NCBI GenBank assembly: GCA_963931925.1
Contig: OZ007579.1
Coordinates: 42,325,197-42,389,196 of the forward strand
Direction of reading: 5' to 3'
Source of the DNA: Onchidella celtica
Lineage: Eukaryota; Mollusca; Gastropoda; Systellommatophora; Onchidiidae
Length of the DNA: 64,000 bases
Shown here: in pieces, positions 1-64,000 of the stretch
How the letters are laid out: each line of letters starts with the position of its first letter
How positions within the stretch are numbered: the first letter of the stretch is position 1
Notes under the pieces: generated by a model
Databases searched by the model: none
What the model was told of the DNA's origin: nothing
Seen by the model: only the letters and a program-made list of their open reading frames with translations
Translations under genes and position numbers: made by a program

Positions 1-569
1 ACCCACAGCGTTTACATCCAGCGCTCTCACTCCCAGTGAGGGCCGCATGGTGAGAGTCCATATTAATTTGTAATGATGAAAGTGAACCGTTCTACTTACT
101 TTTGAAGACAGTTTCAGAGCTACCGCCAGACAACGCATGGTTGTACAAGCATTCTCCATGGCGTGTCTAGAGGAAATGTCCATATCATAACATGTCTCAT
201 TGAATTAATAGAATTTAAACTGTTATATCCGTCGCCACGTGCGCGGATTCTATTTGGCATATAACTCATATGACCTGCAAGTAGTTAGAGTGAATAAGTT
301 AGTCTTTATAGAAAGCTGTAGTTTCATTAGTTAGATTCAGTTGCCTTTGAATTGATATTTATATTTATAATTATATTTGTTACATTAATTCCTGTAATTA
401 AACTGCCCTACAGTTCTGCTAAAAATCAAAGCAATTGATTTATTTAGTTTTTAGAGTGCAAGTATTTTTTTTGTGTGTTCGTCGATTGTGGGAGCGGACC
501 TCGAAAGAGTGTCAGTCGAATTATCCCCATCTAACCCACATCGCGACAGGTAGGATCGACTACATAGTA

Positions 570-1000
570 TTCTCAAGGACGAAAAACTCGGATGGCACGT
601 TGTGCATGTTAGATACCTTGGCAGGTGAAAGCCGAGAAGAGCACGCCTAACTAGGCCAGCTGAGCGGGCACAATTATACAAAAAAAGCAACGATAAACAA
701 GCTAATCCCTTCCCCCACCCTACCCATCAAATGGGATCAAACAAGTTTACAATTCTCAATCGCGAAAAACTCGGATGGCACGTTGCCCATGTTAAAGATA
801 CCTTGGCAGTTGAAAGCCGGGAAGACTAGGCCTAACAAGGCCAGCTGCCCGGGCACAATTATAAACAAAACAACAAAAAAACTAATCCCTTCCTCCACCC
901 CACCCCCACCCTCACCTATCAAATGGGATCAAACAAGTATACAATTCTAAAGGGCGAAAAACTCGGATGGCACGTTGCGCACGTTAAAGATACCCTTGAA
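570..1000 (+). repeat. Three fragments of the SINE body
   Basis: CGAAAAACTCGGATGGCACG ... TACCTTGGCAGGTGAAAGCC occurs at about 580-680, again at 765-862 and partly at 955-1000. These are diverged relatives of the SINE body at 46550-46670, arranged in direct order with T/C-rich spacers and repeated CAAATGGGATCAAACAAGT. Confidence 0.75.
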
Positions 1001-1985
1001 GTCTAAAGCAAATAAATGGGTATAAAATGCAAACTTTGAATGAAGTTCTCACATACATCAGACCAGAGACGAAATTTACATCTTTTAATTTTATGAAAAA
1101 GTGTAGAGATAACCAGGGTAGCAGAAAAAGGGTAATGAAGTAGGAAAGAGACCAGGTCTGCGATTAAAAAAACAACAACAAAAACTCACTAAAATCGAGC
1201 CGCAGTGTTCTGATGATAATGAAAGTTAAAAAAGTGTTACTCATGTTGCAGCTTCCTCAGTCTTCCAACTATCTTCCCTGAAATTTCCTGTTTGGGGGCA
1301 CTATTTCTTATTGAATTTCAATTTGCTTGAAGATTAAAAAAGAAACAAACAAACAAACAAACAAACAACAACAACAAAACTTCCTTTAAAAGAAATTCGG
1401 GATGATCAAGTGGAAAATTTCATTCACATATTGATTGTACATATGGGATTCCTTAGCTTTAAGAGAACACGTATACTACAAACATCTATAAGTTTGGGGC
1501 CTACTCAATTGGAAACAAAGAAATGATCAAAGGAAATCGCCGCTTGGAAAGAACGGTGCTGTGCAGAGACTTCAAATTCAAGATTTGTAGGGTCATGATA
1601 AATGTAAGACTGCATGCAAAAATTCAGTTTATCAGTATTTGATCAATGACGTTTTACGGCTTCTTCAAGCAAACAAAAAGACTATGCCCTTTAACCTTAT
1701 ACCAAAATTTGAATTAGCAGTTCACAAAAACACAGCAGGTGATCTCCACAGCACACAAGTCATGCATTAGTTCAAACACAAAAATATTGGGACTGTACTA
1801 TGAGTGAAAAGGTGTATGTCTGATGTCCAATTTACTATAATACAATAGACATAAACTTCAAGTCTGCATTATAGCAGATCCCTTGAAGTTTATGAACTAA
1901 TACATCACGCACTCCATACGCACTCGGTCAGTCTAGCAGACAACGCACTCGGCGGAACTCTTCACCTTTGTATTTAACGATCGAT
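1001..1985. other. Intergenic stretch, nothing recognised
   Basis: AT-rich with an (AAAC)n run at about 1345-1375. A possible short inverted pair CATAAACTTCAAG and CTTGAAGTTTATG (1849-1895). No gene. Confidence 0.5.
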
Positions 1986-1989
1986 TGCA

Positions 1990-2208
1990 CCGTCTTGGTC
2001 TAGTGGGTCTTGGTGTGCTTGGTCTAATGGGTCTTGGTGTGCTTGGTCTAATGGGTCTTGGTGTGCTTGGTCTAATGGGTCTTGGTGTGCTTGGTCTAAT
2101 GGGTCTTGGTGTGCTTGGTCTAATGGGTCTTGGTGTGCTTGGTCTAATGGGTCTTGGTGTGCTTGGTCTAATGGGTCTTGGTGTGCTTGGTCTAATGGGT
2201 CTTGGGTA
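1990..2208 (+). repeat. 24-bp minisatellite, about 9 copies
   Basis: Unit GGTCTTGGTGTGCTTGG followed by TCTAATG, nearly perfect. Open in frames on both strands (GVLGLMGL on plus, QDPLDQAH on minus) simply because 24 is divisible by three. Confidence 0.95.
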
Positions 2209-2222
2209 AAACTATTAAACAA

Positions 2223-3309
2223 AAATCACTTTCATTTTAGCTTTTAATTCTGTTGCCACAGAGGATTAGAAATAAATGAACTTGGTGTTCAACTCAATTC
2301 AAATGAACGGAGCTCGGCCATCCACGTGTTAGTTCAGGGAAAGTCCACTGTTTTTTTTTTCTTCTTTCTTTCTTTTTTTTTTTTATTATCTCAGAAAAGA
2401 AGTTTGGTGGTTGCCCCCAAACCAAACCCAGTCTAAGTCATGGAGGTACTAATATGTTATTAATAGCTCCATGGTCCAAGTCGAAAAGATCGGGAAGGAA
2501 ATTTAGCAGGGCATGCTGCGCGCGCATAAGGGAATCCCCAGCCGGTGGGGAACCGAGGCAGAAATAAACATGCGTGACGCCAGAAGTGTCTGAAGTACAT
2601 TGTAAATTTTAGTAATGCGGTCCGGACAGACAAGATGGTGGATATGCGCATTCTACCCATTGACTGCTTATGAAACAAAGCAAAAAGAAACAAAATTAGC
2701 AGACCCGGGTGTGAAATAATTTCAGAATTATTCGAACGAATATTCGTCGCGGATCGCTATTGAAATGCTCGAACAGTTGTGTCTAATACTCCACCACAAC
2801 ATGGAGATATTTTTCCTCACACCACTGAATAAGTTTACGGACTTCGTCGAATCACAAAAGAAATGATTTGTAACACGATAATTCCTTCGACGGCTGGAAA
2901 TGTAATAACAATGTTGTCTTTGTTGTAGTTCATTGGTGTTATGAGTATCTCACCACGGGTTCCCAACCGCTGAGTACTCGCCATTCCCAAGGCTTGGGGG
3001 AGTGGAGGGGGGGGGGTAACTTTGCTGATTCTTGATTTGTACATAATATGTACATAATATTATTTTGAAATAATATTTTTGAAAAAAAAACAACAACAAA
3101 AAACAGTGGTTAAGACGAAAATTTGAAGTCGGCCCTACTTAGTGACAAAAGAGTTTTTTTTTTTTAATCTGTTCCTACAGTTTTGAATTTAACGATCTGT
3201 GTTTAATACATCATGTAATTACAGTGTTTGCCATGCTACATATATTCTAATTCAGATGAAAATAGCTTTGGGGAAAACGAAGTCTCTCCGCCAGCAAACC
3301 TAAGGACTT
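2223..3309. other. Intergenic stretch, nothing recognised
   Basis: T-rich tract at 2350-2385, a G run at 3007-3016 and A-rich stretches. Frames of about 70-77 codons show no motif. Confidence 0.45.
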
Positions 3310-3490
3310 CCAAAGTGGAGGATTGACGTCAAGCTTGCACATGGGAAGGACATCGTTCCACCGTAGATCCGCTGGTTACAATATCGCGCCGAGGTCGGTT
3401 TGATGTAGGGAATCCGCCCCGAAGATAATCTCACCAGTCCTACGGAATTCTACGTCGGACTGACGTGGTGATGAGGGCTAGACAAATTGG
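3310..3490 (+). repeat. Dispersed repeat related to 47590-47780
   Basis: GACGTCAAGCTTGCACATGG ... GGTTTGATGTAGGGAATCCG ... CAGTCCTACGGAATTCTACG. Diverged copy of the later segment. Confidence 0.6.
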
Positions 3491-3554
3491 TCTTTTCACC
3501 TACCCAAGGCGTAAATTTCTTGGTTCTGGATTTGTACACATTAAAAAACAGAAA

Positions 3555-3850
3555 ATCTGAAGCTGAGAGAGAAATTTGAAATCGGCCTAGTTTGTCAAAA
3601 ATTCATATTCTTTTCTTTTCCTACTGTTTTGGACTTAACGATCTGTATTTATACCGCTGAAGTTGAGATAACAGAAGGAAATTTGAAGTCGGTCTAGTTT
3701 GGGAAAAAATAGTTATTTTTCCCCTATTGTTTTGGACGTAACAATCTGTATTTATACCGCTGAAGCTGAGATAACAGAATGAAATTTGAAGTTGGTCTAG
3801 TTATTTTTTTCCCTATTGTTTTGGACGTAACGTTCTGTATTAAATATCTA
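3555..3850 (+). repeat. Imperfect tandem repeat of about 105 bp, three copies
   Basis: Units carry GAAATTTGAAGTCGGTCTAG, CCCTATTGTTTTGGACGTAA and CTGTATTTATACCGCTGAAG. A fourth, more diverged copy lies at about 3115-3205. Confidence 0.8.
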
Positions 3851-4720
3851 TGCCCTGAAATTACCCTATTGTCAATGTAGCCGACCAGTTCAGAGGGTAA
3901 TAAATGTAGGAAAAAGGAAATATTATAGGCCAAGGTATCCAACGCAAAATCAAGATTTACTATCGTATAATTTTTAAACTAATTAATATCTTCTATAATA
4001 GCCTACCCTATATTTTCGAGTAAAGTATTTCGGTATGCTGATCTGAGGCACCATTTTGCGCCTTGGTCTTCATATCAAACCAGCGTCACTTCGGGCCACA
4101 TTACTTTGACCAAAGTCCGAGAATCCAAGGCTGGGACTCGCACATGATAGGTATCCGTATTTGTTAAACGTTCTCCGATTTTTTCATTTTTGTTGTTGTT
4201 GTTTTGTTTTTTTAATTATCTATCCTGTTTCATATTTTTTGTCCCTAAGAAGATTATTACACCGAAACGTTGATTTGTCTTTCCTTTTTCTTAGCGTTTT
4301 ATTGTAGCGTTTCTGCATTATTTCTTCCGAGAGTCTTTGCTACATACAACTTTTTCTTTGTGCCAAATTTTGACTGAACAAAATGCAGGGTATGAGGGTA
4401 AATTTACTTTCGAAAAGTTGCCAGGGGTCACAGAGACGCAAAAGGTAGGGAACCCTTGGTGTACACGACAGAGACAAGAACACAGCCCTGGGGCAACCCC
4501 GTATTAGTTACAATAAACTTTGATGACACATTGTTAAGCTTGACGTATTGCGGTCTTACTGTCAGAAAATCAAAACCCTATGAAATTATATGATCATTAA
4601 ATTTTAACAATTTGTCAATCATCAGGTGTGGCTGAATGGAGTTAGATGAAGGAAAATCTATGTTGCACTGTTTCTGGTCTCAATAATAATGATGGTTAAA
4701 TATTCAAAAACAATAGTAAT
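3851..4720. other. Intergenic stretch, nothing recognised
   Basis: AT-rich, no gene. The phrase ATTACACCGAAACGTTGATTT (about 4255) and neighbouring text look like generic repeat DNA. Confidence 0.4.
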
Positions 4721-5132
4721 CAGGGGTGTATCTACGGAAAATACTGCCTATGACAAGGACTGAAGTTGTACCATGTCAAAACATGATACCCATCCATTAC
4801 ATAACTTTAGCGGCGGGGCAACATTTTTGCGACGCTGAGGGGCCGCGCGCCCTATCCCGTTTCGCCTGCTGCACGGCATGCAAACGCAGATCTTTGCTTG
4901 CTTGGCAAAGAGTTTACCGTGCTGCACGCCACGCGAAAGATTGCTTGCATTGCACGGGTGGTTAATTTTAACTTCGTGCGCGCGGAGCCTAAAGCTTGAA
5001 GTCCCCTTCGCAACCAATAACAATAGGGCAACATCTAAAATTCACTCATTAAAACACGTTTCTTCTGGGCCCCTCCGGGATTAGGAGCCCTGAGGCTTAA
5101 GCATCCGTAGTTTCATAATAGATTCGCCACTG
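4721..5132. mobile_element. Possible hAT-like non-autonomous element
   Basis: Starts CAGGGGTGTATCTACGG and ends, reversed, CAGTGGCGAATCTATTATG. These fit the CAGNGGCGNATC style of hAT ends. The 412-bp GC-richer interior has no transposase. The 8-bp flanks do not match, so the target duplication is lost or the call is wrong. Confidence 0.4.
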
Positions 5133-5338
5133 TTTAACTTTACCATAATACAGGGTGTCAGCTAAAGATGCAATTCAAACTCCTTAATCTTTCGATCAAT
5201 AAATTATAGCACCACATGAAAATAATGCTTGCACCTTGTTTACACCTGGTAAAATTATTGTCTCTGTCGAACATTAACAGAAAACATTCACCCCCCCTCC
5301 CCCCCCCCCCCCCCGCCGCACATTTTTCAAATGGCACC

Positions 5339-5525
5339 CAGAGCATGGGCGAAACTAGGGGGAAGCAAGCAAGTAAAAAAAAAGCGCCAGGACACCAAAT
5401 ACGGGAACTAAGGAGTTTTAAAAAGTGCTGAAAAGGTGCCACTTCTGAAGAATGTGTTCACGGAGGGGGGGGGGGGGGGGCGGGGCGCTTTTCTTGCTCA
5501 CCCACTACACTAGTCCGCCACTTGC
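5339..5525. mobile_element. Small inverted-repeat element (MITE)
   Basis: GGGCGAAACTAGGGGGAAGC ... AAAGCGCC at 5349-5388 pairs with CGGGGCGCTTTTCTTGCTCA ... CTAGTCCGCCACTTG at 5481-5525. Arms of about 40 bases enclose a 95-bp centre with poly-G. A long poly-C lies just outside at about 5286-5315. Confidence 0.5.
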
Positions 5526-5569
5526 CCAGGGCACCTGACATGCCTATCGTACTTCAGATACGCCACTGA

Positions 5570-6250
5570 CAGTAACAATAACAGCGTTATCATTCATGCT
5601 ATTATTGCTACTTGCTAGTTTTTCTGTGTGCCCAGTTCGGTCCGGCATTGACTTTGTGAGTAAATATTGTCAAAACAGAGATGATTTTCACCAGCTCCTT
5701 CTCCTCCCGGTATAAAAGTGTCATTTATGTAAGCAAACAACACTAAATTGCTCTCAAAATGGCCACCAGAGTACCATTTTCTATTTCATCCATCGCCGAC
5801 GGCCAAAATCCCACGGTTCGAGAATTAATTTTTGTTTGACATCAGTCTCGAGAGTTTCGTATTTATAAATTGGATTGTCCGTCTACTGTGCCATTTTACC
5901 ACGAGCTCACTAACAATCTTGGCACCTTCTTTGTCCATATTGGCTCTGAAATCACCCTTCTTCTTCTTGTTTCTTTTCCAAGAGGATGAGATCAAGCAGG
6001 ATTGCAACTTGGAGCCAGTTTTTAAGTCTTCAGCATCAAAAACACTTGGACATTGTTTGAGCTGCAATATCTGGACAAAGCAGTCTTCTCTACGCTTAGT
6101 TTTACACTAGTTATGAGTGGAAGACTTCAAATTCCATCCAATTAAACAAAAACGTCAGTGTCTATACAGAAAATACATGTTAATGACCAGTCATCATTTG
6201 GCGTGCCATAGCTCTATACTGACAGTTCACGAACGGCAATTTCATTGGCT
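5570..6250. other. Upstream of the GPCR, no gene recognised
   Basis: Overlapping 80- to 92-codon frames on both strands at 5825-6110 (minus: KLQSCLISSSWKRNKKKKGD) show no family I know. They could be a decayed exon or chance. Confidence 0.35.
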
Positions 6251-6351
6251 GTTTGCACCGAACAGTTAAATTCTATGAAAATGTCACCCGACAACCTGTC
6301 CAGCATCCAGAACATCTTGGCCTTGCTAACTCACGGAAGATTTTATTTGAC

Positions 6352-6433
6352 GAAACTGAGCAAGGGGCTCTGATTAAATGTTTCTTATTGTACGAAACTG
6401 AGCAAGGGACTCTGATTAAATGTTTCTTATTTC
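6352..6433 (+). repeat. 42-bp tandem duplication upstream of the GPCR start
   Basis: Two near-identical copies of a unit running from GAAACTGAGCAAGGG to TAAATGTTTCTTATT stand head to tail about 115 bases before the receptor ATG, in the probable 5' UTR or promoter. No regulatory role can be read from it. Confidence 0.7.
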
Positions 6434-6547
6434 GCTTCCAACTTCGTATCCAATGTTTAGGCCACGTTAATTTAACACTCAAGAGTTCCTTTAGTTAATT
6501 CAAAGTCCATTCAAAGGAAACGTGATTCGTCATCGATCCAGTGAGGC

Positions 6548-6985
6548 ATGTCTGTTTTTGATAGTCCATGTGTCAATTCAAGTAAATCTGGATGTCAAGA
6601 CAAAACCGTCTTGATGTTGAGTACAACATTTATGAAGGAATTTTTGTCGTATTTTACATTCATCAATACAATGGTCTTCACTCCTTTGGTCTCACTGACT
6701 GGAATTGTGACCAATATCATCAACATTGTTGTGTTTATCAAACTGGGCGCGTTTGACACAATGAATATGACACTTCTGAGTTTGGCCATTGCAGATTTGA
6801 TCTCAGTTTTAGCGCTCATGCAATACTTTCCCCTCTGCCCCCTGTTTTACCCTGCAGGAGCTCGAAATTGTTCTTCGTTAATTTTGATGGTGAGCACACC
6901 TTTTACTTGGGCCAACAATGTGGCTAGCTGGATCACCGCGTTTGCAGCATTGGAGAGATATCTTTGTGTGAAGTTCCCACTAAAG
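6548..6985 (+). CDS. GPCR exon 1 (N-terminus to TM3/ERY)
   Basis: This exon encodes residues 1-146 and ends immediately after ERYLCVKFPLK, the start of the second intracellular loop. Splicing at AAAG|GTTAG gives ...FPLK-IKASLTTRRK..., a natural second loop. Without splicing the frame stays open into the adjoining minisatellite and soon stops, so the unspliced reading is not meaningful. The last 31 bases of the exon are themselves the first unit of the 33-bp minisatellite that follows. Confidence 0.85.
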
Positions 6986-9900
6986 GTTAGATATATTTTA
7001 TGTGAAGATACCAGTAAGGGTTAGATTCCTTTGTGCAAAGATCCCACTAAAGGTTAGATATCTTTATGTGAAGATATCAGTAAGGGTTAGATTTCTTTGT
7101 GTGAAGATATCACTGAAAATTAGATTTTGTGTAAAGATACCAATAAGGGCTAGATATCTTTGTGTGAAGATACCACTTAAGGTTAGATATCTTTGTGTAA
7201 AGATACCAATAAAGGTTAGATATCTTTGTGTGAAGAACACACATAAAACTTTCGATATCTTTGCGTGAAGATCTCACAATAGGTTAGATATCTTTATGTG
7301 AAGAACTGAAGGTTAAATGACTGTGTGAAGATGACACCTAAATTTAGATATAATTTATGTTTGTGTGTAGATCGCACTAAATGTTAGATTTATATGGAGA
7401 ACTTCACTAAAGAGTAGATATCTTTGTGCGAAGAACTCGCGTTAGATAGCTTTGAGTGAAGATGCCACGTAAGGTTAGGTAATTATCTTTGTGTGAAGAT
7501 TCCACTGAATGTCAGATATCTTTGTGTCAAGATCCCACTCAAAGTTCGATAAATATCCTGGTTGAAGATCGCACTAAATGTTAGTTTGCGTGAAGATCTC
7601 ACCAAAGACTAGATCGTGTGTGAAGATCCCAATAAAATTTAGCTGTATAATATAAAAAAAAATCGATTCATTGTACATCTGTATCTAGTGTCTTTGATAA
7701 TATCTATGTGTGAAGATACCACTTCATATTATTCTATTTGTGAAGGTTCCTCGAACGTTCCTATCAATAATTATTGTCAATAACTGTAAAACGGTGTTTG
7801 GTAAGTTGAGTAATGAGGATTTTGCGATTGACCGGGAGAAATTCAGGAATGCACAATGCATGTATTCTGAGAACGAGTTAGCCCGCGGATTCGGGGAATA
7901 CACAGATATGATTCTTAAAGTTGAGTTTCTATCAACAGTTTGTAAACTGAGGCGCAGAACGAAATTTCCTGTCATACCTTTTAATTCTACTCGGAGAAAA
8001 CACGTCCATTTTTTTTTCGGCTCAAAATGTTGGAACACCTTCCTTCCATTCAACTCAGAGACATGCTACTCTAATACTAGACTGCCCACCCCTTTTTTTG
8101 CCAGCACGCAAAGCGAAACCCTATCTCGGATGGCGGCCGCCATTTTCCTAACATGGCAAAACAAACCGCAGAGCTCTACGGGGTGAGCCGCAGAAAGGCC
8201 AGATGTAAGACGATAGCTGGCAAAAGGTTATATTTAAGGAGCCCTGAACACATAACTAATTTAAACACTGTGCAAGGCTTCAGCCTTTGGGGCGTATATT
8301 ATGGCACATCTCACAGTGAAAGAAACGAAAGTAGATAGATTATACAAAAAAAAAAAATATACACATAAATTAAAACTGATGTTTATAATCTGGTAGTGCC
8401 AATATATTAAATAATTTTTATGCATAAACTATTTTTGTTCTCCTGTTGTCTTTCATTCATCCTCCTGATCTGCGTCTTTCTCTCCTCCTGTTTTTCACCC
8501 ACAATATCATGCGTCACATTCTATTGTTGTGTTGTTTTCTTCACCTCTTCTTTTTTTTTTTGTCAGACCAGTTTTCACTCATACTACTTTTGTCACACTG
8601 CTGGCTCTTTTAGTTTCTCCCATAGAACTCATTTTCAGTTATTTTTCTGTTCTTTAACATACAGGATAAATCGAAGTTACCCTAAAGAGATACTAGGTAC
8701 AATAAGGTAAGATACTCCATTTTTCGCCCCTCTAAAAAGATCGTGCTGTGACCGGGGCCTATGGTGCACAGCATGAAAGAATGCTTGACATTAATGATGA
8801 ATTCATTATGCAGATTTGTTGCAGTGCTACTGCTACAGTGCTACTTTAAGTTAAGTTGATTTACATTTCTATTTCTAACTAGCAATCGTTTCCTTGAATG
8901 AACAGGATTAAATAAAGGTAGTAACCTGGAGCAAAGTTAGCAATGATCAGTTTCTCGGGCGATATTTTGCCATACTGTAATAGCCCCCGTGGCAACGTCA
9001 GTGGGCCTCTGTACCGTGAGCAGTCTAGTAAAAAAGTAGCATGTCTCTGGTTCAACTCAGTCATTGCTCAAAGTCAACCAAAGAGTTAAAACTATAGCGA
9101 ACTTCCTTTAAAATAATCACGCGCACACCCTTACGTCTATCTAAGGGGTAATATATTTTGTAGAATTTAAAGCTTAGCGGTTAAAAAAACCTTTCATGAT
9201 TGCAATTCCTTTAAATGATAATGATGACGCAAAATTACTTTTAGTTTCCTAATTTTAGACTAATGCATAATAGTTTCTAGTGATTATGACTCAGTCTTTG
9301 TTGCTTAATTCCACTGACCCGGGTTCTTACATCAGTGTCGCTGTGTCTATGGAATAAAAGTTTGAACCTGAACCAAGGATATTAGAGACAATAAAAGTTT
9401 GAACCTGACCAAAGGATATTAGAGACAATAAAAGTTTGAACCTGAACACCAAGGATATTAGAGACAATAAAAGTTTGAACCTGACCCAAGGATATTAGAG
9501 ACAATAAAAGTTTGAATGTGACCCAAGGATATTAGAGACAATAAAAGTTTGAACCTGATCCAAGGATATTAGAGACAATAAAAGTTTGAACCTGACCCAA
9601 GGATATTAGAGACAATAAAAGTTTGAACCTGAACACCAAGGATATTAGAGACAATAAAAGTTTGAACCTGAACACCAAGGATATTAGAGACAATAAAAGT
9701 TTGAACCTGAACACCAAGGATATTAGAGACAATAAAAGTTTGAACCTGAACACCAAGGATATTAGAGACAATAAAAGTTTGAACCTGAACACCAAGGATA
9801 TTAGAGACAATAAAAGTTTGAACCTGAACACCAAGGATATTAGAGACAATAAAAGTTTGAACCTGAACACCAAGGATATTAGAGACAATAAAAGTTTGAA

Positions 9901-12900
9901 CCTGAACACCAAGGATATTAGAGACAATAAAATTTTGAACCTGAACACCAAGGATATTAGAGACAATAAAAATTTGAACCTGAACACCAAGGATATTAGA
10001 GACAATAAAAGTTTGAACCTGAACACCAAGGATATTAGAGACAATAAAAGTTTGAACCTGAACACCAAGGATATTAGAGACAATAAAAGTTTGAACCTGA
10101 ACACCAAGGATATTAGAGACAATAAAAGTTTGAACCTGAACACCAAGGATATTAGAGACAATAAAAGTTTGAACCTGAACACCAAGGATATTAGAGACAA
10201 TAAAAGTTTGAACCTGAACACCAAGGATATTAGAGACAATAAAAGTTTGAAGCTGAACACCAAGGATATTAGAGACAATAAAAGTTTGAACCTGAACACC
10301 AAGGATATTAGAGACAATAAAAGTTTGAACCTGAACACCAAGGATATTAGAGACAATAAAAGTTTGAACCTGAACACCAAGGATATTAGAGACAATAAAA
10401 GTTTGAACCTGAACACCAAGGATATTAGAGACAATAAAAGTTTGAACCTGAACACCAAGGATATTAGAGACAATAAAAGTTTGAACCTGAACACCAAGGA
10501 TATTAGAGACAATAAAAGTTTGAACCTGAACACCAAGGATATTAGAGACAATAAAAGTTTGAACCTGAACACCAAGGATATTAGAGACAATAAAAGTTTG
10601 AACCTGAACACCAAGGATATTAGAGACAATAAAAGTTTGAACCTGAACACTAAGGATATTAGACACAATAAAAGTTTGAACCTGAACACCAAGGATATTA
10701 GAGACAATAAAAGTTTGAACCTGAACACCAAGGATATTAGAGACAATAAAAGTTTGAACCTGAACACCAAGGATATTAGAGACAATAAAAGTTTGAACCT
10801 GAACACCAAGGATATTAGAGACAATAAAAGTTGTTTGAACCTGAACACCAAGGATATTAGAGACAATAAAAGTTTGAACCTGAACACCAAGGATATTAGA
10901 GACAATAAAAGTTTGAACCTGAACACCAAGGATATTAGAGACAATAAAAGTTGTTTGAACCTGAACACCAAGGATATTAGAGACAATAAAAGTTGTTTGA
11001 ACCTGAACACCAAGGATATTAGAGACAATAAAAGTTGTTTGAACCTGAACACCAAGGATATTAGAGACAATAAAAGTTGTTTGAACCTGAACACCAAGGA
11101 TATTAGAGACAATAAAAGTTGTTTGAACCTGGACACCAAGGATATTAGAGACAATAAAAGTTTTTTGAACCTGAACACCAAGGATATTAGAGACAATAAA
11201 AGTTTGAACCTGAACACCAAGGATATTAGAGACAATAAAAGTTGTTTGAACCTGAACACCAAGGATATTAGAGACAATAAAAGTTGTTTGAACCTGAACA
11301 CCAAGGATATTAGAGACAATAAAAGTTGTTTGAACCTGAACACCAAGGATATTAGAGACAATAAAAGTTGTTTGAACCTGAACACCAAGGATATTAGAGA
11401 CAATAAAAGTTGTTTGAACCTGAACACCAAGGATATTAGAGACAATAAAAGTTGTTTGAACCTGAACACCAAGGATATTAGAGACAATAAAAGTTGTTTG
11501 AACCTGAACACCAAGGATATTAGAGACAATAAAAGTTGTTTGAACCTGAACACCAAGGATATTAGAGACAATAAAAGTTGTTTGAACCTGAACACAAAGG
11601 ATATTAGAGACAATAAAAGTTTGAACCTGAACACCAAGGATATTAGAGACAATAAAAGTTTGAACCTGAACACCAAGGATATTAGAGACAATAAAAGTTT
11701 GAACCTGAACACCAAGGATATTAGAGACAATAAAAGTTTGAACCTGAACACCAAGGATATTAGAGACAATAAAAGTTTGAACCTGAACACCAAGGATATT
11801 AGAGACAATAAAAGTTGGAACCTGAACACCAAGGATATTAGAGACAATAAAAGTTTGAACCTGAACACCAAGGATATTAGAGACAATAAAAGTTGTTTGA
11901 ACCCGAACACCAAGGATATTAGAGACAATAAAAGTTGTTTGAACCTGAACACCAAGGATATTAGAGACAATAAAAGTTTGAACCTGAACACCAAGGATAT
12001 TAGAGACAATAAAAGTTTGAAGCTGAACACCAAGGATATTAGAGACAATAAAAGTTTGAACCTGAACACCAAGGATATTAGAGACAATAAAAGTTTGAAG
12101 CTGAACACCAAGGATATTAGAGACAATAAAAGTTTGAACCTGAACACCAAGGATATTAGAGACAATAAAAGTTGTTTGAACCTGAACACCAAGGATATTA
12201 GAGACAATAAAAGTTGTTTGAACCCGAACACCAAGGATATTAGAGATAATAAAAGTTTGAACCTGAACACCAAGGATATTAGAGACAATAAAAGTTTGAA
12301 CCTGAACACCAAGGATATTAGAGACAATAAAAGTTTGAAGCTGAACACCAAGGATATTAGAGACGATAAAAGTTTGAACCTGAACACCAAGGATATTAGA
12401 GACAATAAAAGTTTGAAGCTGAACACCAAGGATATTAGAGACAATAAAAGTTTGAACCTGAACACCAAGGATATTAGAGACAATAAAAGTTTGAACCTGA
12501 ACACCAAGGATATTAGAGACAATAAAAGTGGTTTGAACCTGAACACCAAGGATATTAGAGACAATAAAAGTTGTTTGAACCTGAACACCAAGGATATTAG
12601 AGACAATAAAAGTTGTTTGAACCTGAACACCAAGGATATTAGAGACAATAAAAGTTTTTTGAACCTGAACACCAAGGATATTAGAGACAATAAAAGTTTG
12701 AACCTGAACACCAAGGATATTAGAGACAATAAAAGTTGTTTGAACCTGAACACCAAGGATATTAGAGACAATAAAAGTTTGAACCTGAACACCAAGGATA
12801 TTAGAGACAATAAAAGTTGTTTGAACCTGAACACCAAGGATATTAGAGACAATAAAAGTTTTTTGAACCTGAACACCAAGGATATTAGAGACAATAAAAG

Positions 12901-15900
12901 TTGTTTGAACCTGAACACCAAGGATATTAGAGACAATAAAAGTTGTTTGAACCTGAACACCAAGGATATTAGAGACAATAAAAGTTGTTTGAACCTGAAC
13001 ACCAAGGATATTAGAGACAATAAAAGTTGTTTGAACCTGAACACCAAGGATATTAGAGACAATAAAAGTTGTTTGAACCTGAACACCAAGGATATTAGAG
13101 ACCTTAAAAGTTGTTTGAACCTGAACACCAAGGGTATTAGAGACAATAAAAGTTTGAACCTGAACACCAAGGATATTAGAGACAATAAAAGTTTGAACCT
13201 GAACACCAAGGATATTAGAGACAATAAAAGTTTGAACCTGAACACCAAGGATATTAGAGACAATAAAAGTTTGAACCTGAACACCAAGGATATTAGAGAC
13301 AATAAAAGTTTGAACCTGAACACCAAGGATATTAGAGACAATAAAAGTTTGAACCTGAACACCAAGGGTATTAGAGACAATAAAAGTTTGAACCTGAACA
13401 CCAAGGATATTAGAGACAATAAAAGTTTGAACCTGAACACCAAGGATATTAGAGACAATAAAAGTTTGAACCTGAACACCAAGGATATTAGAGACAATAA
13501 AAGTTTGAACCTGAACACCAAGGATATTAGAGACAATAAAAGTTTGAACCTGAACACCAAGGATATTAGAGACAATAAAAGTTTGAACCTGAACACCAAG
13601 GATATTAGAGACAACAAAAGTTTGAACCTGAACACCAAGGATATTAGAGACAATAAAAGTTTGAACCTGAACACCAAGGATATTAGAGACAATAAAAGTT
13701 TGAACCTGAACACCAAGGATATTAGAGACAATAAAAGTTTGAACCTGAACACCAAGGATATTAGAGACAATAAAAGTTTGAACCTGACCAAAGGATATTA
13801 GAGACAATAAAAGTTTGAACCTGAACACCAAGGGTATTAGAGACAATAAAAGTTTGAACCTGAACACCAAGGATATTAGAGACAATAAAAGTTTGAACCT
13901 GAACACCAAGGATATTAGAGACAATAAAAGTTTGAACCTGAACACCAAGGATATTAGAGACAATAAAAGTTTGAACCTGAACACCAAGGATATTAGAGAC
14001 AATAAAAGTTTGAACCTGAACACCAAGGATATTAGAGACAATAAAAGTTTGAACCTGAACACCAAGGATATTAGAGACAATAAAAGTTTGAACCTGAACA
14101 CCAAGGATACTAGAGACAATAAAAGTTTGAACCTGAACACCAAGGATATTAGAGGCAATAAAAGTTTGAACCTGAACACCAAGGATATTAGAGACAATAA
14201 AAGTTTGAACCTGAACACCAAGGATATTAGAGACAATAAAAGTTTGAACCTGAACACCAAGGATATTAGAGACAATAAAAGTTTGAACCTTAACACCAAG
14301 GATATTAGAGACAATAAAAGTTTGAACCTGAACACCAAGGATATTAGAGACAATAAAAGTTTGAACCTGAACACCAAGGATATTAGAGACAATAAAAGTT
14401 TGAAGCTGAACACCAAGGATATTAGAGACAATAAAAGTTTGAAGCTGAACACCAAGGATATTAGAGACAATAAAAGTTTGAAGCTGAACACCAAGGATAT
14501 TAGAGACAATAAAAGTTTGAAGCTGAACACCAAGGATATTAGAGACAATAAAAGTTTGAACCTGAACACCAAGGATATTAGAGACAATAAAAGTTTGAAC
14601 CTGAACACCAAGGATATTAGAGACAATAAAAGTTTGAACCTGAACACCAAGGATATTAGAGACAATAAAAGTTTGAACCTGAACACCAAGGATATTAGAG
14701 ACAATAAAAGTTTGAACCTGAACACCAAGGATATTAGAGACAATAAAAGTTTGAACCTGAACACCAAGGATATTAGAGACAATAAAAGTTTGAAGCTGAA
14801 CACCAAGGATATTAGAGACAATAAAAGTTTGAAGCTGAACACCAAGGATATTAGAGACAATAAAAGTTTGAACCTGAACACCAAGGATATTAGAGACAAT
14901 AAAAGTTTGAACCTGAACACCAAGGATATTAGAGACAATAAAAGTTGTTTGAACCTGAACACCAAGGATATTAGAGACAATAAAAGTTGTTTGAACCCGA
15001 ACACCAAGGATATTAGAGACAATAAAAGTTTGAACCTGAACACCAAGGATATTAGAGACAATAAAAGTTTGAACCTGAACACCAAGGATATTAGAGACAA
15101 TAAAAGTTTGAACCTGAACACCAAGGATATTAGAGACAATAAAAGTTTGAACCTGAACACCAAGGATATTAGAGACAATAAAAGTTTGAAGCTGAACACC
15201 AAGGATATTAGTGACAATAAAAGTTTGAAGCTGAACAGCAAGGATATTAGAGACAATAAAAGTTGTTTGAACCTGAACACCAAGGATATTAGAGACAATA
15301 AAAGTTGTTTGAACCTGAACATCAAGGATATTAGAGACAATAAAAATTGTTTGAACCTGAACACCAAGGATATTAGAGACAATAAAAGTTGTTTGAACCT
15401 GAACACCAAGGATATTAGAGACAATAAAAGTTGTTTGAACCTGAACACCAAGGATATTAGAGACAATAAAAGTTGTTTGAACCTGAACACCAAGGATATT
15501 AGAGACAATAAAAGTTTGAACCTGAACACCAAGGATATTAGAGACAATAAAAGTTTGAACCTGAACACCAAGGATATTAGAGACAATAAAAGTTGTTTGA
15601 ACCTGAACACCAAGGATATTAGAGACAATAAAAGTTTGAACCTGAACACCAAGGATATTAGAGACAATAAAAGTTTGAACCTGAACACCAAGGATATTAG
15701 AGACAATAAAAGTTTGAACCTGAACACCAAGGATATTAGAGACAATAAAAGTTTGAACCTGAACACCAAGGATATTAGAGACAATAAAAGTTTGAACCTG
15801 AACACCAAGGATATTAGGGACAATAAAAGTTTGAACCTGAAAACCAAGGATATTAGGGACAATAAAAGTTTGAACCTGAACACCAAGGATATTAGGGACA

Positions 15901-18900
15901 ATAAAAGTTTGAACCTGAACACCAAGGATATTAGAGACAATAAAAGTTTTAACCTGAACACCAAGGATATTAGAGACAACAAAAGTTTGAACCTGAACAC
16001 CAAGGATATTAGAGACAATAAAAGTTTGAACCTGAACACCAAGGATATTAGAGACAATAAAAGTTTGAACCTGAACACCAAGGATATTAGAGACAATAAA
16101 AGTTTGAACCTGAACACCAAGGATATTAGAGACAATAAAAGTTTGAACCTGAACACCAAGGATATTAGAGACAATAAAAGTTTGAAGCTGAACACCAAGG
16201 ATATTAGAGACAATAAAAGTTTGAACCTGAACACCAAGGATATTAGAGACAATAAAAGTTTGAACCTGACCCAAGGATATTAGAGACAATAAAAGTTTGA
16301 ACCTGAACACCAAGGATATTAGAGACAATAAAAGTTTGAACCTGAACACCAAGGATATTAGAGACAATAAAAGTTTGAACCTGAACACCAAGGATATTAG
16401 AGACAATAAAAGTTTGAACCTGAACACCAAGGATATTAGAGACAATAAAAGTTTGAACCTGAACACCAAGGATATTAGAGACAATAAAAGTTTGAACCTG
16501 AACACCAAGGATATTAGAGACAATAAAAGTTTGAACCTGAACACCAAGGATATTAGAGACAATAAAAGTTTGAACCTGAACACCAAGGATATTAGAGACA
16601 ATAAAAGTTTGAACCTGAACACCAAGGATATTAGAGACAATAAAAGTTTGAACCCGAACACCAAGGATATTAGAGACAATAAAAGTTTGAACCCGAACAC
16701 CAAGGATATTAGAGACAATAAAAGTTTGAACCTGAACACCAAGGATATTAGAGACAATAAAAGTTTGAACCTGAACACCAAGGATATTAGAGACAATAAA
16801 AGTTTGAACCTGAACACCAAGGATATTAGAGACAATAAAAGTTTGAACCTGAACACCAAGGATATTAGAGACAATAAAAGTTTGAACCTGAACACTAAGG
16901 ATATTAGAGACAATAAAAGTTTGAACCTGAACACCAAGGATATTAGAGACAATAAAAGTTTGAACCTGAACACCAAGGATATTAGAGACAATAAAAGTTT
17001 GAACCTGAACACCAAGGATATTAGAGACAATAAAAGTTTGAACCTGAACACCAAGGATATTAGAGACAATAAAAGTTGTTTGAACCTGAACACCAAGGAT
17101 ATTAGAGACAATAAAAGTTTGAACCTGAACACCAACGATATTAGAGACAATAAAAGTTTGAACCTGAACACCAAGGATATTAGAGACAATAAAAGTTGTT
17201 TGAACCTGAACACCAAGGATATTAGAGACAATAAAAGTTGTTTGAACCTGAACACCAAGGATATTAGAGACAATAAAAGTTGTTTGAACCTGAACACCAA
17301 GGATATTAGAGACAATAAAAGTTGTTTGAACCTGAACACCAAGGATATTAGAGACAATAAAAGTTGTTTGAACCTGAACACCAAGGATATTAGAGACAAT
17401 AAAAGTTGTTTGAACCTGAACACCAAGGATATTAGAGACAATAAAAGTTTGAACCTGAACACCAAGGATATTAGAGACAATAAAAGTTGTTTGAACCTGA
17501 ACACCAAGGATATTAGAGACAATAAAAGTTTGAACCTGAACACCAAGGATATTAGAGACAATAAAAGTTGTTTGAACCTGAACACCAAGGATATTAGAGA
17601 CAATAAAAGTTGTTTGAACCTGAACACCAAGGATATTAGAGACAATAAAAGTTGTTTGAACCTGAACACCAAGGATATTAGAGACAATAAAAGTTGTTTG
17701 AACCTGAACACCAAGGATATTAGAGACAATAAAAGTTGTTTGAACCTGAACACCAAGGATATTAGAGACAATAAAAGTTTGAACCTGAACACCAAGGATA
17801 TTAGAGACAATAAAAGTTTGAACCTGAACACCAAGGATATTAGAGACAATAAAAGTTTGAACCTGAACACTAAGGATATTAGAGACAATAAAAGTTTGAA
17901 CCTGAACACCAAGGATATTAGAGACAATAAAAGTTTGAACCTGAACACCAAGGATATTAGAGACAATAAAAGTTTGAACCTGAACACCAAGGATATTAGA
18001 GACAATAAAAGTTTGAACCTGAACACCAAGGATATTAGAGACAATAAAAGTTTGAACCTGAACACCAAGGATATTAGAGACAATAAAAGTTTGAACCTGA
18101 ACACCAAGGATATTAGAGACAATAAAAGTTTGAACCTGAACACCAAGGATATTAGAGACAATAAAAGTTTGAACCTGAACACCAAGGATATTAGAGACAA
18201 TAAAAGTTTGAACCTGAACACCAAGGATATTAGAGACAATAAAAGTTTGAACCTGAACACCAAGGATATTAGAGACAGTAAAAGTTTGAACCTGAACACC
18301 AAGGATATTAGAGACAATAAAAGTTTGAACCTGAACACCAAGGATATTAGAGACAATAAAAGTTTGAACCTGAACACCAAGGATATTAGAGACAATAAAA
18401 GTTTGAACCTGAACACCAAGGATATTAGAGACAATAAAAGTTTGAACCTGAACACCAAGGATATTAGAGACAATAAAAGTTTGAACCTGAACACCAAGGA
18501 TATTAGAGACAATAAAAGTTTGAAGCTGAACACCAAGGATATTAGAGACAATAAAAGTTTGAAGCTGAACAGCAAGGATATTAGAGACAATAAAAGTTTG
18601 AACCTGAACACCAAGGATATTAGAGACAATAAAAGTTTGAACCTGAACACCAAGGATATTAGAGACAATAAAAGTTTGAACCTGAACACCAAGGATATTA
18701 GAGACAATAAAAGTTTGAAGCTGAACACCAAGGATATTAGAGACAATAAAAGTTTGAACCTGAACACCAAGGATATTAGAGACAATAAAAGTTTGAACCT
18801 GAACACCAAGGATATTAGAGACAATAAAAGTTTGAACCTGAACACCAAGGATATTAGAGACAATAAAATGAGACGGTCCCTCCTCCGCGCGTTAAAAAAA

Positions 18901-20040
18901 AAAAATCATTCTGTTTGTGAGCTGATCGGGGGCGGGGCCCATGGCACACTGATGGAAGGAATGCTTGATGTATGATAAATTAATGATGCGCATTTGTTAC
19001 ATCGCTACCGCAACTTAAAAACAAATGGGGTGGATCCTACACTGATTAAAGTCATAATTACAAAATAAGTGACTTTAGGTTAAGGCCTACAGCGAAAGCT
19101 GAACAGTGAACAGAATACAATATTTTCCATGTAATTGGTTTCATGAAATACGACATTGTTCACGGCTTCCGTATATTAGCGTGCACGCCAAACATGCTGT
19201 TTAAGTAGCAGTAGGACTGCAACAAATCGGCATAATGAATTCATCATTAATGTCAAGCATTCTTTCGTGCTGTGCACCATAGGCCCCGGTCACAGCGCGA
19301 TCTTTTTAGAGGGGCGAAAAATGGAGTGTCTTTACCTTATTGTATCTAGTATCCTTGGTTTAATAAGTACATCTTTTTTTTTTTTTACTTGGAGTACATG
19401 TAATGTTATTTCAAAACTTTCCGCTTTATTCTTTTTTCCCCAGATTAAAGCATCATTGACAACTCGACGAAAGTTCGTAGTAATCGTAGCAGCCTACATC
19501 CTGACCAGCATCCCTGCTATCACATTGCTGGTAGACCGCCTCTCTCTACGACCACCGATCGACCTTTCCAGGCAAGACAGAAACCAGACTACATCAAGTA
19601 CTAGGAAAAGCCTGACTGACGTTTTCTACATGGGTGTGAATATTTCACGGGCCCAGAATCATCTTGCGTATTTCTTAGTGGTGCTTCTCACCATTCTAAT
19701 AGTTTTGGAGCTCAAAATGAAGACACGGTGGAGACTCAGGGCAACTGCACAAATTTCCTCTGCGACTACGAGAAGTCTCAGCGTGCTCAGGATGGTGGTT
19801 TTTATCTGTATCATGTTTATAATTTTCTCCGCCCCTGCGAACATTTTACTTACGGTTTCTCAGATTGAGGAGGCATCAGGACACACCGCCGTGAAAGACT
19901 TTGGGCTTCGCTTCTCCCTAACAAACTTCATGATGACAATGCAAAGTATAAATTCGTCCGTCAACGCTTTCATGTACTTGAAAATGAGTTCAAAGTATCG
20001 GGAGAAATTCACATTACTTTTTCGCGGAACCAGAAATTAA
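6548..20040 (+). CDS. Class-A (rhodopsin-like) GPCR, two exons
   Basis: Joining 6548-6985 to 19444-20040 gives a 344-residue seven-transmembrane receptor. The donor reads AAAG|GTTAG and the acceptor is a pyrimidine tract ending CCCCAG|ATTAAA; both cut at phase 0. An in-frame TGA two codons before the ATG supports the start. Visible parts: N-glycosylation site N10; TM1 about 40-66 (GIVTN, N56); TM2 about 75-97 (LAIADL, D83); TM3 about 118-139 ending in ERY (136-138), the family's D/ERY motif; TM4 157-178; second extracellular loop with NQT (about 193); TM5 216-236; TM6 260-284; TM7 304-325 with NSSVNAFMY replacing the usual NPxxY. The tail is short and basic (KYREKF). It probably acts at the plasma membrane as a peptide or chemosensory receptor of the kind expanded in molluscs; the ligand cannot be read from sequence. 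The intron is dominated by two tandem arrays. Confidence 0.85.
6955..7725 (+). repeat. 33-bp minisatellite seeded on the exon 1 splice donor
   Basis: About 22 head-to-tail copies of a unit near 33 bp, each running AGATATCTTTGTGTGAAGAT and then a form of CCCACTAAAGGTT. The first unit is the coding end of GPCR exon 1 plus its donor, so the array copies the exon-intron junction. Units near the exon are close to 33 bp and well conserved; distal ones vary from about 28 to 40 bp and fade by about 7725. Several units keep AAGGTTAG, identical to the used donor. Confidence 0.85.
7726..8676. other. Intron sequence with no recognised gene
   Basis: Unique-looking intron DNA between the donor minisatellite and the inverted-repeat block. 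Overlapping open frames of 158 codons (+, 7710-8186) and 109 codons (-, 7724-8053) match no family I know. A CpG-containing stretch at about 8100-8220 and a T/C-rich stretch at about 8430-8640 are visible. Confidence 0.5.
8688..8836 (+). repeat. Left inverted repeat of the satellite element
   Basis: It runs from AGATACTAGGTACAATAAGG through CGCCCCTCTAAAAAGATCG and GAATGCTTGACATTAATGATG to GCTACTGCTAC. It matches 19205-19358 reversed, with only scattered substitutions and one single-base gap. Confidence 0.8.
8837..9351. other. Element interior left of the satellite array
   Basis: No gene is recognised here. The last 50 bases before the array (about 9310-9351) end CTGTGTCTATGGAATAAAAG and run without a break into the first satellite unit. 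Confidence 0.4.
9352..18868 (+). repeat. Giant 39/42-bp satellite array, about 240 units
   Basis: Head-to-tail units of 39 bp (AATAAAAGTTTGAACCTGAA, then CACCAAGGATATTAGAGAC) with a common 42-bp variant carrying an extra TTG (AAAAGTTGTTTGAACC). At about 39.6 bp per unit, 9.5 kb gives roughly 240 copies. Most units are identical; recurring variants are GAAGCTG, AACCCG and AACAGCAAG. Because 39 and 42 are both multiples of three and the unit lacks stops in several frames, both strands stay open for kilobases; these are not genes. Rare 37-bp units (CTGACCAAAGG or CTGACCCAAGG) occur near the left edge and at about 13785 and 16265, marking internal block boundaries. Confidence 0.97.
18869..19016 (+). 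repeat. Divergent third copy of the element's terminal repeat
   Basis: After the last satellite unit the sequence continues TCCTCCGCGCGTTAAAAAA ... GAATGCTTGATG ... TTAATGATGCGCATTTG. This is a diverged, same-orientation relative of the left inverted repeat (CGCCCCTCTAAAAAG ... GAATGCTTGACATTAATGATG). The final satellite unit therefore sits exactly where the outer end of the terminal repeat should be. Confidence 0.7.
19205..19358 (-). repeat. Right inverted repeat of the satellite element
   Basis: Reverse complement of 8688-8836. Read on the minus strand its outer end is ACCAAGGATACTAGATACAA, strikingly close to the satellite's ACCAAGGATATTAGAGACAA. It ends about 85 bases before the exon 2 acceptor. 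Confidence 0.8.
19444..20040 (+). CDS. GPCR exon 2 (TM4 to C-terminus)
   Basis: This exon encodes residues 147-344 and the stop codon. It begins after TTCTTTTTTCCCCAG. The open frame extends upstream through the right inverted repeat of the satellite element, but that part is intronic: it lacks receptor character and lies before a strong acceptor. TM4, TM5, TM6 and TM7 are clear hydrophobic segments. Confidence 0.85.
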   Translation: MKASLTTRRKFVVIVAAYILTSIPAITLLVDRLSLRPPIDLSRQDRNQTTSSTRKSLTDVFYMGVNISRAQNHLAYFLVVLLTILIVLELKMKTRWRLRATAQISSATTRSLSVLRMVVFICIMFIIFSAPANILLTVSQIEEASGHTAVKDFGLRFSLTNFMMTMQSINSSVNAFMYLKMSSKYREKFTLLFRGTRN

Positions 20041-20287
20041 GTGGTGCGATGAGCGCAAAGCTATTACGCAGCCCAACAAAAGAGTTTCAAACTGTAGGCC
20101 TAGAGCAAAAGCACTACATGTACTTCTGACTCCGAGTATTACTAGGAGACGGGACGAAAATATTGCCTCATTTCCAAATGAAGGTTCGTTACCGACCCCA
20201 AGTCGAAAATCTGAATATGATTTAGATGTGGTTCTTATAAAAAATCAAACCGTTGTCATTCGCAATTGTGCACATTGCTTGTAAAAA

Positions 20288-20293
20288 AAATAA
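20288..20293 (+). promoter_or_regulatory. Candidate poly(A) signal of the GPCR gene
   Basis: AATAAA lies 248 bases past the receptor stop codon and is followed by a TTG/GTT-rich stretch (about 20296-20320) that fits a downstream GU-rich element. It is the first canonical hexamer noticed after the stop codon. Confidence 0.5.
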
Positions 20294-20345
20294 ATGTTGT
20301 TGTCGTTGTTGTTTTGGGATATTTTGGTCTATGTAGGACCCCTGT

Positions 20346-21744
20346 CGTTATCAAATTTTAATTTAGGACACTCCTTTTAGTCTTTTATGATTACCTGACG
20401 GCCGTTGTTAAAAATATGTACACATCCCAAACGTTTTGCAGCAGTGGAGCGTACCTATACGAACCTATCCGCAACACTGTTCTTGTCCTCAACCCTAAAT
20501 CTTAACGTATCCCACTGCCTTCTATCCTTTCAACTAAAAAACAGGAGAAACACAAATAGAAGGTTTAAAAGAAAAATTAATTATGGCTGTTGTTAGGAAT
20601 ATTTCGGAAGGGGCTCTCTAGCTCTGGAGTCACATGTGGAAAAAACGTGGGGGATGTGCGTACTTGTAACAACATTCTCTACGAACACGTGACAGGGATG
20701 GTTTTCTGTGAGCGGAGATCTAATTACAGAACTTCAAAGTGCAAGACTGCAAGGTTTTTGTTTGGTTTTTTTCTTTTATTTCTGTTTCAAGCGACCAATT
20801 TTTACAAGTTTCTAAAGAAACAGATTTCGGAGATAATTCTATTTTTCAAAAGACCACACTAAGCCTTATTCGCAGACGTCTGCGATGAATAAACAGACTG
20901 TAACAGTTGATGCAAATTTCAGCACGTTATGATGGGGAGAGTCAGATGAACTGATCGTCTGCCCCTTAAAAAAACGAAACTGTCTCGAACTGTTGTAGAA
21001 ATAAATAACAGGATCCGATGAACAATTAATACTAACTTTAATAACTGTAAACACGAGCTGATATCCACAAGTTACTTACACCTATCAGGGAAGGCACTAT
21101 AATATATCTGACCACGACTAGATTTACACCTACGACCTGCATCCATGGTTTGCGCACACCATCCTACTCGCCTGGCCCTCCTTATATATATTCTGTCCAG
21201 GAACGTTCAGGAAGCGGCTTTACCGCCCCATAAGCACGAGACAGACCTAGATCGTTCGGGACACATACAGGCCACCCAATCGTACACAGACACGTCACAG
21301 CATTACATCACTCAAGGTTGACCTAGCGTAATCTCGGACACTGCAGTATCTTCCAGACGCTTCTGGATTTTCTACAGTGAGACAAACAAGCCACACAGCG
21401 ACATCAAAGGGAAATACCGGCCTTGCTGGCGAGAGGGGGGGGGGGGGGAAGGAAGGTCGCCGAGTGAGACGCGTCATGCAGGGGGAAGAAAAATATCGAT
21501 CGTTCAACTAGTGGGACGCTACACAGACGTCTGCGGATAAGACCAGTCTTATTCGCAGATGTCAACCAGTTAGAACGTAACCTAATGGAGATAGAACATG
21601 AAGAAACAAGAATTAAGTTCGCGACAAGTCATGTTCTCAGTTTTTCACCTTTCTTGTATTCATTTATCAGGTCTCCTCACCGGGTCGGTCTACAATGATA
21701 CAGTCTTAAAGAACGGTGGGTTTCCTGGAGAAGGGCAACGAGAA
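20346..21744 (+). pseudogene. Inverted duplicate of the sulfotransferase exon 2 region, split by a solo LTR
   Basis: Apart from the inserted LTR this is a copy of 27588-28357 in the opposite orientation: 769 versus 770 bases and about 98% identical by eye. It carries part of intron 1, the acceptor (CATTTATCAG at 21661-21670) and the first 74 bases of exon 2 (21671-21744, encoding LLTGSVYNDTVLKNGGFPG), then stops at a poly-G tract. No other sulfotransferase exon lies nearby on this strand, so it is a dead exon. Confidence 0.85.
20899..21523. mobile_element. Solo LTR fossil, 5-bp TSD CAGAC
   Basis: A 625-bp insertion absent from the paired copy at 27588-28357. It begins TGTAAC, ends GCTACA (the TG...CA convention) and is flanked on both sides by CAGAC (20894-20898 and 21524-21528). 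No internal coding region remains, which is typical of LTR-LTR recombination. It must be younger than the duplication, or lost from the other copy. Confidence 0.85.
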
Positions 21745-22878
21745 CGGGGGGGGGGGGGGGCGTGGGGATCATACTAAGCCCTGAACGGCACAGTCAGATG
21801 CTGGCAGACAAGAAGTGCACACCATAATTTCCTATATATTCTTAGTAAATCCGGGAAGATCCAATCATACTAAGCGCGGTTGTTGTTTTTTTTTACCGAG
21901 AAGATGAGGTGATCGATCCTATCTATCACAGGATAAGGGACAACCCCCCCCCCCCAACACCACCACCACCAAAAAAACTTCCAACATGCTTGCATCGATC
22001 TGGGATCGAACCCGGTACCTTCGGCATGAGAGGCGAGCACCTTGCCCCTAGACCAACATGTCCCAGTGATTAAAATGACCTAATGCATAGGCATCTGCCA
22101 AAAACATGGTCAACGAAAATGGCACTTTCAAGAGACAAAAGGCTGGCATCAAGTTTGCCAGTAAAATTAAGGTCACGGAAGACTGGACATTATAATATAA
22201 TTATTTTGCCAGTTTGTGATATATTTGGCCCAAATTAACATTATTCTACCACTAACAAAGACAATCAACGCAATAACAGAAATCAATGATAAACATGACT
22301 TTATTCAAGAGAATTTAACTCTACTGGTATTGACTTAAAACAACAAAGAAAAATGTAAGCTGCATGCTGATCATCACATTCTATCATATTTTTCCCCCTC
22401 ATTTCTCCTTTCCACGGAAGAACGATGTATGAATTCGGAAGACGCCTAGGATGAAATTAACATTTTTATATAATAAGCACATCCTCATCCGTCTCTTTCA
22501 TCCTGTTTAATCAGTAAAGCTTTGAATCAGTCGGTCAATAGCAAAATTATTTGCACACGACACGAAATTAATCCAATGATGAGATAACACAAAGTGATAA
22601 ATAATAAAATCGTCGTTTTTGGTACAAAAAATGAAAAGGGGAGATTTAAAATGATGCGATTTTAAAGAAGATGGTGAAAATGGTTGCCACCCTTCCCCTC
22701 CATGTGTAAGAACCCCCCCCCCCCCCCAAATATATATGTAAAAAGAAATTAGATAGTAGGTTAGTTGTTTTCACACAAGTGTTCCCGATGTTTCATAGAT
22801 TACTCCTAGTCAGTGTGTGTGTGTGTGGGGGGGGGGGGTTGCTTGATGGTCTATATGTTAATTTGGGTGATATAAAAA
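21745..22878. other. Repeat-rich intergenic stretch
   Basis: Holds poly-G and poly-C runs (about 21747-21762, 21945-21955, 22711-22727), a SINE head at about 21957-22075 and otherwise AT-rich sequence with no recognised gene. The segment GGCTGGCATCAAGTTTGCC (22142-22160) echoes a dispersed repeat also present near 47610. Confidence 0.5.
21957..22075 (-). mobile_element. tRNA-derived SINE head fragment
   Basis: On the minus strand it reads TGGTCTAGGGGCAAGGTGC ... CTCATGCCGAAGGTACC ... GGTTCGATCCC, the last being a good Pol III B box. The same head occurs at 46462-46545 and 51600-51668. Body and tail of the SINE are missing here. Confidence 0.75.
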
Positions 22879-22879
22879 A

Positions 22880-23020
22880 AAAACGCCGACCGGCGCTGCA
22901 CTGTGGCGACGACGTGCCTGCTCCAGTTATAACTGGGCTGCAATGGCACAAAGGCAAAATTTCCCAAATGGGATTAAAGAGTTATACAAATACAAATACA
23001 AATACAAATACAAATAAAAT
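22880..23020 (+). mobile_element. SINE 3' region with (ACAAAT)n tail
   Basis: Begins CGCCGACCGGCGCTGCACTG and ends CCCAAATGGGATTAAAGAG followed by ATACAAATACAAATACAA. It matches the 3' third of the full SINE at 46462-46862. The 5' end is replaced by poly-A after a T/G-rich stretch. Confidence 0.75.
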
Positions 23021-24020
23021 GAAATAGCAGTTGGGGAGTTCGGGTCTCTGACGGCAGTGAGGGCCAAAGCCTTTAAAGAGATATTATTGTCTGATGCAAA
23101 CACATTCAAATAATATGGAACCAAACATAAAGTATGTACGCTTGTGTCTGTGTGTGTGTGTGTGAGGTGGGGGGGGGGGTGTAAATAATAATAATAAAAA
23201 AAAGCCAGTCCCTGCACTGAGCAGGAACACAACTATAGAAAAACTTCCCAGCCTTTGCCACCATCAAGGGCGACAACAATTAAATGGAAAATAACTAACA
23301 CCATTATCTCCCCTGACATGGGCCAGAAACCAAAAAAAAATCTATATAAAAAAACAGCAAGGAAAAAAAAGTCACTGCTGCTAGGAAGAAATGCCCAGAC
23401 CTGAAAAAATTACATGTGAAAGATAATTCTTTTTGCTACTATGTCTATTCCTTTGACATGAAAGCGAAGTATCGTAATTTTGTAATAAATGAAAATAGGC
23501 CTAAAAATATCGAATAATGCTTTCTCCTCAGTGATGGCCTCCCTCCTGCCTTTGTTTTGTTTCGACTTTAGTACCGTGCATGTCATAAAAAAATAACCAT
23601 CAAGCTTGGCGCTTGGTGTCCTGGCGCGCATGAGTTCTGAAACAGGACTGCAGATTACTACTTTTAATTTTTATTGTAAAAGAAAGAGAGAGAGTACGTC
23701 ATCGAATAATGGTTTCTCCTCAACATTGGTTGCCTCCCTCCAGCCTTTGTTTTGTTTCGACTTTAAACTTCCGATTGCGTTTCGAAGTTTGAAGGCATGA
23801 GTTTCTGTGCCGTCTGCCTTATGCCCGGTACGGGCCATGTGGGTGTTACTGTGCCAGTTGTGAGTTTTCTTCCTAGATCTACATTATCTGTGTGCTGATT
23901 GTGCGTGTAGTTTGCAACCCGTTCTTTGAACGGGCCCTTACACTAGTAATTAAAAATATCGAAGCCATAAGACACCCCCCCCCAACCTTCCATAGTAGGG
24001 AATCTCTCTCTCTCTCTCTG

Positions 24021-24054
<34 letters not shown>

Positions 24055-24869
24055 TCTCTCCAAGACTTGTCCATGGCGCCAGCCTTCAGGAAAAGAGCCA
24101 GAAGAAAAAGTAGACCGAGATCAAGACAGCCCATTAGGGAGACCTTTTGAGGGCTGTTAAAGAACTAAAGAAACAAGGAGAAAAAACAACAACAAACAAC
24201 TTAAAGGAACAAGAAGAGTGAGATGTAAATATCAAAGGCGGCGATCCTCCCTAAATAAAGATCTACAACGGGAGAGAGAGGGGGGGGGGGGATGAATCAT
24301 ACGCGTTATATAGGGAATAGGAGGAGTTCTAGGGAAGCATATAATTATACGCTTTACTGTTATAGGATAACATAAAAATCACTGGATTATCCCATGAGTG
24401 CAATTCACTGTCACCAAATACACAGTAAACACATCATGCACACCATATCATAACTCGATAACAAGCTTATTATATAGAGTAACAAGGCATGGACCCTTAG
24501 TGAAATACGGGTTACTGGGGTGAATTGCGGAGGGCAAGGTCAATCCTTTGTATGTTTTTCTGTTTGCAATAATTATGGGGGAAAAGTTAGTCTTGATTCG
24601 TTCGTCTACATCAAAGTAAGTTCTTGGATTACTATCAAGAAAATAATTATTATTTCTAATATAAAAGTTATTAATAGACTACCACAACTTTGGGACACCA
24701 AGGCCTTACTATGAACATACACTATTTTAATGGCGGTTAACTTGTACAACTGAGAAAAGGGGGCGGGGGGGGGAGTGTAAAACGTTTACGGGTGGTGAAG
24801 GGGAGGAAGGGTGAAAGCGCCCAAATCCGCCAGAATCAACAGCAGCCCCTTTATGGGTGGTTTTGACAT
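23021..24869. other. Intergenic stretch with simple repeats
   Basis: No convincing gene. Contains (GT)n at about 23148-23165 with poly-G, (AAT)n near 23185, a (TC)n tract at 24004-24060 and poly-G runs at about 24280 and 24765. Segments at 23526-23575 and 23713-23765 (CCTCCCTCC, GCCTTTGTTTTGTTTCGACTTTA) repeat each other about 190 bases apart. Confidence 0.5.
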
Positions 24870-24960
24870 GAAATTAACAACATCTTGTATTGCAACAATC
24901 GTGGTGAAAATAGGGGGAAATTTCTTGCCAAATATTCAGATAGAACAATCAACAACTTAT
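24870..24960 (-). pseudogene. Degenerate copy of the sulfotransferase last-exon 3' end
   Basis: The minus strand can be read as LIVLSEYLARNFPLFSPRLL, matching LTVLAEDLASSFPVFSRRLL, the C-terminus of the adjacent sulfotransferase. DNA similarity to 25130-25206 is visible along about 75 bases. No further sulfotransferase exon was found downstream, so this is a remnant of an older tandem duplication. Confidence 0.65.
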
Positions 24961-25123
24961 TTTTACTCAAGATTGGGGATGGGCATTGTATGGATGATCT
25001 TCATGTCCATTTAGGTCACTTGAATGAAACATACCAGTTTGGGTCATTGGAGGTACTGGGTGTTGGTTGTTATGAAAAGATAATATAATTGTCTAATGCA
25101 AACGCACACTCAAATATACGAAA

Positions 25124-25485
25124 TTACAAAATCCTGTATTCTAACAATCTCCGTGAAAATACGGGAAAACTACTCGCCAAATCCTCAGCAAGAACAGTCA
25201 ACATAGAATTGATCTGAGCACGGGCGGTGACATTGTACAAAGTGTAGATGGGTACTCTCCCCTGGTTTCTGTAATATCTGCCTACGTGATTGCTCAGAAC
25301 ACAGCACAGTGAGAACTTCTTCAGATCAGGGGTCCTCAAAAAGTTGGCTATGTGGACAAGTTCTCTGGTCAAACAGGTTTTCAGATCCTCGTACATGATG
25401 ATCACTTGAGGACCGCCGAAAGCCAGCGCTACCCGGACAAAGTAGGACCATCTGACGGTCCTGCTGGTGACGTACGAAAGCCATT
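25124..25485 (-). CDS. Sulfotransferase exon 4 (C-terminus)
   Basis: Acceptor ATAATTTCAG|AATGG; residues 231-350 and the stop. EWLSYVTSRTVRWSYFVRVA followed by VIIMYEDLKTCLTRELVHIA is typical of the family's C-terminal half. Confidence 0.87.
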
Positions 25486-28400
25486 CTGAAATTATTTTCA
25501 ATTGTATCTCCTTAGGTTGCATTGATTAAAATTTTTCCGTAATTTTTACAGACATAATAATGCAGAATCTGGACAAAATTTAGGAGGCCAAAATCATAAT
25601 TTACAAAGTGTCAAGTTCATATCTTCGACGAAAATTATTTTTTTTTTACTTAAATAAAATACATAGATTAATCTATATTCAATGTGGATATTATTAGCAT
25701 TATTAAATTATCATTATATTATGATTATCATTATCATTATTATTATAATTACTTTTTTTTACCGGTGGACATCCTCCATTTTCAACATTTTTAACCGTAG
25801 GCAGTTTTCATTTTCGACTGGATAATGACCTGACTTGGCAAGAATGCTACCATGGTGCTTAAAAAGCTCGGGGATTCATTACTAGTAGTTGAGAGAGAGA
25901 GAGATGGAGAGACAGACAGACAGACAGACAGACAGAGGAAGAGAGAAAGAAACAGAGAGAGAGAAATATGAGGAGGGGAAGTGAGAGACAGAGAGGGAGA
26001 TGGAGAGGAAAATACAGAGATAGGGAGAGAGAGAGAGAGAGAGAGAGATTAACAGAGAGATAGAGTTATACACATAGAGACACAGAGAAAACGATACAAA
26101 GAGAGACAGAAACAGAAAACTGCTTGCTATGGGCTATACACTGACTCAGTTAACAAGAATTTATGCTATCAAGATGCCATGCAAACCCGAGGGTTGGTTT
26201 ACTGAAAGCTGAAATATATTATTCGCCTTTAGAAAATGAATTTTGAGGCAGTCGAAGCAATTTTGATATTTCACTAGGCCTCTTCGGACTATAAGGTCAT
26301 AAATTATGGCTTGTTTAGCTTACATTATGTCGAAATCGGGCCTGTCCTTTCTTACCTTTACTGGTTGGACGAATATCAATGTTACCAGTATGACCCATAT
26401 CCAGATTATAACGCTTATAGTCAGCTACCAGGGCGTCGTAAGGGTTCCTGATCACCAATATCTGCTTGTGGTAGTGAACTGAAAAATGGCCAGGAAAGGA
26501 GAGAAATTAACAACAACAACAACACACACACGCCATACCCACATACACACACACAGACATTTTTTTGTATCGTGCTTGGTAGTTTGTTCAGTAAACACAC
26601 ACATGATTCACTGAAAGCTGCATTTATAATGCCTCCCAAATTAGCCTCAAGTGGAAACCTTGATACACTGAAATGAAACCCTTATGATTTCTAGTGTAGG
26701 TATGTACTTTATTCTGAATCTGATTTTATCCGGAAGAATTTATCATCGGTATGAAGTGTATAGAACTTGAAAGTTATGCATGTATTATCTATCTTTTTGT
26801 TTTCCTCCTGTTTTTTTGCTTGAAAGGGTAGGGTTGACTCTAAGGACGGGACTACGGATAGGTACGTGTACGTACGCGACCGCAGCTCAAAACGCTTGGG
26901 TCGCCTACGTACACGTAACAACAGCCAATAGAAAAAAAATGCCGAGCTGTGTTCGCTATTCAGCAATGACTTACAAATGTAAAGTAACGCGTCCGCCTAA
27001 CAACTTCTTCATCATAATATCCCCCAGCCGAATGTAAACTAGGGTTAAGGCTTTTTTTTTTCGTTCATGATTTAAAACATGTTGATACGAGTAAATTCAA
27101 ATATCTTGGAAATATGATCACTTCTGACACAACAGAGATCACTACTATAAAAAACGCAAAGAACAATAATCAAAAGCAATTATTGAGCAGCCTGAAAAAT
27201 GTCCTAATGAATTAAAAAATATCCATGTAAATAAACTTATCCTTGGTGAACACCTTTGTCACCCCATTCTCCTATATTATGGCTGTGAGGCTTGGACATT
27301 ACTGAAAGAAGCAAAATACAGACTAGAAGCAGTAGAAATGTGGCTCGTATGTAGAAGACTGCTCAAAATCCCTTGAACTGCCAAAACATCAAATGAAGAA
27401 ATTCTCAAAATGGTAAGCAAAGAGAGAGGTTTATTACAAAACAATCGCAAAGAGACAAAATAATGAGATTTTTGGGGGATGGCAGCTCGTGATCTGAAGA
27501 ATACTAAGATTTATAACTTTTCCATGTGAACTTACCAATTTTTGTATTGGACGAAGCAGTTAAATGAGTTTTAACTACCACCATGCCTTCTCGTTGCCCT
27601 TCTCCAGGAAACCCATCGTTCTTTAAGACTGTATCATTGTAGACCGACCCGGTGAGGAGACCTGATAAATGAATACAAGAAAGGTGAAAAACTGAGAACA
27701 TGACTTGTCGCGAGCTTAGTTCTTGTTTCTTCATGTTCTATCTCCATTAGGTTACGTTCTTACTGGTTGACATCTGCGAATAAGACCACAGTCTTATTCG
27801 CAGACGTCTGTTTGTTCATCGCAGACGTCTGCGAGTAAGGCTTAGTGTGGTCTTTTGAAAACTAGAATTATCTCCGAAATCTGTTTCTTTAGAAACACGT
27901 AAAAATTGGTCGCTTGAAACAGAAATAAAAGAAAAAAACCAAACAAAAACCTTGCAGTCTTGCACTTTGAAGTTCTGTAATTAGATCTCCGCTCACAGAA
28001 AACCATCCCTGTCACGTGTTCGTAGAGAATGTTGTTACAAGTACGCACATCCCCCACGTTTTTTCCACATGTGACTCCAGAGCTAGAGAGCCCCTTCCGA
28101 AATATTCCTCACAACAGCCATAATTAATTTTTCTTTTAGTCCTTCTATTTGTGTTTCTCCTGTTTTTTAGTTGAAAGGATAGGAGGCAGTGGAATACGTT
28201 AAGATTTAGGGTTGAGGACAAGGACAGTGTTGCGGATAGGTTCGTATAGGTACGCTCCACTGCTGCAAAACGTTTGGGATGTGTACATATTTTTAACAAC
28301 GGCCGTCAGGTAATCATAAAAGACTAAAAGGAGTGTCCTAAATTAAATTTGATAACGGCACATCATAGTTTCGTGATCTTAATTCTTGTTTGTTCTATCT

Positions 28401-31400
28401 CTATTTTCTACAGAACAGGAGGTCTTTTGGTATATAGAAGAGGTATAACCAATGTACACTCCGACAGTTCTTTAAAATGCTCTGTGGCCGAAGAGGTATT
28501 TTTCGGTAACTACCACGGTACCCCACCCCAACCCTATTTTTTTTAATTTCGGTGTCTGAAAATCACTTGGGGCCAAAGAGCTTATAAAAGATAATAGCGA
28601 AAATCAAGATAATGTGAGAAGATAATAATAATATATTTAGAAGGATCCATTTAAGAAAAAAAAAAAAAAAACGCCGATCGGCGCTGCACTGTAGCCACGA
28701 GGTATCTGCTCCAGTTGTATCTGGGTTGCCGTAACACTAAGGAAAATTTCCCAAATGAGATTAAAGAAGTACACAATATATATATATACAAAATACCTAA
28801 ACAAAAAAAACAAAAAAACACCACATTTTCATGGATTCAAATCTATTCTCCCGCTGAAAGGTCCTTTCACCGTCCTTGTCAAGATTAGCTGAGCATCCAA
28901 ACACTATGCATTGATGCATCATGCCATAGTAAGTCCATCGTGATGTAAACACTCGCTTGGCCCTCAGTTGAGCGAGGTCAGGGAATTGCTAGCGGGACGG
29001 GCCGCGAGAATCTGTTTTACACTGCGTTGCCGGAAAGGAGGTACTTCTTTGGAATCCCCGTGACTATTTATAATAACCGCACAGGCGATCATTACGTCAC
29101 CGAATTCCTTGGGTAAAGCCTGTTAATTGGAATTGGGAGTCACCTCCCTTTAACATGGCTATATTTTTTTGTAACATCCGAACAACCGGTGAATTCCTTG
29201 GGTAATGCCCACTCTAATGTAGATCTAATAGTCTAAAGAAATAGCCACGAGAACGTGAAAACTTTCCTTGGCGGCAGGATGTTGTTGAACATACTCCTTG
29301 CGTCTCATCCCTCGAGACCCGCTCTCACACAATGCTGTGGTTCCCACCTGTGTGGTATAAATCTAGATCTAGATTTAGATTCAATTGTCATTAGATATCT
29401 TGTCAGTCAAAGCTCACACACCCTCATATCTGTATGATAGAAATCTGGATCTAGATTTTATTATCATTAGGCTACATATCTCATCACTCAAGGCTCACAC
29501 TCTTATACCTGTATGGTATAAATCTAGATCTAAATTTAAATATCATTACATATCTCATGACTCAAGGCTCCCACTGTCATACCTGTGTGATATAAATCTA
29601 GATATCTAGATCTAGATTTAATTATCATTAAGTATCTCATGACTCAAGGCTCCCATTGTCATACCTGTGTGATATAAATCTAGATCTAGATTTAATTATC
29701 ATTAAGTATCTCATGACTCAAGGCTCACACTCTCATATCTGTGTGATATAAAGCTAGATCTAGATTATCATTAAGTATCTCATGACTCAAGGCTCACACT
29801 CTCATATCTGTGTGATATAAAGCTAGATCTAGATTTCATTATCGTTACATATCTCATCACTCAAGCCTCACACTCTCATATCTGTGTCATATAAATCTAG
29901 ATCTAGATTTAATTATCATTACATATTTCATCACTCAAGCCTCACACTCTCATATCTGTGTGGTATTGATATAGATTTAATTATCCTTACATATCTCAAG
30001 ACTCACCCTCTCAGATCTGTGTGATGCTGGCTAGATCTAAGCATAATTTTATCTTTCATCGCTCAATCTCTCATATTTATTGCTGCTGGTCAACAGCTCT
30101 GTGATAGGAGATTAGATTTAATTAGGCCTATGACTTCATATTTTATTATTCTTACCTGTGTAATACAGATACACTGAATTATTATGTTGTATCTCACAAT
30201 TCAAGGCTCACTCTCTGTCTCTCATACTGCTGCAATTCAACATCTGTGTGATCAGATCTAGATCTAACTGTGATTCCATACCTCATCACTCAGGACTCAC
30301 TTCCTCCTACTGCACTCTGGCTATCTCTGGTGAATTTTAATCAGTAGCCTATCTTGCCAGTGCAATTCATTGTAGGCCACAGTGTAAATCTAGAACTGCT
30401 TAAAAAAGCAAGTCAACAGGAAAGTTTTTAATTGTAACTGGGATTTATTAGTTGGTGATTTTATTGTGCGGTAAAAATGAAGATAACCGCACTCGCTAGA
30501 CCTCTAATCCTACAGCTCTAGTCTAACTAGCCTGCAGAGTGGAGAAATGTACATTGCACATATCTGATCTAGATCTAGATATCTAGATCTAATTCTTCTG
30601 TGACGGAAATGACGGGCTTACTTTCATCACGTTATTCATAAATTATTAAAACTGACAACTACCTGAAACGAAATGCTCGGCACAAACGGAATGGGTCGAC
30701 TCACTTGCTGGTTGGTAGCTTGTGAACCATACCACAGTCGAACGACGTTCGGTCAATTCTTTCACTTCCTTTCCTTTGTTTACACGAATGGTGGGGAATC
30801 TGACCAACTTTTATCCATCCTTTTCACCCCTGTCGCGCATAGCAATCAACGATAATGCAGCTAGTAGGCATTTTAGTTAACAAAACCGCTTCGATATAAT
30901 TATCTCTAAGTTACACTAATCATCTGATCCACCGGCCAAACAATCGCGATGGCGGAAAAACAAAACAAAAGCACAACGTGACGTCATGCGCATTCTACCT
31001 GTAAGTTAGCCTATAGTTGGCCGATGACGGAGCGGGAAATGCCTCCTACTGCGCATGCGATATTTTATTATGGTCACAAAGGGTGAGGTGGTGACGTAGA
31101 GCTTTGTTTGGCTTTCCGGCAACGCAGTGTAAAAAAGATTCTCGCGGACGGGCCATATGGTACACTGCACGATCTAGCTGTTACTACTACCTGTTTGGTC
31201 GTGGCACTTGTCAAGCTGTTTCACAGCTCCGATTTATTGTCATTCCTTATCATAATACTACAGCCCCAAACGTTTAACTTTTAATTTTTCAATTGAGCAA
31301 AAAAGTGGATTTGGAACCAACAAGAATTATGGTCGCCTTTTATTACCATTAAGCACCTTCGTTTCTAACCGCTTCGCCATTTTGTGTGTGTGTGTGTGTG

Positions 31401-31866
31401 TGTGTGATTTATTTGCTGGTTTACCTGTCAGTTGTTGAATCAGATGACGTGACCAGGTATTTCCGGATCCCATCCAACTGACCAGTCCAGTAACTGGAAG
31501 TTCAAATGTTGCCTTGACGGGTTTTCTGGGACACACATTGTCGTCTGAAGTTTCCCTGTTTCCTAACACGATCGACCCCTGACCTCTGACATCGAAGACT
31601 AGCGAATCAGATACATGGCAATCACGAGCCCACTGTAACAGTTGAGAGGACACCAAGTGGTCTGTGGTAGAGTCTTCACAAGGCAAATGAGCGTCCAGGG
31701 TTTGAATCCACTTACTTCTGTGTTTTTCACCCGTGAAGATAGAACAAGCAGCTGGTGCAAGGTTTTGTAGGCTGATGAATTTGGAAATGCAGAGCAGAAT
31801 GACCAGGACCACACAGGTACCAAACCAAAGCATGGAGCTTGTTCTACAACTCTTGCTTTTGTCCAT
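25124..31866 (-). CDS. WSCD-like sulfotransferase, four exons
   Basis: Exons 31866-31425, 27661-27536, 26478-26356 and 25485-25124 join at three phase-1 junctions with GT-AG ends to a 350-residue protein. It has a short cytosolic N-terminus, one membrane segment (about 13-33; type II, Golgi-like) and a lumenal domain. WMGSGNTW (131-138) is the 5'-phosphosulfate-binding loop for PAPS. GSVYND (152-157) and VVVKTH (175-180) follow. VIRNPYDALVADYKR (198-212) is the 3'-phosphate-binding motif in its WSCD form. VIIMYEDL in exon 4 is the usual late sulfotransferase motif. There is no WSC domain. It should transfer sulfate from PAPS to a glycan or similar acceptor; the acceptor is unknown. A partial inverted copy and a degenerate 3' copy lie nearby, so this locus has duplicated. 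Confidence 0.87.
25700..26110. repeat. Dispersed repeat with (GA)n microsatellite in intron 3
   Basis: The stretch about 25720-25860 (CATCCTCCATTTTCAACATTTT ... GGCAAGAATGCTACCATGG) resembles 46900-47015, and both copies run into GA-rich simple sequence. The GA/CAGA tract spans about 25890-26110. Confidence 0.6.
26356..26478 (-). CDS. Sulfotransferase exon 3 (3'-phosphate motif)
   Basis: 123 bases with acceptor CCATTTTTCAG|TTCACT and donor TAAAG|GTAAG. Residues about 190-230 include HKQILVIRNPYDALVADYKR. The open frame here is too short to stand out alone; it was found by looking for the missing motif between exons 2 and 4. Confidence 0.85.
26518..26552. repeat. (CA)n-like microsatellite in intron 2
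   Basis: A short CA-rich run, AACACACACACGCC followed by ACATACACACACACAGAC, about 40 bases upstream of exon 3. Confidence 0.6.
27075..27480 (+). pseudogene. RTE/CFDP2-like LINE fragment in intron 2
   Basis: In broken frames the plus strand reads VDTSKFKYLGNMITSDTTEI, then LLYYGCEAWTLLKEAKYRLE and AVEMWLVCRRLLKIP, then SNEEILKMVSKERGLL. This is the C-terminal part of a LINE reverse transcriptase (compare YLGSTIS ... LLYGSETWT in the LINE at 59404-63376). There are internal stops and at least one frameshift, so it is an old fragment lying antisense within the sulfotransferase intron. Confidence 0.75.
27536..27661 (-). CDS. Sulfotransferase exon 2
   Basis: 126 bases with acceptor TTTATCAG|GTCTCC and donor AATTG|GTAAGT; residues 148-189 (GLLTGSVYND ... 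VVVKTHLTASSNTKI). Its first 74 bases and upstream intron are duplicated in inverted orientation at 20346-21744. Confidence 0.85.
27588..28357 (-). repeat. Source copy of the inverted segmental duplication
   Basis: Pairs with 20346-21744 (minus its LTR). It covers the 5' part of exon 2 and about 700 bases of intron 1. It includes the perfect 14-bp palindrome CGCAGACGTCTGCG (27823-27836), next to which the LTR landed in the other copy. Confidence 0.85.
28370..28470 (+). repeat. Dispersed repeat copy (GTTCTATCTCCATTTTCT family)
   Basis: Contains TTGTTCTATCTCTATTTTCT, ACAGGAGGTCTTTTGGTATA and related pieces, shared with 33845-34083 and, reversed, 49640-49775. Nature unknown. Confidence 0.55.
28668..28785 (+). 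mobile_element. SINE 3' region, 5' truncated
   Basis: CGCCGATCGGCGCTGCACTG ... CCAAATGAGATTAAAG, then an AT-rich tail. Same module as 22880-23020 and 46752-46862, preceded by poly-A. Confidence 0.75.
29002..31147. mobile_element. Candidate non-autonomous element with 36-bp inverted ends
   Basis: 29002-29037 and 31112-31147 are inverted copies with a single mismatch in 36 bases (ACACTGCGTTGCCGGAAAG is shared). The enclosed 2.1 kb includes a tandem array and no transposase frame. It lies in intron 1 of the sulfotransferase. Target-site duplications were not recognised. Confidence 0.5.
29335..30060 (+). repeat. Tandem repeat of about 73 bp, about 10 copies
   Basis: Imperfect units run CTCACACTCTCATATCTGTG, GATATAAATCTAGATCTAG, ATTTAATTATCATTACATAT, CTCATCACTCAAGG. 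The best copies lie at about 29500-29950 and decay outward to about 30300. TCTAGATCTAGA palindromes recur. Confidence 0.85.
31384..31407. repeat. (GT)n microsatellite at the exon 1 donor
   Basis: About 12 GT dinucleotides begin 18 bases into intron 1 of the sulfotransferase. Confidence 0.85.
31425..31866 (-). CDS. Sulfotransferase exon 1 (membrane anchor, PAPS loop)
   Basis: Encodes residues 1-147 plus one base, from MDKSKSCRTSS to RHLIQQLT. The donor is GACAG|GTAAAC. The hydrophobic run FGTCVVLVILLCISKF is the signal anchor. A (GT)n tract lies just inside the intron (31384-31407). Confidence 0.85.
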
Positions 31867-33765
31867 TGTTCCTTCTGTTAGTGAGACAGTGGATCTGTGT
31901 GTAATATATCATACAGTGAAGATGGTGCACACAGCTTCACGGTCTCCGAAATACAACTTGGAACCCACGTCCGGGACACAAGGTCTATGACGTAAAACTT
32001 ATAATCCTCGCTTTCCGACACTCGACATTTGGCTCACGACTTGTGACAAGTTGTTTTCCACGGGATTATTCGTGAGTCACACAGCTAAGGGTGACCACAG
32101 AAAGGCCACCTAATAAGTCAGCGCCTATAGGTCGGAGCTTTCGGGTACCACCATAGACTAATAAAATACCCAGACTGGATGAGCCCATTGTGTGACGTCA
32201 CAAAACAGCGAAAGGTCATGAACCATCCGCCACATTAGGTTTACGGTGGCGACCGACGCTTCAGCCTAGCTACAATGCAGCGGTCGTTAAAAGTCCAGAC
32301 GGTCATCATTTATAACAATAAAAAAAAAGGCAGCTGTAGACAATAAAATGAAAGAATAGGCAAGATAATGCATTATTAATACAGGTACAACCAATCTTGA
32401 CAAATAAAAAGAAATTTCTACTGCAGATAGAACTAGAATCGGAATTTCCCGAGCGGCGGCCACGTTGGTTATACGGCCGCATCTCATTAACTTCCGTAAA
32501 AAACGACACAGCCCAAAGCTTGTGTTTCCAGTCTGGTTGATTTATTAGTCTGTGGTTACCACCTAGAGCGCCTATGCTACACATAAAGGCCGCCGACAAT
32601 TTCGGTGCATTGCGCCTGGTAGGTTTTATTTGTACTTTTTTTCTGCTCACACTACTCACTGCACCAGATGGAATTGGGCAGAGTGAAACTGAGCTGACCA
32701 GATGCTCGCTTTAAACATTTTGAATTATCATGTCTTTAAAATGATTAAAAAATTTTAAAAATTGTTCTCTTTTAAAATAAACAATTTCTGCTCTGTTACT
32801 TTGTTAATTTAAGGCCGCTGAATCCAAATCTTCAATCAAATTTCCTCTATCGTCCCGTCCAGATGTGGTTTGGTCAGTAGAAAATCGCCCCGCTCACCGT
32901 AAATGAGTATGACTCATCACACCTTCCTGTCGCTCGACGGTCTTGCCCATCACCGTGTCACGGGATCGGTATCTATCGGCGCAATAGGAATGTATTTTTG
33001 ATTCCGATAAAAACAGTCAGCACCTACGGCGCTGAAACGAACCGAATCTAGGTGGGCTCTATGTGCAGTTGTTGAAATTATACAGTACAACTCTTCTCAC
33101 CTAACGCGCCTAGTGGTTCGGTGACCGAATTCGGTGGCCTTTGTGTGGGTACCCTTACAACACCAGTCATCTGGCTCACGAATTATGACATTATTATGGT
33201 TATGTATGTAAGACTTTACTACAAAAAAAAAAAATGGTTAGCAATGAACGACGTGCCGCAAACGTCTGTCTGCACACGACTTCTGACGGCGGTTTTCAAA
33301 ACACGGCTATGAAATTAAAAACAGCAGGCAAGTAGACGCCACAAAGAATTTCAGTGAACACGGCTTCTCTCACGACAACACAACAGTTACATGGCACAGA
33401 ATAGCTTGTTCACTCGTACACATCAACATGTACTTCGCACATTCGAATGCCTGAAGACAGCCAGGTCATCCACCACCAACAGCTGTATTTATTTGCTAAA
33501 AAATGGAAACAATGGGACTTAAGCTCCCTGCTTTCTTTACATTCAGCAAACATATTAATACTATTATAATAGCCCGCATCAGAATTCATTTTCTTAAAGA
33601 AAGTTGTCACAAAGTTACTTCGCTGGATCGATATTCAACAAATGTTTTATGGTTTCCAAAATAAATTTGCGTTGACTGAATATGCGCGCGCGCGTATGTG
33701 TGTGTGTGTGTGTGTGTGTGCGTGCTTGAGAAAAGGGTCCAGAAGTGCAATTTTTTTTCCTTTTT
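31867..33765. other. Upstream region of the sulfotransferase, no further gene recognised
   Basis: Holds the 5' flank of the minus-strand sulfotransferase. A 117-codon open frame on minus (32306-32659) has no motif I recognise and could be a first exon or chance. A (CG/GT)n tract lies at about 33684-33722. Confidence 0.45.
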
Positions 33766-33844
33766 TTGCAGATTACTGAAATTTCTGCTTAATGCAACCA
33801 ATTCTGATAAATTTTCTTTTCAAAATTTTCAGATGAATTTTTTT

Positions 33845-34083
33845 GAGATATCGCGACCTCAGTTCTTATTCGTTCTATCTCCATTTTCTGAAAAAAAAAC
33901 AGGAGATCTTTTAGTATATTATATGTAGTATTTAGCAGAGGTGTAGAAAACACGCATTTTGACACTGGGTTAAAATGCGTTGTGACACGCATCAAGTGTT
34001 CAGTTCCGATTAATTCTCGATTCTTATCCGTCCAATTTCTTAATATGCAGTTGGAACAAACGTGAACTAAGGTCGCCATATGG
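33845..34083 (+). repeat. Dispersed repeat copy
   Basis: Shares TTCGTTCTATCTCCATTTTC, GGAGATCTTTTAGTATA and a region with ACGCATTTT with the reversed copy at 49640-49775. Adjoins the repeat at 34084-34175. Confidence 0.6.
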
Positions 34084-34175
34084 AATGTTTTGTAGATAGA
34101 TTGTGCATCAATAAAAATGTGAGAAATACAGCATTGAAGATTCCTGTCTGTTCAGTCATCAGCTTCGTGTTAGCA
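34084..34175 (+). repeat. Direct repeat, copy 1 of about 92 bp
   Basis: TTTTGTAGATAGATTGTGCA ... GAGAAATACAGC ... CATCAGCTTCGTGTT recurs in the same orientation at 45693-45780, on the far side of the LTR element. Confidence 0.75.
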
Positions 34176-34961
34176 TTGCATTAAAAGGAACTATATTTTT
34201 ATCCCCATCACACTGTCATTTAACAACAAAGCTTTTCTTCTGAAATACTTGAAAACACTGATATTAAGACAATTTGCGTGATTATTAAAGATGCTGACTT
34301 TTTTGGAATAACTAGGACAAATATCAGTCTCTAGACCTACCGCTTAAGTGGAACTTGTTTAAAATGTTTAAGCCTGATACTTGATAATGATACCAGAAAC
34401 CATAAAACATTCCAAAGGCGTGAAAAGCAGCACAGAAAAACACATGCGCTTTGAAATGTTTGTGTATACTATCTGAAGGCAAAACTCAATAATTAACACC
34501 CAAGTATACAAGCAAATAAAGACAAAAATGAGAGAAGATAAGCATTATATTATTATCACATAAAGGAAATTCTCTTTCACAGAGCGTTTAAGAGCGCATA
34601 CAAGGTGACCTATCATTACCTGAACTTTCACCATACTCAATAAACTTAATAACAGTTATACATTAAGTCATGAAGTGACATAGCTTGGAACCTGAGTGGA
34701 AGAATGGCACACATCAACTATAATGTCTTGCCGAGGCGAAGCTTGCATCCGCTGTATCTTTCTCTCTTTGCATTCATAGGTATTATTCTGTCGATCCAGG
34801 ATGATCTAGAAATCTAATGAAACAGGGAATGGTGATTGTCATGCAAAGTGGATTATTAATTTCTATACACGAGCATGTGAGCACAGGTGGTAAAAATTGC
34901 AAAATGCCGTGTTCGTCGCATTGCATGTTTTCTTGGTGACTCCGTTGCTATATTTTAGCCT

Positions 34962-35967
34962 TGTCACTGTCTATGCTATTGCATCCCCATGGTGCAATAC
35001 AATACGTTATTATGCTTTCGGTAGTGGCTTTGCAACTAACCTTGGAAATAAACGGTCATAGTTATTGCAAATACACAACATTAAATCATTCAGATTAAGT
35101 AGATGCGAAACTAAGGCGAGGCTAACGGTCTCGCTCGCCGGTAGTAGCCTATATAACCATAGCTCCGAGCCGAAGTTGAGCAGAGGCAGATAGGAACTTG
35201 CATGCTCTATGGGGTGTATCGGTGCTGTTCAAACCTGATGGGAACATGACGATTGTGAACGAAGTGACTGTTCAGTTGTACGGGCGAAGAGAGCTGTGCG
35301 CCATGTCATTTACATAACAGCGCTACTCAGGTCTCCGGCCGCAAGTTCGAAGTCGTTTAAATATGAGATCTAGATCTATGTGCAGGACCATCTGTGCAGA
35401 GGAGAGAAACCGTTGTCCATAAGAGGAGCTGCATCCAGCAGCAGATATTGTTGATGTTGTGAATTCCATTATCATTGTAATGAAGTAAATCTCCCTTCTA
35501 GAGGAAGCTAGAGGAAGCTAGATCTATAATGTGATAGAATGAAAGAGCTAGATCTGTATTCTGATCAGAATATTATTTGTTGAAATTAGTTTGTGCATCA
35601 TAATTCTCTCAATGTATGGAGACCGCCATTGTAGATTGCTATTATAAGAAATTGATATTGCTCTAGCAGTGAATTGGCCAACTAGAATTGGCCTGAATTT
35701 GTAAATTTCCTTTTTGGTGCATTGGTGGACCTAATCAGCAAATATAATGTAGATGTGTAGATCTATTACATCAGTATAATATGCAGTTGAAGTTATAACT
35801 GTAATAGAGATGATGGCCCTGCAGGCCTGAACTAAACGTAATTATACATTATTGTTATTCCATTATTTACTAAGTCTTGTGTGTTTGGTAGTGTTTGTCC
35901 GAGTGTGAGTTCCACCTCTCGATCTGAGAGCTATCTGCCTAATAACACATAAATTCTACTCGTGACA
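34962..35967 (+). mobile_element. Possible old solo LTR
   Basis: Begins TGTCAC and ends GTGACA, with a TATATAA box at about 35150 roughly 190 bases in. This is consistent with a gypsy-type LTR of 1.0 kb. The flanking five bases do not match (AGCCT versus CAATC) and there is no second copy, so this is a weak call. Confidence 0.3.
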
Positions 35968-36028
35968 CAATCATACCTTGAACAAAACATGCTGTAACTA
36001 AAAAGATGGAAAACAAAACAAGACCTTT

Positions 36029-37219
36029 TGTCACAAATCCCAGACTGGGAGATGTAATAGTTTATGACAGGACGACAATCACGAACAAACAAGTTTAACA
36101 CTTAACAAAACAATCCATCAGACTCACACATTTATTAAACCTAATTATACATATAATAGCGCAATTACATACATTATATCATTGAAATGAACTGCCGTAC
36201 AACGGCCTTATTCTCACACACACTCTCCCTCGGATCCACAATCCGGTAGTTACTCCTAAAGGCACTTCGGCCTCAGCCTCTCCCCTCAGGGTCTTAATAG
36301 TACATTAATGATTCACTGGCACCGCAGTCTCTCAGTATCCCCTTTCTATTGTCATACACCTTAATATTCCACTCGCATCTCCACAGGGCAATAACACATT
36401 ATTATTTCCATAGCCATCAACATGGCAACAACATAGTATCAGTTCACTAGCCTATCAACATGGCAACAATATAGTATCTCATTCACTCTCATATCTACGT
36501 CCCTGTCCGTGGCCTGACTGCCACGACTTTATGTGCCTCTACTGTCCTGCACTGACAGCCTCACTTCTGGCCTATGTGTGGCCTCCGGCCCTATGCTGGC
36601 CTATCCCCTGTGCTCCTCGAGGTGGCTCTGCGGCCCGTCCCCGACACCTACAAGAATAACATTACATTGGTATAATACCCTACCATTTCTATTCACTCCA
36701 CCTCTCCTTACAACCCATGAAACGTACACACACTAGTTCACCTTTCACTCACCGCACATCTTACGGTAACACACTTCCATCGGAGTACACACTACTCACT
36801 CGCGCTACAAATCCATGAACTCACTTTCATCTATCGCTCGTGGCGCACATTGCTATATCCAATATCAAGGACTTCCACATTCCTCACATATACTTATTCA
36901 CATCATGGTAATAGACGAATATAATATAATACATCAATCATAATAATCAATCAACGTTCTACATACCAGTCATAACTGGAAAGACTCTCACTAGTCTTCT
37001 CGACTGCTTCCCTTTATGTCCGCCCGATGGGCTTTTATTCACAGGTCCGATCCCTAGGACCTTCTAACTTGCAGTGATAGTAATACCGCGCTTTCGCCTC
37101 ATTCAGACCCCGCCCCCACTCATGACATGCACGACTTTTCTTCCCTGTCTCCGTGCGTTAATTTTACTCTCCTCCTTTCCCCCCGTAATTATTAACTATC
37201 GCTCACTCCACTCGTGACA
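36029..37219 (-). repeat. 3' LTR of the Gmr1-like element
   Basis: 1191 bp, near-identical to 43269-44459. A purine-rich stretch on the minus strand just inside it (37220-37242, GGGGTGGGGGATGA next to the LTR) is the likely polypurine tract. Confidence 0.93.
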
Positions 37220-37572
37220 TCATCCCCCACCCCAAAAAAATTAATGCAATTAATTTCAAATCGCATCAAGATGACTGTCAACGAGTGAGCCTGAGCAATA
37301 CCTACATTAAAAATGACCTACCAGTTCCCCTAGTATATAGAATACCGAAATCAGGGGAAAATATGGGGATCAATATGGCCTGCAATATGCATATATGTGT
37401 CACATCATGAATAGCTAACTAACCACAATACTTAATACAGAATCAAAAACCATTCAACCTATCAACCATTCTTCATATCATATTTATAATGTCAATATTT
37501 TAAAGTCGACTTATTCACACAGATCCTGTCAATGTTCCTGTCCTCAGATGTATAAGCTGCTGAACTCCTGCC

Positions 37573-39147
37573 CTAGGCTCGACTAAGGTAGTCGGCGATA
37601 TGATTGCTGGTTCCTGGAATTGGTTGAATAACGAAGGTATACGGCTGCAAAGCCAATGCCCATCTAGACAAGCGTGGGCTGGACGAACGATTCTTCGACA
37701 AAAATGTCAGTGGCTTGTGGTCTGTCTGGATACAAAATTCTCGTCCCATGAGATAACGTCCTAGTTTCTGGACGGACCAGACAATGGCAAGACACTCACG
37801 CTCTATCACAGAATACTTTCTTTCTCTCTGCAATAACTTCCTACTGACATAACATACAGGATGGAGACATTCGTTCTTCTCCTGTAGAAGACAAGCGCCG
37901 ACACCAGAGTCCGACGCATCCGTTCTGAGGATAAAATTAGATCGAAAATCGGGTAATATCAGAATGGGTGACGATGATAATGCTGTCACCAAATTATCAA
38001 ATGATGTCTGACATTCAGACGTCCACTGGACCTTATCGGGTTGTCCCTTCTTAGTAAGGTCAGTAAGAGAAGACGACAAGGAGGAAAAATTTGGAATGAA
38101 CTTTCTGTAATAATTTAAAATTCCCACTAAGCTTCTGACTTGTTTCTTTGTTTTTGGGATTTGCAACCCTACTAACTTGTCAATTTTTGTTTCTTCAGGT
38201 CTCTGAACACCTCTACCCACAATATGTCCTAAGAATACTATCTCTGGACATGCCAAATCCATCTTTGCGGGTTTAGCAGTTAACCCAAAATGACGTAATC
38301 GTTGAAAAATTACTGTTAGTGTCTGAATATGATCAGACCATGTCGACGTATGGCATGCTATATCGTCAAAGAATGACACGACATTAGGTATGTCCTTCAA
38401 CACTAGTCTCATTAATCGTGCAAACGTCGCTGGCGCGTTTACCAACCCAAATGGCATGACCTTAAATTGGAATAATCCAATGGGCGTTTGGAACGCCGTG
38501 TATTGTTTAGACTCCTCAGTAAGCGGAATTTCCCAATACCCTTTCGTCAAATCTATCTTGGAAAACCACGTGGACCCGGCCAATGAAGCTATTAATTCCT
38601 CCTGAAACGGGATAGGCTCCCTATCGCCTACCGTAATAGTGTTCAATCTTCGAAAATCAATACAGAACCGCACCGATCCATCAAGTTTTTTCACGAGGAC
38701 GATGGGTGATGAATACGGCGATGTTGATGGTTCTATCACATCTAACTTCAACATTGACTCAACTTCCTTTATGACTCTATCTCTCGAAGAAAAAGGCAGC
38801 GGATACGGTCTAAGAAATACTGGCTTATCGGAAGTCAACTTTATTTGGTGCTGGATCACCGTAGTGCGACCCGGCAAATCCGTAACAACATCCGGAAATG
38901 ACGCTAACAGGGTCTCAAGTTCCCTACTCCTTGAACTCGTAAGGTCAGGGTTAATTTTTACGTCCCTGTAACCTTGTGTCGGAGTTAACTCCGGCAATTG
39001 AATTTGTAACTCCTCCTGCGCCTCGGTGTCGCTTACGTCACAGTCCAACTGGTCTACGACCCCCGTACAAGCAATAGAGAAGACAGTCTCCTCTGGTCTT
39101 GTCTGTGCACACAGATACTGTGGTCTCTCATAAAATCTCTGTAGCAT
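37573..39147 (-). CDS. Element part: reverse transcriptase and RNase H
   Basis: A 524-codon open stretch. RT is recognised from KLDGSVRFCIDFRRLN, WFSKIDLTKGYWEIPL, TPIGLFQFKVMPFGL and the FFDD catalytic box. The connection and RNase H follow (ILRTDASDSGVGACLLQ, IERECLAIVWSVQKL, FCIQTDHKPLTFL). Similarity is to gypsy-type RT, not copia. It is the downstream half of the element's coding region. Confidence 0.9.
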   Translation of the reverse strand: MLQRFYERPQYLCAQTRPEETVFSIACTGVVDQLDCDVSDTEAQEELQIQLPELTPTQGYRDVKINPDLTSSRSRELETLLASFPDVVTDLPGRTTVIQHQIKLTSDKPVFLRPYPLPFSSRDRVIKEVESMLKLDVIEPSTSPYSSPIVLVKKLDGSVRFCIDFRRLNTITVGDREPIPFQEELIASLAGSTWFSKIDLTKGYWEIPLTEESKQYTAFQTPIGLFQFKVMPFGLVNAPATFARLMRLVLKDIPNVVSFFDDIACHTSTWSDHIQTLTVIFQRLRHFGLTAKPAKMDLACPEIVFLGHIVGRGVQRPEETKIDKLVGLQIPKTKKQVRSLVGILNYYRKFIPNFSSLSSSLTDLTKKGQPDKVQWTSECQTSFDNLVTALSSSPILILPDFRSNFILRTDASDSGVGACLLQEKNECLHPVCYVSRKLLQRERKYSVIERECLAIVWSVQKLGRYLMGREFCIQTDHKPLTFLSKNRSSSPRLSRWALALQPYTFVIQPIPGTSNHIADYLSRA

Positions 39148-39210
39148 GTTAACATGGAAAACCTTACTCGCTCCATCAATGTGGATAGCGTAATCTACCT
39201 TTGAAACAAC

Positions 39211-42200
39211 TCACTCAATAACATAAGGACCTTTCCATGTCATCAATAACTTATTATGGTCCGTAGGTAATAACAACAGAACCTTGTCTCCTGGCTTAAA
39301 AATTCTCAGTTTGGAACCTCTATCCTTATAGTCTTTTGCTCTTTTCGAAGCGATACCAGAAGCTTCTTCTGCTATAGTGCGCGCAGAAGATAGTCTTTCT
39401 CTTAAATCAACAAGGTACTGAAACACCGAAATCTGCTCCTCGTCTCCCGATGATGGCGACGTCATCATGTCCCGAAGAACATCAGTTGGGCCCCTAGGAC
39501 TACGACCGTACATCATTTCGAACGGCGAGAATCCCGTTGACTCCTGCCGTACCTCTCTGTACGCGAATAACACTGCAGGGATATATCTATCCCAATCTTT
39601 AGGGCGATCAGCAGCTACCTTACGCAGCATCGACTTTAACGTCGAGTTCAATCTCTCGCACATGCCATTAGCCTGCGGATGATAAGGGGTGGTAGTGATG
39701 GGTTGTATACTGAATAAGCGGAACAATTCCTTCATCATCTGCGACGTAAATTGCGCGCCCCTATCAGACAGAATTTGCTCTGGTATTCCTACTCTAGCGA
39801 AAATTGCAAACAACGCTTCCGCGACTGCCTCAGACGTTATGGTCCGCAGAGGAACCGCCTCTGGCCATCTCGTAGCATTACATATGACCGTTAAGAAAAA
39901 TCGATTCCCCCTATCGGTCGCTGGGTGAATGGGGCCAACAAGGTCTATCGAGACCTTTTTAAACGGTTCCGAGACCGTGGGGATCTTCTGAAGAGGAGCC
40001 TGGGGTGTACGACCCTTATGCGTCGTCTTTTGGCACGCACTGCACGTCTTACAATAGACCTGCACATCTCTGTGGATCGATGGCCAGTAAAAATTTTTAA
40101 GAACCCTTTCTTTGGTTCTAGCTATCCCCATATGACCCGCTAATGGGACATCATGTGCCAAATGCAATACTGTTGCGATCAGCAACGCTGGCACAACGAC
40201 CTGCTTTAAAATGGAGGACACCGTTACATACTTACGGAACAGAATGCCCGCCTGAACAAAAAAAGATGACCCGTTCTTATATCTCCTCGTTTTCTCGGTT
40301 CGCGCTTCCCCAAAACATGGGTTTAATGATGGGTCCTCCCTTTGTAGTCTCGCCAAGCGCTCTGGCGTGATATCTAGGTTGACCGCTGGCGTCGCCAAAG
40401 GTCTAATCTTATCTTTATCAACTACTCGTCGACGTGTTTCGACCGCGGCGCAAAAGTCAATACCTTTTGATTGCGACCATGCTTGCACGTTCTCATCGGA
40501 AGGGGAAACTACCCGTGATACATTCCCAATGATGAGCTGGGCGCCTGGAAAACAACCAACGACTGCTTCGACTTCTCCGCTAAGGAAAGGTGTATCTATC
40601 ATTATTCTTGCCATGGGTAATTTCTCAATGGCCCCCGAAAATTGGATGCACGGGACAGTCTCACCTGTAAGCTGTGAATCCCGAATGCAATCCCTATGCA
40701 CTCCCACAACGGTAGATCCTGTATCTCGTAAAACCGAGACCGGTTCGTCCCCAACAAACCCCGGATAAACCCTAAGACCACCTCCTGTATGACATGAATT
40801 TATAACGGGGATCTTTCTCCCACAAGGTAAAACACCGGAAGATAATAACTTCTCACAACTGGGACACTTAGAATACTGTCCGCCTCCGTTGTCCGATGTA
40901 ACGCACGCAGCCGCATGATGAAATTTATTTGGGGAACATGGACTGGAGCTACTGTCCACGTTCGCCGCTATCCTACCTGCAGGGCAGTTCACGCTGATGT
41001 GATCTGCTCTTCCGCAGTTCCAACACTTCGCGGCCCTACACTCGCGCGAAAAGTGACCCACGCGTCCGCAAGTCCAACACTCCGCTCCCTGTGCTGCCCT
41101 AGGCCTGGGTCCCCGTGACCCCTCGCGACCGGAACTAGAGTCCCTATGCCGTCGGTCGTCGGCAAAGGTCACAACTCGCCCCCGGCCATTACCGCGACCT
41201 AGCCCTCCTGCTCGGTCAAACTTACCGGATCCATATGCCGGTGATTGGTGATAGCCCCTATGCTGCCCCTGGGCTTGCCCACTATAGGCACCACGCTGAC
41301 GCGACCTGTCCCTAAGTCCTGCCGGCGACCCCTCGGCAACGGCGACGTACCCAGCATCTTGGACGTACGCCCTGGCGACTGGTTTGGACGGATGCGCCGT
41401 ACGGTATGCCTCCGCCAACTTAGACGCCTCCTGCACCGTCGCGGGTTCGTTCTCTTTCAGGAAAGCCACCAGATCTTTGTGGCACGACGCGTACAGCTGG
41501 TCACGGATCATTAAGTCTTTCAGTTTAGCAAAATCCGCGCCCACATGCGCCAAGTCTACCCAGTTCGCGAAATACTCCGTTAGTCTCGCGACGAAGGCAG
41601 CAAAGTCCTCCCTGGTATCTGCACGTGCCCGCCTAAACTGCTCCCGGAAATATTCCTCGGTACGCGCAAATCGGCGAAGCAGCAAAGCCTTCAGCTTATC
41701 GTAATCTTGCACGTCTTCGCGCTGTAGCTCTTTAAAGTAGGTTAACGCTCGCCCCTGCAATAGAGACGCCAGGTACGTGGCCCATAATTCCTTATTTTCC
41801 CCCCATTGCAATTGTGCGTTCAGTTCGAACCTGTAAAGGAAGGCGTCTATGTCGTCCTTCCGGTCGTCGAACGTAGGGAGCTTAATCCTAACGCCACCCT
41901 TATTGTGTACCTGCCGCTCAGCCGTTTCCGCTGGCGTATTCTTCTTGAGTTCTAACTCCGCAATCTTTACTTGCGCCTCTATCTCCTTTAACCTTATCTC
42001 TTGCTCCCTTTCCTTAGCCTGTCTCTCCTGTTGCTGAGCTTCTAACTCCTTTAACTTAAACTCCCTTTCCTGTTCCTTATCCTTAGCCTCTCTTTCTTGT
42101 TGCTGAGCCTTAGCCTCTCTTTCCTCTTCTCTCTGTCGCTCTTGAGCCTCTTTTTCTCGCTCTCTATCCTTAGCACGCTCATCGCGCAAATCCGCCTGCT

Positions 42201-42282
42201 GTTCTTTAATCCAGCCGCGTAGCTCCTCTCCCTCCAGGCCAAGTTCCTTACCCAACTTCATTAGTTGTTGGAGTTCCGCCAT
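39211..42282 (-). CDS. Element part: Gag, protease and integrase
   Basis: A 1023-codon open stretch. Residues about 1-115 are a highly charged E/K/Q/R coiled coil. The Gag core at about 130-300 ends in two zinc knuckles (CWTCGRVGHFSRECR, CWNCGRADHISVNCP; about 400-435). A protease-like DTGSTVVGVH lies near 520. An HHCC zinc finger (GHMGIARTKERVLKNFYWP, CKTCSACQ) precedes the integrase core (VSIDLVGPI, LSDRGAQFTSQ, YHPQANGMCERLN) and a basic C-terminal domain (FKPGDKVLLLLP). Integrase thus lies upstream of RT. Confidence 0.9.
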   Translation of the reverse strand: MAELQQLMKLGKELGLEGEELRGWIKEQQADLRDERAKDREREKEAQERQREEEREAKAQQQEREAKDKEQEREFKLKELEAQQQERQAKEREQEIRLKEIEAQVKIAELELKKNTPAETAERQVHNKGGVRIKLPTFDDRKDDIDAFLYRFELNAQLQWGENKELWATYLASLLQGRALTYFKELQREDVQDYDKLKALLLRRFARTEEYFREQFRRARADTREDFAAFVARLTEYFANWVDLAHVGADFAKLKDLMIRDQLYASCHKDLVAFLKENEPATVQEASKLAEAYRTAHPSKPVARAYVQDAGYVAVAEGSPAGLRDRSRQRGAYSGQAQGQHRGYHQSPAYGSGKFDRAGGLGRGNGRGRVVTFADDRRHRDSSSGREGSRGPRPRAAQGAECWTCGRVGHFSRECRAAKCWNCGRADHISVNCPAGRIAANVDSSSSPCSPNKFHHAAACVTSDNGGGQYSKCPSCEKLLSSGVLPCGRKIPVINSCHTGGGLRVYPGFVGDEPVSVLRDTGSTVVGVHRDCIRDSQLTGETVPCIQFSGAIEKLPMARIMIDTPFLSGEVEAVVGCFPGAQLIIGNVSRVVSPSDENVQAWSQSKGIDFCAAVETRRRVVDKDKIRPLATPAVNLDITPERLARLQREDPSLNPCFGEARTEKTRRYKNGSSFFVQAGILFRKYVTVSSILKQVVVPALLIATVLHLAHDVPLAGHMGIARTKERVLKNFYWPSIHRDVQVYCKTCSACQKTTHKGRTPQAPLQKIPTVSEPFKKVSIDLVGPIHPATDRGNRFFLTVICNATRWPEAVPLRTITSEAVAEALFAIFARVGIPEQILSDRGAQFTSQMMKELFRLFSIQPITTTPYHPQANGMCERLNSTLKSMLRKVAADRPKDWDRYIPAVLFAYREVRQESTGFSPFEMMYGRSPRGPTDVLRDMMTSPSSGDEEQISVFQYLVDLRERLSSARTIAEEASGIASKRAKDYKDRGSKLRIFKPGDKVLLLLPTDHNKLLMTWKGPYVIE

Positions 42283-43212
42283 TTCACAGATTTATGGTTA
42301 TGGTATATATTTAAAAAAAACGGCTAACCTGTCGGTATGATAACTAACGACACGTCCAGAGACCTGAGATCACACCAGATATAACAATACCCAATTGTCC
42401 CAAATACAATTCAGAAATTTACCTTTACAGCACAACTAATTCCATATCTATAAAATGCATAGCACTATTAATTATAAAAGAAAATAGAAATGACAAGAAT
42501 GAAGAAATACAATAGAAGGACCACAAGTACGTCAAGGACAACGAACCAGACTAGGACAAAGCTTCTACAAAAAAAAACTATAATGGAAAAAAAAATGCAA
42601 CCTACTACGCCGATTACACAACACGGTACGAACGAGAACAGAGTCTGAAAAAAAAGAACGTATCTATAGATAGGTAGAAAGAGGGACAAGAGAATACGTC
42701 TTCCTGCGGAACAGAGAAGATATCGACGCTACAATCTAAACAAAAATACAGGTCCCTACAGAACTGTTCACTGTGATGAACGAAGTTCCAAATTTAGCCC
42801 ACCTCCCGAAGAGGATAAACTACGCTCACCACAGCAAACCCGCGCCACCGCCCGTATAATCAATTACGACAAAAACAGCAAAAACAGGGAAACAGACAGA
42901 TGAAAAGACAGCCCTCAATCCAGGGTACAAAATTTTCACTTAACTTTCAATTTTTGAAATTTTGAGTAAAACTCCTCCCTTTAATCGGAGCTCTGGCTGC
43001 TCGTCTCCTCAGGCTGCACGCACACACTCTGGAAAGTTTAAATACACATTAATACCTATTCATAGCAATACATGCATCAATACATATTATTATTCATAAA
43101 CATACATAAATCATATCATCATGAAATTTCCATTCATCCCACGAACAAAGACAACAGCACGAATTCCTAGCACAACAGAAAAACAACTAAATATAACGAA
43201 TACACAATGTCA

Positions 43213-43268
43213 GAATGACCACAGGTAAACAGGACGAGCCCCCAGTGTCACAACGGACGAGCCCCCAG
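43213..43268 (-). other. Primer-binding site of the Gmr1-like element, tandemly doubled
   Basis: Next to the 5' LTR the minus strand reads CTGGGGGCTCGTCCG, and after TTGTGACA it reads CTGGGGGCTCGTCC again. TGGGGGCTCGTCC is the classic tRNA-Pro-type primer site. The end of the LTR plus the site is duplicated over about 22 bases. Confidence 0.75.
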
Positions 43269-44459
43269 TGTCACAAATCCCAGACTGGGAGATGTAATAG
43301 TTTATGACAGGACGACAATCACGAACAAACAAGTTTAACACTTAACAAAACAATCCATCAGACTCACACATTTATTAAACCTAATTATACATATAATAGC
43401 GCAATTACATACATTATATCATTGAAATGAACTGCCGTACAACGGCCTTATTCTCACACACACTCTCCCTCGGATCCACAATCCGGTAGTTACTCCTAAA
43501 GGCACTTCGGCCTCAGCCTCTCCCCTCAGGGTCTTAATAGTACATTAATGATTCACTGGCACCGCAGTCTCTCAGTATCCCCTTTCTATTGTCATACACC
43601 TTAATATTCCACTCGCATCTCCACAGGGCAATAACACATTATTATTTCCATAGCCATCAACATGGCAACAACATAGTATCAGTTCACTAGCCTATCAACA
43701 TGGCAACAATATAGTATCTCATTCACTCTCATATCTACGTCCCTGTCCGTGGCCTGACTGCCACGACTTTATGTGCCTCTACTGTCCTGCACTGACAGCC
43801 TCACTTCTGGCCTATGTGTGGCCTCCGGCCCTATGCTGGCCTATCCCCTGTGCTCCTCGAGGTGGCTCTGCGGCCCGTCCCCGACACCTACAAGAATAAC
43901 ATTACATTGGTATAATACCCTACCATTTCTATTCACTCCACCTCTCCTTACAACCCATGAAACGTACACACACTAGTTCACCTTTCACTCACCGCACATC
44001 TTACGGTAACACACTTCCATCGGAGTACACACTACTCACTCGCGCTACAAATCCATGAAATCACTTTCATCTATCGCTCGTGGCGCACATTGCTATATCC
44101 AATATCAAGGACTTCCACATTCCTCACATATACTTATTCACATCATGGTAATAGACGAATATAATATAATACATCAATCATAATAATCAATCAACGTTCT
44201 ACATACCAGTCATAACTGGAAAGACTCTCACTAGTCTTCTCGACTGCTTCCCTTTATGTCCGCCCGATGGGCTTTTATTCACAGGTCCGATCCCTAGGAC
44301 CTTCTAACTTGCAGTGATAGTAATACCGCGCTTTCGCCTCATTCAGACCCCGCCCCCACTCATGACATGCACGACTTTTCTTCCCTGTCTCCGTGCGTTA
44401 ATTTTACTCTCCTCCTTTCCCCCCGTAATTATTAACTATCGCTCACTCCACTCGTGACA
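43269..44459 (-). repeat. 5' LTR of the Gmr1-like element
   Basis: 1191 bp, near-identical to 36029-37219. It is upstream in the element's own orientation and would carry its promoter. Confidence 0.93.
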
Positions 44460-44464
44460 CCTTT

Positions 44465-45686
44465 TACTTGGCCAGCACATCCACTAAGTAATACAAAATT
44501 CCCAAACCCTGGAGACCATGCCCCTCTCTTGGCACGTATCATAGGGAGACACAGCTGCCTAACCAGTCTTGCACTTAGAAGGCCCCAGAGAAAATACAGA
44601 CACTTTTTCACAGACTGTATAATTTGGGAAAAACAAGGGATCAAACTCCTGGAATTGACAGTGAAACAAGGGTGAAGAAATTGCTTCCCCCTGGAGACCG
44701 ATCGCTGTCTTATAATATCCTTCTTAACTTAAAGGGTTCTCCTACTCGAAATTCTAAATTCAAATATATCGCTGTCATTTTAAAACTAGTTTTGCCTAAA
44801 TATGGTACATGTTGCTCTAACTTGATGTGTATGAAAAATATGGCCATATCATGGTACTGGTAACCATGGTAACCATAGAAAACACTCCGACATCTTAGAT
44901 TTTATGTGTAATTTTCAAAGTCCTAAAATTTTTTACTGTTTTACCTCCTTGTGTTAAATATCACATCCACACACTGGAATATTAATACATGCAATCTATA
45001 ATTCCAGATTTCTGTTTCAATTACCGGTATCAGAAAAAAAATATATAACAGTAAAATTCAGATAGATCTTTATTATGTGGTACAATGAAAAACAAAATAA
45101 AACAAAAAAAAACAATCCAGGAAAACAACATTTTTTAAATTACAGTAATAAAACACCGAAAAGTGGCGTTTTAGAAACGTTCTTCTATCTATCATAAATA
45201 TGCTCTCCAAGTTTGAAATGATTTTGATTCAGAAAGGCACAGGTCTCTGAGGGCTGAACATGTGAAATGTGAGAAAATGAAGAAAATACAGGTAAACTCT
45301 GCTCTACATGGGGACGTAAATGTTTTGGAAAGGCGTTTTTAGGACTTCAATTGCAGTTTTGGGACAAAAATGATAACCAACTTTAAAGAAATGATTGTAG
45401 GCAGCGAATATAACATCTAAAAATAATGTCGCAAATTAATGATCCCAGAATCGATATTGTAAGCGGCAAAACCAACTGTCCTCCTCTGCTCTCTTTCTGT
45501 GTGGCATCTGTTCCGGATCGATAAGACACACGAGTATGACAGCAAGGCAAGAATCAACATGAGCAAGAAACCATTATCAAGGAACAAGAAAAGGAAACAA
45601 ACAATCACGAATGGAAGGTCAGCCGCCTTAGCTCAGGCCCCTGAGACAAAGAGCTAATTGTGCTTCTCCTTGAACTGAGGTTGTGA
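44465..45686. other. Intergenic stretch beside the LTR element
   Basis: A 73-codon open frame at 44454-44675 and a few others show no recognisable motif. The rest is AT-rich. I see nothing else in it. Confidence 0.4.
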
Positions 45687-45692
45687 TATGAA

Positions 45693-45780
45693 ACGTTTTG
45701 TAGATAGATTGTGCATCTATAGAAATTTGAGAAATACAGCCTTGAAGATTCATGTCTGTTCAGGCATCAGCTTCGTGTTG
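45693..45780 (+). repeat. Direct repeat, copy 2 of about 92 bp
   Basis: Partner of 34084-34175 in the same orientation; about 90% identical by eye. Confidence 0.75.
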
Positions 45781-45786
45781 GCAAAA

Positions 45787-45828
45787 AAAAACCACCACCA
45801 CCACCACCACCACGACAACAACAACAGC

Positions 45829-45875
<47 letters not shown>

Positions 45876-45876
45876 G
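45787..45876 (+). repeat. (CAC)n/(CAA)n microsatellite
   Basis: CCACCACCACCACCACCACC runs into about 20 CAA/AAC triplets. Confidence 0.95.
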
Positions 45877-46461
45877 AAATATATCGTAACCAAATCACAT
45901 AATATCTCACTAATCTTAGTTCTCTCTTTCCCAAGTTAATCAGTTTTTATTTTCCTCACTACAAAGTTTACAGTTCTAGATTTGAGATATTTGTCCCTAA
46001 AACGATTTTAAAAAGTCGCCAAGGGCGGAAACTGGTCTATCCAAGGCAACGCTGGGTCCTCATCTTGTGTGTAAAATCAATACATTTTCACCTTAGTTGA
46101 AAGATACAGCGGCGTATTGCAAAGTATTCCACAATCAGAGTCATATTGTCTATAAATGACTCCGACCAGGGTCAGTTAAAAAATTGCTCCCCTTGTATAC
46201 CCTGTACTTTAAAAATCTGGTCGAATTCTTTTTTTGGTATTGTTCCATAATTTATAGCAGCAGTAATAAAATCAAAAAGTATGTATAAAAATAATGGAGT
46301 GCGTCGTTTTCAGAATGAGGGAGAAAAAGCAACACTATTATCTCAAAACCAAAGGACAATGGTTCTGTTTAACTTTTTTTGAAATTATGCATTAGCTTAT
46401 ATTTTCACTCTAAGCTTAAATAAACAGTTGTTTTTTAAATTTGTCTCAATATTTAATGATC

Positions 46462-46862
46462 CTAGGTCTAGAGGTGGTCTAGAGGCAAGGTGCTCGCCTC
46501 TCATGCCAAGGGCCCCGGGGGGGGGGGGGGTTAGGATCGAGTACCTAGTCTTCTCGGATAACGACGAAAATATTCGGAGGGCCCGTGTGCACGTTGCACA
46601 CGTTAAAGATGCCTTGGCAGTTGGAAATCGTAAAGAGCAGGCCGAACAGGCCGCTGCCCGGGCAAAATTAAATAAAATTTCATTCCTACCATACCCCCCC
46701 CCCCGCTCCCTCATCTCCCCATCCACCACCCCCCGAAAAAAAACAACCCGCCGACCGGCGCTGCACTGTAGCGACGATGTGTCTGCTCCAGTTGTAACTG
46801 GGCTGCAATGGCACAAAGGCAAATTTCCCAAATGGGATTAAAGAGTTATACAAAATACAATT
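46462..46862 (+). mobile_element. Full-length tRNA-derived SINE
   Basis: Three modules are visible. The tRNA-like head (GGTGGTCTAGAGGCAAGGTG ... CTCGCCTCTCATGCC) is interrupted by poly-G. The body (TAGTCTTCTCGGATAACGAC ... ACACGTTAAAGATGCCTTGG) is followed by a poly-C spacer. The 3' module runs from GCCGACCGGCGCTGCACTG to CCAAATGGGATTAAAGAG and then an ATT-rich tail. Partial copies occur at 570-690, 760-870, 955-1000, 21957-22075, 22880-23020, 28668-28785 and 51375-51668. Confidence 0.85.
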
Positions 46863-46879
46863 ATTATTATTACTATATT

Positions 46880-47165
46880 AGTGTCACTGCTATTATTATG
46901 GCTCTTTTTTACTGGCAATTTGACAGCCTCCATTATCAACATTTTGAAGAGATAAGTAGTTTTTGATTTCGGCTGTGTGATGACTAGACCTGGCAAGAAT
47001 GCTGCCATGATACCTAACAAACCAGAAGCTGAAGGGAGAGAAAGAGAGAAATACAAACAGAGGGACAGACAAACAGACAAAGACAAACATAGAGGAAGGG
47101 AGAGGAGAGAGAAAGAGCAGTTCAGTCAGTCTCCAGCGTTTCTTGGACACCAGTGCTACAGACAA
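46880..47165. repeat. Dispersed repeat with GA-rich tract
   Basis: Second copy of the repeat at 25700-26110 (CAGCCTCCATTATCAACATTTT ... GGCAAGAATGCTGCCATG), again followed by purine-rich simple sequence with CAGA repeats. It starts directly after the SINE tail. Confidence 0.6.
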
Positions 47166-47589
47166 TAATTATTCATGGCGAGGATCGGCCACCTCAGCTT
47201 TCTCACACAGACACACACACACAGTCAGATCTGAGTCTTGAGTCAGAGTTTGGAGACAACACGTGGACACGGTAACGTCCACATCGTGCTAGGAAAAAGC
47301 CAAGACGATAGACAGAATAGAACAGAATGATAAAAATGGTGGATTCAGAAGGGGACCCCCCCCCCCTCCCAGTTCCGCCCATCAACCACCTACACACAGT
47401 CAGATGGCAGGGAAACAGATAAGGTGGGCATCTTTAATAGAGAAGCAAAAAAAAAAAAAAAAAAAATTTTGGTTATTTTTGCAGCCGTATATTAGAAGTT
47501 ATTGGCAACACCATCTGCACTATCACATGGCAACAGTCTAATTTGTTACTTGGTATGTTTTGATCAGCTTAACATCCAGACGTCACCTT

Positions 47590-47780
47590 TCGGAAATCCC
47601 ATGCGTAGGGCTGGCATCAAGTTTGCACAATAATAGGAATGACATGGTTCCTAAGTGAATTTGCTGGTTCTGACATCGCGCTGTCGTTGGTTTGATGTAG
47701 GGAACCTGTCCCTATGGTAATTCTACCAATCCTACAGAAATCTACACTGGATTGACAAAGTGAGGCTGGTAGGGATGGTG
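47590..47780 (+). repeat. Dispersed repeat related to 3310-3490
   Basis: GGCTGGCATCAAGTTTGCAC ... TTTGATGTAGGGAACCTGTC ... AATCCTACAGAAATCTACAC matches the earlier copy in order and orientation. Nature unknown. Confidence 0.6.
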
Positions 47781-50020
47781 TGAAAAATGTGAACCAAAAA
47801 AAAAAAAAAAAGCCAACAAATTTGGACTTGTGACAATAGGATTTCTGGCCGGCGGTTGTTATTTCGGGATGTTGTTTTCTTTCATTAGGCCTATTAAAGT
47901 TGGATTTTCACTGACGAACCTTTGTTTGAAAAGAAAACAGTTGAAAATATTTTGTTACTGATCACAGATTTCATAATGACACTGCCAGTGTGAATATTTT
48001 GATATGCAGGTGTTATGTTAAGTGTCATTAATGGAGGTGCCAACTGGGAGTAAATAGAGAGACATGATATTATTCAAATATTAATAGTCCTTCCTTACTG
48101 CGCTGTTTTCAAAAAGTAAATACTGCATGCTGTCTTGTGTTACTGTGTGTATATTGTGTTGTATGTACAGAATATAAATTATTGTGGATTGTATGCACTT
48201 TGATATTTTAACCTTTTACTTTAAGGCATGTGTGCACAGTTCTAATCATGTTTTTACATCCCCCCCCCCCACCCCCCCCCTTTTTTTAGAAGCCGATATA
48301 TTATTCTAAAATTCCATTTCCAAATTTGTTTTGTGTTTCAACGGTGGGTAAAACTGTTCCATTTTACAATTGAACATTTTCGCCGCTTTTTAAAGTTAAA
48401 ATTGTGAATGCGCTTTTCCGGTTTCGTTTCTAATCCTCTTGAATCGTTTCAATGGAGAAAAAAATAACGACGTGATCTTCCTTAACAAAATGGCAACTGG
48501 TAATGAACCGAATCAACTTGAACGATGAAGAAATTTTGGCTATCACGCTAATCACAAACCTGTTTGAAGATGAAGACAGATAGAGGAGGGAGAGAATTTA
48601 AACAAGTGTGTGGTTGAGAGACTGGGTATCATACAAAGCGGGGTGGGCTCCCAATGGAAGTGATAAATGCGCTGCTTGACCTAAACACCGCCATAATTCA
48701 TCAAGGAACTGAAGTTGGAATAAAAGTAGGAATGGTTATAAAGTGAATCAATGTTAAAAAATTTAAAACAGAAAATTCTCATTTCACTCTCTATTTAGAA
48801 TCTGTATCAAAACTAGTCTTTCAACAGTTTTGTTGCGATTCTGTGTTAGAAACGTTGAAACGGAATTTGTTGGGTTTTTGTTTTCTGTCTTGTTGAAACA
48901 GAATCTGTTGTTGTGGTTGTTGTTTTTTTATATATCTTATTTCAAGTTACAATTGTTAAAACAGTGAGACCGATTTTGATTCCGTTCTAAAATGCAATAG
49001 AATAAAAAAATTAGAACCGTGTACACACATCTTATAAGGTGAAAAACTGCACAAATACAAAAGTGATCATTGCAAACTAACCTGTCTGGATACAGCCATC
49101 AGTAAATGAGATGAAAGGTGGTTTACATGCTGAGGCTTAAGTCTAAATACAGCCTGCTGTTCATGCCAAACATTAGGAGAATATGATTTATGCTTAAGAA
49201 TGGAATCAAAGCTATAAATAGAATCAGTTTTAGTGAGCGCCATAAATATCTACACGTTTATCAAACCAATGCCATTTTTGAGTTTTTTGCATTTTCAAGA
49301 AACTTTTTGACGTTTATTTAGATGAGTTTCTGCCATGGTACATAATGTAATATCTGATTAAAACGTTTATGTGAGAACCGAATCAAATTAATCTCAGAAG
49401 AGAATAATTTTAGCACAAAGTTCAGAACTACCACTTTCCAACCACACACATCAACAATACAAACTACAGGAATTTTACATTATCCAGAAATATTGTCTTG
49501 TCTATTTGTTGTCATATCATGAGAGCAGTTCTTGTATGTTCCAACTCCAAATTTTATGCACAACTGAGAAATTTGACGTTAAACGTTTGCAGCTTTAGTA
49601 TTGTGATAAGGAGTTAGAATAAATCGGAATTATGAAACAGCTTGACAAGTGCCACAACGCATTTTAAACAAGTGTCAAAGTGTGCATTTGTTATACCTTT
49701 TCTACATACTAAAAGATTTCCATTTTTTCAGAGAATGGAGATAGAACAAATAAGAACTAAGGTCGCCATTTGTACACAATGTAAACTTTCATTATTCAAC
49801 ATTGGTTATCACACTACTTTCATATCACACTGTCAATGATAAAGTAACAAAACACCTTTACTTGTTATTGTTTTTCCAAATGGAACAAAGATAATTTAAC
49901 TGAAACAGAAACAACCTGAAAAATGCAGCTTGTACTGTATGTAGCAAACATGTCATAAAATATATACAGTATGCAAGTCCTGCTTTTCATTATTTGAACA
50001 CACATACTGAGATACCAGTG
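47781..50020. other. AT-rich intergenic stretch
   Basis: No gene recognised. Poly-C at about 48260-48280 and poly-A near 47797. A reversed copy of the 33845-34083 repeat lies at about 49640-49775 (GGAGATAGAACAAATAAGAA). Confidence 0.45.
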
Positions 50021-50024
50021 TAGG

Positions 50025-50690
50025 TATTCCACCATTCATCCCACAACTCCATACATACAAATTTCTTGTCATTTGATAAAGTCACTCACTACACATATTC
50101 CACAATTCACCCCACAACTCCATATATACAAATTTCTTGTCATTTGATAAAGTCACTCACTACACATATTCCACAATTCACCCCACAACTTCATACATAC
50201 AAATTTCTTGTCATTTGATAAAGTCACTCACTACACATATTCCACAATTCACCCCACAACTGCATACATACAAATTTCTTGTCATTTGATAAAGTCACTC
50301 ACTACACATATTCCACAATTCACCCCACAACTCCATACATACAAATTTCTTGTCATTTGATAAAGTCACTCACTACACATATTCCACAATTCACCCCACA
50401 ACTTCATACATACAAATTTCTTGTCATTTGATAAAGTCACTCACTACACATATTCCACAATTCACCCCACAACTCCATGCATACAAATTTCTTGTCATTT
50501 GATAAAGTCACTCACTACACATATTCCACAATTCACCCCACAACTTCATACATACAAATTCTTGACACCTGATAAAGCCACCAGTCACTCACTGCAGGTA
50601 TTCCACCATTCGTCCCACAACTCCATACATACAAATTCTTGACAGCTGATAATCATCCATCATTCACTGGAGGTATTCCACCCATTTTTT
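50025..50690 (+). repeat. 71-bp tandem array, about 9 copies
   Basis: Units run CAACTCCATACATACAAATT, TCTTGTCATTTGATAAAGTC, ACTCACTACACATATTCCAC, AATTCACCCCA. Seven central copies are nearly identical and the outer ones are diverged. Successive CACAATTCAC starts at 50101, 50172 and 50243 give the 71-bp period. Confidence 0.92.
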
Positions 50691-51039
50691 TGCCTTGGCT
50701 CGGGAATTCGTGTGGAGGAATAGAACATTAGTTACTACCTTTCTTCCTTTCTAGCGGACGCCTCTTTCCCAAGCTTGTAACTCATTAGTTTTAGTAGTCC
50801 TTGGAGAAAGCGTAACGTTATGAACCTTCTGCACGAGGCTGTAGGCTTACGCAAAGTTCATGGATACCGAGGCCCTTGGCCTACACCACAATGTAACTAG
50901 TTATGGAAAGTTCATACATACTGGTTACTGTTTTGCACCGACGCGTAAGGTCTACACCACCATGTAACAAGCCACACACAGTTCATGCATACGGCCACAG
51001 CTTTATAGGTATAGAAGATAGATTCTTACAGGGGAAATA

Positions 51040-51115
51040 ATAATGAATGATAATGAAGATCATTTATATAGCGCCTAATCCAAACGAGTTTGCTCTAGGC
51101 GCTTTACAGAAAGTC
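51040..51115. repeat. Short hairpin-like dispersed repeat
   Basis: CATTTATATAGCGCCTAATC ... GCTCTAGGCGCTTTACAGA forms an imperfect hairpin (AGCGCCTA with TAGGCGCT). It is followed by TC-rich simple sequence. Motifs of this form are widespread in animal genomes. Confidence 0.5.
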
Positions 51116-51374
51116 TTGTTCTCTCGATTTGCATCTCTCTCACTCTCTCTTTCTTTCTCTCACTCTCTTTCTCTCACTCTGTCGATCTCTATCTATCTCA
51201 GAGCAAATTGTAACGCAGCCTGTTAGGCGCAGTTCACAACCCACAACAGTTCACAACTCACAACTTGTATTCTAAAGTATTATAATATTATTTGAATATA
51301 TTATATAATATTTATTTAATAATGAATTATAAATTTTCGTAGGTGATATGGGGGGGGGGGGGGTGATAGGAATA

Positions 51375-51668
51375 AATTTTAATCTATTAATTTTAATTTC
51401 AATTTTGCCCGGGCAGCGGCCTGTGCCGCCTGCTCTTTACGATTTCCAACTGCCAAGTTATCTTTAACGTGCACACGGGCCCTCCGAATATTTTCGTCCT
51501 TATCCGAGAAGACTAGGTACTCGATCCTACCCCCCCCCCCTCCAATAGGATCAGGGACACGAAAATATGAGAAAAATCCCAATTTCCAACATGCCTGCAC
51601 AGCCCGGGTTTTGAACCCGGGACCCTTGACATGAGAGGCGGGCACCTTGCCTCTGGACCACCTTGTAA
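51375..51668 (-). mobile_element. tRNA-derived SINE, 3' truncated
   Basis: The minus strand carries head (GGTGGTCCAGAGGCAAGGTG ... GTCCCGGGTTCAAAACCCGG) and body (AAGACTAGGTACTCGATCC reversed on the plus strand) and stops at GGGCAAAATTGAAATTAAAA. The GCCGACCGGC 3' module is absent. Confidence 0.85.
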
Positions 51669-53215
51669 ATAGAGGCCAGTTTTATCGTTATAGAAGACAG
51701 ACGCATACAGGAGAAAGAGAGGCCAACTTAACAGACTGATAGACACTAACAGGAGAAAGAGAAAAGAGGTTTATCGATAAAGCATATAAACACATACAGA
51801 AGAAATAGAAACCAGTGTTATAGTTAGAGAAGATGGACACACACAGAAGAGTTTTATTTTATAGACGGACAAAATAAAATAGACCGATGCCGAAACAATA
51901 GGGCCTAGGGACCAGCTTCGTGGATATAGGAGATACGTGGATGAAACAGAATGAGAGATACGCTTTAGTATTTTAGAATACAAGGGAAGAAGAAGAACAA
52001 GTCAGCTTTATAGATAATAGTAAAGATTGTACATTCAAGGACTGCAAACAAAGATCAAAATATAGCAGTGATCACACGAAGATGACAAAATTCAGGACAT
52101 CTCAGACCAGCAACCACATTTATCCGACATCTAGAATTCATTGAGAACACTGATACAAATAACAATTAGCTAACATAATTTCCAGTGCGAATCAAGAAAT
52201 CCATTGGGCTTCTGACTAAAATGTGAATGAACCGATATTTTATTCATAACATCAATGAATTGAAAATGACCATTTCCGATATATTGAAAAATAAAGGATA
52301 ATGAAACCTGATAGACGAATACCAAATATTTCAAAGATCTAATGCCACAAAGGGCAGTTTTTTTTTTTTTTTTTTTGTTAAATTGATCTTTATTATAAAA
52401 AAAAAAAATGGGAGGCGCTGTTAACGAAAAACACACAAACAAAGCAGTTTAGCAGCTTTTATGCTGCTATGAACATTTAAAAAGCACTGACAGAGTGTCT
52501 GTTGAAATCAACGAATTAAAATAAAAATGTATGTGAATTCCGTCCTTTAATCATTAGGGTTAATTTCCGGGAGTATTATGAGCTGGTGTTTTAAAATTGT
52601 TCATACTTCGTGCCATTTTTATTGTTGTTGTTGTTGTTTTGTACAGCAGTAATAAATGTCAAGTATTTGGTTGGGTTTGCCATTTTATGATTATCAAATG
52701 TCATTTGGATTTTAAACAACACAGGCGATTACGTATAGCTCATCCAAGGCTGCTGTTCACTCACAAATCGCCGTACTGGAAAGACTGAGGTCAACATCTG
52801 ATTTACAGATCGATAATGACTCGACCGTCGTTCTCCCATGTTTGGCTGCAACGATATAGATGGATGGATGGATGAATGGATGGATGGATGCTGTTTGTTG
52901 TATCAGTCTATACACGCCAACTAATTAATGATAATATAAATAGAAAAATTCAGCACTTGGTTGATGATAAGATTCCGTGAAGAAAGGAGTGAAAGAAAGG
53001 CAATAAAGTATATTCGGTCTAAATTAACAGGCGGATGGTTCGATGAATGAATGTACCATGGGTAGATGGACGGAGTGAAGAATGGACAAAGATGTTCCTT
53101 AATAGTATAGGTGACGAAATGGGTGGTTGGATATTTGCACAGATGAACCAGTGAGAACATTTGATGAATAATGTGTATATCCGTCTATTTTGAGAGTGTT
53201 ATCTGTATGATTGTT
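51669..53215. other. Intergenic stretch with simple repeats
   Basis: Recurrent GATAGACAC and AGGAGAAAGAGA phrases at 51690-51850 suggest a decayed tandem repeat with a period near 80 bp. (GGAT)n occurs at 52858-52892, poly-T near 52360 and poly-A near 52398. No gene recognised. Confidence 0.5.
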
Positions 53216-53217
53216 TT

Positions 53218-54361
53218 TAGGAAGTGCTTAGAGAGGGACACATGTCCCCTTCTAAGCAATTGCTTACAGAGGGACATACACACCTGTCCCCCTCTAAGCA
53301 AGTGCTTACAGAGGGACACATGTCCCCATCTAAGCAAGTGCTTACGGAGGGACACCAGCCCCTCTAAGCAACTGCCTACAGAGGGACACATATCCCGCTC
53401 TAAATGTATGCTTACAGAGGGACACATGCGCCCCCCCCCCCCACCTCTAAATGTGTGGTTACATTTACTACAGAGGGACACATCACATTATTTTAATGTC
53501 TCTAAGCACAGGATTTAAGATATCTTTCAGCGCAGGATTTAAGAGGGACAGTTGCATAGATCAGTTCCTTTAGCATGGAGGGGCATAGTTAGAACGTATT
53601 ATGCAGTCACTGCGTGGGCTCTGAAACAAAATAAATATTTTTGAAAATCTAGATCTAGTTCTGGATCTCACAGATGCCGGAGCAATAATATGCGCTCCAA
53701 ATTTAATCTGTTTGTGTGGCCAGTACGTTTAAGTTTAAGTTTGAAGACAAGCACAATGGCACCATAACAGCCACGTTGTGCTGGGAAAAGTCAGATGATA
53801 GACAGAGGTAAAAGAATGACAGGATAGAAAATGAGCCTACCACTACCAGGGACATGCACCAACCGCTGTGCTAGCCTATACGTGTGAGAAGAATCACAAG
53901 GTGACAGAACATCGGAGCGTCTATTTTACGTGTGGCGGCAAATAGGATATTTTACTTATTTCGAGAGTGCGGAATGTCTATTTTACGTATGACAGCAAAT
54001 AGCCTGTAGGCTGTTTTACATATTTCTGCAAAATATTCCTTTCGCTATTTTACGCACGATGGCGTATGACCATGCGCTGTCAACGTCGGCATGGCAATTA
54101 GTGTTAGGGGTAGGGTGAGATTTAGGGTTGGGAAGATCTTTCGATCTAGTCATACATAAAATAGCCTACAGGCTATTTGAGGGCGCCGCCATGTTGGACG
54201 ATCGAAATCAAAAACAGGCAAATTTCCCAAAATAGAATATCCGTCGGTTGGCTGAGTAAAAATAGCAAGTCACCATATTTCGATGACGTTTTTCACATAT
54301 ATGTCCCTCTGTAAGCACTTGCTTAGAGGGGAACATGTGTCCCTCTCTAAGCACTTCCTTG
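53218..54361. mobile_element. Candidate element with 60-bp inverted ends and palindromic tandem repeats
   Basis: 53218-53278 reappears reversed at 54299-54361 with only a few mismatches (AGGAAGTGCTTAGAGAGGGA, then CACATGT). Inside, 53219-53540 is a run of units joining CTAAGCAAGTGCTTA and GAGGGACACATGTCCC, both near-palindromic. The middle (53560-54290) has no coding frame. A TIR-type non-autonomous element is the simplest reading. Confidence 0.5.
53219..53540 (+). repeat. Palindromic tandem repeat, about 7 units
   Basis: About 40- to 50-bp units alternating TGCTTACAGAGGGACACATG with TCCCCCTCTAAGCAAG. Each unit can fold on itself and can pair with its neighbours. Confidence 0.8.
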
Positions 54362-55890
54362 TTTTTATCCAAATTACTCATCTTTTTGCTGTTGTTGTGT
54401 TGTTATTTTCACAACTTGATGGAACTGCGTACATGTCTCACCTGATATTCCTGGCTTTCAAATAACCTTGAACCATGGGTTTAATTTTTGGTTCTCCAAA
54501 GTCGCTATGGAGCCCCCATCCAGTAATTACACGAACTTTGCCATCTCCTCGAGAACGAGCTGTGGGAAGAGTAAAAGATAAAGTAATTGTCAAAATATAT
54601 CATGTCAACGTTGTTTTACATCGAAGCAATGGGGAACAATTTCAAGAGGGCGGATGGAGGATCAGGACCGCAGCAGAGACCCCTTTGATGTTGCAAAGAA
54701 AGAGTGCCCAAGTACCAGAGATGGGTGCCGAATTAGAACATTGCCATGGAATCTCGTAAATGGTGAAGTTATTTTGTTTTTCTTTCTTTTTCTCTGTGTG
54801 TGTGTTTTTTTTTTCTTTTTCCGAAACATTGCCAACTTTGTACGAAACAATTACCTCCCCGAAGAATCTATTTCTGGTGATTTTGTTTGTACACGATGGC
54901 AATGGGAAGCAATTCTAGATGGGGGTAGGTCTTATGTGGTTGGAGAGGGGGGGGGGGGGGCACTAGTGAATGCCATGTTTATATGTTAAAGAATGGAGGC
55001 CTATGTCTAAGTGCCGAAGGTAGTAACATTTCCATTAATGGACATTTGTAGAAGATGAACAGTTTGTTTGTTTGTTACTGTTTCCATCCTTTATTAATTT
55101 TTATTTATTTACTTATTTCTAAAGAACTTGGCTAATTTCTTTCGTATGGTCATACGCCCGAAAACTACTGGATTAATCGACGAATGCATTCCAAAACGAC
55201 AAGATCCAACTCTCCAATAAAAGGGATAATAAGTATGGGTTGATTTCTATCACATGTTACCAGGTCGTACGTTTTTGGGGATTCTCTTTGGAAATCCTTT
55301 TATTTGAAAACAAGTCTGCATTCCCTTTTGTGTTTTAATTCACTGACATTTTTTTTCTGTATTTCGTTTTGAGATTAAACCAACTGAACGATACATAAAG
55401 CCAGTTTTTTAGAATAGTATTCGTATTTCTTCTGAAGAACCTAATACATTCGCATTAGGGCCCCCGCCCACATAGCACGGAACACAAAAGGAACGGGAAC
55501 AGGGGTGTTTTGTGTTGTTTTCCATTGAAAAGGATAGAGTAAACATATGAGACGATACTTAATGTTAGACTTTGCAATCAGTAGTCCTATTCATTCTGAA
55601 CAATTAGTGACATTCCATTGTGTGTGTTGAATTTAACTGAATCTAACACAATTTCTAATACTTGAAGGTTAGGGTAGCTCAATCCTGAAGTTGGAAGTTA
55701 TACTAAGTATTTTTAACAACTAGGAAAAGTGAAAAGAACAGCCGTAAGGTTTTGTTGTTGCTGTTGTTTTTGTTTCTGTTGTAAAGAAGGACTCACCTAA
55801 GTATTAAGTAATAATTCTAATAGTGGAGAACATTCATATAGTGCACGCCTCCACATAATGGACCAAACGCGTTTTACAATAAAAGGGTAA
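54362..55890. other. Intergenic stretch
   Basis: A 94-codon frame at 54475-54759 and an overlapping 111-codon frame show no known motif. Poly-G near 54950. I see no gene. Confidence 0.4.
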
Positions 55891-55897
55891 CAACTCC

Positions 55898-55898
<1 letters not shown>

Positions 55899-55944
<46 letters not shown>

Positions 55945-56010
55945 TCTTTCTCTCTCGCTCTCTCGCTCTTTCTCTCTCTCTCTTTTTCTCGGCCCCCCCC
56001 CCCCCCCCCA
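55899..56010. repeat. (TC)n microsatellite with poly-C
   Basis: CTCTCTCTCTCTCTCTCTCT extends for about 90 bases and grades into a run of about 16 Cs. Confidence 0.95.
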
Positions 56011-56982
56011 TCTCTGCCTCTCTCTAATATAACTACACAATTTTAAATAGACTTTCACGCAATGCAAAATATGTAAGCCTTGTGAGGGAGACATTATCAA
56101 TCAGCAAGTAGATATCGTCGCTCATACGATAAAACCCGCTGACCCTGAACATTTTCCAACATCACTTTTTTTAGACAAATTCAAAATTTAGACCTTCCTT
56201 CAGAATATTACTGTAAACGTTTTAGAGCAAAATTCGAAGTGGAAATGGTTTATATCAAAAACAAAATCTGCTGAGCCGGGTGAATGCTCATTCTCCAATG
56301 ATAAAATCTGTTAACCCGGGCCGAGCCTTGTCAGTTGCCTATTGGGTGCCAGCCTGATGGTTACATAATGTCCTAGCCATTGTGTCTAGCCACCTGTTAA
56401 CACCAATCGATGACACGTGGTCATTTCACCATCTTGTTCGTGCAAGTACATGTCATAAATGTAAATATTTCACACCCTCGAGGAGATACTTTCTCAGCTG
56501 TGTTATCCTGCACAGGTTTATAGCAAGCAAACTACAGCACTTAAATAATGCTGTGCAACAAATTTGAGTTTTACAGACTTATTGAACTTCAGCTCTCTTT
56601 CACGGAGTATTAATTATTGATTACTAATTCTCAAGTTGTTGTTTGACTCGGTTTTAATATGTCTTGGTTCTGAATTCATGAAAATTTCATGTCGTCTGTG
56701 CTGGTCTTGAGTCATTGGCCACAAGAACGTTTCTCTACGGTACGGGAGACAGGGGTGAAACATTATTATTAAAGACAACAGGGCACAAGGATGAAGATAT
56801 CGTCAGTATAGTCAACTGGAGACAGAAGAAAAGATATTAGTACAGACGACAGGGGTCAGGGCCAAAAATATCAGAGCAGAGACATGGATGAACATATTAT
56901 TAATATAACGCCAACAGTCACTGTGGATAGTGATGAAAATATCAGAACAGAGACGAGGTGACGATTATTATTATCAAAGTGG
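56011..56982. other. Intergenic stretch, nothing recognised
   Basis: AT-rich with no coding frame of note. Phrases of the type GACAGGGGTGAAACATTATT and GACAACAGGGCACAAGGATG between 56740 and 56960 hint at a decayed tandem repeat. Confidence 0.35.
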
Positions 56983-57505
56983 ATAGGTGGACCCCGGGGT
57001 TGTACCTAGCAAAATATAGGCGTTTTAGGATAGGTGGACCCTGGACCAATGAAAAGCTGTCTTTCATCGCCAAGTTAGGCTAGGGTAAGAAAACAAACAT
57101 TCGAATGTAGGCATGTATGTCGATAGATCTTGATCTATCTAGATCTACATGTTTTGTTGGATCTGGGGGGGGGGGGGTGGGGCGTGAGGGTCTTGTCAGT
57201 TTGTATCAATGGGCAGTGGTCAGATTGACTAATCAGGCGGAAAGGGGATGGGGTAGCCACTGGCGATCGATGTACACACAGGTAGGCCAACATTGGCTGA
57301 TATTATACCTCCGTGGTGCAGCGGTTGAGTGAGTGGACTTCAATGCCAAGTTTCTGGTACCACCAGATAAGTACTCATGACTGGAATTTGTTGCTGAATT
57401 ACAACATATTTTTTTCTTTTTGCAACACTACTCTTACGGAACATACCACTTTTTTTTTTTACTAAAACATTTCACTACAATGAACCCAGCCCGGGGTCCA
57501 CCTAT
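56983..57505. mobile_element. Possible MITE with 16-bp inverted ends
   Basis: ATAGGTGGACCCCGGG at 56983-56998 is found reversed at 57490-57505, with a further direct echo (ATAGGTGGACCCTGG) at about 57030. The 0.5-kb interior is non-coding. No clear target duplication. Confidence 0.4.
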
Positions 57506-57775
57506 TCTTAAACCCTACTTTTTTTTTTTTGCTTTTTTTTTTTTTCTTTTGGGCTCAGATTGAAATGCGAATTTTAATGCATTCATTTTGTGCATGACTC
57601 AGAAATTAGATATTGCTATTAAGTTTGCTCAGATTATTATGAAGTTACTTTTTCTGCAAGTCTAGTAATTGAAAAAGTAGATAAGATTAAATAGGAATTA
57701 CATTTACAGAAATAGAAATATTCCTAGGTAAGAGAGAGATCAAACCTAGTGGGCTTCTGCCATGTATTCTAGTAG

Positions 57776-58092
57776 TGTCCTGTACTGAATACTTTGTAGT
57801 CGGCTGTTCTCGAACCCTTTAGGTTTTTTCATTATCAGCTGACAGTTTTGTCATTCAGTTACATCCGCTGGTATATAATCATGCAGTTTTCCATGTACAT
57901 GTGCTTCCAGCAACTAAAAATACTGAATGAATAAGACAAAATATTAATGAATTATAGATTAAATAAAAGATCTGTTAAGATACACCGAAAGTATAGATAA
58001 TAAATAATAGTGTACTGAATACTTTGTTGGCGGCTGTTCTCGAACCCTTTAGGTTTTTTTTCATTACCAGCTGACGAGTTTGTAATTCAGCA
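57776..58092 (+). repeat. Direct repeat pair of about 80 bp
   Basis: TACTGAATACTTTGTAGTCG, GCTGTTCTCGAACCCTTTAG and ATCAGCTGAC at 57783-57860 recur at about 58013-58092 with roughly 90% identity, about 230 bases apart. Confidence 0.75.
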
Positions 58093-58686
58093 AAAAAAAA
58101 AAAAAAAAAGGTAAAGGAAAATAGTCCTAGACTCAACAAATCCTAAACCCCAAACTCTGAACATTCAGAGAAATTAACTGTTTAAACAAAATCGGTACAT
58201 GACGCAATAAGAAAAAAAATAAAAAAATAACGATACTAACTGTCTTTTTCAAAAACTGGCCAAGAAGGAAAACTGCGGTGTATGAATTACTGGTAAAGAT
58301 GCAATGACACAGAGACATCAAACAAGGTGTTTATGTTGTCTAAGCTATCAGTATCGTAATGACAATAGGAGCACCTGTATTTAATCTAACTTTACTTCAT
58401 GCACTTTGGAATGTAATTGGTTTCGCATTTTTCACCTTTCGTCATTGCCCTTTTTTTTTTTTTTGCTTTTATTTCACTTTCATCCGCCATCTACATTTTC
58501 TCAATTAACACTCTGCAAGACACAACTTTTAATATGCCATAGACGATGATCACTTTCTAGATACTGGTGGCTGATTATCCGGTCATATCAAATGACATCA
58601 GTCTGATGAAACCCAAGTTGAGTTCGGGGTACCAAAACCTCTCATGGCACGCCAACAATTAAAAATCACTTGTCTGTACAAAATAG

Positions 58687-59388
58687 CTATTCCATTAAAT
58701 GCTCCCTATTCTGCCATTCTATTTCGAAGATGTGGAAAACGTTATTCATGGTTCCATATTTCATCTTACTTATACATAATTTGGCTATGAGTATAATGTG
58801 ATTTATAATATTTATCCTCTTACTTGTACATTCGTTATGGTCTTCTTTAACTATCCCAAAGAGTGCTGTCACTTCGTCCATGTCTAATTTATATCCTGTT
58901 TTCATGAAGATCATCTGGCCAATATGATACCAAAATTCTCTGACTTTCTTACAACGATAGAAGAAATGTTCTATATAGTCTCTTTCATTGCAGTATGCGC
59001 AGTTTTCCGATGATTTTATTCCTATTCGTGTAAGTAGTATGTTGGTGGGATAGATATTATGTATTAATTTGAAGTGAAGAAGCCTAAGTCTACTTTCACG
59101 AGATGCATTTTTTGCTATCATAAAATATTTTGTTGTATCTATATCCATCTTTCTTTTCCAAAAGCTCACTCCACAAATAGTGCCATCTCTCGTGTTTAAA
59201 AATGAATTTCGTATCTGCTTATTAGTTTTGGCAAAGAAAGATTCTACATGTTCAGATAGCTTACGAGCTCTCTCTATGGCTTCCTTAATCATGTCCTTTG
59301 TGACCCTGTTTAGTAATTCCCTCTGGTTTTCTGTAAAGGCATTTGTCATTGCATTATATTCAAACAGTAGTCCTGGATAATTTCCTGT
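58687..59388 (-). pseudogene. L1/Tx1-like LINE, C-terminal part (3' of the nested insertion)
   Basis: Open from TGNYPGLLFEYNAMTNAFTE (just after the insertion) to the stop at 58687. RLRLLHFKLIHNIYPTNILL followed by CAYCNERDYIEHFFYRC is the C-terminal zinc-knuckle region of L1/Tx1-type LINEs. It continues in frame from the segment at 63392-64000. No lesion is visible in this part besides the insertion. Confidence 0.8.
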
Positions 59389-59455
59389 CTTTTCCTGTAT
59401 TATATATGGCCTTTAGCGTCTTTACAGACGGTCTTAGCAGCTAGAATATTCACTT

Positions 59456-59818
59456 TCACTTTGACTGACAGCTTCTCTCGTGGCTTATTCTACCAATGTT
59501 TGACCCGAGAGTGCGATGGCAGTGATTGCAGGTCAGTCTTTTGGGTTCACTTTGGCGAGTGTTTTCATTCCGCCTCTGTCGTTTTGTCAGGTATGTTTCT
59601 TTTGCCTTGAAGTCTATTGCGAGCGTGCCACTGCGCAATTTTTGTCTCCATCTGCTTCGATCATTTGCAAGGTTCTCCCATTCATTGGGGTCGATGTTGA
59701 ATGCTTTCATCGTGACCTTGCAAGTGTCTTTGAATCGCAGATGTGGCCTACCTCTGGGTCGGTTGCCATTAGCAAGTTCCCCGTAGAGAATTTGTCTGGG
59801 GATGCGATCATTTTCCAT
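59456..59818 (-). pseudogene. Nested LINE C-terminal domain
   Basis: MENDRIPRQILYGELANGNR, GRPHLRFKDTCK and NEWENLANDRSRWRQ are the usual tail of this LINE group, ending with CNHCHRTLGSNIGRISHERSC, a zinc-finger-like motif. It is shifted in frame from the RT. Confidence 0.85.
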
Positions 59819-59857
59819 ACGGTGGAGATGTCCAAGCCACCGCAGTCTTTTTTTTGC

Positions 59858-61303
59858 CTAGGAGAGCCTGAGTTGATGGAATGTTGGGGTTGATGGAATG
59901 TTGGCTCGGCTCAGAACTTCGATATTTGAGATCCTGTCTTGCCACTTGATCTTGAGAATTTTGCGTAGGCAGCGCAGGTGGAAGGAGTTGAGGGATCTTT
60001 CATGTTTGGAGTAGGTGGTCCATGTCTCTGAGCCATACAGCAGGGTGCTTAGGACGCAAGTTTGGTACACGAGTACCTTTGTTTTGATGGTCAGCTTGCT
60101 ATTGTTCCACACCCTTTTTGAGAGTTTGCCAAAAGCTGTGGCCGCCTTTCCTATTCTGGCATTTATTTCAGTTGTTATGTCTGTGCTACCACTGATGGTT
60201 GAGCCTAGGTAGCAGAATTTTCCCACTTGCTCCAGAGGAGAGCCATTCAGCATGATTGGGTTGGGGTTTCTCAAGCCTTGTGTCAAAACTACAGTTTTTG
60301 AGACATTGATCTTTAGCATGAATTTGTCACAGGCTTTGGCAAGGCTATTGATGAGAGCCTGGAGCGTGGTTTCATCGTGGGCCACGATTGCAGCATCATC
60401 TGCGAAGAGGAGCTCTTGTAACATAATATGCTCTGTACGAGATTTTGCTTTTAGTCTGGCAACATTAAAAATGGAGCCGTCCACTCTGGTGTTAATAAGT
60501 ACTCCACCTGAACATTGACCAAAGGCATTCTTGAGTAGGGCTGCAAAATATATACCAAATAAGGTAGGAGCAAGAACACATCCCTGCTTCACACCGCTGT
60601 TTACAGCAAATGAATTGGATGTGCAGCCCTCAAAGTTGACACATGCCCTCATGTCAGTGTGGAAGGATGCAATAAGTTTTAGCAATGTTGGTGGACAGCC
60701 TATGGATTTAAGGACTGCATTCAGGCCAGATCGGCTTACGGTGTCGAAAGCCTTTGTTAGGTCCACAAAGCATGTTATAAGCGGCCTGTTTTGTTCTTTA
60801 CATTTTTCTTGGATTTGCCGAAGTGCAAATATCATGTCAATAGTTGATCGTTTGCTTCGAAAGCCACATTGTGTTTCTGGTAAGACTTTTTCCGCCAGTT
60901 GTTGAAGGCGGCAGAGGATGACGCGAGCAAAAGCCTTTCCAGTAATGCTGAGGAGGGATATGCCTCGATAGTTGTTGCAGTCGCCTTTGTCTCCTTTGTT
61001 CTTGTAAAGTGTGACAATTTTGGCGTCTCTCATATCATGTGGTATCACGCCTTCTTTCCAACACTGCAGTAACAGATTATACAGGTGTGGTAATAGTGGG
61101 CCTTTTAGGTCTTTTAATACCTCTGCAGGAATGTTGTCACTTCCTGTGGCTTTTCCAGCAGACAGGTGGTCGATTGCATTGGAAAGCTCGACTAAGGAAG
61201 GTTCAGCGTCAAGTTCGGCCATTATTGGCAGTTTTTGGAGGTGTTCCTCAAAATCTGGTGGAATATTTTTCTCAGTTGAATACAACAGAGAGTAATGCTC
61301 TAC
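59858..61303 (-). pseudogene. Nested LINE reverse transcriptase domain
   Basis: About 480 codons: GKATGSDNIPAEVLK, NYRGISLLSITGKAFARV, TCFVDLTKAFDTVSRSGL, GVKQGCVLAPTLFGIYF and LLFADDAAIVAHDE (the FADD catalytic box), then CYLGSTISGSTDITTEI and LLYGSETWTTY. It is the same frame as the endonuclease across one stop. The frame is lost around an A-run near 59850, beyond which the protein resumes as RLRWLGHLHRMENDR. Confidence 0.88.
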
Positions 61304-62605
61304 CTACCTATTCAGTTGTTCATTTTTATCTGTGATGGGTTCACCATTTACAGACTTAAGTGGGGCGCTTTTGGTGATGATTGGCCCAAGAGCTACTTTC
61401 ATCTGACTAAAGGCGGTTTTCATATCTCCCTTTTCATTTGCCTCTTGTATGCTGTTACACAAGTCTGTCCAGTATTTGTTGGCGCAACGTCTTACCTCCA
61501 GCTGAAGTTTAGCTTTTGCATTTTTCAAACAAGTTTTTGTACTCTGATTGCAATTTTTGTTATACTCATTGAAAGCAGATTTCTTTTGCTCAATGAGAGG
61601 TAGGAGAATTTCGCTGTTCTGGGCTACCCAGTCGTTGTTTGAAACTTTATGCTGTCCAAAAGACTTGATGGCACAGTCATGAATTTTTGAACTGAGAGTG
61701 TTCCATGTTTCATCTACCGAGTCACATTGGGTGACATTATCCATGCTTTCAGCAAATAACTTTTCAAATGACTTTCTATTTGATTCATCTCTGATTGCTG
61801 TTACATTGATCTTAGGGATTGAAGGGGCTTTGGATCTGTATATTTTCTTGGCCGAAATTTTGATTTTGCTGACTACCAGTGCATGGTCGGTGTCACAGTC
61901 AGCACTGTGGAGGGAACGAGTTATTTTTATACAGCCCAAACTCTTCCTCCTTGAGAGAATAAGATCTAATTGATGCCAATGGCCAGACCTGGGATGGCGC
62001 CATGATGTTCTTTGGCATCTCTTAAGGTCAAAGTACGTGTTTGTAACACATAATGAGTTTACGGAGCATAGCTCCAGAAGGCGCTGCCCGTTTTCGTTGA
62101 TGTTGCCAATGCCGAAGTGCCCAATGCACTTTGGCCATGCGGAGTGATCTGCTCCCACTCGAGCGTTAAAGTCACCCAGAATTAGCAGGCCTTCGGTGAG
62201 AGGGATGTTGTGGAGAGTCCTCTGCAATGCCTCGTAGAAAATGTCTTTGGTTTCGTCAGAGGAGGTAAGTGTTGGGGCATAGACACAGATAATGTTGGTA
62301 AAACCAGACCGGGTGTTCAGTCTGAGTGTCATGATGCGTTCTGACACTCCAATTGGATTTGCGATCGAATTGATAAGGGAGTTTTTTACGGCGAAGCCCA
62401 CGCCGTGGATTCTCGGCTGTTCGCTGCTAAGGCCCTGCCAGAAGAAGGTGTAGTTTTCTTCTTTGACTGACCCGGAGTCGGGAAGTCGAGTTTCTTGACG
62501 GGCAGCGATGTCGATGTTTAGTAGCTGAAGTTCTCGATCAATAATTTGGGATTTCCTGATGGAGTCAATATCAGTGAGATCTTGCTGTTGCAAGCCTGGG
62601 CGCAT
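61304..62605 (-). pseudogene. Nested LINE endonuclease domain
   Basis: APE-type endonuclease: LLNIDIAARQETRLPDSG, ICVYAPTLTSSDETKD, LLILGDFNARVGAD and the DTDHALVVSKI box near its end. The conserved start GTWNVRT lies just upstream of the first ATG (62605), within the same frame, so the true N-terminus begins further 5' or without an ATG. The frame ends at a TAG (61304-61306) where relatives have Trp (R-W-VEHYSLLYS), then continues in the same frame into the RT. Confidence 0.85.
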
Positions 62606-63391
62606 TGTTCTGACGTTCCATGTACCAAGTTTTAGTATTTTTCTGTTTTTGCCAGGTGCACACTTTACGTCAGCTTTTTGACTTTTAGTCTAGCTCCAAC
62701 CACCTTATGAAGCAGTCTGACGTGGCGGAACAACACCCAACTGCCTGGGGGCTGCCCAGGTTACGGCGGGCGGTAGTTGATCAATGCAGCTGAAAAGCCG
62801 CTCCCACCGACAGAGGGGACCCCTGGCGCTCATCCGTACGCCAAATGGATTGAGCTTATCACCGGTAACTGCCACCTCCCGTGTTGTGCCGATCCGTAAC
62901 GGATGGCTGGAGTGTCCTCTCCAAATCGGAAATGGGTGGGCTTATAGAGGAGAGACAGACGCTTGCCAAGCCCGAGCAAACGCCTCCTCGTTTTGCTGCC
63001 TTGCCTGGGCTATTTTTAAGAGATGGTGCTTTGCCCAGAGGCACCACCCCTCTCTCTGCCATTCTAGTTAAACCCAAGGGAGAGACCAGGTCAATACATT
63101 TGGAACTAGTCCGGCTGCAGGAGATGCTGGAAGCCAGTTTGATGCAGTTCTCCCTGACAACCACCTTCGGGTCTCCACTCCTGATTTTCTGTCTGGGTTT
63201 ACTCCCATAGCCTTTGCTATCATAGCAACACACAAGGCAGTGTGGTATTTGTATTCAGGGTTACCTTCCCCTAGTCTTCCTCTCTCCCGAGACGACCCAC
63301 AAGACAGTGGGGGTGACAGTAGCAGGCTGTATTGTGTACTGTCATACAATAGCAGAAAACTCTGGCCTGACATACACTTTTCCTGTATTAT

Positions 63392-64000
63392 CTCCCTTCT
63401 AATTATCCCTTCCTCATTCCATATGTCATGTACATATCTAACATTTGCTTCAACCCATTTTGGGAAAAAAAGGAGTTTTCTTTTATATTGAAAGAGTGTA
63501 TTATTAAATAAAGGTTGATTTAATAAATCTTGTTTTGAAAGGTTATCCATATCGTATTCTACTACTTTTGTATCCTTGGCCTCTATCCAGGTACTAGCTA
63601 CGGTTCTCCAGAATAAAGATGCGATAGTATTTATTTTTACCTTATGTTTGATGCTAAAATTACCTTCTACGAAGTATTTGCTCCCTCCCAATTGTGAGAA
63701 AAAATGTTCCGAAGTATTTACACAGCCTTCATTCGTTGTATTACTTTTCGATGTCACCCATTTCATCCAGTTCATTAGAAACACTTTCTGCTGATCCTTT
63801 AAACTAATCATACCTAAACCCCCTTTAGAGAATTCTTTGCAAATTACAGTTCTTTTTACCTTCTCAAATGCTTTCTTATTTGAATATCTTTTCTGCCAAA
63901 TGAATTTAAATATCTTAGAATCTATTTCTTGCAATATATTTTGCGGTAAACTCAGGGACTGTATTATATAGCTCAACTGTGACAATAGAAGGCTCTTTAC
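63392..64000 (-). pseudogene. L1/Tx1-like LINE, upstream part (runs off the window)
   Basis: Open from the window edge to the insertion point: LSYIIQSLSLPQNILQEIDS, KIFKFIWQKRYSNKKAFEK, FSKGGLGMISLKDQ, ending REIIQEK. This is the region after the RT core in L1/Tx1-type LINEs. The reading frame resumes at 59388 after the nested element, so the LINE was intact here when interrupted. Confidence 0.8.

Follow-up and report, generated by a model that had tools for sequence, protein, structure and literature searches.

In amphioxus, exon-intron boundaries that are copied in tandem in the manner of a minisatellite are known as mirages, and many of the copies carry AG/GT. Mirages occur in Adh3, the globins BflGb6 and BflGb9, troponin C and PGBD5; they involve either the 5' or the 3' boundary, the Adh3 units measure 10 to 72 bp, and the accessible parts of the reports mention length polymorphism together with correct splicing (PMC3087553, PMC3902484). 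The polyubiquitin gene UBC has tandem units each with a dual-specific AGGT splice site, which according to the available text can give stochastic isoforms with differing unit numbers (PMC10809524). Introns gained by tandem genomic duplication have been reported from fission yeast, with 24-nt repeats (PMC3629103), and from the potato RdRp gene (PMC4974935). Among mollusc receptors, the accessible part of the work on Aplysia describes the rhodopsin-like families AcCRa-c as clustered and mostly single-exon, with Glu-Arg conserved where TM3 ends and with one intron in AcCRa, at ISLM/GLAV (PMC2700072).

Here we describe a tandem array of 33-bp units that spans the exon-intron boundary, predicted from homology, of a GPCR gene in Onchidella celtica and of 11 sister genes. 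The gene lies in a stretch of 64 kb, the window, and its features are listed in Table 1. Judged by sequence, the array is a mirage in the anatomical sense: as in the amphioxus cases, so far as the available reports describe them, tandem units span the boundary and many hold a splice signal, and the unit length falls within the Adh3 range. Unlike those cases, it belongs to a mollusc GPCR, lies on the donor side, recurs at 13 loci of one family in three clades and shows measurable donor evolution. What seems new relative to amphioxus is that the array has persisted through a whole gene family, with look-alike sites that are apparently wearing away. An earlier note on this DNA knew of no GPCR with such an arrangement; our literature search, with subscription papers mostly outside its coverage, likewise found no such array in a GPCR or a mollusc, but the arrangement as such is known in other genes, as the available text on amphioxus mirages shows (PMC3087553). 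We consider it likely that a mirage-type array was seeded once, that its first donor (D1) is probably the sole productive one, that the downstream copies act as decoys and that the array turns over internally.

The receptor array shares with UBC, as far as the available source goes, tandem units that hold AGGT; the UBC repeats are the coding product, whereas the receptor array lies within a predicted intron whose acceptor is of the conventional kind. With AcCRa-c the receptors share clustering, rhodopsin-like character, a chiefly single-exon organization and the Glu-Arg at the end of TM3, but the motif in the receptor subfamily is ERY, compared with ERC in Aplysia, and the accessible part of the Aplysia report describes neither an intron at PLK|I nor an array (PMC2700072). 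Two distant multi-exon relatives in the O. celtica genome, L081 (C3:56.17 Mb) and L082 (C5:7.89 Mb), have an exon start near GLAISDLG, which resembles the ISLM/GLAV intron of AcCRa, and a further intron at PLK|V. Separately, a receptor-like exon-1 match at G000:C10:54974766-54975110 belongs to an open frame that extends over 2,847 aa, far too long for the family.

Table 1. Features of the receptor gene and its array in the window (positions counted from the first nucleotide of the window)
Feature	Position	Strand	Basis
GPCR exon 1 (N terminus to intracellular loop 2, ending ...RYLCVKFPLK)	6548..6985	+	ORF, homology
33-bp minisatellite, 22 parsed units including exon unit and terminal fragment	6956..7642	+	TRF, wraparound alignment
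First 33-bp unit: 30 exon bases (RYLCVKFPLK) and intron GTT	6956..6988	+	TRF, wraparound alignment
First donor D1, AAG|GTTAGA	6983..6991	+	homologous donors in sister genes
Intron, 12,458 nt	6986..19443	+	predicted from homology
Shifted donor-like site CCA|GTAAGG, +28 from D1, truncating	7011..7019	+	
TAG in exon 1 frame, closes any exon extension	7022..7024	+	
Exact copy of donor 9-mer, +67, out of phase	7050..7058	+	
Exact copy of donor 9-mer, +196, out of phase	7179..7187	+	
Exact copy of donor 9-mer, +229, out of phase	7212..7220	+	
Isolated distal unit	7700..7723	+	
Unrelated 39-bp satellite in the intron, about 240 copies	9353..18868	+	
Acceptor CCCCAG with pyrimidine-rich stretch; no unit-like sequence	19424..19443	+	
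GPCR exon 2 (IKASLTTRR... to C terminus, stop included)	19444..20040	+	

Joined across the predicted junctions (donor AAAG|GTTAGA after 6985, acceptor CCCCAG|ATTAAA at 19444), the two exons of the window gene would encode a product of 344 aa. This spliced product matches Srw over residues 46 to 339 (38.1 bits against a Pfam cut-off of 22.2) and 7tm_1 over residues 70 to 324 (34.7 bits against 30.5); exon 1 alone matched no family in the profile search (E 0.01). The gene probably encodes a snail receptor of the rhodopsin-like or Srw chemoreceptor GPCR class. Most of its intron is occupied by the 39-bp satellite (97% matches), which a genome search placed at this one location only, and the intron of the sister gene A26.100 is just 1,351 nt long, compared with 12,458 nt in the window gene. 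Because its unit length is divisible by 3, the satellite yields spurious ORFs on either strand, the longest of 2,236 aa. An Rfam scan of the 64-kb window at gathering scores gave no match. Elsewhere in the window there are a 24-bp tandem array at 1994-2205 (8.8 copies, 99% matches) and two further minisatellites, at 29346-30005 (units of about 74 bp) and 50025-50652 (units of about 71 bp). Judged by eye from translations, a minus-strand retroelement at 37573-42291 has one ORF with gag-like, protease-like and integrase-like motifs (39211-42291) and a next ORF with reverse transcriptase and RNase H (37573-39210), so that the integrase seemingly precedes the reverse transcriptase, an order that we take to be that of Gmr1-type elements; LINE-like endonuclease and reverse transcriptase ORFs lie at 58687-62689, also on the minus strand.

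The sequence confirms the array. TRF reports a 33-bp array starting at 6956 with a score of 399, and the opening 740 nt of the intron reach a score of 652, compared with at most 25 in 50 dinucleotide shuffles. TRF and wraparound alignment bear out the earlier statement that the first unit is the coding end of exon 1 plus its donor. The unit has its source in exonic sequence that includes a proto-splice site, the codons for RYLCVKFPLKV with AAAG|GTT. Where about 21 further units had been claimed, we parse 22 in all, with the exon unit and a terminal fragment included, besides the isolated unit at 7700-7723. The donor 9-mer AAGGTTAGA occurs four times (at 6983, 7050, 7179 and 7212), always within the array and nowhere else in the window on either strand, in agreement with the claim that the donor is preserved in its context in several downstream units. 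Since the second unit of the window array is 34 nt long, the three exact downstream copies do not share the phase of exon 1.

The array is not peculiar to the window gene. In a search of the 1.14-Gb genome, the unit gave at least 57 matches, all within 13 loci of one GPCR subfamily: the window and twelve loci on C11 near 26.10, 28.07-28.12 and 32.09-32.16 Mb. A recognizable exon-1 end is present at 12 of these 13 loci (the window gene, A26.100, B28.066, C28.078, D28.089, E28.098, G28.116, H32.090, I, J, K32.146 and M32.154; letters alone are used below where convenient), and in all 12 the array starts at the identical point of the exon. The earlier note had named an array without the exon in related species as evidence against its reading; the loci within this genome do not contradict that reading, the one exception being F28.109, where the array is accompanied by an exon-2 match that holds a stop, exon 1 is not recognized, and a search for an exon-1 relic beside the array gave, apart from the unit matches, nothing better than E 0.78. 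The junction reads GT[T/A]AGA in 11 of the 12 members and ATAAGA in E28.098. Joining both exons of nine genes gave an uninterrupted product in five (the window gene, A, B, C and D); G28.116 has a stop inside exon 2. The exon-1 protein of A26.100 is 89% identical to that of the window gene. Between 4 and 25 units were parsed per array (11 genes, one assembly). The array is a family-wide trait found in three clades.

Where did the array come from? The exonic part of the unit is the family's conserved post-TM3 motif, R[YC]LC...PLK. We aligned 36 whole ORFs (L020-L038 and L052-L068), one of which (L055) is a subfamily member; in the remaining 35, all outside the subfamily, the reading frame runs contiguously across the intron site. 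This contiguity of the motif in 35 of 35 intronless relatives indicates that the array was derived from the exon and upholds the proposal that it was seeded from the exon end with its donor. The seed would have been a 33-bp segment, made up of the final 30 bases of exon 1 and the first 3 of the intron, that was duplicated in tandem, most likely in an event that took place once, in the ancestor of the small subfamily, with inheritance thereafter. The junction of such a duplication, GTT/AGATAT, supplies bases +4 to +6 of D1, which probably matter for U1 pairing. It is this shared junction, and not a tree of the units, that makes a single origin the most likely one.

The array is old relative to its surroundings. 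In the tree and dS analysis, which took in the window gene and A, B, C, D, G and K, the dS to the window gene is 0.13 for A, 0.56-0.62 for C, D, G and K and 1.25 for B, and between-clade values are 0.52-1.48. Outside the array, and with the 39-bp satellite of the window gene left out, intron sequences were similar (E 1e-4) in seven of seven within-clade pairs and in none of 14 between-clade pairs. Between clades, the array has outlived the remaining intron sequence.

Within the arrays, copies appear to be replaced by one another. Near-identical blocks lie inside the arrays of D28.089 (31-bp units), B28.066 (62-bp doublets) and F28.109 (67-bp doublets), and these higher-order blocks point to internal turnover, presumably by slippage or unequal exchange. 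The interior position of the blocks also weakens the idea of outward growth from the junction. That idea came with the observation that units decay with distance from the exon, which is borne out by the window gene (rho -0.50, p 0.024) and A26.100 (rho -0.46, p 0.034) but not by most others: p fell below 0.05 in only these two of the nine genes tested, a set without H and M and without the terminal fragments of the window gene, G and J.

D1 reads GTTAGA in the window gene, A, B and M, and GTAAGA in seven of the 12 members (C, D, G, H, I, J and K, with T at -1 in I). On a generic scoring matrix that may not suit O. celtica, GTAAGA scores 7.2 where -1 is G, compared with 2.9 for GTTAGA; the predicted U1 duplexes have -9.5 and -5.6 kcal/mol, respectively. 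If the tree is rooted outside the subfamily, B is the earliest branch (91/97 support) and GTTAGA is the older state; the tree itself is unrooted. If the root does lie there, one clade would have strengthened D1 to GTAAGA.

The downstream copies show the opposite tendency. Over the intronic units of 10 genes, AG|GT is 71% conserved, which makes it the second least conserved of the 33 four-base stretches of the unit, behind the overlapping AAGG; its conservation is below that of the rest of the unit in nine of the 10, the exception being M32.154 (0.81 versus 0.80). Among the 33 unit positions, the decoy G at -1 ranks lowest or second lowest and the G at +1 third lowest, with deletions set aside and about 168 units after D1 counted in 10 genes (E, F and H were left out of the unit-position counts); the rank varies with the consensus used. 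By clade, the ranks of G -1 and G +1 are 2-3 and 7 in the window gene and A, 2-3 and 3-4 in B and M, and 2 and 3 in C-K,G. This low conservation would fit the removal of decoy donors, in a ranking whose units share ancestry and are not independent and which was conceived post hoc; the decay could be mutational instead. Purging is in any case incomplete: several exact copies of the donor persist in both the window gene and A26.100, and two besides D1 in M32.154.

A plainer account holds that this is a neutral intronic minisatellite that starts in the exon by chance, does not influence splicing and has decoys that are not under selection. It is less a competitor than a weaker form of the preferred explanation, from which it is not exclusive, and we regard it as possible but not probable. 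The distal arrays of the window gene and A26.100 are collinear at 88-94% identity, about what their synonymous divergence (dS 0.13) would give, and amphioxus mirages are reported, in the available text, as not disturbing regular splicing (PMC3087553); the first 300 columns of the same alignment are 81-86% identical. Neutrality accords poorly with the decay of the donor Gs above that of most unit positions in all three clades, most clearly at -1, and with the strengthening of D1 in one clade. We favor decoys that are tolerated or slowly purged, with D1, to judge by homology and by the evolution of the donor, as probably the only productive site.

The earlier note had proposed that downstream donors lengthen intracellular loop 2 by multiples of about 11 residues. 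For the window gene this fails: none of its seven downstream donors above the cut-off of 2 bits restores a full-length product, because the reading frame runs into the TAG at 7022 or the donor lies in the wrong phase, and their use would yield receptors cut off soon after TM3. Full length is likewise restored by none of the downstream donors of C28.078 (0 of 1), D28.089 (0 of 2) and K32.146 (0 of 1), and B28.066 has no scored downstream donor; the frame test left out M32.154 and H32.090. Formally, the proposal survives in two sisters. In A26.100, four of seven downstream donors (+66, +165, +195 and +234) give open, full-length products with gains of 22, 55, 65 and 78 residues, and in G28.116 one of two (+33) keeps the frame and adds 11 residues, but exon 2 of G28.116 holds a stop. 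The frame of A26.100 is open through about ten units whose lengths are all multiples of 3, which may leave room for longer isoforms there. No purifying selection was seen on these units: in the six units with a length of 33 nt, out of nine parsed in A26.100, codons depart from the consensus by a nonsynonymous change in 16 cases and by a synonymous one in 6, close to the ratio of 69 to 24 for random single changes. Alternative donors that lengthen loop 2 are, in our judgment, very improbable, and the copies are better read as decoys.

Did the array create the intron? An in-frame 33-bp coding repeat of 11 codons (RYLCVKIPLKV) might have expanded in an intronless gene and become the intron. The duplication junction would then have made the donor, and selection would since have picked one site, strengthening the first and eroding the copies. 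We hold both this origin and the array-made intron that follows from it to be unlikely, although they do not exclude the later history that we prefer; our estimates for the explanations are not mutually exclusive, and intron birth and neutrality each share most of the best explanation. Several observations suit an intron born in this way. The unit is exactly 11 codons long with a consensus free of stops in the coding frame, and the duplication junction creates the donor bases +4A and +5G. The intron site is occupied by Val in 33 of the 35 intronless relatives and by AG|GT in 18 of the 35. Of the non-subfamily exon-1 matches, 132 of 137 fall within ORFs that are 300 aa or longer and are probably intronless (among the best 150 of 953 candidates). 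There are precedents, too, in the accessible parts of the work on the fission yeast 24-nt repeats (PMC3629103) and of a repeat model (PMC10809524).

The 3' side of the intron speaks against such a birth. Its last 150 nt contain no clear unit in any of 10 genes, the unit score at this end was reached by 5 of 100 shuffles for B28.066, by 14 of 100 for A26.100 and by at least 34 of 100 for the others, and repeat copies were not found at both ends of the intron. The receptor intron resembles the fission yeast and potato RdRp cases, as available to us, in having exon-derived tandem units with proto-splice sites at the intron, and differs in that its 3' end is not visibly derived from the unit and that the intron is maybe older. 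The intron position also points away from the array as its origin: the exon starts at the same codon, after AG, in four distant relatives (three on C3 and one on C5). These come from seven short-ORF relatives chosen because they were apparently interrupted, four of which start the exon at the PLK|I site; one has a stop, and in two LKVK is uninterrupted and the exon start seems to lie farther upstream. Both C3/C5 relatives for which the upstream exon was retrieved have a donor at the same phase-0 site, and a search of their introns for the array (156 nt and 1,285 nt downstream of the donor) gave only matches of 7-11 nt, at E 0.12 or worse. The PLK|I intron may predate the array. In the tree, which is unrooted and therefore does not polarize intron gain versus loss, the seven subfamily genes stand apart from 37 others with 100/100 support.

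Gene annotators should expect that exon 1 is followed by near-identical donors in some genes of the subfamily. The system bears on whether coding repeats can give rise to introns, and if the intron was indeed born from the array, the subfamily would hold a family-wide record of the birth of an intron and of the splice-site competition that followed. Tandem donors that start out equal, with the first one strengthened in some lineages only, let the cost of decoys be tested, and a boundary-spanning minisatellite kept through a family of paralogues is a natural experiment on splice-site competition.
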